The notes below the pieces were generated by a model. The model was not told the DNA's origin, searched no databases, and saw only the letters and a program-made list of their open reading frames with translations. A stretch of 37,686 bases of DNA from an uncultured Pelagibacteraceae bacterium (lineage in GTDB: Bacteria > Pseudomonadota > Alphaproteobacteria > Pelagibacterales > Pelagibacteraceae): positions 1 to 37,686 of the forward strand of contig CABYVA010000009.1 in the NCBI GenBank assembly GCA_902522325.1, written 5' to 3'. This document shows positions 1 to 37,686 of this stretch, piece by piece (positions within the stretch are counted from its first letter, which is position 1; each line of letters starts with the position of its first letter). The translations under genes and the position numbers were made by a program.

Positions 1-575
1 GTACCTTTGTCTGTCTCAACTACCCAACCATCATTGGTTTGTTGAATTCCTTTAACTGAAGTATTTCTATAAATTTCAGCTCCTCTATTTCTTGCTCCTG
101 TTGCAAGTGCTTGAGTTAAATCAGCAGGTTGAATATATCCATCTTCAGGATGTTGAATTGCACCAATCAAATCTGAAGTATTGCATAAAGGCCAAATTTC
201 TTTCACTTGGTCTGGAGTTAAAAATTTATACTTAACTCCAATAGTTTGAGCAACACCGGCATACTGATGATACTCGTCCATTCTATCTTTTGTGCTTGCT
301 AATCTAATATTTGATACAACGCTGAAACCTACATTTTTTCCTGTTTCTTCTTCTAAAGTTTTATAAAAATCAACAGCATATTTATGAAGTTGTCCAACTG
401 AATAACTCATGTTAAACAGCGGAAGTAATCCAGCAGCGTGCCAAGTCGATCCGGATGTGAGTTCTTTTCTTTCAACAAGAACAACATCTGACCACCCTTT
501 TTTTGCTAAGTGGTAAAGCATACTTACTCCTACTACCCCACCGCCGACAACAACAACTTTAGTTTTGGATTTCAT
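1..575 (-). CDS. DMGDH/sarcosine dehydrogenase-type FAD oxidoreductase, N-terminal part (cut by window edge)
   Basis: The ATG is at 575 and the frame stays open to base 1, giving the first 191 residues of a longer protein. A Rossmann FAD-binding motif, VVVVGGGVVG, lies at residues 7-16. It is followed by TSGSTWHAAGL, the signature in which dimethylglycine and sarcosine dehydrogenases attach FAD to the histidine after the tryptophan. Family members oxidise an N-methyl group and usually carry a C-terminal GcvT domain that passes the carbon to tetrahydrofolate; that part lies outside the window. It is a paralogue of the enzyme at 9434-11839 and lies last in the minus-strand gene run. The substrate (dimethylglycine, sarcosine or another N-methyl amine) cannot be told from this fragment. 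Confidence 0.85.
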   Translation of the reverse strand, partial: MKSKTKVVVVGGGVVGVSMLYHLAKKGWSDVVLVERKELTSGSTWHAAGLLPLFNMSYSVGQLHKYAVDFYKTLEEETGKNVGFSVVSNIRLASTKDRMDEYHQYAGVAQTIGVKYKFLTPDQVKEIWPLCNTSDLIGAIQHPEDGYIQPADLTQALATGARNRGAEIYRNTSVKGIQQTNDGWVVETDKG

Positions 576-622
576 TAAGCGATTCCTACAAGATTTTTTT
601 TATTTCTTAAACAAAAATCTAC

Positions 623-1117
623 TTATATTGAAGAACCTAAAGACACAGGTGGAGAAACTCCAGTCGTCAACCAACAATCTTTTAGAGGTCCATCAAGGTC
701 ATATTTTTCAACTATCCATCTAAATTTATAGTAGTTTTTTCCTTGGTCTAGAACTGTTACTTCATATGCTGCTTTAAAATCGGTAATTTTTACCTCTGTA
801 ATGCTGTGATCAAGATGATTTAATAACATCTTGTAAGATTCTCCATTCAACATAATTTTAAACTTTTCTAAAGGCCCAGTAAATTTTTTATTATTTGGAT
901 GCGCAAATTCCCAAGTTTGTTCAATACCTGCATTTTTAAAAGGGTTATCATTATTCTTTAAGCTCTTTAACTGAATTTTTACTACTTGGTATGGTTCAAT
1001 TTGATTATTAGGTTTAACTATCTCGGCTCTTGTAGTTACGATAAACATAACTGCAAAAATTAAAATTAATATAATGTATATAAATCCATATAAAAAAAAT
1101 TTTAAATATTTTTTCAT
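623..1117 (-). CDS. membrane-anchored DUF4864-like protein
   Basis: This 164-residue protein has one N-terminal hydrophobic segment (about residues 8-30) and then a soluble, probably periplasmic, domain. The domain pattern (VVKIQLKSLKNND near the start, then WEFAHP and GPLEKFKIML) resembles the small DUF4864 fold family, recalled from memory rather than searched. No catalytic residues are evident. Its ATG overlaps the stop of the flavodoxin-fold gene upstream (ATGA), so it is translated as part of the same operon. The cut flavoprotein gene starts 48 bases further on. The function is unknown. Confidence 0.6.
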   Translation of the reverse strand: MKKYLKFFLYGFIYIILILIFAVMFIVTTRAEIVKPNNQIEPYQVVKIQLKSLKNNDNPFKNAGIEQTWEFAHPNNKKFTGPLEKFKIMLNGESYKMLLNHLDHSITEVKITDFKAAYEVTVLDQGKNYYKFRWIVEKYDLDGPLKDCWLTTGVSPPVSLGSSI

Positions 1118-1683
1118 ATGTTTAGGGCTGTTTTTTCAACGTCTTTTAAATATCTTTTTCTTTTCTCTTCTGAAACAAATGGGACTGCAAAATATCTTTT
1201 GTAAATAACATCAGTTATACCACATATATTAAATACGCCTCTTCGTAATCTTTTTGTAGGCATGTTCAAAAAAAATGTTCTTATTGCGAACTGTGGAGAT
1301 CCATAAGTGCAAAAAACTATTGCGCTTTTACCTTTAAGATTGCCAATTGGATATCCATAATTTCCAAATAATTTTTTAAATTTAAAAGCCCAAGGTGGGG
1401 CTAAAACTTTATCAATCCAACCCTCTAATATCGCAGGCATTCTAAAGTTCCATATAGGAGCGATTAAAACAATTACATCAGAAATTTCTATTCTTTTTTG
1501 ATGATCTAGTACAACTTCATCTGGTTTTTCTCCGGCATAAACTGGATTAAATTTTTCTTTATACAAATCAACACAATCTACATTGTGACCATTTTTTTTT
1601 ACGTTTTCTATAAATGTATTTTTAATTGCTGCGTTAAAAGATTTATCATCATAATGACCATATACTAAAAAAACTTTTTTCAT
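1114..1683 (-). CDS. flavodoxin-fold NAD(P)H (quinone) oxidoreductase
   Basis: This 189-residue protein has the flavodoxin-like fold of the NQO/KefF/MdaB group, which use FMN or FAD to reduce quinones or related acceptors in two-electron steps. It shows an opening beta strand and turn (FLVYGHYDDKSF), a central VIVLIAPIWNFRMPAILEGW stretch matching the family's P-x-W-x-F flavin-contact region, and a GKSAIVFCTYGSP strand. Start and stop junctions are both tightly coupled: TAATG with the CoA-binding gene upstream and ATGA with the DUF4864-like gene downstream. It may recycle a reduced cofactor for the oxygenases of this operon, but that is inferred only from position. Confidence 0.75.
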   Translation of the reverse strand: MKKVFLVYGHYDDKSFNAAIKNTFIENVKKNGHNVDCVDLYKEKFNPVYAGEKPDEVVLDHQKRIEISDVIVLIAPIWNFRMPAILEGWIDKVLAPPWAFKFKKLFGNYGYPIGNLKGKSAIVFCTYGSPQFAIRTFFLNMPTKRLRRGVFNICGITDVIYKRYFAVPFVSEEKRKRYLKDVEKTALNI

Positions 1684-2150
1684 TAATTTCTTACAACAGG
1701 AAAAACAGGGTTAGATTTTTCAAAAAGTTTTTGATATTCTTGTTTAATACATTTATTAGAAATATATTGAATTTTAGAATTAGCTGAAATTTTTTCTGCT
1801 TCGTCGCTATGAAGACCGTACTGTAACCATAAAACTTTAGAACCAATCTTTGCAGTTTTTTTTGCAATACCTGTTGCTTCATTTGATGGACGAAAAACAT
1901 CGACAATATCAATTGGTATATTAATATCTTCCAAATCCTTAACTACAACTTCTCCATTTATTGTTTCTCCTGCCGCAAATGGATTGACCGGTATTACTTT
2001 ATATCCAAAATCTTGCATATATTTCATAACAACATTTGCAGGTTTTCTTTTTAAATTTTTTGGATCTTCTCCTTTTTTCTCTGAACTAACACCAACCATT
2101 GCTATAGTTTTTGAATTTTCTAATATTTTTTTTATTTCATTATTGTTCAT
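1683..2150 (-). CDS. CoA-binding domain protein (YccU type)
   Basis: This 155-residue single-domain Rossmann protein is of the CoA_binding_2 type. The opening strand and glycine turn are IAMVGVSSEKKGEDP, followed by the characteristic VIPVNPFAAGETINGEVVVKDL and later LWLQYGLHSDEA. Homologues resemble the nucleotide-binding half of succinyl-CoA ligase alpha subunits but lack the ligase histidine domain; their role is generally unknown. It overlaps the upstream enoyl-CoA hydratase-like gene by ATGA and the downstream gene by TAATG, which supports cotranscription with CoA-ester chemistry. Confidence 0.8.
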   Translation of the reverse strand: MNNNEIKKILENSKTIAMVGVSSEKKGEDPKNLKRKPANVVMKYMQDFGYKVIPVNPFAAGETINGEVVVKDLEDINIPIDIVDVFRPSNEATGIAKKTAKIGSKVLWLQYGLHSDEAEKISANSKIQYISNKCIKQEYQKLFEKSNPVFPVVRN

Positions 2151-2929
2151 TTATTTTTCCATTTAGGTTTTCTTTTTTCTAAAAAAGCAGATATTCCCTC
2201 ATGAGCATCCATAGCCATCATATTTAAAGTCATCATCTTGCTTGTATATAAATATGCTTTTCTTAATGGCATTTCTAGTTGTTTGTAGAACGCCTGCTTT
2301 CCAATTTTTATAGTTAAGTTTGACTTAGAAGCAATTGTTTTTGCCACTTTTAAAACTTCACTATTTAATTTAGATTTCGAATAAAAATCATTAATCAAAC
2401 CTATTTCTTTAGCATAGTTAGCTTTTATAGGCTCGCCTGTTAAAAGCATTTTCATCATTCTTTTTCTATGTATTTTTCTACTAACAGCAACCATGGGTGT
2501 GCTGCAAAATAATCCTATATTAACTCCAGGTGTAGCAAACATTGTGTCGCTTGTACTGTAAGCTAAATCACAACTTGCAACTAATTGACATCCGGCAGCG
2601 TAAGCAGCGCCGTGAACTTTTGCTATAACTGGTTTTCTTCCTTCAACTATTTGCAACATTAGTTTTGAACAAAGATTAAATAATTTAAGATATTTAGATC
2701 TTTTCTTTAAACTTTTCACTTCTTTTAAGTTATGACCAGCACTAAAACCTTTGCCAGCTCCTTCTAAAATTATTACTTTCGTGGAACTATCTTTATCGAG
2801 TTTCTTAAAATTAATTAAAAGAGATTTTAATGTTGTAAAAGATAATGAATTATAAGTTTTTGGATCATTAATTTTTACACTTTTAATCCCGCCTCCCAAA
2901 TTTTTTACCAAAACGTTAATATTTGTCAT
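2147..2929 (-). CDS. enoyl-CoA hydratase/isomerase-fold protein (ECHDC3-like)
   Basis: This 260-residue crotonase-fold protein is of full family length. The two oxyanion-hole elements are clear: GFSAGHNLKEV near residue 62 and HGAAYAAGCQLVASCDLA near residue 105. In the helix that normally carries a catalytic glutamate the sequence is GVNIGLFCSTPMVAVSR, with no acid at the usual place. It therefore resembles the ECHDC3 branch rather than classical FadB-type hydratases, and its reaction is uncertain. It starts directly after the stop of the GFA gene and overlaps the CoA-binding gene (ATGA). Confidence 0.8.
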   Translation of the reverse strand: MTNINVLVKNLGGGIKSVKINDPKTYNSLSFTTLKSLLINFKKLDKDSSTKVIILEGAGKGFSAGHNLKEVKSLKKRSKYLKLFNLCSKLMLQIVEGRKPVIAKVHGAAYAAGCQLVASCDLAYSTSDTMFATPGVNIGLFCSTPMVAVSRKIHRKRMMKMLLTGEPIKANYAKEIGLINDFYSKSKLNSEVLKVAKTIASKSNLTIKIGKQAFYKQLEMPLRKAYLYTSKMMTLNMMAMDAHEGISAFLEKRKPKWKNK

Positions 2930-3289
2930 TTATAATTTTTCTCCATCAAATACAGGAATTTCTTTATATTCAAAAGTGTCAATATTGTCGATGCATGCAA
3001 CATTAAATTCATAATTATCTGGATTTGTATATGATCTGTGATGGGTATAAATGCCACAATTTTTACAAAAAAAATGTTCTGCATATTGTTTTTTTCCAAA
3101 TTTATAAACTGATAATTGATCATTACCCTTTATAACCTTTAAGTTTTTTAATTTAATTTTAGCCATTATAGATCCACGTCTCTTACATAAAGAGCAATTA
3201 CATCTCACTAACTCTTCAATACCATTTTCTAGCTTAAGCTCGACATGAACTTTTTTACAATGACAAGTTAATATTTCTATTTTGTTCAC
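2930..3289 (-). CDS. GFA/CENP-V family zinc protein
   Basis: This 119-residue protein has the zinc-binding cysteine pattern of the glutathione-dependent formaldehyde-activating (GFA) family: CHCKKV, then RCNCSLCKRRGS, then FFCKNCGIYTHH and a late NVACID. The predicted start is GTG at 3289, because no ATG precedes the first conserved cysteines. Family members bind zinc. A role in formaldehyde-glutathione adduct formation was proposed for the founding enzyme but is disputed and does not apply to all members. In an operon with a Rieske oxygenase and N-methyl oxidising flavoproteins that may release formaldehyde, such a role is attractive but unproven. Confidence 0.75.
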   Translation of the reverse strand: MNKIEILTCHCKKVHVELKLENGIEELVRCNCSLCKRRGSIMAKIKLKNLKVIKGNDQLSVYKFGKKQYAEHFFCKNCGIYTHHRSYTNPDNYEFNVACIDNIDTFEYKEIPVFDGEKL

Positions 3290-3292
3290 TAA

Positions 3293-4231
3293 TTACTTTC
3301 TTATTTTATTTTCATATTTTTTTCTCATTTTTTGCAAATATAGCAAATATTCATCTCTAATCTTTGATATTTTAGCTACAGATTTTCCTTTAGCTTGCCT
3401 TCTTGTTCCTGAGATTACTCTATTTGATAGTTTTTTTGAAAGCTTTGGAGCTTTTAATTTAGTCCAGGGTAGTTTTAATGCTGGGCCAAACTGTTCTAGC
3501 ATGTGTTTCATTCCAGCATCTCCTCCTGCTAAATGAAAAGTTAAAAAAGTTCCCATTAATGACCATCTCATTCCCGGTCCATCTTCTATCGCTCTATCTA
3601 AATCTTTAGTAGATGCGTAACCCTCATTAACTATGTGTAATGCTTCTCTCCACAATGCCTCCTGAAGTCTATCAGATAAATAACCTGGCAACTCTTTTTT
3701 AACCATAATCGGATTCATTGAAATAGATTTATAAAATTTATTAGCTTTGTTTAAAAATTTCTTTTTAGTTTTTTTTCCAGGAACAATCTCAACCCCAGGC
3801 AACATGTAAACAGGATTAAATGGATGAGCTACAATTGTTCTTGATGGATTTTTGCATTTAGAATAAATTTTTGATGGGAGCAAACCAGAGGAACTTGAAG
3901 AAATTATTACATTAGATTTTGAATTTTTCCCAATTATTTCCATTAATTTCGTTTTTAATTTGTAATTTTCTGGAGCACATTCTTGAATAAAATCTGCATC
4001 TTTTAATGCTTCATTTATAGATGTTACATATTTAAAATTTTTTAATTTAAGTTTTTTTTTATTAAAAAGTTTTCTTACGTAAGGCCAAGTTCTTTTTATT
4101 TCCTTAATTATTTTTTTTTTTAATCTTATATCTTTGTCGTAGGCTATAACTTTTTTGTTATGAGCTAATAATCTTATAATCCACCCCGAACCTATTACAC
4201 CAGTTCCAATAACAGCTATTTTTTTAATCAT
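3293..4231 (-). CDS. L-carnitine dehydrogenase-like 3-hydroxyacyl-CoA dehydrogenase family enzyme
   Basis: This 312-residue enzyme has an N-terminal NAD-binding Rossmann motif (AVIGTGVIGSGW) and the 3-hydroxyacyl-CoA dehydrogenase family segment AHPFNPVYMLPGVEIV. Its C-terminal half reads DGPGMRWSLMGTFLTFHLAGGDAGM and EQFGPALKLPWTKL, which closely follows what is known of L-carnitine 3-dehydrogenases (carnitine to 3-dehydrocarnitine). In known pathways a BKACE cleavage enzyme then gives glycine betaine; none lies in the window. A carnitine-like or other beta-hydroxy quaternary amine is a reasonable substrate, and its neighbours (Rieske and 2OG oxygenases) fit that theme. It abuts the upstream oxygenase gene with no spacer (TAG then ATG). 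Confidence 0.75.
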   Translation of the reverse strand: MIKKIAVIGTGVIGSGWIIRLLAHNKKVIAYDKDIRLKKKIIKEIKRTWPYVRKLFNKKKLKLKNFKYVTSINEALKDADFIQECAPENYKLKTKLMEIIGKNSKSNVIISSSSSGLLPSKIYSKCKNPSRTIVAHPFNPVYMLPGVEIVPGKKTKKKFLNKANKFYKSISMNPIMVKKELPGYLSDRLQEALWREALHIVNEGYASTKDLDRAIEDGPGMRWSLMGTFLTFHLAGGDAGMKHMLEQFGPALKLPWTKLKAPKLSKKLSNRVISGTRRQAKGKSVAKISKIRDEYLLYLQKMRKKYENKIRK

Positions 4232-5083
4232 CTAATCTGCTAAACCATCTGTTCTAACTGAATTTCTCTCTAGATGAATTGGTAATACTTTGCCGTAGAT
4301 TGCCTTTGAATGCTCTGGAGTATTTACTCTCCATGGATCTAAGACGTAAGCCGGGATGCACATGTATCTAGATTTTTGACCTTCCACTTTTGTTACTCTG
4401 TGTAATGTAAATCTTCCTTTAAATATTTGTAGGTCACCTGGTTCTAATTTAAGTTGTTTTACTCTTGCTCTTTCGCCATTTAAAACTTTTTTAACTTCTT
4501 CAAAATTTTCATTTCCAGGTTCTCTAATATTCGGACAATATTCAAATACTCCGCCTTTTTCTGGCTTTTGAAGCATTAAACTTAATGTAAATTCGCAGCT
4601 ATCAAAATGCCAAGGAAGAATTCCTTCAGGTTTCATAACATTATAAGCATGACAAGCTAAAGGATCGGCCCATCTATAAATTGGAGAAACTCCTAAACAT
4701 GCAGATACAAATTTTAAAAGTTCATCTGTTTCATAAAGATATTTCATTTCAGAATTTTTAGAAAAACAATCTGAATTTAAATATCCATTATATCTATCCA
4801 TAAAAGTTCTTTTTGGATGGTCTTTTGGTAATTTTGGATTGTCTTCAGCATATAGATAAGGATTTATACTTTCCTTAGACATATAAACCTCGTCTAATTG
4901 CTTTTCTAACTCTGAATTCATTACTTCCAATGATTTAGGTAAAATAAAATTAGGAATGGTTGAACAACTAAATTGGTCCAGTTCTTCTTTGCATTTTTTA
5001 ATTAAATTTTTAATTGTTGGAGAATTTAAGTCATAGATAGGATATTTTTTTAAATCTACTATCGACTTAAGTCTTTCGTTCAT
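4232..5083 (-). CDS. 2-oxoglutarate/Fe(II)-dependent oxygenase
   Basis: This 283-residue protein contains the iron-binding facial triad of the 2OG-Fe(II) oxygenases: H159 and D161 in LPWHFDSCEF and H228 in RFTLHRV. R239 in the following KSRYM is placed to bind the 2-oxoglutarate carboxylate. The double-stranded beta-helix core is well formed around LSLMLQKPEKGGVFEY and LEPGDLQIFKGR. The family hydroxylates or demethylates small molecules, amino acids or lipids. Here it sits between a nucleotidyltransferase (ATGA overlap) and the carnitine dehydrogenase-like enzyme, so hydroxylation of a quaternary amine before dehydrogenation is a plausible but unproven role. Confidence 0.8.
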   Translation of the reverse strand: MNERLKSIVDLKKYPIYDLNSPTIKNLIKKCKEELDQFSCSTIPNFILPKSLEVMNSELEKQLDEVYMSKESINPYLYAEDNPKLPKDHPKRTFMDRYNGYLNSDCFSKNSEMKYLYETDELLKFVSACLGVSPIYRWADPLACHAYNVMKPEGILPWHFDSCEFTLSLMLQKPEKGGVFEYCPNIREPGNENFEEVKKVLNGERARVKQLKLEPGDLQIFKGRFTLHRVTKVEGQKSRYMCIPAYVLDPWRVNTPEHSKAIYGKVLPIHLERNSVRTDGLAD

Positions 5084-5454
5084 TTCAGCTCTCCATCCTT
5101 TCGCATTTTTGCTCTAATTTTTGTTGCTGAAATTTTTTGTATCTCTTCAGGCATAACTATTTCTTCTATTTTATAACCAACACCTCTTCCGTAACAAATA
5201 TTAGTTATATTGGGGACTAAAATAATTTTAAATCTACCTTCATATTTTGGTTTTAATCTTTCCTCTATTTTTTTCTTTACTGTTTCAAAATTAAATGGAT
5301 TATCATCAACTCCTTGTACATCTCTAATTTGAATACAAACTTGACCAGTTTTTTTTATTATTTCTTCAAATAAGGCATAATGACCATCGTGAAATGGTTG
5401 CCATCTTCCTAACATTTGTGCAGTTGGTTTTTTATTGTCCCATTTGTAGGTCAT
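5080..5454 (-). CDS. small HxGH nucleotidyltransferase (cytidylyltransferase/NadM-like)
   Basis: From the ATG at 5454 the protein has 124 residues, a minimal nucleotidyltransferase. GRWQPFHDGH (residues 16-25) is the HxGH nucleotide-binding motif and ISATKIRAKM near the C-terminus is the second signature (ISxTxIR). The strand layout resembles NadM- and cytidylyltransferase-like folds. I chose 5454 because it forms a TAATG junction with the kinase gene upstream, matching other junctions of this run; an in-frame start at 5487 is possible. Its stop overlaps the next ATG. Paired with a P-loop kinase of similar size, it may activate a small molecule by nucleotidyl transfer; the acceptor is unknown. 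Confidence 0.75.
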   Translation of the reverse strand: MTYKWDNKKPTAQMLGRWQPFHDGHYALFEEIIKKTGQVCIQIRDVQGVDDNPFNFETVKKKIEERLKPKYEGRFKIILVPNITNICYGRGVGYKIEEIVMPEEIQKISATKIRAKMRKDGELK

Positions 5455-5861
5455 TACTTTAAATCCTCTAAAATTTTCGGCACCCAAACCTTAGCATCTT
5501 GCGAAGTAACATGAAAATTAAATTTTTCAGGTCTCACAAACATTTGATTAGTATCTTCAAATCTTCCTTCCTTTATTGTATCTACCCAAACTATGTAATC
5601 AGCTGGAAATAATTTTCTTGCTTCAGGTGTTGGGCAAATAAAATCTGCAACAACATAATTACCTTCATTTTTTAATTTCAATGCTAATTCTGCCATGCGT
5701 TTTGCTTGTCTTTTTCTTCCGTCTGTAGAAAAATCCCAATCATTGGCGGCTCTCCTAACTTCATCTGCGTTAAGTCTTTTTGCATTAACCTTTGGAGCCA
5801 ACTCATTTGCAAGAGTAGTTTTACCTGCACCTGGCAGTCCCATAATTAAAATAATTTTCAT
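5454..5861 (-). CDS. APS-kinase-like P-loop kinase
   Basis: This 135-residue ATP-binding protein has a Walker A loop GLPGAGKT at residues 8-15, a NADEVRR segment with an acidic residue typical of small-molecule kinases, and a VVADFICPTPEARKLF strand-helix that resembles adenylylsulfate kinases. It is shorter than typical CysC (about 200 residues), and no ATP sulfurylase or sulfate-reduction gene is nearby, so true APS kinase activity is doubtful. It is coupled by TAATG both to the DddP-like gene upstream and to the nucleotidyltransferase downstream, which suggests that kinase and nucleotidyltransferase act as a pair. Confidence 0.75.
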   Translation of the reverse strand: MKIILIMGLPGAGKTTLANELAPKVNAKRLNADEVRRAANDWDFSTDGRKRQAKRMAELALKLKNEGNYVVADFICPTPEARKLFPADYIVWVDTIKEGRFEDTNQMFVRPEKFNFHVTSQDAKVWVPKILEDLK

Positions 5862-7096
5862 TAAATTCTTTCTAAAGGATGATGGGACATAAGTTCAAGG
5901 TTATTTTCACCAACTACATATTGTTGTTCAAGTTTAACCCCTTCTTTGCCACCTACTTTTCCAATATAACTCTCAAGTGTGATTGTCATATTTTTTTCAA
6001 AAAAGCCTTCTCTTTGTCCACCGTCAGTTGGATATTTTATTTGTGGCCACTCATCACAAAGACCAATTCCATGAAGCATACATGAATATCTATTTCCATA
6101 ATATTCATCAGGAAGTTTCCAAGATTTTTCAGTGAATTCTTTAAAAGACGTTCCAGATTTTATTAATCTATAATTATGATTAATTTGCTCAACAGCCATT
6201 TGATATAATTTTTTTTGGTTGTCATTAAATTTATTTCCTTCTACAAATGCTCTTGATATATCTGCACAGTATCCATAAGGTCCAACCATATCAGTGTCGA
6301 AGGATACTATTTCACCAGTTTGAATTACTTTGTTACTACTTTCTTGCATCCAAGGATTTGTTCTTTCCCCTGAGGATAAAATTCTGCACTCAATCCATTC
6401 TCCACCATGTTCAATATTAGTTTTGTGTAAAATAGACCAAAGTTCGTCCTCGGTCATACCTGCTTTTAATTCATTACGCATTCTCGTAACACCAATTTCT
6501 GCAACATCAATTGCGGCTTTCATACATTTTAATTCTTCTGTAGATTTTATTACTCTTGCTTGTTCTAGTATTAATTTTGCATCAACTACACTAATACCTT
6601 CTTTATTTAAAGCTGTTACTGCTGGACCGTTAATAACATCAATAGCTATTTTTTTATTTTTAAAATACGAATTTGATAAATCTTTAATTTCATTAATCCA
6701 TTTTTCTAATTGCAAGCTGGCTTGATCTCCGTTGCTAAAATAATCCCATGTAATTGCTGGCCTTATCTCGTCAATTAAATTTAGATGTTTAGATAATATT
6801 TCACAATTGAAATACTCGTAAAGTATTGTTGGTCCACTTACAGGAACAAAACAATATCTTGTAAGATTATGCATATTGTAAACACTCATATTTACAGTAT
6901 CTAAAGCATATCGAATATTAACAGGGTCAAATAATATACAAGCTTCAAGATTATTTTTTTTTAATTCTGATTTAACTCTTTCCAATCTGTAAGTTCTAAG
7001 TTTATCAAAATTAATTTCATCTTCTTTTAATCTTTTTTTGGTAATAAAATTTGTTTTTGATTTTAGATGCGGGGATATTTTTCTATTAAATTTCAT
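5861..7096 (-). CDS. DddP-like M24-family metallohydrolase (candidate DMSP lyase)
   Basis: The start at 7096 forms a TAATG junction with the Rieske gene and gives 411 residues; an ATG at 7120 adds eight residues. The protein has the pita-bread fold of M24 enzymes with all five usual metal-ligand positions: D267, D269, D279, H342, E375 and E390. It also has D348 in HGIGLCDEW. The order and spacing match the DMSP lyase DddP as I recall it, where the aspartate six residues after the metal histidine is the proposed base. Stretches such as FDPVNIRYALDTVNM and GGEWIECRILSSGERTNPW also resemble DddP. DddP releases dimethylsulfide and acrylate from DMSP. The operon looks like quaternary-amine catabolism, so a creatinase- or dipeptidase-like role on another betaine remains possible. 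Confidence 0.7.
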   Translation of the reverse strand: MKFNRKISPHLKSKTNFITKKRLKEDEINFDKLRTYRLERVKSELKKNNLEACILFDPVNIRYALDTVNMSVYNMHNLTRYCFVPVSGPTILYEYFNCEILSKHLNLIDEIRPAITWDYFSNGDQASLQLEKWINEIKDLSNSYFKNKKIAIDVINGPAVTALNKEGISVVDAKLILEQARVIKSTEELKCMKAAIDVAEIGVTRMRNELKAGMTEDELWSILHKTNIEHGGEWIECRILSSGERTNPWMQESSNKVIQTGEIVSFDTDMVGPYGYCADISRAFVEGNKFNDNQKKLYQMAVEQINHNYRLIKSGTSFKEFTEKSWKLPDEYYGNRYSCMLHGIGLCDEWPQIKYPTDGGQREGFFEKNMTITLESYIGKVGGKEGVKLEQQYVVGENNLELMSHHPLERI

Positions 7097-8271
7097 TATA
7101 CTATATTTGTTGCTACCCATTTATGAAAATGGTGGGTTGGGTTATCCATTTTTGGAGAAAAATTTCCCCCATTATATGCTGGAGAATTTCTTCCTATTTG
7201 CATTCTTTGAATAATATCAACATCCTCTTTTTGGATATTTTCCCATTGTTTATGATTTTGCTCTCTTAAATATTTAAATTTTTTAGAGTTAGCCGCTTCA
7301 TCTCCTACATAATATATTTCCATATGCTCGAGAGTATACTCGTGATTAATTGGTTCTAACCAATAAGCGTAATAATGGTCTTTATGTATTCCCAACATAA
7401 CATTTGGGAATAAGGCTACGTACTCTGCAATATTTCCCTTATCTCTAGGCCAATTTGGAAAAGATGGAAATTTTTCATTTCCCTTAAATCTTGGATTATA
7501 GACAACTGTTCCTTGGCCAGCAAAACGATTTGGCAAACCTTGAATGTGATAATGATCTTCAATTTTAGAATAAGAATTTAATCCAGGATGAACCCATGGC
7601 AAATGGTAACTTTCACAATAATTTTCAATAGCAAATTTCCAATTACATTTAGCATCTAATTTAAAATAACCATAATCATTTGCATGATAAATTAAATCTC
7701 TATCTTTGATTGGCCAAAATTGCTCCCATCTGTCGCTTAAAGGTTTTATATAATCTTCAAATGAAATCTCATTATTATTTATATTTATCATAATTAAATC
7801 TAACCAGATATATGATCTTATTTCTTTTAAATTACTTTTTGAATTTTCAAATTCCTGGCTTTGATGAATATCCATGCCACCAATGTGCGGTGTTGCTTTT
7901 AATTCTCCATCTAAATTATAAGACCAAGAATGATATGGACATCTAATTAAGTTTTTAATTTTTCCTGGCTCTTTGACTAATTTAACTCCTCTATGACTAC
8001 AAATGTTATGAAAAACTTTTATTTGATTTTTTTTATTTCTAACAATTAGAATCGGAATTCCAAGAAGATCGATTGGTTTTGCGTCGCCAATATTTGGCAA
8101 GGAACTCGTAACACCAATTACTATCCACTTATCCTCAAATAATTTTTTTCTTTCAATTAAAGTATATTCTCTACTTGTATAACATTCATTAGGAAGTCCA
8201 TGAGCTTCTGCAATAGGTTTGTTTACAATATCTAGTTTTTGTTTATCAATAATATTATAAATATCCGACAT
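7096..8271 (-). CDS. Rieske non-heme iron oxygenase, quaternary-amine type (CntA/GbcA-like alpha subunit)
   Basis: This 391-residue protein has a Rieske [2Fe-2S] site C91-x-H93 and C111-x2-H114, and a catalytic non-heme iron site H223 and H228 in ESYHLPWVHPG, with a later aspartate in EDVDIIQ. The residue bridging the two centres is a glutamate (E220), as reported for carnitine monooxygenase CntA, rather than the aspartate of aromatic-ring dioxygenases. Enzymes of this branch hydroxylate or demethylate choline, carnitine, glycine betaine or stachydrine. No dedicated reductase is visible in the window. It follows the methyltransferase gene by 3 bases and overlaps the DddP-like gene (TAATG). 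Confidence 0.85.
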   Translation of the reverse strand: MSDIYNIIDKQKLDIVNKPIAEAHGLPNECYTSREYTLIERKKLFEDKWIVIGVTSSLPNIGDAKPIDLLGIPILIVRNKKNQIKVFHNICSHRGVKLVKEPGKIKNLIRCPYHSWSYNLDGELKATPHIGGMDIHQSQEFENSKSNLKEIRSYIWLDLIMININNNEISFEDYIKPLSDRWEQFWPIKDRDLIYHANDYGYFKLDAKCNWKFAIENYCESYHLPWVHPGLNSYSKIEDHYHIQGLPNRFAGQGTVVYNPRFKGNEKFPSFPNWPRDKGNIAEYVALFPNVMLGIHKDHYYAYWLEPINHEYTLEHMEIYYVGDEAANSKKFKYLREQNHKQWENIQKEDVDIIQRMQIGRNSPAYNGGNFSPKMDNPTHHFHKWVATNIV

Positions 8272-8274
8272 ACT

Positions 8275-8904
8275 TTATTTTATCACTTCATATAAGCCAA
8301 GCCAAGCATTTACATCTTTGCTTGCTATATAATCTGATTTAAAAAATTCTATTTCTTTCCACTTATTATCTTTATTTAATTGCTCAATTTTTTTGTCAAA
8401 ACCATATTCTTCATGAATTCCTTCATTTATAGTGAAACAAATAAGTCCTTTATTTTTTGTTATTCTTATAAATTCATCCAACGCAGGAGGTTTTACATGA
8501 CCAAAAGTGAATGTTCCAACACACATAACAGCATCAAATGTATTATCTTCTTCTTGAATGGGTTTGTTTAAATCTACCTTTTCTAATTTTTGATAAAGAT
8601 TTTGTGGTACTAAATCTAGAAGTTTTTGAGATAGATCTGCTCCATAAAAATTATTATAACCATGCTTTTTTAATTCAACAGCAACCAGTCCTGTGCCACA
8701 ACCAGCATCATAAATTTTAGCATCTTTATTCTTATAGTGTTTTATGAAAACATCCGAAGTTTCTTTTGGACCAGTATAATTCCAATCAACCATATCTTTA
8801 TCGTACTTATTTCCTTCACCCCACTCGTCATAATATTTCATAACCTCTTCGGTTTTTTTAAGTTTATAAATTGGAACTTTGTTACCTACGTCTTTTTGTG
8901 CCAT
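8275..8904 (-). CDS. class I SAM-dependent methyltransferase
   Basis: This 209-residue protein has a class I methyltransferase core. Motif I is IYDAGCGTGLVAVEL near residue 70, followed by FYGADLSQKLLDL with the ribose-binding acidic residue, and the post-motif AVMCVGTFTFGHV. It resembles small type-11 methyltransferases of the Williams-Beuren/METTL27 kind; the substrate cannot be read from the sequence. Its first ten codons are duplicated at 9405-9434, just behind the DMGDH stop codon. This suggests the gene once followed DMGDH directly and was pushed away by an insertion. It is now the first gene of the run down to base 1 and must use a promoter inside 8905-9404 or read-through. Confidence 0.8.
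   Translation of the reverse strand: MAQKDVGNKVPIYKLKKTEEVMKYYDEWGEGNKYDKDMVDWNYTGPKETSDVFIKHYKNKDAKIYDAGCGTGLVAVELKKHGYNNFYGADLSQKLLDLVPQNLYQKLEKVDLNKPIQEEDNTFDAVMCVGTFTFGHVKPPALDEFIRITKNKGLICFTINEGIHEEYGFDKKIEQLNKDNKWKEIEFFKSDYIASKDVNAWLGLYEVIK
8875..8904. repeat. 30-bp direct repeat, copy B (5' end of methyltransferase gene)
   Basis: This stretch matches 9405-9434 at 28 of 30 positions in the same orientation, exactly 530 bases apart. Read on the minus strand it encodes the first ten codons (MAQKDVGNKV) of the intact methyltransferase. The two differences are both third-position transitions and silent (GCA versus GCG for Ala, AAC versus AAT for Asn). Confidence 0.9.
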
Positions 8905-9059
8905 AAAGAATTAATTTCATGTTTAAAAAACAAATCAAGGCCAAACATTATTAACTATATTTATTCAAACACCTTAAAACACCTGATGATTAGGTGTTTA
9001 TTCGCGCTTGAGTTGTATTCAGTAATTTTATAAGAATTTTATTAGGGATATAAATTAAG
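8905..9059. other. divergent intergenic region between methyltransferase and lipoprotein genes
   Basis: These 155 AT-rich bases lie between two divergent start codons and hold no ORF of note. They should contain promoters in both directions, since the methyltransferase operon was apparently separated from its upstream genes. A TATAAG at 9029-9034 with TTGAGT 15 bases upstream (9008-9013) is a possible but poorly spaced promoter for the lipoprotein. A small hairpin (8977-8999) is the only clear secondary structure. Confidence 0.4.
8977..8999. promoter_or_regulatory. 8-bp inverted repeat with 7-base loop
   Basis: AAACACCT at 8977-8984 is perfectly complementary to AGGTGTTT at 8992-8999. A further direct copy of AAACACCT lies just upstream (8968-8975). 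There is no long T tract on either side, so it is a weak terminator candidate. Its position between divergent genes would also suit a binding site for a dimeric regulator. The role is undecided. Confidence 0.4.
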
Positions 9060-9380
9060 ATGAAAAAAATAATAACAATAATAATTAGTTTTGTATTTTT
9101 GAGCGCATGTACTCAATCTACCGTTTTTCTTGGTCCAGCAATTTCCGTAGGATCTTCTGGAAACGTTATGCAAGCTGGTTATTCTTATGGAACTAGTATG
9201 GCTGTAAAACAAACTACAGGCAAAATGGCTAGTGAACATGTTTCTTTATATATTGAAAAGGAAAAAGAGAAAAAAAATCTTAAAAAAAGAAACGCAAAAA
9301 TAAGAAAAGAAATGATTAACTATTTACAATCTCACATTGAAATAATGAGGGAAAAACTTAATTTAAAGAGTAAGCTTTAG
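9060..9380 (+). CDS. small lipoprotein, family A copy 1
   Basis: This 106-residue protein begins with a hydrophobic signal and a lipobox LSAC with Cys17, predicting signal peptidase II processing and lipid anchoring. The mature part has a conserved core (TVFLGPAISVGSSGNVMQAG, then SYG and TTGK and EH) and a highly charged Lys/Glu-rich C-terminal helix. The protein at 17856-18254 shares the same core in the same order, so the two are paralogues. I do not recognise a named family. The gene points against its neighbours and sits between copies of a 30-bp direct repeat, which suggests that it arrived as an insertion. Confidence 0.8.
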   Translation: MKKIITIIISFVFLSACTQSTVFLGPAISVGSSGNVMQAGYSYGTSMAVKQTTGKMASEHVSLYIEKEKEKKNLKKRNAKIRKEMINYLQSHIEIMREKLNLKSKL

Positions 9381-9392
9381 TTTAATTCAAAA

Positions 9393-9434
9393 TCAAATTA
9401 ATTTAACTTTATTACCTACGTCTTTTTGCGCCAT
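9393..9434 (-). pseudogene. remnant of methyltransferase 5' end (13 codons)
   Basis: An ATG at 9434 overlaps the DMGDH stop as TAATG and opens a frame MAQKDVGNKVKLI followed by TGA. The first ten codons equal the N-terminus of the methyltransferase at 8904. The most economical reading is that this was the original start of that gene, directly coupled to DMGDH, and that the insertion of the lipoprotein segment left this stub behind. Confidence 0.7.
9405..9434. repeat. 30-bp direct repeat, copy A (stub side)
   Basis: Partner of 8875-8904, with 28 of 30 bases identical. Together the two copies bracket the 500 bases that hold the lipoprotein gene. The length is greater than usual transposase target-site duplications, and no terminal inverted repeats were seen, so the mechanism is open. 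Confidence 0.9.
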
Positions 9435-11839
9435 TAGCTTCTCATTTTCTGTCCACTTGGATCATAAAGAGGATCTTTAATAATCGAACAATTAAACATG
9501 TCGCCATTAATCTCTACTTGAACTTTTTTATCAGAATTTAATTGTTTTGTATCTAAATATGAAAATGCAACACTTTTGTTAACAAAATGAGCAAACCCTC
9601 CAGATGTAACATAACCGATGCTTTTATCGCCTTTCATAACAGCTTCATTAAAAGTTACATCTATATCGTTAGTTTCTACAATAAGTGGTGTAATTTTATT
9701 TTTACTATTATCTTTTTTAGCTGAATCTTTTCCAATAAACTCTTTATCCCAATTAATAAATATATCTAATCCTGTTTCTTTTGCTGTAAAATCTGGTCTA
9801 TAATCAAGAGTCCATGCACCCCAATTTTTCTCTAATCTCATTGACATTAATGCTCTTGATCCAAAAGGTTTTATATTAAATTCTTTACCAGCCCGAGTTA
9901 TTTCTTCATATAATTTAATTAGAAAATGTGGAGCAACATAAATTTCATAACCTAATTCTCCAGTAAATGATATTCTATTAACTATAGCAGGTACACCTCC
10001 AACATACATTTTTCTTGAGTCTCTAAATTTAAATTTATTATTTGAGATATCTTCTCTAACAATTTTTTGAAGAAGATCTCTTGATTTAGGTCCTGCAATA
10101 CCTATTCCATGTAACTCATCAGATCGATTTTTATAACTCAAATTAAATTTACTCATGTGAGTTTCAAACCATCTTCTGTGCATTTCTTGTGCTGCTCCTG
10201 ATCCAAAAATCATAAATTCGTCTTCATCTATACATGCAACTGTTAAATCACCATAAAGTTTTCCTTTTTTTGTTAACATTGGTGTTAGTGAAATTCTTCC
10301 TGGTTTTGGTAATCTTCCTGCCATCACATAGTCTAAAAATTTTCTTGAATCTGGACCCTTAAACTCATGTTTTGAAAAATTTGCAACTTCGATTGCACCA
10401 ACATTTTCTCTTACATTAATTACTTCTTTTGAAACATAGTTATGTGATCTCGATCTTTTTATAGTAGGTTCTTCATGGGCATCATCTTTATTTTTTGCAA
10501 ACCACAAAACACTTTCTAAACCAAAGGAATCTCCCATTACTGCACCTTGGTTTACAAAACGATCGTATAATGCAGTAGTTTTTTGTTTTCTACCTTTTGG
10601 TAAAGTTTCATTTGGAAATGTCATTATGAATCTTCTTTCATAATTTTCTGACGATTTAATTGTTCCATATTGTGGAGACGCATAATCTCCAAACCTTGCT
10701 ACATCCATTGCCCAAACATCAATTGATGGTTCCCCATCGATTATCCATTCCGCTAAACATTTACCAACACCTCCGCCTTGGCAAAAACCGGCCATAACAC
10801 CTACTGCTACCCAATAATTTTTCATTCCTGGAACAGGACCTATTAATGGACTTCCGTCTGGTCCAAAAGTGAAAGGACCATTTACAATATTTTTAATTCC
10901 TGCTTTTTCTAAAGCTGGCATTCTCTCAAAACCAATTGCTAGCCTGTCCTGAATGTTATCTAATTTCGGTTCTAAAAGTTCATGACCAAAATTCATAGGA
11001 GTTCCTTCAATCTTCCAAGGGGTAGATTTTTGCTCATATGTACCTAACAACATTCCTTTTCCTTCTTGTCTGAAATAAATATTACCTTCAAAATCTGTTC
11101 CAATTGGTAGTCTTTGATCTCCTAAAGCTTCTATTTCTGGAATCGCTTCAGTAATTAAATAATGATGCTCCATTGGTTGAACTGGTAAATTTAATCCAGC
11201 TAATTTGCCAACTTCCCTTGCCCATAAACCTCCAGCATTAATAACTATTTCTGCATTAATATTTCCTTTGTCCGTTACAACACTCCAAGAACCATCTGTT
11301 TTCTGTTTAGTATCTTTAACAACAGTATGAGTGTAATATTTTCCTCCATAAACTTTAGCTGCTTTTGCAAAAGCATAAGTAACTCCTGAAGGATCGACCT
11401 CCCCATCTATTGGATCCCATAATGCTAAAAGATATCTAGAAGGATCAATTAGTGGATTTTTCTTTTTTACTTCTTCAAGTGAAATAAATTCCTGATCCAA
11501 ACCCATATATCTAGCTTTTGATCTTTCTCTTTTAAGATATTCTGCCCATACATCATTTGACGCTAAATAAAATCCTCCGCTTGGCTTAAACCCACAAGAA
11601 TGACCTGACTCTTTTTCTATTTCTTTATAAAGACCAATTGTATAGGCCATCATTCTGGAAATATTTGGATCAGATGAGATAACATGAACATTTCCAGCCG
11701 CATGCCAAGATGAACCTGAAGTTAGTTCGTTTCGTTCTAACAATACACAATCTTTTAAACCAAATTTTGAAAGATGATAAAGTATTGAGCAACCAACTAC
11801 ACCACCTCCAATAATTACTACCTTTGCATGGCTTTTCAT
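9434..11839 (-). CDS. dimethylglycine dehydrogenase-type FAD oxidoreductase with GcvT domain
   Basis: This 801-residue protein has the full two-part layout of DMGDH. The N-terminal DAO-type FAD domain has VVIIGGGVVG at residues 7-16 and TSGSSWHAAGN, where the His is the covalent FAD site in the family. The middle contains QPMEHHYLITE and GPFTFGPDGSPLIGPVPG. The C-terminal GcvT-like folate domain (about 430-801) includes KGKLYGDLTVACI, with the aspartate used in folate transfer, and FTGELGYEIYV. The enzyme would demethylate dimethylglycine to sarcosine, forming 5,10-methylene-THF. It lies five bases after BHMT, whose product is dimethylglycine, which strongly supports this role over sarcosine dehydrogenase. 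Confidence 0.85.
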   Translation of the reverse strand: MKSHAKVVIIGGGVVGCSILYHLSKFGLKDCVLLERNELTSGSSWHAAGNVHVISSDPNISRMMAYTIGLYKEIEKESGHSCGFKPSGGFYLASNDVWAEYLKRERSKARYMGLDQEFISLEEVKKKNPLIDPSRYLLALWDPIDGEVDPSGVTYAFAKAAKVYGGKYYTHTVVKDTKQKTDGSWSVVTDKGNINAEIVINAGGLWAREVGKLAGLNLPVQPMEHHYLITEAIPEIEALGDQRLPIGTDFEGNIYFRQEGKGMLLGTYEQKSTPWKIEGTPMNFGHELLEPKLDNIQDRLAIGFERMPALEKAGIKNIVNGPFTFGPDGSPLIGPVPGMKNYWVAVGVMAGFCQGGGVGKCLAEWIIDGEPSIDVWAMDVARFGDYASPQYGTIKSSENYERRFIMTFPNETLPKGRKQKTTALYDRFVNQGAVMGDSFGLESVLWFAKNKDDAHEEPTIKRSRSHNYVSKEVINVRENVGAIEVANFSKHEFKGPDSRKFLDYVMAGRLPKPGRISLTPMLTKKGKLYGDLTVACIDEDEFMIFGSGAAQEMHRRWFETHMSKFNLSYKNRSDELHGIGIAGPKSRDLLQKIVREDISNNKFKFRDSRKMYVGGVPAIVNRISFTGELGYEIYVAPHFLIKLYEEITRAGKEFNIKPFGSRALMSMRLEKNWGAWTLDYRPDFTAKETGLDIFINWDKEFIGKDSAKKDNSKNKITPLIVETNDIDVTFNEAVMKGDKSIGYVTSGGFAHFVNKSVAFSYLDTKQLNSDKKVQVEINGDMFNCSIIKDPLYDPSGQKMRS

Positions 11840-11844
11840 TTTTC

Positions 11845-12891
11845 TTAGTATTTTTTACTCATACTGGTGTTGAGTTCTAAGAACGATTCATCTTTTCCAT
11901 GTAACCAATGTCTACTTATGTCTGGATAATACTTATAAGAGATAGGTTTTCTACCTAAAGCTATAGACATTTCTCTAACATGATGAGGTTCTGCCCCACA
12001 ACAAATACCTATAAAATTAATTTTTTTATCAGCACATTGTTTTGCAAACTGAGCCATTTCAAATCTATTGCAATACAAATTATCCAGAGCAACGGGAAAA
12101 GCATTCCCACCTGGAATACAATCGCACTCATGATCAATTTGATTTAAAAACCCTGGTTGTTCTTCTGTAGTTCGATATGGAACAGGTAAAGCTGCAACGT
12201 GACATGAAACTTTTTCTCTTATCTTTGGTAAAAATTTCATTGTCATTTCAGGTCCTCTATAACAGTTAAGACCTACAACATCTGCTCCCAAGTCTTCCAT
12301 CATCTTACATGCGTCTTCTGGTGTTTGACCACAACGAGTAAGGTCTCCTTTGGGAATTGAAAAATTTGTAACAGCTATTAAACCTTCGTCTTTTATTGCT
12401 TTTAAAGCAATTTTCATTTCATCAACCCAATTTATAGTTTCAGCAATAACAAAATCTACTCCTGCTTCTTTTGCCCATCTTACCTGTTCTTCATACATTT
12501 TTTGGCATTCGATGTGTGATTTCTTATCATTTGGATTAAATATGTTTGTATTTGCAACATCACCACAAACTAACAAATCAAGATCTTTAAATTCATCTCT
12601 TGAATCTTTTGCAATCTGTAAGGCATTTTTTTGCAGAGGTTCCAATAATTCTTCCTTGCCAATTAAACGTAGTTTTTCTCTATGACCATAGTAGGTAAAA
12701 GCTTGGACAATATCAGACCCAGCTCTAATAAACTCTCTATGTAATTGTGACAATACTTCTGGATGTTCTAAAACAACTGTTGGAACAAATCCACCGGCTG
12801 ATAAATAACCTCTTCTTTCCATTGCAAAAAGATATCCTTCTGCGCATAGAACTGTTCCTTCATTAAGTCTTGTTAATAAATCTTTTTTCAT
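11845..12891 (-). CDS. bhmT: betaine-homocysteine S-methyltransferase
   Basis: This 348-residue member of the homocysteine S-methyltransferase family carries three zinc-binding cysteines: C210 in GLNCYRGP and C297-C298 in GICCGAEPHHVRE. The N-terminus (LCAEGYLFAMERRGYLSAGG) and FTYYGHREKL match the BHMT barrel rather than cobalamin-dependent MetH. It transfers a methyl from glycine betaine to homocysteine, giving methionine and dimethylglycine, the substrate of the next gene. The ATG at 12891 has no good Shine-Dalgarno, consistent with control by the structured leader upstream. Confidence 0.88.
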   Translation of the reverse strand: MKKDLLTRLNEGTVLCAEGYLFAMERRGYLSAGGFVPTVVLEHPEVLSQLHREFIRAGSDIVQAFTYYGHREKLRLIGKEELLEPLQKNALQIAKDSRDEFKDLDLLVCGDVANTNIFNPNDKKSHIECQKMYEEQVRWAKEAGVDFVIAETINWVDEMKIALKAIKDEGLIAVTNFSIPKGDLTRCGQTPEDACKMMEDLGADVVGLNCYRGPEMTMKFLPKIREKVSCHVAALPVPYRTTEEQPGFLNQIDHECDCIPGGNAFPVALDNLYCNRFEMAQFAKQCADKKINFIGICCGAEPHHVREMSIALGRKPISYKYYPDISRHWLHGKDESFLELNTSMSKKY

Positions 12892-12920
12892 AAATTCAAT
12901 TTTAAATCTTAATTTTAAAT

Positions 12921-12975
12921 TAAAACCTTTGCAAAAACATTTTGTCTACAACTAATGGTTGAAACGTATTTGCTT
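12921..12975 (-). promoter_or_regulatory. candidate SAM-II/SAM-V-type pseudoknot riboswitch in the bhmT leader
   Basis: In the bhmT leader RNA a 12-nt segment (12973 down to 12962) pairs with a later segment (12942 down to 12931) with a single U-U mismatch and one G-U pair. AACC in the intervening loop (12960-12957) pairs with GGUU downstream (12927-12924). The two stems cross, giving an H-type pseudoknot, the topology of SAM-II and SAM-V aptamers. A SAM-V riboswitch has been described upstream of bhmT in Pelagibacter. The fold and place are seen here; identity with SAM-V is inferred and I could not compare it with the consensus. Confidence 0.5.
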
Positions 12976-13022
12976 TTTCCTTTTCAATATGTTCTCATGC
13001 AGCTATTCAAATAAAAATATAA

Positions 13023-13030
13023 AGAGGAGA
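13023..13030 (+). promoter_or_regulatory. strong ribosome binding site for proX
   Basis: AGAGGAGA lies three bases before the ATG at 13034. It decides the start: the longer frame opening with TTG at 12959 has no such site and would put about 25 extra residues before a perfect signal peptide. Confidence 0.85.
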
Positions 13031-13033
13031 ATA

Positions 13034-14056
13034 ATGAAAAAAATAAGAAATATAATTTTTTCGGCTCTTGTTTTAGTCGGTTTCACTTCTTTTAGTGGAA
13101 TTGCTAATGCTAGTTGCGGAAAACTAGTTATCGCTGAACAAAACTGGGCTTCTGCCGAGTTGATGGCGAACGTAGATAAGATAATCCTAGAAAAAGGATA
13201 TGGTTGTGAGGTTGAACTTATACCTGGAGCAACTATGCCTACTTTTACTTCTATGGATGAAAAAGGTGAACCAGATATGAACCCTGAACAATGGGCTAAT
13301 GCTGTTTACACACCTTTAAAAAAAGCTGTATCAGAAAAAAGATTAATCATAGCTAACAAAGCACCTATTACTGGCCTTGGTGAAGGTTGGTGGATAACTC
13401 CAGGAACTGTTGAAAAAATTCCTGAAATCAAAGGCATGACAGCTATGGAAATTTTAGAACACCCTGAGTGGTTTCCTTCTAAAGAAGACCCTTCAAAAGG
13501 AGCTTTTGTTGGTTGTCCAGCTGGATGGGGATGTCAATTAGCTAATGCAAACCTTTTTAGAGCTTTTGAAATGGAAAAAAAAGGATGGGTATTAATTGAT
13601 CCAGGTTCTGCAGCAGGTTTAGATGGTACAATATCTAAAGCAGCTGACTCTGGAAATCCTTGGTTTGGTTATTACTGGAACCCAACTTCAATGGTTGGAA
13701 AATATGGTTTAATTCCTGTAGATTTTGGTGTGAAGTTTCACAGTAGAGACAACTGGGATAACTGTATAACTTTGGCTGAACAAGATTGTGCAGATCCTCA
13801 ACCGACTGCATGGACTAAGTCTGAAGTTAACTCAATTGTTACCGCAAACTTTGCTGAGACTGGTGGAAAAGCCGCTCTAAAATATGTTAAAAAGCGTACT
13901 TACCCAGGTGAAGTAATGAATGCAATGCTAGTTTATATGGCAGACAACCAAGCTAAAGGTTCAGATGCTGCTATTGAATTTTTAAGCAAGCATGAAAATG
14001 TTTGGGGCAAATGGGTATCAGGAGCAGCTAAGAAAAAAATTAAAGCTGGTCTTTAA
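13034..14056 (+). CDS. proX: OpuAC/ProX-type substrate-binding protein for betaine-like compounds
   Basis: This 340-residue periplasmic protein has a classic signal peptide with likely cleavage after ANA at residue 26. The mature protein has the OpuAC fold pattern: LVIAEQNWASAELMANVDKI at the N-terminus, GEGWWITPG, and NPWFGYYWNPTSMVGKY, rich in the tryptophans and tyrosines that form aromatic cages around quaternary ammonium groups. It would deliver glycine betaine or a similar methylated compound to the permease encoded next. A hairpin follows the stop codon and could make this gene more highly expressed than proW. No ATPase gene is in this operon. Confidence 0.85.
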   Translation: MKKIRNIIFSALVLVGFTSFSGIANASCGKLVIAEQNWASAELMANVDKIILEKGYGCEVELIPGATMPTFTSMDEKGEPDMNPEQWANAVYTPLKKAVSEKRLIIANKAPITGLGEGWWITPGTVEKIPEIKGMTAMEILEHPEWFPSKEDPSKGAFVGCPAGWGCQLANANLFRAFEMEKKGWVLIDPGSAAGLDGTISKAADSGNPWFGYYWNPTSMVGKYGLIPVDFGVKFHSRDNWDNCITLAEQDCADPQPTAWTKSEVNSIVTANFAETGGKAALKYVKKRTYPGEVMNAMLVYMADNQAKGSDAAIEFLSKHENVWGKWVSGAAKKKIKAGL

Positions 14057-14068
14057 GATATAATTTAT

Positions 14069-14100
14069 TTAACGAGCCTATAATTAAATAGGCTCGTTAA
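14069..14100 (+). terminator. hairpin between proX and proW (partial terminator or mRNA stabiliser)
   Basis: A perfect 13-bp inverted repeat (14069-14081 with 14088-14100, loop of six bases) contains the GC-rich core GAGCC/GGCTC and is followed by TTCTTT. It stands in the 60-base gap between the two genes. Such elements often trim expression of the permease relative to the binding protein. Confidence 0.7.
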
Positions 14101-14116
14101 TTCTTTAAGGAATTAA

Positions 14117-15001
14117 ATGGAATTTTTAACAAAATTTCCCGTAATGGAACGTACATCCCTAATGGAGTTAAGAAAGGGAATTGATCACGCTTTTAGAGAA
14201 TTTTCTAGAGCATATGGAGATGGTATAGAAGCCTTTTTTGATCCCTTATTATTTTTTTTAATCAGATTAGAAAAATTACTATTGGCTACACCTTGGCCAA
14301 TAATATTGTTAGCTCTTGGAGCATTAGCTTGGTTAGGTTCAAGAAGCTGGAAACTTGTAGTAGGAAGTATGGTTGCTTTTATGCTGATTGGATACTTTGG
14401 CATGTGGAAAGATTGTATGGCAACTGTAGCGATTATAACTGTATGCACAATTATGTGTATAACAGTAGGGATACCTGTTGGGGTACTTATGGCAAGATCT
14501 AATAGAGTTGAAAGGGCAATGCTTCCTGTTTTAGATATGATGCAAACTATTCCGAGTTTTGTTTATTTGATACCAATCTTAATGTTACTTGGGATAGGAA
14601 AAATTCCTGGTTTAATTGCTGTTTGTATATATGCAATACCACCAGTGATAAGACTAACAAATTTAGGGATAAGAGAAGTAGATAAGGAAACAATAGAAGC
14701 CAGTGAAGCTTTCGGTGCAACTAAATTACAAAAATTAAAAACTGTCCAAATACCTTTGGCTCTTCCAACTGTTTTTGCTGGGGTTAATCAAACAATTATG
14801 ATGGCTTTAGCAATGGTAGTTATAGCGTCCATGATTGGTGTTAAGGGTTTAGGAGTGCCTATTTTAAGAGCTATTTCAAATCAATATTTGGCTTTAGGAT
14901 TGTTTAATGGACTAGCAATTGTGGCCTTAGCAATTATTTTTGATAGAATAACTCAGGAATACGGACGAAGAATTCAAAAACACAGAGGGATTAAAAGGTA
15001 A
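14117..15001 (+). CDS. proW: ProW-type ABC permease
   Basis: This 294-residue inner-membrane protein has about six to seven membrane segments and the cytoplasmic EAA loop of binding-protein-dependent permeases (EASEAFGATKLQKLKTVQIP, about residues 195-214). An AAGGA site sits before the ATG. It forms the channel for the compound bound by the preceding ProX. It is a single-domain permease, unlike the fused double permease at 28212-30335. The ATPase partner is missing from the operon, so it may share the ProV-type ATPase at 30342 or one elsewhere. Confidence 0.85.
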   Translation: MEFLTKFPVMERTSLMELRKGIDHAFREFSRAYGDGIEAFFDPLLFFLIRLEKLLLATPWPIILLALGALAWLGSRSWKLVVGSMVAFMLIGYFGMWKDCMATVAIITVCTIMCITVGIPVGVLMARSNRVERAMLPVLDMMQTIPSFVYLIPILMLLGIGKIPGLIAVCIYAIPPVIRLTNLGIREVDKETIEASEAFGATKLQKLKTVQIPLALPTVFAGVNQTIMMALAMVVIASMIGVKGLGVPILRAISNQYLALGLFNGLAIVALAIIFDRITQEYGRRIQKHRGIKR

Positions 15002-15071
15002 GTCTTTTTGCATCACCCCAAAAGATCCGATTTTTATAGACACTTATTTTAAAATAAATAAATATCTCGGC

Positions 15072-15800
15072 ATGAATTTTTCAATGGAAATTAGTCCCAA
15101 AACTGAACTTTCAACCCTTCCTAATTTAAAAGATGTTTACATCACTTTTTTGCCAGGAGGTAACTACAAAGAAACAGCTGATAAAGCTGGTGAGTTAGTA
15201 AAAAAAGGGTTCAACCCAATCCCTCATTTTCCAGCAAGATCAATTACTAATAGTGCACAACTAAAAGAATATGTTTTAAGATGCAAAGATGCAGGAGTTA
15301 AACAAGTTTTGGTTATAGGGGGAAGCAGAGAGCCTGTTGGAGACTTTGAGAGCTCTATTCAACTTTTAGAGACTGGCTATTTTGAGGATATGAAGATAGG
15401 AATCGCTGGACATCCCGAGGGGAGTCCTGATATATCCGACTCAGTTTTAGAAAAAGCTATGCAAGATAAAAAGCCTTATGCAGACTATATAGTGACACAG
15501 TGGTTATTAAACCCTGAACCTATTATAGACTTTATTTCAAAGCAATCTGTGCCAGTCCACGTTGGAATTACAGGTCCATTAAGAATAACAAGTTTGATAA
15601 AATTTGCTAATATTGTTGGTGCTAAAAATTCCATTAACTTTATTAAATCTAATTTTAGTAAGGCTTTAGATTTAATAAAACCTAAAGACCCGAATGATTT
15701 AATTGAAAAGATAAAAAATCATACTGATCATTTTCATATATATACATTCGGTGGCTTAAAGGAAACTAACCAATGGTTAAAGGATAACAATTATGCCTAA
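15072..15800 (+). CDS. methylenetetrahydrofolate reductase (MetF)-like protein
   Basis: This 242-residue protein is shorter than typical MetF (about 290). The N-terminal SMEISPKTE corresponds to the E-x-x-PPKT region of MetF, where the glutamate acts in catalysis, followed by VYITFLPGG, then FPARSI and KQVLVIGGSREPVGDF, the flavin-site strands of the barrel. It would interconvert 5-methyl-THF and 5,10-methylene-THF. Its stop overlaps the next start by 8 bases, and the next product is a DmdA-like methyltransferase. A direction from 5-methyl-THF to 5,10-methylene-THF would therefore make sense. No other folate gene is in this operon. Confidence 0.75.
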   Translation: MNFSMEISPKTELSTLPNLKDVYITFLPGGNYKETADKAGELVKKGFNPIPHFPARSITNSAQLKEYVLRCKDAGVKQVLVIGGSREPVGDFESSIQLLETGYFEDMKIGIAGHPEGSPDISDSVLEKAMQDKKPYADYIVTQWLLNPEPIIDFISKQSVPVHVGITGPLRITSLIKFANIVGAKNSINFIKSNFSKALDLIKPKDPNDLIEKIKNHTDHFHIYTFGGLKETNQWLKDNNYA

Positions 15801-17226
15801 AAAAAAGAAAAAAAAATCAAAAAAAAATAAGAAAATAAAAAGTAAAAAAACTAAATCTCCATCTATGATAGTTGAAAAAGTTGACTATAGTAAATTAAAA
15901 CATGAAACTTCAGTTGATCAATCAGATAGACACGTTCCATATAATTTAAGACAAAGTGGACCAACAAAAGTTGAAATGTTAATTTCCACAAGAGTAAGAA
16001 AATCTCCTTATTGGCACCTGTCAATGAAGGCTGGTTGTTGGAGAGCTACTGTTTACAATAGAATTTACCATCCAAGAGGCTATGTAAAACCTGAAAAAGG
16101 TGGAGCAATGGTTGAGTATCAGGCTATTAAAAAACATGTAACTATGTGGAATGTTGCTGTTGAAAGACAAATTAGAGTTAAAGGTCCTGATGCTGAAAAA
16201 TTTACTGATTACGTAATTACAAGAGATGCTACAAAAATCTCTCCTATGAGAGCTAGATATGTAATTTTATGTAACTATAAAGGTGGAGTTTTAAATGATC
16301 CTATCCTTTTAAGAATATCTGAGGATGAATTTTGGTTTAGTTTATCTGACAGTGATATTGGACTTTATTTGCAAGGTGTAAACGCAGACAAAAGATTTAA
16401 TGTTGAAATAGATGAAATAGACTCTTGCCCTGTTCAAATTCAAGGTCCTAAATCAAAGGCACTAATGAAAGATTTAATTGGGGATCAAGTTGATTTAGAA
16501 AATATGCCTTATTATGGTTTAGCTGAAGCAAAAGTAGGAGGTAGAAGTTGTGTAATTTCTCAATCAGGTTTTTCTGGTGAAGCTGGATATGAAATATATT
16601 TAAGAAATGCAACTAAATATGCTGATGATATGTGGAATGCAGTTCTTAAGGCTGGAAAAAAACATAAACTTATGGTTATTGCTCCCGCTCACCACAGAAG
16701 AATTCAAGCTGGGATTCTATCTTGGGGTCAAGATTTAGATGCTGAACATAATCCATTTCAATGTAATTTGGGTTATCAAGTTTCATTATCTGGAAAAGGT
16801 GAATGGAATAAAACTGCTGATTATGTTGGAAAAGAAGCTTTAGAAAAAATGAAAGAAGAAATAAAAAATGGTAGCAAACCTTATAAACTTCAATTAGTTG
16901 GTTTGGTATTAGGTGGAAAACCTATTGAAGAATATGCTCCAGACTTTTGGTTAATTTCTAATGAAAGCGGGGGGAAACCAGTAGGCTTTATTACTTCTCC
17001 TTGGTATCACCCAGAAAAGAAAACAAATATAGCAATGGGATATGTTCCGTTTGATGGCACATTAAATCCAAATGGTTTTCCTAAAGGTAAAAAAGGAACT
17101 AAATTTAAAGTTCATTTACCAGCAAAATATTCTGAAAAACCAGGCAAACCTGTAGATGCAGTAGTAGTAGATATACCGTTTACTGAATCGTATCACGCAA
17201 ATACAAGGGAAGTTGTAAAAGGTTAA
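15793..17226 (+). CDS. DmdA-like GcvT-family demethylase/aminomethyltransferase with Lys-rich N-terminus
   Basis: This 477-residue protein has a GcvT fold. The segments VERQIRVKGPDAEKF, GGVLNDPILLRI and EFWFSLSDSDIGLY resemble the DMSP demethylase DmdA as recalled, including the N-D-P signature where ordinary GcvT and DMGDH proteins have D-D or G-D. It is about 100 residues longer than DmdA (about 370). About 24 N-terminal residues are almost only lysine (14 of the first 21). A start at 15865 (MIVEKVDYS) would remove this tail, but the 15793 ATG overlaps the MetF-like gene and looks coupled. It probably moves a methyl group from a sulfonium or quaternary amine to THF. The substrate is unknown; DMSP, betaine or another osmolyte are options. 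Confidence 0.75.
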   Translation: MPKKKKKKSKKNKKIKSKKTKSPSMIVEKVDYSKLKHETSVDQSDRHVPYNLRQSGPTKVEMLISTRVRKSPYWHLSMKAGCWRATVYNRIYHPRGYVKPEKGGAMVEYQAIKKHVTMWNVAVERQIRVKGPDAEKFTDYVITRDATKISPMRARYVILCNYKGGVLNDPILLRISEDEFWFSLSDSDIGLYLQGVNADKRFNVEIDEIDSCPVQIQGPKSKALMKDLIGDQVDLENMPYYGLAEAKVGGRSCVISQSGFSGEAGYEIYLRNATKYADDMWNAVLKAGKKHKLMVIAPAHHRRIQAGILSWGQDLDAEHNPFQCNLGYQVSLSGKGEWNKTADYVGKEALEKMKEEIKNGSKPYKLQLVGLVLGGKPIEEYAPDFWLISNESGGKPVGFITSPWYHPEKKTNIAMGYVPFDGTLNPNGFPKGKKGTKFKVHLPAKYSEKPGKPVDAVVVDIPFTESYHANTREVVKG

Positions 17227-17234
17227 ATATTTAA

Positions 17235-17276
17235 AAAAAGGGGATTTTATTCTTAAATAATAATAGTCCCCTTTTT
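17235..17276 (+). terminator. intrinsic terminator after the proX-proW-metF-gcvT operon
   Basis: AAAAAGGGGA (17235-17244) pairs with TCCCCTTTTT (17267-17276). The AT-rich loop can pair further. The T run on the plus strand fits rho-independent termination 10 bases after the GcvT-like stop codon. Confidence 0.75.
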
Positions 17277-17307
17277 ATTTGATTTATAAAAAAATAATGA
17301 AAACTAA

Positions 17308-17853
17308 ATGTTCGGTGAATTTTTAAGTATTATTGTAAAATCATTAAAGTTAGACAAAAACCTATATAGAGATAATAAGAATTTCGGTGAGGCTGGAATA
17401 TATTTTGCTGGTTTAATAATGATATTAGATGGTATTGCTGGAGCAGTTGCCGCTAACACTATTATTAAGACTGCTATTGGAATTTCTGGATTAACAGCAA
17501 TTTTAACATGGTTTGTTTGGGCTATATCTATATTTGTAGTAGGAGTTAAATTATTTCCAGACAAAGAAACCAAAGTTCCTTTTAAAAAAGTATTAATAGC
17601 CGTAGGTTATGCTCATGCTCCTGGAATATTAAGATTCTTTGCCATTATCCCAGAATTAATGATTCTGTTAATTTTTTTAACTCAATTTTGGATCTTCGCT
17701 GGACTTATTATATCTACAAAAGAAGTTTTAAATTTAAAATCGAATTTTAAATCTTTTGGGGTAGTTTTTTTATGTTTTTTAATAATAGTTTTTTTATCAA
17801 TTTCTTTTGTGATGAGTCGAATGGAAGCTTTGCCTATTAGCTCAATAAGTTAG
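17308..17853 (+). CDS. Yip1-domain-like integral membrane protein
   Basis: This 181-residue protein has about five hydrophobic segments. The layout matches small bacterial Yip1-like proteins: a short cytoplasmic N-terminus, FGEAGIYFAGLIMILDGIAG, a paired helix, then KVPFKKVLIAVGYAHAPGILRF, the conserved central loop. No enzymatic residues are seen. It stands alone between a terminator and a convergent lipoprotein gene whose stop lies two bases away. The function is unknown. Confidence 0.65.
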   Translation: MFGEFLSIIVKSLKLDKNLYRDNKNFGEAGIYFAGLIMILDGIAGAVAANTIIKTAIGISGLTAILTWFVWAISIFVVGVKLFPDKETKVPFKKVLIAVGYAHAPGILRFFAIIPELMILLIFLTQFWIFAGLIISTKEVLNLKSNFKSFGVVFLCFLIIVFLSISFVMSRMEALPISSIS

Positions 17854-17855
17854 AT

Positions 17856-18254
17856 TTATCTAATTTTTTCTTCTTTTTGCATTTCTGTCAAATACCGCTG
17901 GTCTATTATATTTTTTTTAACTATTGCGATAAATTCTGCTTCAAGATTATTTTTTTTTTCTAAAATATTATTTGTATGCTCTTTTTTGTAGTTTTTGGCT
18001 AATTCTACAGTTTCTTTTTTATAGTTTTTGGCTAGTTCTACAGTTTCTTTAGTCTTATTTAAAACATTGGTTAAATGTTCAATTGGATATTTGCCAGTTG
18101 TTGCTAAGACAGTTTTATTCATTCCATAATTTAAGCCAGCTTGATAAATATTTCCTGTCGAACCAGCTGTTACGGCAGGACCTAAAAAAGCTGTTGGTTC
18201 AACACACCCGCTCAAAAAGAACAACAGTAGTAATAACTTTTTATTATATTTCAT
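17856..18254 (-). CDS. small lipoprotein, family A copy 2, with internal tandem repeat
   Basis: This 132-residue lipoprotein has lipobox LSGC with Cys17. Its core (TAFLGPAVTAGSTGNIYQAG, NYG, TTGK, EH) aligns with the protein at 9060-9380. After the core, an 11-residue unit KKETVELAKNY occurs twice in tandem, in a charged helix likely to form a coiled coil. I do not recognise a named family. It is convergent with the Yip1-like gene and lies 100 bases downstream of soxG on the same strand. Confidence 0.8.
   Translation of the reverse strand: MKYNKKLLLLLFFLSGCVEPTAFLGPAVTAGSTGNIYQAGLNYGMNKTVLATTGKYPIEHLTNVLNKTKETVELAKNYKKETVELAKNYKKEHTNNILEKKNNLEAEFIAIVKKNIIDQRYLTEMQKEEKIR
17981..18046. repeat. 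33-bp tandem repeat, two units, in the lipoprotein gene
   Basis: Units 17981-18013 and 18014-18046 differ at only two positions. The unit length is a multiple of three, so copies can be gained or lost without breaking the frame. Each unit encodes 11 residues of the coiled-coil-like tail. Confidence 0.85.
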
Positions 18255-18354
18255 CGAATCACCCCAATTACACTATTATATACATGCCAACCGATACTCA
18301 AGTTGCATTTTGTACTTTTTTAGTAACTGTTAATAATTTTTCTATATTTAATTT

Positions 18355-18942
18355 TTAAAGATTTTTATAACCGAATTCTAAAGATGCGTCAGTTATGGAG
18401 TGATACAAAGATTCGCCAAAACTTCTAAGTGAAAATAATCTTAAAGTATTTGGATCATCTTCAATCATGTCAATTGTAATTGCTATCCCGTTAAATATAG
18501 AGTTTACAGAATTATTTTTTTTAAAACTATTAAAATTAAAAGGACATCCTTTTTTCAAAACTTCTTTAATATCTTGTCCCTCTATTTGAATTATAGCTCG
18601 TGAATGAGATAGATCGGTTACAGCAAAATCTGTTTCTTTAAATGATTCTATAATTTTATTAAGTAAGTCTTTTTTAGTTGATACCAAAAGCCAATTTTTT
18701 GGACCATTCCATAAAATTCTCGTATCATTGTTGCTAACTACATTTTGAGGTTCGTTTTTTAAGTTTAAATTATCAATATTTATGTTTTCAAAAGAAACTC
18801 TAGAATTTTTATACTGAACTATTTGAACAATAAGCATATTTTTAATTTCTAAAATTTTTAATAAATTTTCTTCGTTTTTATTCTCATAATTTCCATAATG
18901 ACCTGTTTTGTGAATATGTTTTAAAGCAGATACTGATGTCAT
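18355..18942 (-). CDS. soxG: sarcosine oxidase gamma subunit
   Basis: This 195-residue protein with a GcvT-related fold completes the heterotetrameric sarcosine oxidase. Recognisable segments are RILWNGPKNWLLVST, FAVTDLSHSRAIIQIEG, VLKKGCPFNFNS and LRSFGESLYHSITDASLEFG, all typical of SoxG. Its ATG overlaps the soxA stop (ATGA), and the order B-D-A-G is the standard one. The gamma subunit is structural and binds no cofactor of its own in known complexes. Confidence 0.9.
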   Translation of the reverse strand: MTSVSALKHIHKTGHYGNYENKNEENLLKILEIKNMLIVQIVQYKNSRVSFENINIDNLNLKNEPQNVVSNNDTRILWNGPKNWLLVSTKKDLLNKIIESFKETDFAVTDLSHSRAIIQIEGQDIKEVLKKGCPFNFNSFKKNNSVNSIFNGIAITIDMIEDDPNTLRLFSLRSFGESLYHSITDASLEFGYKNL

Positions 18943-21935
18943 GATCTAACCCTTTCGCCTTTTGGATCAACATAATGAGATGATACAATTTCAACTGGTA
19001 TTGTTTTGTTTTTTAATGGAGATAATGCAAAAAGTTTTTGTCCGATCATATTTTTCCCATTTTTTATTATAGCGAGCGAAAATGGATTATCATATTCAAC
19101 GCTCCAGCACGATGCAGATACATGGCCGAGTTTAGGATTTGGAAGTTTAGCATTTGCGTCTTTAACTATATATGAGCCTTCAGGGATACTTGTTTTTTTA
19201 TCCAATGGAACAACACCAACCACTTTTTGTCTATCAGGTTCTATATAAGCTTTTTTACTTAAAGATCTTTTTCCAATAAAATCTTTCTTCTTACTAACTA
19301 ATCCTTCCAATGAGTTGTCGTAAGGAATTGTACGTCCATCTAATTCAGATCCTGCAACGTGTCCCATTTCAATTCTTAATGTCGATAAAGCTTCTGTTCC
19401 ATATGGTTGAATATTAAATTCTTTTCCAATTTCCATTATTTTTTCCCACATAAAGTTACCATTATCAGACTCAACATTTACCTCATAGGCAAGTTCACCA
19501 GAAAATGAAATCCTGAAAATTTTTGCATTAACTCCAAATAAATTGCCTTCCATATATCCCATAAATGGTAAACCTTGATTTGAGACATCTAAATCTGGAA
19601 ATAATTTCTGTAACACATTTCTTGATTTTGGCCCTGCTATTGCGGCACCAGCCCATTGTTCAGTAGATGAAACAACATTCACATTCAATTCTGGCCAAAC
19701 TAATTGCAAATAATATTCTAGATGTGACAAAACATTTGCAGCTTGAGCAGTCGTCGTTGTCATATGATAATGATTTTCTGAAATTCTAGTTGTTGTACCA
19801 TCATCCATTACAATTCCATCCTCTCTTAACATCACTCCATATCTAGCTTTGCCAATAGGTAATTTAAGCCATGCGTTTGTATATACTCGATTTAAAAATT
19901 CTGCTGAATCAGGTCCTTTAATATCAATTTTTCCTAAAGTAGTTACATCGCAGACTCCAACATTTTGTCTAACGTTTTTTGCTTCTCTTTTTGAAGCTTC
20001 GAATAAATTTTCGTTTCCTTGTTTATAATATCTTGGACGTAACCAAACACCTGCATCTACGAAAACAGCATTATTTTTTTCGTGCCAATAATGCATTGGT
20101 GATTTTCTAGTTGGTTTAGAATGTTTTCCAATTTCTCTGCCAACAATAGCTCCAATTGAAACTGGAGTATAAGGCGGTCTAAAAGTAGTGTGACCAACCT
20201 GAGGTACGAGTTTATTTTCCACATCCGAAACTAGTTGTAATCCATTAAGATTACTTGTCTTACCTTGATCTGTAGCCATTCCTAATGTTGTATATCTTTT
20301 AACATGTTCAATTGATCTATATCCCTCTCTTAAAGCTAGATGTATATCAGACACAGAAACATCATTTTGAAAATCTAAAAATCTTTTATAATTTTTACCT
20401 TCTGGCAAAGGTACACACCAAAATTTATCATGATTTGAAGATTTTTTTTCTACAACGGTAGGTACTGTAATTTTGTTGTCTTTATTTGTTATTTTCTTAG
20501 ATAATTCTTCTCCTTTTGAGAAAGAAGTTTTTAATGTTTCTTCTAGTGTAAAAACTCCGTTAGCTGATCCTAATGTTGTTTCATTTTGTTTTGATTGACT
20601 TGGAATAAATGCATCAATTTCTTCATTAAATTTAGTTTTATTACCTGATTGTGATGCCAAATGAATTGTTGGTGTCCAAAAACCTGAGACACAAATGCAA
20701 TCACATTTGATATTTTCAATCTTTTCTATACTTTTTTTATCATCCGATATTCTTGCAATATCTGCAGATTTGACTTTTTTATAGCCTTTTGCTGCAACAA
20801 CAACATAAGAAAATTTTATATTAATATTTAATTCTTTAGCTTCTTTTATAATTTCGGAATTAGTATCTTTTCTAGTGTCTAAAACTATGGGCTCTATCTT
20901 ATTTTTTTTAAACTCCAAAGCAGTTTCGTAACCACTGTCATTATTTGTAAATATAATTGGTTTTTTTCCAACTAAAACTCCATAAACTTTTAAATATTCT
21001 TTTGCTGCAGAGGAAAGCATAACACCTGGAGTGTCATTATTTCCAAAAACTAAAGGTCTCTCAATTGATCCAGATGAAATAACAACTTCTTTTGCACGTA
21101 TATACCACAGTCTTTGTTTCGGAATATATTTATCAGTTGTAGGCAAATGATCACTAACTCTCTCTGACATAACAAGCATATTATGATCGTAATAACCAAA
21201 AACTTGTGATCTATTTTTTACAATTACATTTGGCATCGATTTTAAATTAAATATCATTTCTTCTGACCACTCTTTACCACTTTTGTTTCCGATTGTTACC
21301 TCACTTGTTAAGAGACTTCCGCCGAACCTGGGTTTATCTTCAGCCAAAATTACTTTTGCTCCATTTTGTGCTGCAGCATAGGCGCTCGCTAAACCTGAAG
21401 GACCTGATCCTGTAATTAATAGATCGCAATATTCGTATTTATGTTCATATTTTTCTTTATCATGTTTTATTGAAGCTGCTCCAAAACCAGCCGCTTTTCT
21501 AATAATCGGCTCATAAACTTTATACCAAAAGCTTTTGGGCCACATAAAAGTTTTATAATAAAAACCTGCAGGAAAAAATTTGCCTAAAAAATTATTTATT
21601 GCACCAATATCAAAATCTACATTTGGCCAACAATTTACACTTTTTGCCTCTAAACCTTCAAATAACTCTTGTTCCGTTGCTCTTACATTAGGATCAATTT
21701 CATTGTTTCTAGTCATTTGTACTATCGCATAAGGTTCGTCTACACCTGCTCCAAAAAAACCTCTAGGTCTGTGATATTTAAAACTTCTACCAACTAAATG
21801 AACTCCATTTGCAATTAAAGCTGAAGCTAAAGTATCACCTTCATAACCAAAATACTTTTTACCATTAAACTTAAATGAAATTTTTTTATCTCTATTTATT
21901 AATCCACCTTTATCTAATCTAAAATTTTCTGGCAT
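18939..21935 (-). CDS. soxA: sarcosine oxidase alpha subunit
   Basis: This 998-residue protein has the full SoxA length. The N-terminal part (about 1-100) has a ferredoxin-like fold without cluster cysteines (NGKKYFGYEGDTLASALIAN, then YHRPRG). A nucleotide-binding domain begins with LLITGSGPSGLASAYAAAQNG near residue 175; in the family it binds NAD+. The C-terminal third (about 600-998) is a GcvT-like THF domain with GIVMDDGTTTRI and ISFSGELAYEVNV. The complex oxidises sarcosine to glycine and, with THF, yields 5,10-methylene-THF and hydrogen peroxide. It starts just after soxD. Confidence 0.93.
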   Translation of the reverse strand: MPENFRLDKGGLINRDKKISFKFNGKKYFGYEGDTLASALIANGVHLVGRSFKYHRPRGFFGAGVDEPYAIVQMTRNNEIDPNVRATEQELFEGLEAKSVNCWPNVDFDIGAINNFLGKFFPAGFYYKTFMWPKSFWYKVYEPIIRKAAGFGAASIKHDKEKYEHKYEYCDLLITGSGPSGLASAYAAAQNGAKVILAEDKPRFGGSLLTSEVTIGNKSGKEWSEEMIFNLKSMPNVIVKNRSQVFGYYDHNMLVMSERVSDHLPTTDKYIPKQRLWYIRAKEVVISSGSIERPLVFGNNDTPGVMLSSAAKEYLKVYGVLVGKKPIIFTNNDSGYETALEFKKNKIEPIVLDTRKDTNSEIIKEAKELNINIKFSYVVVAAKGYKKVKSADIARISDDKKSIEKIENIKCDCICVSGFWTPTIHLASQSGNKTKFNEEIDAFIPSQSKQNETTLGSANGVFTLEETLKTSFSKGEELSKKITNKDNKITVPTVVEKKSSNHDKFWCVPLPEGKNYKRFLDFQNDVSVSDIHLALREGYRSIEHVKRYTTLGMATDQGKTSNLNGLQLVSDVENKLVPQVGHTTFRPPYTPVSIGAIVGREIGKHSKPTRKSPMHYWHEKNNAVFVDAGVWLRPRYYKQGNENLFEASKREAKNVRQNVGVCDVTTLGKIDIKGPDSAEFLNRVYTNAWLKLPIGKARYGVMLREDGIVMDDGTTTRISENHYHMTTTTAQAANVLSHLEYYLQLVWPELNVNVVSSTEQWAGAAIAGPKSRNVLQKLFPDLDVSNQGLPFMGYMEGNLFGVNAKIFRISFSGELAYEVNVESDNGNFMWEKIMEIGKEFNIQPYGTEALSTLRIEMGHVAGSELDGRTIPYDNSLEGLVSKKKDFIGKRSLSKKAYIEPDRQKVVGVVPLDKKTSIPEGSYIVKDANAKLPNPKLGHVSASCWSVEYDNPFSLAIIKNGKNMIGQKLFALSPLKNKTIPVEIVSSHYVDPKGERVRS

Positions 21936-21937
21936 CT

Positions 21938-22204
21938 TTATACTTCTTCGGTTGCCTTTAACGTTTTAAATATTTCGTGGGTTAATGTATCTCTTTCAAC
22001 TTTAATCCATTGTCTACATCCAGAGATATGTTGCCATAATTCTAGATGCTTTCCTTTTGGACTTTTGCGTAAATATACAAAATTATCCCAATCTTGATCA
22101 GAAACTTCTTTGTTTAATTCTGGTCTTTTAACTGTTGCATCGCCACCATATGAAAATTCATTTTGAGATCGCAATCCACAGTAAGGACATTTAATATGTA
22201 ACAT
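21938..22204 (-). CDS. soxD: sarcosine oxidase delta subunit
   Basis: This 88-residue protein is typical in length and sequence for SoxD. The zinc site is visible as C6 and C9 (IKCPYCGLR) and H59 and C63 (ELWQHISGCRQW). It abuts soxB with no spacer (TAA then ATG). The delta subunit stabilises the SoxBDAG complex. Confidence 0.93.
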   Translation of the reverse strand: MLHIKCPYCGLRSQNEFSYGGDATVKRPELNKEVSDQDWDNFVYLRKSPKGKHLELWQHISGCRQWIKVERDTLTHEIFKTLKATEEV

Positions 22205-23461
22205 TTAAGAAATCCAAGTTTTGGTTCCAAGACCTTTTTCATCAATTAAATGTCCAGTACTAAACCTATTTAAACTATAACCTGCATTTAGTTCGTGTGG
22301 TCTGTCTTGAGCAATTGTATGAGCAAAAGTCCATCCAGATGCAGGAGTTGCTTTAAAACCACCATAACACCATCCACAGTTTAAATACAATCCATCAATA
22401 TGTGTCTTGTCAATTATGGGTGATCCATCCATAGACATATCCATAATTCCTCCCCATGTTCTAAGCATTTTTAATTTACTTAGAAACGGAAACATTGCTA
22501 TTCCTTCGGTCAATACATGTTGTAATGTTGGAAGATTTCCTCTTTGAGCATAACTGTTGTATCCATCAAGATCTCCTCCCATGACCATTTCACCTTTATC
22601 TGATTGACTACAATAAAAGTGTCCAGCACCAAATGTAACTACATTATCTAATATTGGTTTAATTGGTTCTGAAACACAGGCTTGTAAAAGGTGTGTTTCT
22701 ATCGGCAATGTCATGTTTAATTTTTCTGCTAAAATATTTGTACTTCCAGCGACACAAAGACCAATTTTTTTTGCTTTGATATCTCCTTTTGAAGTTCTTA
22801 TTCCTAAAATTTTTCCATTAGTAACGTCGAATCCTGTAACTTCACAGTTTTGGATAATATCTACTCCCATCGAGTCTGCTTGACGAGCATAGCCCCAAGC
22901 AACTGCATCATGTCTTGCAGTTCCTGCGCTAGGTTGCATCAATCCACCAAATATTGGAAATCTTACATTTTCGGAAAAATCCGCCATAGGTATAATTTTT
23001 TTAACTTCTTCTCTGTTTAAAAGAACTGCATCAATTCCGTTTAAACGCATTGAATTTCCCCTTCTAGAATAAGCATTCATTTGTGCATCGGAATGTGCAA
23101 GATTAATTATTCCTCTTGGAGAAAACATTACATTAAAATTTAAATCTTGACTCATATTTCTCCACAAATCCATACCAAATTCACTGAACAAACCATTTTC
23201 ATCGTGCATATAGTTTGATCTGATTATTGTAGTGTTCCTTCCAACGTTACCTCCTCCTATCCATCCTTTTTCGATAATAGCAACTTTTGTAATATTGTGT
23301 TCTTTTGCTAGATAGTATGCTGTAGCTAAACCATGACCTCCACCTCCTATAATTATAACGTCATATTCAGATTTGGGAGTCGGGTCTTTCCAAGCAACTT
23401 CCCAATCTTTATGACCTTTAAAAGCATTTTTGATAAGGCTGAAGACAGAATATTTTTGCAT
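22205..23461 (-). CDS. soxB: sarcosine oxidase beta subunit
   Basis: From the ATG at 23461 the protein has 418 residues. A TTG two codons upstream is in frame but less likely. The FAD-binding motif is DVIIIGGGGHGLATAYYLA, and GTARHDAVAWGYAR contains the histidine near residue 172 that carries covalent FMN in known enzymes. TWGGIMDMSMDGSPIIDKT and LNCGWCYGGFKATPASG are the family's C-terminal flavin contacts. It holds the sarcosine-oxidising site. It is the first gene of soxBDAG and is divergent from fhs, sharing a 138-base promoter region. Confidence 0.93.
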   Translation of the reverse strand: MQKYSVFSLIKNAFKGHKDWEVAWKDPTPKSEYDVIIIGGGGHGLATAYYLAKEHNITKVAIIEKGWIGGGNVGRNTTIIRSNYMHDENGLFSEFGMDLWRNMSQDLNFNVMFSPRGIINLAHSDAQMNAYSRRGNSMRLNGIDAVLLNREEVKKIIPMADFSENVRFPIFGGLMQPSAGTARHDAVAWGYARQADSMGVDIIQNCEVTGFDVTNGKILGIRTSKGDIKAKKIGLCVAGSTNILAEKLNMTLPIETHLLQACVSEPIKPILDNVVTFGAGHFYCSQSDKGEMVMGGDLDGYNSYAQRGNLPTLQHVLTEGIAMFPFLSKLKMLRTWGGIMDMSMDGSPIIDKTHIDGLYLNCGWCYGGFKATPASGWTFAHTIAQDRPHELNAGYSLNRFSTGHLIDEKGLGTKTWIS

Positions 23462-23599
23462 AATCAAATTTTATAGTAATTAGTATAAATAGTTCTTTAT
23501 TATTTTTATATATATTTTTTAGAACTTTAAAAAGTCCATAAAAAAAGATATTAATCCAGCTTCAAATGAGTTTGAATATATAAAATAAAGAAAGCAAAA

Positions 23600-25282
23600 A
23601 TGGGCAAAGTAAAATCTGATATTGAAATAGCTAGAGAAGCAAAAATGAAGCCCATTCAAGATATACTAAATGGACTAAATGTACCTGACAAAGCTGAAGT
23701 CTATAGTCCAATAGGAAGATATATCGCAAAAATTAAAACTGAGTACTTAGATACTTTAAAAAATAAAAAAGATGGAAAATTAATTTTAGTTACTGCAATT
23801 ACTCCTACTCCTGCTGGAGAAGGAAAAACAACAACATCGGTTGGTCTAAACGATGGCTTAAATAAAATTGGAAAAAAATCAATTGTTTGTCTTCGTGAAC
23901 CTAGCTTGGGACCTTCTTTTGGAATGAAAGGTGGGGCAGCTGGAGGAGGTTATGCACAAGTAGTTCCTATGGAACAGATAAATTTACATTTTACAGGAGA
24001 TTTTCATTCAATAACCTCAGCTCATAATCTTCTTTCTGCTTTAATAGATAATCATATTTATTGGGGTAATAAATTAAATATTGATGTTAGAAGAATTGTT
24101 TGGAAAAGAGTTATGGATATGAATGACCGTTCATTGAGATCAATTGTTATAGATCTTGGAGGAGTGGCCAATGGATATCCTAGACAAGACGGTTTTGATA
24201 TTACAGTGGCTTCAGAAATAATGGCAATCTTTTGTTTATCAAATGATTTAAAAGATTTAGAAAAAAGAATTGGAAATATTACGGTAGCTTATACTAGAGA
24301 TAAAAAACCAATTTATGCTAAAGACTTAAATGCTCAAGGACCAATGACCGTTCTTTTAAAAGATGCAATTAGACCTAATGTTACACAAACTTTAGAAAAC
24401 AACCCAGCAATAATACATGGTGGACCTTTTGCAAATATTGCTCATGGTTGTAATTCTGTAATAGCAACAAAAACAGGATTAAAATTAGCAGATTATGTTG
24501 TAACAGAAGCTGGTTTTGGAGCAGACTTAGGAGCTGAGAAATTTTTAGATATAAAATGTAGAAAATCGAATTTGAAACCTGATTGCGTAGTAATTGTTGC
24601 AACTATAAGAGCTTTAAAAATGCATGGTGGTGTAGCAAAAGATGATCTTAAAAATGAAAATGTTAAAGCTTTAAATAAAGGATTAGTCAATCTTGAAAGA
24701 CATATTAACAATGTTAGAAAATTTGGTTTACCAGTTATTGTTGCGGTTAACCACTTTATCACTGACACTGATAAAGAAGTTAATGCAATTATGGATTTTT
24801 GTAAAACGGTAGGTGTAAAATCATCTATTTGTAAACACTGGTCAGATGGAGGAGAAGGTACTAAAGATCTAGCGAATATTGTTGTTGATGTATGTAATAA
24901 TAAAAATACTTTTAAATTTTTATATCAAGATAAGATGCCTTTATTTAAAAAAATTGAAACAATCGCACAAGAAATTTACCATGCTAGTGAAGTTGTGGCA
25001 GATACAAAAATAAGAGAACAATTAAAAGACTTTGAAACAAAAGGATATGGTAATCTTCCAATATGTGTTGCTAAAACTCAATATAGTTTTTCAACTGATC
25101 CTAGCCTGAAAGGAGCACCGACAGGACATGTTGTTCCAATAAGAGAAGTTAGACTATCATCAGGAGCAGAATTTATTGTTGTTGTGTGTGGTGCAATAAT
25201 GACAATGCCTGGCCTTCCTAGAGTTCCTGCTGCCGATTCAATTAAATTAAATGAAAAAGGTGAAATAGAAGGATTGTTTTAA
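23600..25282 (+). CDS. fhs: formate-tetrahydrofolate ligase
   Basis: This 560-residue enzyme is of full family length. The P-loop is [16 protein letters not shown] near residues 68-83. Further signatures include [22 protein letters not shown] and [23 protein letters not shown], all typical of Fhs. It joins formate and THF with ATP to give 10-formyl-THF, or runs in reverse to make formate and ATP from folate-bound C1 units. Placed divergent to soxBDAG, the reverse (energy-yielding) direction is attractive for SAR11 methyl oxidation. The stop is directly next to the convergent amidotransferase stop. Confidence 0.95.
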
Positions 25283-26080
25283 TTAAGCAACTTTTAGATA
25301 TTCAAGCCAATTTTTTAGCTCTAACATTCTTGCTTCTTTTTTGGAAATTTTAATTTCATTTTCAATAAAACTTATGTGATCTTGGATTTCTTTTTCATCT
25401 TTAAAACATTTTCTGACATTTATTAAACGGTCTTTCCTGAACTTAATCAAAGTTATCATTTTATGGTAAGTAATTTCAGGATGGTATTGTAATCCCCACA
25501 CATCACTTGCTCCAGATTTAAAGTGTACACTTTGTATTTTGTTAATTTTATTTGAAGCTAAATGAATTGCGTCTTTAGGTAACGAAACCACCTCGTCAAA
25601 ATTAAAAGCTGGTGAATTAAATTTTTTATTTTTTGATAAATAAAGTGGGTGTTTTAGTCCATTTTCATTAATTTCAATATCGTTGGCTATACCTATATGA
25701 GCACCATTTTTAGATTTTTTTACTTCTCCACCGGCAGCTGTAACAGCTACTTGCATTCCCCAACATATAGCTAAAATTTTTTTAATATTTTTAAAACATT
25801 CTCTCATAAAAGAAATTTGTCTACGAATTTCAATGCAATCGTTGTAAATATTTAAACTACTTCCTCCCCAAATTAATCCATCATACTTTTGAATTTTAGG
25901 TATTATTTTATCGAAACTTTTTTCTGCACATGGATTAAATACATCAATATTTAAATCATTTGTATAATATGAAAGACTTTCTTTTAAACTTTCGGCGTGA
26001 GTTTGAATACCTGAATTTACAAAATTCTGATTTTCTTTTTCCAAGTTACCTTCAACAACTAATAAATTTAATTTTGTCAT
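25283..26080 (-). CDS. class I glutamine amidotransferase (GATase1)
   Basis: From the ATG at 26080 (TGATG overlap with the alcohol dehydrogenase) the protein has 265 residues. The nucleophile elbow is ILAICWGMQVAVTAAGG, with Cys in place. The later GLQYHPEI provides the catalytic His and Glu. It looks like the stand-alone GMP-synthase-type GATase family, some of which act on gamma-glutamyl compounds. The substrate is not evident. Its place at the end of the TMAO transport operon could suit gamma-glutamyl-amine hydrolysis, but this is only an inference. Confidence 0.8.
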   Translation of the reverse strand: MTKLNLLVVEGNLEKENQNFVNSGIQTHAESLKESLSYYTNDLNIDVFNPCAEKSFDKIIPKIQKYDGLIWGGSSLNIYNDCIEIRRQISFMRECFKNIKKILAICWGMQVAVTAAGGEVKKSKNGAHIGIANDIEINENGLKHPLYLSKNKKFNSPAFNFDEVVSLPKDAIHLASNKINKIQSVHFKSGASDVWGLQYHPEITYHKMITLIKFRKDRLINVRKCFKDEKEIQDHISFIENEIKISKKEARMLELKNWLEYLKVA

Positions 26081-27237
26081 CAAAATAATTTTCCAGATAT
26101 GCTATGTTCGTACAAAATTTTCATATCGTCAATTGTCATTTTCTTTGGATTTGTAGCTGTTGACGGGTCTTCTAAAGCCATTTTTGATAGTTTTTCTAAA
26201 TTAATTTTTTTTACCTCTAAAACTTCTGAAAGTTTATGTGGAATATTAAGTTGCTTTCTTAAATCTAAAATCCAATTTAAAAAACTTTCAAATTTCTTTT
26301 CTAAATTAAGATTATCACAAATTGATATAATCCTATCCTCAACTAGAGCTTTATTAAATGTTAAAACATAGGGCATAAAAATTGCATTTGATAAACCATG
26401 GTGAACATTAAATTGTGCATTTATAGGATGACTTAAGGAATGTATCGCTCCCAATCCTTTTTGAAAAGCGGTTGATCCCATGCATGAAGCTACTAATAAA
26501 TTTTTTCTTGCTTCTATATTTTTACCATCTTTAAAAGCTGTAATTAGAGAAGTTTTAATTAATTTAATACCTTCTGTAGCAATTCCGTCAGCCATTGGAT
26601 GAAAACCTGGAGCACAAAATGCCTCTAGATTGTGTGCTAATGCATCCATACCTGTTGCAGCAGTTAATCTAGGTGAAAGATCTAAAGTCAATTTTGGGTC
26701 CAAAATTACTATCGAGGGTAAAAATTTTGGATGAAATATAATTTTTTTTATTCCTGTTTTTTTATTTATAATTGCTGAAGCTCTACCAGTTTCTGATCCT
26801 GTCCCTGCAGTTGTTGGGATTGCAACAATAGGAGCAATCTTATCTTCATTTGCTCTTTTCCAATAGTCTCCGATATCTTCAAAATCCCAGATAGGTCTAG
26901 TTTGCGCGCACATAAATGCAATAGCTTTTCCTACGTCAAGAGCGCTTCCTCCACCAATTGCAATTACACCATCACAATTATTTTTTTTAAATTCTTTGAC
27001 ACCTTCCTCAACATTTTCACCGATGGGATTTCCTGCGAAATTAGAAAAAATATTAAATTTATCAAATTTTTTTAAATTTTCTGAAATGATATCTTTAATA
27101 AAAGGTAAATTTACTAAATCTTTATCAGTAACAAATAATGGTTTGATAATATGTAAATTTTTGCATGCTTCACTTAAATCATTAATTCGGTTTTCACCAA
27201 CCCAAACAGTTGTTGGATAATTCCAATTAAATTTCAT
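26080..27237 (-). CDS. iron-containing alcohol dehydrogenase
   Basis: This 385-residue enzyme is of the Fe-ADH family. It shows the nucleotide-binding GVIAIGGGSALDVGKAIAFM near residues 94-113, PTTAGTGSETGRASAI, and metal-binding histidines in GMDALAHNLEAFCAPGFHPMAD and LSHPINAQFNVHHG. Such enzymes oxidise or reduce simple alcohols and aldehydes with NAD(P). An iron-type ADH has been proposed for methanol oxidation in SAR11; whether this gene is that one cannot be decided here. Its operon position would also allow a role with aldehydes formed from methylated amines. Confidence 0.87.
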   Translation of the reverse strand: MKFNWNYPTTVWVGENRINDLSEACKNLHIIKPLFVTDKDLVNLPFIKDIISENLKKFDKFNIFSNFAGNPIGENVEEGVKEFKKNNCDGVIAIGGGSALDVGKAIAFMCAQTRPIWDFEDIGDYWKRANEDKIAPIVAIPTTAGTGSETGRASAIINKKTGIKKIIFHPKFLPSIVILDPKLTLDLSPRLTAATGMDALAHNLEAFCAPGFHPMADGIATEGIKLIKTSLITAFKDGKNIEARKNLLVASCMGSTAFQKGLGAIHSLSHPINAQFNVHHGLSNAIFMPYVLTFNKALVEDRIISICDNLNLEKKFESFLNWILDLRKQLNIPHKLSEVLEVKKINLEKLSKMALEDPSTATNPKKMTIDDMKILYEHSISGKLF

Positions 27238-27246
27238 ATATATTTG

Positions 27247-28206
27247 TTAATTGATCTTAAGTTTTTTGTTATTTAAAATTGCTTTAAGCAAATAGATCAT
27301 TAAAGGAATTTTTTTTTTGTTAATTTTTCTTAATATAAATGGAGCAATTTCTCTAGCTAGTTGTTCTCCTTCTACGGTGTCTTTTGGCATAAATCTTTTC
27401 TTAGCTGATTTAAAAGTAAAACCTTTGCCCAGATAACTGCCCATTTTGCTGTTTCTTCCTCCTGCAGCACTAACGTATAAATCCCCTACCCCTGCTAGTC
27501 CTGAAATTGTTTCATTTTTACCTTTGAAATACTTAATCAAATATTTCATTTCAAGTATCGATTTTTGAAACAAGTTTGATGATGAATTCAAACTTTGACC
27601 GGCGCCAATTATCATAGAATAGATATTCTTTATTGCTGAACATACTTCAACACCAACTACGTCTTTAGAATACTCTGTTAAATAATATCTAGTGGAAATT
27701 ACCTTGCCAATAGATTTAGCAATTTTAATATTTCTATTAGCAATGACTACACTTGTTTGATTTTTTCTTGCAAGTTCTTTAGCTAAACAAGGACCTTTCA
27801 ATACAGAAATATTAGATACATTGTAATTTTTTTTAAGTTGCTCTGAAATCGTCCAAATTTTTTTATTTTTTTTTTCATATTTTAATCCTTTTGTAAGAAT
27901 TAAAATTGGAGATTTAATCTTTGAATTTTTTAATTGTTTGCCTATAAAATCAATACCAGAAAGGCTTAAGGCAATTACAATTAAATCAAATTTTTCATTT
28001 AATAAGTCATTAGAAAATTTTCTAAATTTTAATTTTTTTGGAAGATTAATCTTTAAAGCCGAGTGAAATTTATTTCTTGAAGAAAGGTCTTTAATAAATA
28101 TCTTGCTATATGGTTCTGTTATAGTAACTTTATTTTTATTCTCTAAACACGGTATTGTAAAAGCTGAACCCATGGCTCCACCACCAATTATTAAAATTTT
28201 TTTCAT
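27247..28206 (-). CDS. glycerol-3-phosphate dehydrogenase (GpsA)-like protein
   Basis: This 319-residue protein has an N-terminal Rossmann motif ILIIGGGAMGSAF and the GpsA landmarks LTKGL, SVLKGPCLAKELA and the catalytic-region lysine in VVGVEVCSAIKNIYSMIIGAG. ETISGLAGVGDLYVSAAGGRNSKMGSYLGKG follows. It is divergent from housekeeping GpsA in length and composition and sits inside an ABC-transporter operon. A paralogue acting on another 3-carbon or hydroxy compound is therefore possible. Confidence 0.75.
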   Translation of the reverse strand: MKKILIIGGGAMGSAFTIPCLENKNKVTITEPYSKIFIKDLSSRNKFHSALKINLPKKLKFRKFSNDLLNEKFDLIVIALSLSGIDFIGKQLKNSKIKSPILILTKGLKYEKKNKKIWTISEQLKKNYNVSNISVLKGPCLAKELARKNQTSVVIANRNIKIAKSIGKVISTRYYLTEYSKDVVGVEVCSAIKNIYSMIIGAGQSLNSSSNLFQKSILEMKYLIKYFKGKNETISGLAGVGDLYVSAAGGRNSKMGSYLGKGFTFKSAKKRFMPKDTVEGEQLAREIAPFILRKINKKKIPLMIYLLKAILNNKKLKIN

Positions 28207-28211
28207 TTATT

Positions 28212-30335
28212 TTATTCCAAACCAAGAAGTTTTTTTCTTTGATCTGCCCAAGTTCTTATTAAATTATCAACGGCTAGTCCAATAAATGCCACACACAAAC
28301 CAAGCATTAAACCGTTACCTGTTCCTTGTCTATCTGATAAAGCTTTTAAAATATATTGTCCTAAATCTGTTGTTCCAATCATTGCACCAATAATTACCAT
28401 AAATAATGCAAAAACTACCGTTTGGTTTATTCCAAGCATCATATGTGGAAATGCAAGAGGCAATTCTATTTTTAACCATCTCTGCAATCTATTTACCCCT
28501 GACATTGATCCTGCATCATGAAGAGCCGAAGGTACACTTCTTAATCCTTCAATAGTATATCTGGTTGCTGGTATTGTTGCATAAATTACAACCGCAATTA
28601 ATACTGAAGTGTCGGTAACACCAAAAAGCATTATAACGGGAATTAAATAAACAAATGACGGGAAAGTTTGTAATGTATCGCAAACTCCTAATGTTATTTT
28701 AGCGCTAGTTTTTGTTTGTGCACTAAAAGTTCCTATCGTGATCCCAATTATTCCTGAAACTATTACACCAAATGTTGCCATATACATCGTAATCAATGCT
28801 CTATCCCACCACTCAGTTAAAGCAATAAATAATGTAAAACTTCCAATTATTAATGCAGATCTAATTCCACCAATTATATATCCGGCACCCATAAACAAAA
28901 CAAAAGTTGCAACTATAGGCATTCTTAAAAATGCATTTTTCATAGGTATTAGTACATCAACAATTAACCAGGTATTAAATATTTTAAGTGTGTCAAAAAA
29001 ATTTGCTAATATCCAATCAACTCCTGCATTCCAGAAAGCCTCTGTGGAAATACCTTTATTATGAGGAACTATAAAAAGATAATTAAAACCTTCTTTAAAA
29101 AAAAAGGTTCCTAAAAATGAAAATACATACCCAACAACCACTACTCCACCAAATATATAAAAGTATTTATTTTTTTGGAAAGGTGTAGGATTTTCGAAAT
29201 AATTTTTTTGCTTGTTTGCCCAAGCTAAAGATAATTTGTCTAATAAAACTGCAATTAAAGTAATACATACTCCAGCCTCAAGCGCTAAACCTATTCTTAA
29301 TTGATTTAATGCAAGAAGCAAATTCCATCCAAGACCTTTAGCGCCAATAAAAGATGCTATTACAGCCATTGCTAAACATTGCATTATAACTTGGTTGACA
29401 CCAATTAAAATATCTCTTCTAGCAGTTGGAATTAGAACTTCAGATAGTAATTGGTAATCAGTGCAACCACTCATTTTACCGGCTTCAATTACTTCTGGTG
29501 AAACTTTTCTTAATCCTAATAAAGTTAACCTAACCATAGGAGGTGTTGCAAAAATAATTGTTGCAATGGCACCAGCATGATCTCCAATTCCAAATAATAC
29601 CATAATTGGAACTAAATAAGAGTAATGAGGCATTGTTTGCGCAACATTCAAAAGTGGGTTAAGAATTTTTTCAACTCTTTTACTTCTGTATGCCCAGATT
29701 CCAAAACCAAGTCCTAGGATAAAAGATATAGGAGCTGCGACCATTACAAATGATAAAGTTTGCATTGAAGGCTTCCATTGACCAAAAGCGGAAATATAAA
29801 TCATTGTTATGGCAGCAAATATCGCAAGATTCTTTCCACTAAGTTTGTGACCTAGCAAAATTGCTCCACCTGCAACTATCGTCCATGGAAGACCTGGTAA
29901 TTGAGCCCATGGATATGTGCTTACAAAATCCCAACTTGTAAATGCAACTATAGTTTCAACGCCACCAATTAAAATCTCACGAATAAACTGAATTAAAAAA
30001 AGCATTGTACTAGAAATTAATCTTGTAATGTGAAGAACTAACGGTCTACTTTTTGTTTCTTGGATGCTTGTGTCAAAATATTCAATTGGAAGCCATTCAT
30101 TTAATAAAAAGTACACAGAGTCATTTATCCATCCAGGCATCCATGCAATAAAGGCGGGTAGCCTCCAAAAAACACTGTACTTTGTTTGATCTAACTTTTC
30201 TTTATCAATAAATTCTGTTCCTGCTTTTGCAAATTCATATCCATCTGGTATTTGGATTGCAAAACATAAAGCAAAAAAAACTATTAATAAAAAAATCCAT
30301 TGAATAGCTTTTGGATACTTTTTAATAATTTCCAT
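28212..30335 (-). CDS. tmoW: fused double-domain ABC permease (TmoW-like)
   Basis: This 707-residue inner-membrane protein has two complete ProW-type permease domains in one chain. The first EAA loop is EAGKMSGCTDYQLLSEVLIP (about residue 280); the second is DAGSMSGVNRLQRWLKIELP (about residue 600). Each lies in a six-helix module, with about 120 linking residues that also contain hydrophobic segments. A fused permease matches what I recall of the TMAO transporter permease of marine bacteria. It follows the ATPase gene by six bases. TMAO specificity is inferred from the divergent tdm gene. Confidence 0.8.
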   Translation of the reverse strand: MEIIKKYPKAIQWIFLLIVFFALCFAIQIPDGYEFAKAGTEFIDKEKLDQTKYSVFWRLPAFIAWMPGWINDSVYFLLNEWLPIEYFDTSIQETKSRPLVLHITRLISSTMLFLIQFIREILIGGVETIVAFTSWDFVSTYPWAQLPGLPWTIVAGGAILLGHKLSGKNLAIFAAITMIYISAFGQWKPSMQTLSFVMVAAPISFILGLGFGIWAYRSKRVEKILNPLLNVAQTMPHYSYLVPIMVLFGIGDHAGAIATIIFATPPMVRLTLLGLRKVSPEVIEAGKMSGCTDYQLLSEVLIPTARRDILIGVNQVIMQCLAMAVIASFIGAKGLGWNLLLALNQLRIGLALEAGVCITLIAVLLDKLSLAWANKQKNYFENPTPFQKNKYFYIFGGVVVVGYVFSFLGTFFFKEGFNYLFIVPHNKGISTEAFWNAGVDWILANFFDTLKIFNTWLIVDVLIPMKNAFLRMPIVATFVLFMGAGYIIGGIRSALIIGSFTLFIALTEWWDRALITMYMATFGVIVSGIIGITIGTFSAQTKTSAKITLGVCDTLQTFPSFVYLIPVIMLFGVTDTSVLIAVVIYATIPATRYTIEGLRSVPSALHDAGSMSGVNRLQRWLKIELPLAFPHMMLGINQTVVFALFMVIIGAMIGTTDLGQYILKALSDRQGTGNGLMLGLCVAFIGLAVDNLIRTWADQRKKLLGLE

Positions 30336-30341
30336 AAAATT

Positions 30342-31379
30342 TTATGATTTCTCTTTTCCAGTTCTAAAAACTGTTTGAATTATTTTAGATGGTTTAACTG
30401 TACCAACTATATTATTATCAGCGTCTAAAACATTTACTGGCTTATCTTGATTTAAAATTTTTTCTGCAACTGTTTCTATAATTGCATCTTTAGATACGCT
30501 AATATTATTATTATCCTGTTCTTTTCTAGAGGCATCCATTATTGCCCCAATTTTTAATACTTTTTCTCTTGGAACTTCCTCTGTAAATTTTCGGACATAT
30601 TCAGTTTTTGGATTCAAAACAATATTTGCAGGAGTATCTAATTGTTCAATTAGGCCATCTTTCATGATAGCAATTCTATCAGCCAGTCTTAATGCTTCGT
30701 CAAAGTCGTGTGTGATAAAAAGAATTGTTTTGTTTAAAACTCCTTGAAGTCTTAAAAACTCATCTTGCATTTCTTTTCTAATTAGTGGATCTAAAGCAGA
30801 AAAAGGTTCGTCTAAAAACCATATATCTGGTTCAACAGCTAATGAACGAGCAATTCCAACTCTTTGTTGCTGTCCTCCGGATAATTCTCGAGGAAAATAA
30901 TTTTCTCTACCTTTTAATCCAACCAATTCAACCATCTCCATAGCTTTTTTAATACTGTCATCTGTTTCGCTTCCTTTAATCTGCAATGGAAATGCAATAT
31001 TTTCTAAAACTGTTTTATGAGGAAGTAGTGCAAAACTTTGAAAAACCATTCCCATTTTACTTCTTCTCAATTCTATTAATTGCTTGTCGTTCATTGCTAA
31101 CAAGTCTTGACCTTCGATATAAATTTTGCCGCCAGTGGCATCTGTTAATCGTGAAATGCATCTTAGTAGAGTTGATTTGCCTGAGCCAGATAAGCCCATT
31201 ACAACTAACATTTCACCTTTTGAAACCTCAAAAGAGGCATTATTAACACCTACTATGCATCCCGCGTCTTGGAATGTTTTAGCGTCCACATTTCCATTAG
31301 AATTTTGAAGCATTTTTTCCGCATTAGCTCCAAATATTTTATACACAGATTCACATTTAATTACTGGTGTTGAAGTCAT
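30342..31379 (-). CDS. tmoV: ABC transporter ATPase, ProV/TmoV type
   Basis: This 345-residue ATPase has Walker A GLSGSGKST at 62-70, a Q-loop in VFQSFALLPHKTVLENIAF, signature LSGGQQQR, Walker B IWFLDEPFSALDP and the H-loop ITHDFDEA. The N-terminal extension before the core and the C-terminal CBS-like tail (ending about VNVLDADNNIVGTVKPSKI) are typical of ProV, where CBS domains sense osmotic or ionic state; here the tail is short. It powers the TmoW permease next door and may also serve the orphan ProX-ProW pair at 13034-15001. Confidence 0.88.
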   Translation of the reverse strand: MTSTPVIKCESVYKIFGANAEKMLQNSNGNVDAKTFQDAGCIVGVNNASFEVSKGEMLVVMGLSGSGKSTLLRCISRLTDATGGKIYIEGQDLLAMNDKQLIELRRSKMGMVFQSFALLPHKTVLENIAFPLQIKGSETDDSIKKAMEMVELVGLKGRENYFPRELSGGQQQRVGIARSLAVEPDIWFLDEPFSALDPLIRKEMQDEFLRLQGVLNKTILFITHDFDEALRLADRIAIMKDGLIEQLDTPANIVLNPKTEYVRKFTEEVPREKVLKIGAIMDASRKEQDNNNISVSKDAIIETVAEKILNQDKPVNVLDADNNIVGTVKPSKIIQTVFRTGKEKS

Positions 31380-31426
31380 ATTTATATTTTTATATATTTA
31401 TACTATTATTATTAATAAATACTCCA

Positions 31427-31951
31427 TTAAAAATTTTTGATAAAATAAACCCTTGTATCAATACTAGTTTTTAAAAAACCAAGAGCTTCTCCCTGAACCG
31501 TTACTGATTCAGATGAACCTTCTAAAGGTTTAACTGTAAATTTAGCAAAACATTTATTTTTATTTTCATCCCAATTAACTGAATATTTTCCAGTAGTGCC
31601 TCCATTAGCCGTATATAAGTTAAATGCTTTACTGTCTGTAATATTCGCGCCCATGATTGCTCTTTGAGTGATTATTTTCGTATTATTGCAAACTACTTTG
31701 TATTCGCCAGGTGATAATTTTTGACCCATTTCAGATTCATAAAGTGTTAATACGCCTCTTGGCAAAGCTTCAATTATTTCGTTAGCTTTTTCATCTACTT
31801 TTATTTGTTCAGAAACTTTAAATTCTGCATTTTTATCTGGTCCATAAAAAATATTAAGTACAAAAAATGTAAAGAAAATTATTATTATTAAACCTACTAA
31901 TCCAATTGAGTTTCTAAAACTTTCAGGAAATTGATTTAGTTTATTCAACAT
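31427..31951 (-). CDS. membrane-anchored protein of unknown function
   Basis: This 174-residue protein has one N-terminal membrane helix (about 17-33), then a soluble domain outside the membrane. A cysteine pair (VVCNNT and NKCFAKF) may form a disulfide. I recognise no family. It overlaps the MORN-repeat gene by 11 bases and lies 47 bases before the ATPase gene, so it is part of the TMAO-transport operon, though it may not be needed for transport. Confidence 0.65.
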   Translation of the reverse strand: MLNKLNQFPESFRNSIGLVGLIIIIFFTFFVLNIFYGPDKNAEFKVSEQIKVDEKANEIIEALPRGVLTLYESEMGQKLSPGEYKVVCNNTKIITQRAIMGANITDSKAFNLYTANGGTTGKYSVNWDENKNKCFAKFTVKPLEGSSESVTVQGEALGFLKTSIDTRVYFIKNF

Positions 31952-32318
31952 AATCGCCTTCGTTCCAAATTCCTTTTTTTACTTTACCGTCTGACCAGGT
32001 AAAAATACCTTTTCCATGCATTTTATTATTTTTCCATTCACCTATATAGGTTGAACCATCAGGAAATTTTAAAGTTCCTTTACCATGCCATTTACTGTCA
32101 CTGAATTCTCCATCATAGATGTATCCGTTTGGCCATGTTTCAATTCCTTTTCCTTTTTTGGAACCATTTTCCCATTCACCAACATAAGTTGTTTTATCTG
32201 TGTAAGTCCATGTTCCAAATCCGTTATTACAATCACCATCGGTACATCCCGTTTTTTTTGCGAAACTATTGCTTGAAATAACAAGACTTAAAAGAATTAA
32301 TATTAAAAAATTTTTCAT
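31941..32318 (-). CDS. secreted MORN-repeat protein
   Basis: This 125-residue protein has a cleavable signal peptide (likely after SFA, residue 20) and about four MORN repeats. The units are centred on YVGEWENG, YDGEFSDSKWHGKG, YIGEWKNNKMHGKG and a last degenerate KKGIWNEG. MORN repeats are beta hairpins that often bind lipid or partner proteins. A CTDGDCNNG motif lies before the repeats. It is out of place between a binding protein and its ATPase; its function is unknown. Confidence 0.8.
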   Translation of the reverse strand: MKNFLILILLSLVISSNSFAKKTGCTDGDCNNGFGTWTYTDKTTYVGEWENGSKKGKGIETWPNGYIYDGEFSDSKWHGKGTLKFPDGSTYIGEWKNNKMHGKGIFTWSDGKVKKGIWNEGDYVE

Positions 32319-32345
32319 ATTTTTAACAGTAAATTATACCAAAAT

Positions 32346-32380
32346 TAAAAAAAAATCCCCCCTAGTAAAACTAGGGGAGA
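32346..32380 (-). terminator. intrinsic terminator or attenuator after tmoX
   Basis: On the minus strand the stem CCCCTAG/CTAGGGG (32377-32371 with 32365-32359, five-base loop) with two further outer pairs is followed by about ten T residues (32355-32346). It lies 33 bases after the tmoX stop. It would make tmoX mRNA the major product, with some read-through to the transporter genes. Confidence 0.85.
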
Positions 32381-32412
32381 ATTTAGATTTTGTTATCGTT
32401 TAATAAAAGTGA

Positions 32413-33375
32413 TTACTTAGTCCACTTTTGCCAAACTGATTTATTGTCAGCTAACCATTTTTTAGCAGCATCTTCGTGAGACATTTTATCTTCGTCAACT
32501 AAAGCAGCCATTGCTCCAATTTGACTCGTATTAAATGACAATTTTTTAAACGTTGCTGCTGCAGCTGGGTGAGTTTTAGGAAAGTTCTCGTTAACGGCTT
32601 TTTTCAAGTAACCATCAGGAGCTCCACATTTACCATCACCTCCATCAACTGGTCTGCAACCATCGTAATACGGTGGAAAATCTATAAAAGTAAATCCTTT
32701 TCCATCTGTAAAGTTTGGTGTCCAGTTAAAAATGATTGTTCCTCTGCCTTCAGCTTCTGCTGCTTTAAGTTCTGCCCATAGCGCATCAGCACCACCAGCA
32801 AATTTAACAGTCCAAAGATCACCTAATCCTAAAGCTTCAATTCTTTGTGGAATTAAATCTCCATGCCAACTTTGAGGACCTTCTAACATTCGTCCTTTTC
32901 CTCCTGAGTCAGGAGTTGCAAAGTTTTTAGCACATTCTGGACTCTTTAAAGCATTCCAGTCAGGTAGACCTGGGCAATATTTTGCTGCCCAATCAGGATA
33001 GCCCATATCTTCAATAGTTCTTGCTTCATGGTCACCCCAGTCAAGTACTCCACCCTTGTCTCTTGCTGTATCAAAAGATTTTCCAAATGCTGATTCCCAC
33101 ACTTCATGAGAAATTGTTACATCGCCAATTCTAATTGACTCATAAACTGCTTGAGAGTCTGCAGGAACATATTTTACGTTATTTCCCATGCTTTCAAAAA
33201 TTCCACCTATAACATGAGCCATAACAACTTGACTTGACCAGTTATGAGTTGGGATTACGATAGGTTGGCTGCTATCTCCAGATTTTTTAGCAGACCTGTC
33301 GCCACTTTGCATGAAGAAAATAATTCCAATAATAACCACTACTCCTATTATTATTGGTAACATTTTATTTTTCAT
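32413..33375 (-). CDS. tmoX: TMAO/betaine-type substrate-binding protein (TmoX-like)
   Basis: This 320-residue OpuAC-fold protein starts with an uncleaved-looking N-terminal helix (residues 5-22) instead of a clear signal peptide, so it may be membrane-tethered. The mature part shows THNWSSQVVMAHVIGGIFESMG, SHEVWES, EGPQSWHGDL and FNWTPNFTDGKG, with many tryptophans for an aromatic cage. Two paired cysteines (CPGLPDWNALKSPEC, and CRPVDGGDGKC) suggest disulfides. It is divergent from tdm, as expected for a TMAO binder, but glycine betaine or choline cannot be excluded. Confidence 0.8.
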   Translation of the reverse strand: MKNKMLPIIIGVVVIIGIIFFMQSGDRSAKKSGDSSQPIVIPTHNWSSQVVMAHVIGGIFESMGNNVKYVPADSQAVYESIRIGDVTISHEVWESAFGKSFDTARDKGGVLDWGDHEARTIEDMGYPDWAAKYCPGLPDWNALKSPECAKNFATPDSGGKGRMLEGPQSWHGDLIPQRIEALGLGDLWTVKFAGGADALWAELKAAEAEGRGTIIFNWTPNFTDGKGFTFIDFPPYYDGCRPVDGGDGKCGAPDGYLKKAVNENFPKTHPAAAATFKKLSFNTSQIGAMAALVDEDKMSHEDAAKKWLADNKSVWQKWTK

Positions 33376-33380
33376 TTTTA

Positions 33381-33388
33381 CCCCTTTC
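33381..33388 (-). promoter_or_regulatory. ribosome binding site for tmoX
   Basis: GAAAGGGG on the minus strand lies five bases before the ATG at 33375 and is one of the best Shine-Dalgarno sites of the window. Confidence 0.8.
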
Positions 33389-33407
33389 TTAATATATTAA
33401 GTGATTA

Positions 33408-33436
33408 ATTATCTGCTTAAGTAAATTTATAGTCAA
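33408..33436 (-). promoter_or_regulatory. sigma-70-type promoter for tmoX
   Basis: On the minus strand TTGACT (33436-33431) is followed after exactly 17 bases by GATAAT (33413-33408). This is close to the consensus and 33 bases before the start codon. A weaker plus-strand match for tdm (TAGTCA at 33430-33435, then TATTAT at 33453-33458, 17 apart) overlaps the same -35 bases, so the two promoters may compete. Confidence 0.65.
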
Positions 33437-33482
33437 CTAGAACATATTTATATATTATAGACATAAAAAAAAGGCTTTGTTT

Positions 33483-35810
33483 ATGATGCAAACCTCTAAA
33501 GCAATAAAAAACCCTGGTTTAAGAACCTTACCACCAGGAGTTGAAAGATATCAAATTCAAGGTGGTGGAATTAACGTTCTTGAAATTTTTCCAGAAGACA
33601 AGATTGAAATTATAAATGATGAAGGAAAACAAATTTGTGAAATTATTTCTTTTAATTCAAAAGGAAAAGGGGATCTATCAATTCTTAATTTAAAAGAAAA
33701 TTCAAATGGTGAATATTTAAAAAAAGCTATTAACCAAGATGAAAAAATTTCCAAATTATTCAAAAGAAAAAATCTTGAATTAAATAAATCAAAATCTTCC
33801 ATTATTTTTAATGAAGACTGTGCAATGGGTGAAAAAATAACTTTAACATCAAAAGATAAATGTACTGTTATGATCTCTTCGCCAGGAACAGAAATGAATG
33901 TTCACAACCAAAATCCATCAACAAGTTTAACAGTTTTTTTACATAGAGCTAAATTTGAAATAAAAAATGAACAATATGTTTTACCTGAACCTCTATATGA
34001 TCCAATTTCAGAAAAATTTATTAAAAGAATGACAGCTGAAACTTACGATGTAAAGAAAGGAGATTATATTCAGATTATTGATACGAGTGGAAGACAGTGT
34101 TCAGATTTTTTAGCTTTTGATAAAATAAAACTTGATAAAGGTATAGAAAGTATCATAGATCCAACTGCAACCAGAACATTTATGGGAGCTGCATACCCGA
34201 TGCCTGGTTTATTTTCTAAATTCTTTGATGCAGACCATGATCCTGTAATTGAAGTAGTAAGAGATACAGTTGGAAGACATGATACTTTCAATTATGCATG
34301 CACATCAAAATATTATGAAGATATGGGATACTTTGGCCACATAAATTGTTCTACAAATTTTAATAATGTTTTAAATAAATATAGCGTAAAACCAAGAAAA
34401 GGTTGGATTGCTATTAATCTTTTTTTTAATACGGCAATTGATGCAAACAATGTTGCTTCTTTCGATGAGCCTTGGTCTAGACCTGGAGATTACGTATTAT
34501 TTAGAGCATTAAAGGATCTTACGTGTGCCTCTTCGGCATGTCCTTGCGATGTTGATCCTGCAAATGGATGGAATCCTACTGATATATTTGTTAGAACTTA
34601 TCCTAAAGAAAAAAAAATTTCAAAAGGAGTGGCTTTTAGAGTGAATACAGATTCAGAACCAAAACTTACTCAAGAAACTGGTTTTCATGCCAAAACATCA
34701 AAATTAACTAAAAATTTTATTAACTATAATGGATATTGGCTTGCAAACAATTACACAAATTATGGGGCAATAAAGGAGTACACCTCATGTAGAGAGAGTG
34801 CGATTGTTACAGATTTATCTCCACTTAGAAAATTTGAAATTTTAGGACCGGATGCTGAAAATCTAATGCAATATACTCTTACACGAAATGTAAAAAAATT
34901 ATCTGCAGGCCAAGTTGTTTACTCTGCAATGTGTTATGAAAATGGCTCCATGATCGATGACGGCACATTGATGAAATTCGGACAAGATAATTTTAGATGG
35001 ATTGGTGGGCAAGAATATGGTGGTGAATGGTTAAAAGAGCAGGCAAAAAAGAAAAATTTTAAGGTTTGGGTAAAATCATCAACAGATCAAATCCATAATA
35101 TTGCAGTACAAGGGCCAAATAGTAGAAAAATTTTAGAAAAATTCGTTTGGACTCCCGATACTCAGCCATCAATCAAAGATTTGCAATGGTTCAGATTAAC
35201 AATTGCAAGAATTGAGTCTGTAACTGGAACACCAATTATAGTATCAAGAACCGGTTATACTGGTGAATTAGGATTTGAGATTTGGTGCCACCCAAAAGAC
35301 GCTGTAAAAGTATGGGATAAAGTTTTTGAAGCCGGTAAAGAATTTAAAATATCTCCATTAGGTTTAGAAGCTTTAGATATGGTTCGTATAGAAGCAGGAT
35401 TAATATTTTATGGCTATGAATTCGATGATAAAACAGATCCTTTTGAAGCTGGCATTGGATTTACTGTTCCTCTTAAGACAAAAGAAGATGATTTTATTGG
35501 AAAAGAGGAATTGATTAAAAGAAAGAATAACCCCCAAAAAAAACTTGTGGGACTTGAATTAATAGGTCATGAACCAGCGCTAAATGGCAATACAGTCCAT
35601 ATTGGAAGAGGTCAAGTAGGAGTAATAACAAGTGGCATGCTATCTAAAACTTTAAATAAAAATATTGCTCTTTGTAGAATAGATGCAAAACATTCTGAAA
35701 TAGGAAATGAAGTTGAAGTGGGAAAAATGGATGGCCACCAAAAAAGAATTCCTGCAAAGATAGTTTCGTTTCCTCATTATGATCCAAAAAAACTAAAGGT
35801 TAGAGCTTAA
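33483..35810 (+). CDS. tdm: trimethylamine-N-oxide demethylase (aldolase)
   Basis: From the ATG at 33483, preceded by an AAGG site, the protein has 775 residues. A TTG two codons upstream is less likely. The N-terminal half is DUF1989-like (SGRQCSDFLAFDK, then LTCASSACPCDVDPANGW) and the C-terminal half (about 405-775) is a GcvT-type THF domain (GSMIDDGTLMKF, RTGYTGELGFEIW). This layout is that of Tdm, which splits TMAO into dimethylamine and formaldehyde and passes the latter to THF. Zinc in Tdm is bound by three cysteines; C273, C353 and C355 have the fitting spacing. It is divergent from tmoX. Confidence 0.85.
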   Translation: MMQTSKAIKNPGLRTLPPGVERYQIQGGGINVLEIFPEDKIEIINDEGKQICEIISFNSKGKGDLSILNLKENSNGEYLKKAINQDEKISKLFKRKNLELNKSKSSIIFNEDCAMGEKITLTSKDKCTVMISSPGTEMNVHNQNPSTSLTVFLHRAKFEIKNEQYVLPEPLYDPISEKFIKRMTAETYDVKKGDYIQIIDTSGRQCSDFLAFDKIKLDKGIESIIDPTATRTFMGAAYPMPGLFSKFFDADHDPVIEVVRDTVGRHDTFNYACTSKYYEDMGYFGHINCSTNFNNVLNKYSVKPRKGWIAINLFFNTAIDANNVASFDEPWSRPGDYVLFRALKDLTCASSACPCDVDPANGWNPTDIFVRTYPKEKKISKGVAFRVNTDSEPKLTQETGFHAKTSKLTKNFINYNGYWLANNYTNYGAIKEYTSCRESAIVTDLSPLRKFEILGPDAENLMQYTLTRNVKKLSAGQVVYSAMCYENGSMIDDGTLMKFGQDNFRWIGGQEYGGEWLKEQAKKKNFKVWVKSSTDQIHNIAVQGPNSRKILEKFVWTPDTQPSIKDLQWFRLTIARIESVTGTPIIVSRTGYTGELGFEIWCHPKDAVKVWDKVFEAGKEFKISPLGLEALDMVRIEAGLIFYGYEFDDKTDPFEAGIGFTVPLKTKEDDFIGKEELIKRKNNPQKKLVGLELIGHEPALNGNTVHIGRGQVGVITSGMLSKTLNKNIALCRIDAKHSEIGNEVEVGKMDGHQKRIPAKIVSFPHYDPKKLKVRA

Positions 35811-36158
35811 ATGAAAAGTACAAAAGCCTTATTGGAGTTTTGGGAAGAGCAAATGAAACAGTCTCATACTTCAAGTAATTTTTTTTTTAGAAAATCACCT
35901 TCTCATTATCATATGATGCTTATAATCATGGCATATTATAAACAAAATATGCCTATAACTGTGGAAGAGTTAAAAACAAAACTTTTTAAAACCTCTAGAC
36001 CTAAATCTGCATTAATAATAAATGAAGCATGTGAGAAAGGTTTTTTTTATTTACAAAAAACTTCTGAGGATCAAAGAAAAAAAAATATCAAACCTACAGA
36101 AAGCTTCGTGGAGGAATTTGAAAATTATCTTAAAAAGTTAAGAGAAATTTCTTTTTAA
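35811..36158 (+). CDS. small winged-helix (MarR-like) protein
   Basis: This 115-residue protein starts directly after the tdm stop codon (TAAATG), so the two are cotranscribed. The middle part (ITVEELKTKLFKTSRPKSAL, then INEACEKGFFYLQKT) looks like a helix-turn-helix followed by a wing, and the C-terminal helix FVEEFENYLKKL like a dimerisation helix. It is a good candidate for a regulator of tdm and tmoX, but DNA binding is inferred. Its stop codon overlaps the convergent ppc stop. Confidence 0.65.
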   Translation: MKSTKALLEFWEEQMKQSHTSSNFFFRKSPSHYHMMLIIMAYYKQNMPITVEELKTKLFKTSRPKSALIINEACEKGFFYLQKTSEDQRKKNIKPTESFVEEFENYLKKLREISF

Positions 36159-37686
36159 CCTGTATTTTTCATAGCTGCCGATATACCTGCTATTGAAGTC
36201 ATCATTGCATCATTAAGATATTTTTTATCATTAGATTTGAATTTTTTCTTTGATATTTTGTTCATAACAACGGCCTGCAGTATGTTTAAAACCTCAGAAT
36301 AAATGTTTCTAACTATGACCGTTGTTCTAAATTTTTTTCTTTGTTTGATTATTTCTCGCGGAGTTATATATCTATTTAATTTTTTAATTATAGCAAACTC
36401 AGATCTAAGTTTATCACCTACTTCTCTTAATTTTTTATCTGCAAGACTATTTTCATAAACCTCTGATATCTCTGGATCAACTTTTGAAATTACCATATCT
36501 AAAATATCCATTGTAGAATTAAAAAATGGCCAATTTTTTTCCATATCTATAAGTGTAGTTTTGTGATTTTTAACTGATGCATATTTCAAGGCATCACCAG
36601 TTCCTAACCAAGCAGGCAACATTAATCTTATTTGTGTCCAAGCAAATACCCAGGGTATTGCTCTTAAACTTTTAATGTTATCAACATTTTTTCTTCTTGA
36701 AGGTCGTGATCCTATAGATAATTTTCCAAGAGCTAAGTGGGGAGTAACAGTTTTAAAATATCTTATAAAATCTGAGTTCTTATTTATATTTTTTCTATAG
36801 GCTGAGGTAGAAATTTTTGTCATTTCTTCTATTAATTTTCTCCAACTATCCTTAGGAAAAGGTGGTGGGTTTAAAGTAGCCTGCATTACAGATCCTATAT
36901 AGCTGCATAAATTATATTTTGCCAAAGGTTCATAACCATATTTTTGTTGGATCATTTCTCCTTGATCAGTAATTCTAATACGACCATATACAGAATTTGG
37001 AGGTTGAGATCTCATTGTTGCTTGAATTGGTCCACCTCCTCGCCCGTGTGAACCACCTCTACCATGGAAAAAGGTAAGGTTAATTTTATATTTTTTTGCG
37101 ATAGTTAAAACCTCCTCTTGAAGTTTGTATTGATGCCAGCTAGCAGATAATTTTCCAGCATCTTTACTAGAATCTGAATAACCAATCATAATCTCTTGTT
37201 TGTTTTTAATTAATTTTCTGTACCAACTTAATGAAAAAAGTCTTTCCATAATCGATTTTGCATTTTTTAAATCTTGCAAAGTTTCAAAAAGTGGAACTAC
37301 CCGTAATTTATTTTTAATATTTGCCTGCATTTGCATTAAATAAACTGCTAAGACATCCGAAGCCGCAGAAGTCATAGATATTACATAAGCACCTAAACAT
37401 TCTGATGGCTCATCAGCTAAAAGTTTAAAAGTTGACCAAACTTCTTTATTTTCTTTATTTTTAAAATTAAAATTTTTGAAACTTTTTCTATTTTTCTTCA
37501 TTTCATTTATTAAATATTTTATTTTTTTATTTTCATTCCATTTTGAATAATTAGAATTATTTTTTTTCTTTACATATTCTGCTAATAGTTGTGAATGTCT
37601 TGATGACTCTTGTCTTACATCTAGTTTCGCTAGATTTATACCGAAACATTTAGCTCGTCTCATTAAATCAAGTAAATCACCGCTCG
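36155..37686 (-). CDS. ppc: phosphoenolpyruvate carboxylase, C-terminal part (cut by window edge)
   Basis: The frame is open to the right edge. The last 510 residues or so are present. The reading frame before the first in-window methionine continues as SGDLLDL, which matches bacterial Ppc, so the start lies outside. Signatures are LDVRQESSRHSQ, MIGYSDSSKDAG, and the catalytic loop FHGRGGSHGRGGGPIQATM. The ending MKNTG is the usual Ppc C-terminus. Ppc carboxylates PEP to oxaloacetate, replenishing the TCA cycle. It is unrelated to the methyl metabolism around it. Confidence 0.95.
   Translation of the reverse strand, partial: SGDLLDLMRRAKCFGINLAKLDVRQESSRHSQLLAEYVKKKNNSNYSKWNENKKIKYLINEMKKNRKSFKNFNFKNKENKEVWSTFKLLADEPSECLGAYVISMTSAASDVLAVYLMQMQANIKNKLRVVPLFETLQDLKNAKSIMERLFSLSWYRKLIKNKQEIMIGYSDSSKDAGKLSASWHQYKLQEEVLTIAKKYKINLTFFHGRGGSHGRGGGPIQATMRSQPPNSVYGRIRITDQGEMIQQKYGYEPLAKYNLCSYIGSVMQATLNPPPFPKDSWRKLIEEMTKISTSAYRKNINKNSDFIRYFKTVTPHLALGKLSIGSRPSRRKNVDNIKSLRAIPWVFAWTQIRLMLPAWLGTGDALKYASVKNHKTTLIDMEKNWPFFNSTMDILDMVISKVDPEISEVYENSLADKKLREVGDKLRSEFAIIKKLNRYITPREIIKQRKKFRTTVIVRNIYSEVLNILQAVVMNKISKKKFKSNDKKYLNDAMMTSIAGISAAMKNTG

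Follow-up and report, generated by a model that had tools for sequence, protein, structure and literature searches.

The window, i.e. the whole stretch of 37,686 nucleotides analysed here, carries four plus-strand open reading frames that a preliminary description had read as proX, proW, a short metF-like gene and a GcvT-like gene; all four were found in place and their domains were confirmed. The metF-like and GcvT-like frames overlap by 8 nt. The GcvT-like protein is referred to below as AMT (aminomethyltransferase). The features of the unit and its surroundings are:

9434 to 11839, minus strand: DMGDH-like FAD and GcvT-domain oxidoreductase (DAO, FAO_M, GCV_T and GCV_T_C domains)
11845 to 12891, minus strand: BHMT-like homocysteine methyltransferase, divergent neighbour (PF02574, 144 bits)
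13034 to 14056, plus strand: proX-like gene for a DmpX/OpuAC-type substrate-binding protein (OpuAC, 154.7 bits; best solved structure 7yle, 177 bits)
14069 to 14100, plus strand: strong hairpin in the proX/proW gap, a possible partial terminator or 3'-end stabiliser (13-bp stem, -18.8 kcal/mol, z -6.4)
14117 to 15001, plus strand: proW-like permease (BPD_transp_1; choline/betaine permease models, 254-268 bits)
15072 to 15800, plus strand: short MetF-like protein of the SYK-6 MTHFR type, 242 aa, predicted 5-methyl-THF oxidase (7xg9 match)
15793 to 17226, plus strand: AMT, DmdA-like GcvT-family protein, 477 aa, predicted glycine betaine:THF methyltransferase
17236 to 17275, plus strand: terminator-like hairpin 3' of AMT (AAAAGGGGA...TCCCCTTTT stem, -14.2 kcal/mol, z -2.5)
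18355 to 18942, minus strand: putative sarcosine oxidase gamma subunit (from ORF position and length; locus L013 has equal gene order)
18939 to 21935, minus strand: sarcosine oxidase alpha subunit, soxA (TIGR01372, 1306 bits, cutoff 1164)
22205 to 23467, minus strand: sarcosine oxidase beta subunit, soxB (TIGR01373, 678 bits, cutoff 529)
23600 to 25282, plus strand: formate-THF ligase (47% identical to an annotated haloarchaeal formate-THF ligase)
30342 to 31379, minus strand: ProV ATPase (TIGR01186, 332 bits, cutoff 326.6)

As had been described, the unit is closed by a terminator-like hairpin and lacks an ATPase gene; the sole ProV-type ATPase seen in the window (30342-31379) lies with a ProX and ProW of its own. 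No Rfam family, riboswitches included, reached its gathering score anywhere in the window. A carnitine-dehydrogenase-like gene is also present in the window.

The novelty of the GcvT-like protein had been made dependent on its place in a tree, and there AMT falls in a clade of its own (support 100/99), outside the canonical DmdA and GcvT clades, together with proteins from SAR11, other Proteobacteria and haloarchaeal megaplasmids. Dozens of residues are invariant from SAR11 through the haloarchaea. With DmdA (3tfh; PRK12486), the sister clade, AMT shares the single-domain GcvT fold, the THF-binding residues and the Asn-Asp-Pro signature already noted in the preliminary description; the Asn replaces the catalytic Asp of GcvT, as it does in DmdA, which points to the transfer of a methyl rather than an aminomethyl group. 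AMT nevertheless scores below the cut-offs of the DmdA model (NCBIfam PRK12486, 237.5 bits, cutoff 410) and of two GcvT models (156 and 128 bits, cut-offs 300 and 236), and it is 75-108 residues longer than DmdA. The excess of about 100 residues reported earlier comes to some 108 aa relative to P. ubique DmdA (369 aa) and is made up of extra segments at the N and C termini and an internal insert, all found throughout the family, plus a 24-aa Lys-rich start common to some SAR11 strains only. One Trp has been described as key to the interaction of DmdA with DMSP (PMC7487153). This residue, which we take to be W197 of 3tfh on the basis of our own mapping, corresponds to Phe in 28 of 29 AMTs; two DmdA-like paralogs have Tyr there, as does one DmdA from Roseobacter. 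Finally, no dmdBCD neighbours were seen beside AMT, which within SAR11 has one universal partner, MetF. On the strength of tree, residues and neighbours we reject plain DmdA as the identity of AMT, and the source genome also encodes a true DmdA-clade copy (L130 in the tree). An AlphaFold model of AMT, made from a SAR11-only alignment, had a mean pLDDT of 41 and was left unused.

The MetF-like protein has 7xg9 as its sole PDB match (124.6 bits, E 4.5e-35) and reaches only 25-27 bits against canonical MTHFR models; the same structure is the best match of the AMT-adjoining MetF proteins in SAR11, Alphaproteobacteria and haloarchaea. In a synteny analysis of 80 SAR11 loci the gene lies beside AMT in 77/77, and it is the only MTHFR-family gene found in the source genome. 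MTHFRs of the SYK-6 type are said to oxidise 5-methyl-THF (PMC13001107), and we infer that the MetF-like protein probably runs in this direction as well. SAR11 possesses a single gene of the MTHFR family, and B12-type MetH was found in none of 21 SAR11 genomes (0/21, domain search). The combination of a THF-dependent demethylase, an activity predicted in the case of AMT, with such an MTHFR recalls LigM/DesA and the SYK-6 MTHFR (7xg9), but the predicted AMT substrate is an aliphatic onium osmolyte whereas that of LigM/DesA is an aryl methyl ether. A LigM-type O-demethylase, which the protein length and the metF partner had made us guess, was ruled out by the PDB match and by the scores (NF047885, 33.8 bits, cutoff 580; NF047633, 47.9 bits, cutoff 800).

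Outside SAR11 the neighbours of AMT include the SYK-6-type MetF and formate-THF ligase, along with the oxidative enzymes dimethylglycine dehydrogenase/oxidase and sarcosine oxidase. A DMGDH-like gene lies at most ~15 kb from AMT in 13 of 20 non-SAR11 genomes, or 7 of 14 genera (0.37 expected, P ~2e-8), and one such linked DMGDH has rat DMGDH as its best match (651 bits). Among 385 alphaproteobacterial genomes, DMGDH is present in 19/19 that carry AMT as compared to 110/366 of the others (genus-level p 4e-7). Linkage to and co-occurrence with DMGDH, which served as our class test for a glycine betaine demethylase, were thus both found. AMT and canonical BHMT are each confined to DMGDH-positive genomes, and 1 non-SAR11 genome has both, against an expectation of 7 (p 7e-4 at the level of genomes and 0.006 at that of genera; not significant for families, p 0.16). 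GbcA exceeded its cut-off in only 1 of 20 AMT-positive genomes. On the haloarchaeal megaplasmids AMT (50-58%) is joined to MetF, to genes resembling dimethylglycine oxidase (598 bits against DMGO of A. globiformis), to glyA, ilvA and BCCT, and to genes for formate-THF ligase and the synthesis of folate; H. hispanica, too, has AMT on a plasmid.

What we observe is the gene content, the orthology, a clade apart from DmdA and GcvT, the conservation of the genes and the statistics of their linkage and co-occurrence, and from these we infer substrate, reaction and MetF direction: AMT is probably, though by no means surely, a B12-independent glycine betaine:THF methyltransferase whose product 5-methyl-THF is oxidised by MetF. 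AMT would bind glycine betaine and THF and move one methyl off the quaternary nitrogen of the former and onto N5 of the latter in a redox-neutral, B12-independent reaction of the DmdA type, yielding dimethylglycine and 5-methyl-THF. The adjoining SYK-6-type MetF would convert the latter to 5,10-methylene-THF, a source of CO2, reducing power and ATP through the action of FolD, formate-THF ligase and formate dehydrogenase; dimethylglycine would pass via sarcosine to glycine by means of DMGDH and sarcosine oxidase, both of which are encoded within 12 kb here, and in the source lineage the ProXW upstream would serve as a betaine/DMSP-type importer. The earlier proposal of methyl transfer to THF followed by oxidation by MetF, for which the clade and the constant MetF partner speak, is supported, as is its suggestion of a new substrate, i.e. 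one other than DMSP, given that AMT lies outside the DmdA clade. The step predicted for AMT, betaine to dimethylglycine, is the same as that of BHMT, GbcAB and MtgB, which have unrelated folds and use homocysteine, O2 (Rieske) and a corrinoid, respectively, whereas AMT would use THF directly as the acceptor. We know of no GcvT-fold enzyme that has been shown to move a methyl group directly from betaine to THF.

Few cell solutes are as common in the sea as glycine betaine, and no marine heterotroph is as abundant as SAR11. In the route currently accepted for betaine degradation by SAR11, BHMT takes the first step, which yields one methionine per betaine. Near-total conversion of methyl-labelled betaine to CO2 is not easily explained by that route, and HTCC1062 oxidised 14C-methyl-betaine to CO2, while the label that entered biomass was negligible (PMC3160333). 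Moreover, SAR11 bhmT is controlled by a SAM-V riboswitch (PMC5069961), which in our reading points to a biosynthetic BHMT. On balance we lean slightly towards the broader view that a family of B12-independent glycine betaine:THF methyltransferases with the GcvT fold, whose members range from SAR11 to the megaplasmids of haloarchaea, supplies the catabolic entry step that betaine oxidation has so far lacked and feeds a dedicated 5-methyl-THF oxidase, with SAR11 BHMT serving methionine synthesis only. If so, a core SAR11 gene pair gains a role as direct betaine-to-THF demethylase, the first step of betaine degradation becomes a gene that can be measured in metagenomes, and aerobic betaine demethylation has a third biochemical solution, which haloarchaea also possess, on plasmids with their own folate and C1 enzymes.

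The gene pair, put forward earlier as a candidate for an undescribed demethylation system, has in fact been described: metF and, next to it, an AMT of unknown substrate were reported close to dmdA in HTCC1062 as SAR11_1264/1265 (Sun et al. 2011, PMC3160333), and the AMT in the window is, as matched by description, the ortholog of SAR11_1265. What is added here to that account is the clade, the haloarchaeal and proteobacterial distribution and the DMGDH linkage. The same authors speculated that SAR11_1265 removes the second methyl group of DMSP (PMC3160333). That AMT is a second demethylase of DMSP, or of another sulfonium compound, working with a DmpX-like importer, is in our estimate quite improbable: DmdA is its nearest characterised relative (237.5 bits; 3tfh) and ProX retains 7/8 DmpX pocket residues, but AMT stands outside the DmdA clade in a genome that has a true DmdA-clade copy, its counterpart of the key Trp is nearly always Phe, its neighbours are DMGDH, Sox and MetF instead of dmdB/C/D, ProX is not conserved beside it, and SAR11_1264/1265 of HTCC1062 drop in stationary phase and do not respond to sulfur limitation. 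Another quaternary N-methyl compound (e.g. proline betaine, a carnitine product, beta-alanine betaine or homarine), demethylated by AMT to a product that enters the same C1 route, is unlikely, yet finds some backing in the carnitine-dehydrogenase-like gene, in a Rieske (GbcA-like) gene directly upstream in 18/43 proX-less SAR11 loci and also in the H. marismortui cluster, and in the 7/14 non-SAR11 genera in which DMGDH is present but not close to AMT; against it, the recurrent companions of AMT oxidise dimethylglycine and sarcosine, and AMT is strictly nested within DMGDH-positive genomes. A role as folate-handling protein or 5-methyl-THF-consuming methyltransferase, suggested by the non-catabolic roles discussed for GcvT-fold proteins such as YgfZ (PMC3160333), appears very improbable in view of the Asp-to-Asn exchange shared with DmdA, the invariant residues and the linkage to demethylation and C1-oxidation genes. 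Counting against betaine itself are those same 7/14 genera, the lack of significance of the AMT/BHMT exclusion at the family level, the BHMT that SAR11 also carries, the proximity to DmdA, and a ProX that looks more like a binder of DMSP than of betaine.

The preliminary description had further joined proX, proW, metF and AMT into one dedicated, conserved import-and-demethylate operon, which we now regard as unlikely. The order does recur, but in 27/70 SAR11 loci, the remaining 43/70 having no proX at MetF-AMT; the strong hairpin (14069-14100) splits proX from proW; and another SAR11 family has ProX-ProW together with its ATPase ProV at BHMT/DMGDH (L148, L149) and MetF-AMT at formate-THF ligase (L162). 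Of the two expected companions of AMT only MetF is conserved, a single conserved operon is rejected on synteny, and the core unit is MetF-AMT, to which ProX is weakly linked; ProXW is not integral to it. BHMT and DMGDH accompany 23/27 of the proX-bearing loci, the BHMT-like neighbour travelling with proXW. ProXW is a predicted betaine/DMSP-type importer with DMSP or betaine as candidate ligands. The best solved structure for ProX, 7yle, is presumably the DMSP-binding DmpX (PMC10030565), and 7/8 pocket residues are identical, the exception being Ala153, here Gly. Other OpuAC substrate-binding proteins of SAR11 share Tyr200 and the Trp cage, so that these residues are not decisive as a DMSP diagnostic. 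Compared to the DmpXWV DMSP importer (PMC10030565), ProX is a binding protein of the same type with a nearly equal pocket, but it is 32% identical to RnDmpX and its locus lacks the ATPase gene. The orphan ProXW probably borrows an ATPase, for which the ProV at 30342-31379 is a candidate shared motor; the ProV proteins beside ProXW orthologs (L148-L150) are 44-48% identical to it.

The four genes that the preliminary description had placed in one unit were recovered as open reading frames at matching coordinates in the window, which belongs to a SAR11 genome of 0.99 Mb in 51 contigs (G000), and their order is identical in the closest relative, a Pelagibacteraceae single-cell genome (locus L013).

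13034-14056, plus strand, proX
14117-15001, plus strand, proW
15072-15800, plus strand, metF-like gene, overlapping the next by 8 nt
15793-17226, plus strand, AMT, GcvT-like protein
17308-17853, plus strand, predicted membrane protein of 181 aa, without Pfam or NCBIfam match
28212-33375, ProV ATPase with its own ProX and ProW

As had been claimed, a terminator-like hairpin lies directly 3' of AMT and the proX-proW-metF-AMT unit includes no ATPase, ProV being accompanied by its own ProX and ProW. The hairpin between proX and proW, a perfect 13-bp structure at 14069-14100, is stronger than the terminator-like one and possibly sets a high SBP:permease ratio. The first 24 residues of AMT (15793-15864) are rich in Lys/Ser and limited to some SAR11 strains (e.g. 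loci L013, L058 and L079); most orthologs begin near Met25.

AMT scores below cutoff against the models for DmdA (237.5 bits; cutoff 410), GcvT (156; 300), LigM (34; 580) and DesA (48; 800). When 55 GcvT-domain proteins were placed in a maximum-likelihood tree, every AMT ortholog fell in a single clade (support 100/99), distant from GcvT, DMGDH, SoxA and Tdm and adjacent to the clade of the P. ubique DmdA structure 3tfh, L130 (the DmdA-clade copy of the window's own genome) and DmdA-like paralogs. The expectation that the protein stands outside the canonical GcvT and DmdA clades is thereby upheld and, judged from sequence, AMT is a family of its own. Three marks are conserved from SAR11 to haloarchaea: VDQSDRxVPxNLRQ(S/T)G at the N-terminus, YHPRG(Y/L)(V/I)xPEDGG, and PxAREx(A)K at the C-terminus. 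Like DmdA, AMT has Asn at the position of the GcvT catalytic Asp, but 28 of 29 AMTs carry Phe for DmdA Trp197. To that residue we map the Trp named key for DMSP interaction (W171 in the numbering of a published alignment; PMC7487153), because the folate residues E178 and Y180 of that alignment fall on E204 and Y206 of 3tfh (constant offset 26). The same 2020 study of DmdA evolution grouped many homologs as 'non-DmdA' without function. A second uncharacterised DmdA-like family (34-40% to AMT; L147 7977-12055, L175 3971-8057, L160 6384-7520) is followed on Phaeobacter plasmids by genes for OsmC, enoyl-CoA hydratase and acyl-CoA synthetase. On a Lichenihabitans plasmid (L174 2112-8203), a DmdA-like GcvT protein clusters with MetF, FolD, PurU, an FAD oxidoreductase, an aminotransferase and an amino-acid ABC transporter, which is likely another demethylation pathway.

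Conservation was counted in 80 SAR11 loci retrieved with AMT as query. The metF gene adjoins AMT in 77/77 loci on sufficiently long contigs and the small membrane protein follows in 65/69, whereas ProX lies upstream in only 27/70, 23 of these 27 loci also holding BHMT and DMGDH; in the other loci its place is often taken by a Rieske oxygenase or SAM methyltransferase gene. ProX orthologs of the second SAR11 family (46-48%) come with ProW and a ProV ATPase and adjoin BHMT-DMGDH in two of three loci read (L148, L149), and in one genome of that family (G025) MetF-AMT is found at a separate site beside formate-THF ligase (L162). In part of Pelagibacter, therefore, a ProXW(V) unit with BHMT-DMGDH and a MetF-AMT unit have come to lie side by side. 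Thus the proposed partnership of the GcvT protein with MetF stands, whereas the link to ProX is weak and the four genes are not a single conserved module.

Outside SAR11, 16 of the alphaproteobacterial genomes sampled carry AMT, as do a few other proteobacterial genomes and haloarchaeal megaplasmids. Its neighbours in Alphaproteobacteria are DMGDH and soxBDAG, joined in some cases by metF or formate-THF ligase. In 13/20 non-Pelagibacter genomes and 7/14 genera, AMT has a DMGDH-like gene no more than ~15 kb away (0.37 genera expected by chance, P ~2e-8); one such DMGDH matches the rat enzyme with 651 bits vs 357 for bacterial DMG oxidase. The haloarchaeal plasmids (Haloarcula, Halobellus, Haladaptatus, Salinigranum, Halorientalis, Halomicrococcus) hold MetF with AMT in six of seven regions read, two FAD oxidoreductases of ~850 aa (one matches the dimethylglycine oxidase of A. 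globiformis at 598 bits), a BCCT transporter, glyA, ilvA, formate-THF ligase, formate dehydrogenase and genes of folate synthesis. This set reads as a full path by which betaine would become pyruvate and CO2, with only a known betaine-to-dimethylglycine enzyme missing, although a Rieske gene is also present in the H. marismortui cluster. Anderson et al. 2011 noted the haloarchaeal DMG oxidases and BCCT genes, not AMT (PMC3102087). On haloarchaeal megaplasmids (L143, L144, L145) folate-synthesis and C1-oxidation genes are joined with those for betaine degradation, seemingly a self-contained C1 module.

Among 385 alphaproteobacterial genomes, 129 encode DMGDH (E 1e-150 or better), including 19/19 AMT-positive genomes (hypergeometric p 4e-10; genus level 4e-7) and 55/55 with canonical BHMT. 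AMT and canonical BHMT meet in one non-SAR11 genome vs seven expected, a deficit that is significant by genome (p 7e-4) and by genus (0.006) but not by family (0.16). All these p values are optimistic because the genomes are related, and the SAR11 BHMT-like gene is too distant from the canonical model to enter the counts. Of 20 AMT-positive genomes, GbcA exceeds its cut-off in one, with one near miss, and MTTB relatives occur in three. Nested in the DMGDH-positive set and rarely found with BHMT, AMT therefore has the distribution expected of a BHMT alternative upstream of the DMGDH step.

The AMT-adjacent MetF-like proteins of SAR11, an alphaproteobacterial locus (L114) and H. marismortui best match the MTHFR structure 7xg9 (125-149 bits), which we take to be that of Sphingobium SYK-6; their matches to canonical MTHFRs are weak or absent. 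SAR11 genomes show a single MTHFR-family gene each, the copy adjoining AMT. The SYK-6 enzyme is described as favouring the oxidation of 5-methyl-THF and as having co-evolved with LigM (PMC13001107). A B12-type methionine synthase domain is absent from 21/21 SAR11 genomes, and P. ubique is stated to have neither metH nor metE (PMC5069961); since SAR11 is without a methionine synthase consuming methyl-THF, an oxidative direction for its MetF is sensible.

Taken together, glycine betaine is the substrate that we predict for AMT with somewhat better than even confidence. AMT would convert glycine betaine and THF to dimethylglycine and 5-methyl-THF, MetF would oxidise the latter to 5,10-methylene-THF, which would yield CO2 by THF-linked oxidation, and DMGDH and sarcosine oxidase would take dimethylglycine to glycine. 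Such a route would account for the finding of Sun et al. that 14C-methyl-betaine went to CO2 with negligible biomass label (PMC3160333), a result that a first step by BHMT only fits less well, with the caveat that the medium contained methionine. The pair is not undescribed, as had been suggested: Sun et al. 2011 listed metF SAR11_1264 and the adjoining AMT SAR11_1265 of HTCC1062, which we take, by description, as orthologs of the window pair. They found SAR11_1265 closest to dmdA and near 1:1 with recA in metagenomes, and gave it no substrate, proposing the second DMSP methyl as perhaps its target (PMC3160333); both genes fall in stationary phase in a 2016 proteome study (PMC5069961). What is new is a specific, testable prediction of function for a pair previously without one.

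ProX is a DmpX-type SBP (match 7yle) that keeps 7/8 DMSP-pocket residues at 32% identity to RnDmpX; its Tyr200 is shared by other SAR11 SBPs and is not unique to DmpX. Its candidate ligand may be either DMSP or a betaine-type compound. A DmpX of HTCC7211, a possible ortholog of the window ProX, binds DMSP with a Kd of 100 nM (PMC10030565).

A TMAO demethylase Tdm (33477-35810, plus strand) exceeds its NCBIfam cut-off (1139.5 vs 1100 bits), so that several genes for osmolyte demethylation lie within the 37 kb of the window. The M24 protein encoded at 5861-7120 (minus strand) resembles the DMSP lyase DddP (344 bits, cutoff 600) and has genes for a Rieske oxygenase and a SAM methyltransferase next to it; it could be related to DddP but act on a different substrate. 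An L-carnitine-dehydrogenase-like gene (3293-4231, minus strand; 359 bits, cutoff 414) adjoins one for a HalD-like dioxygenase (4232-5083).
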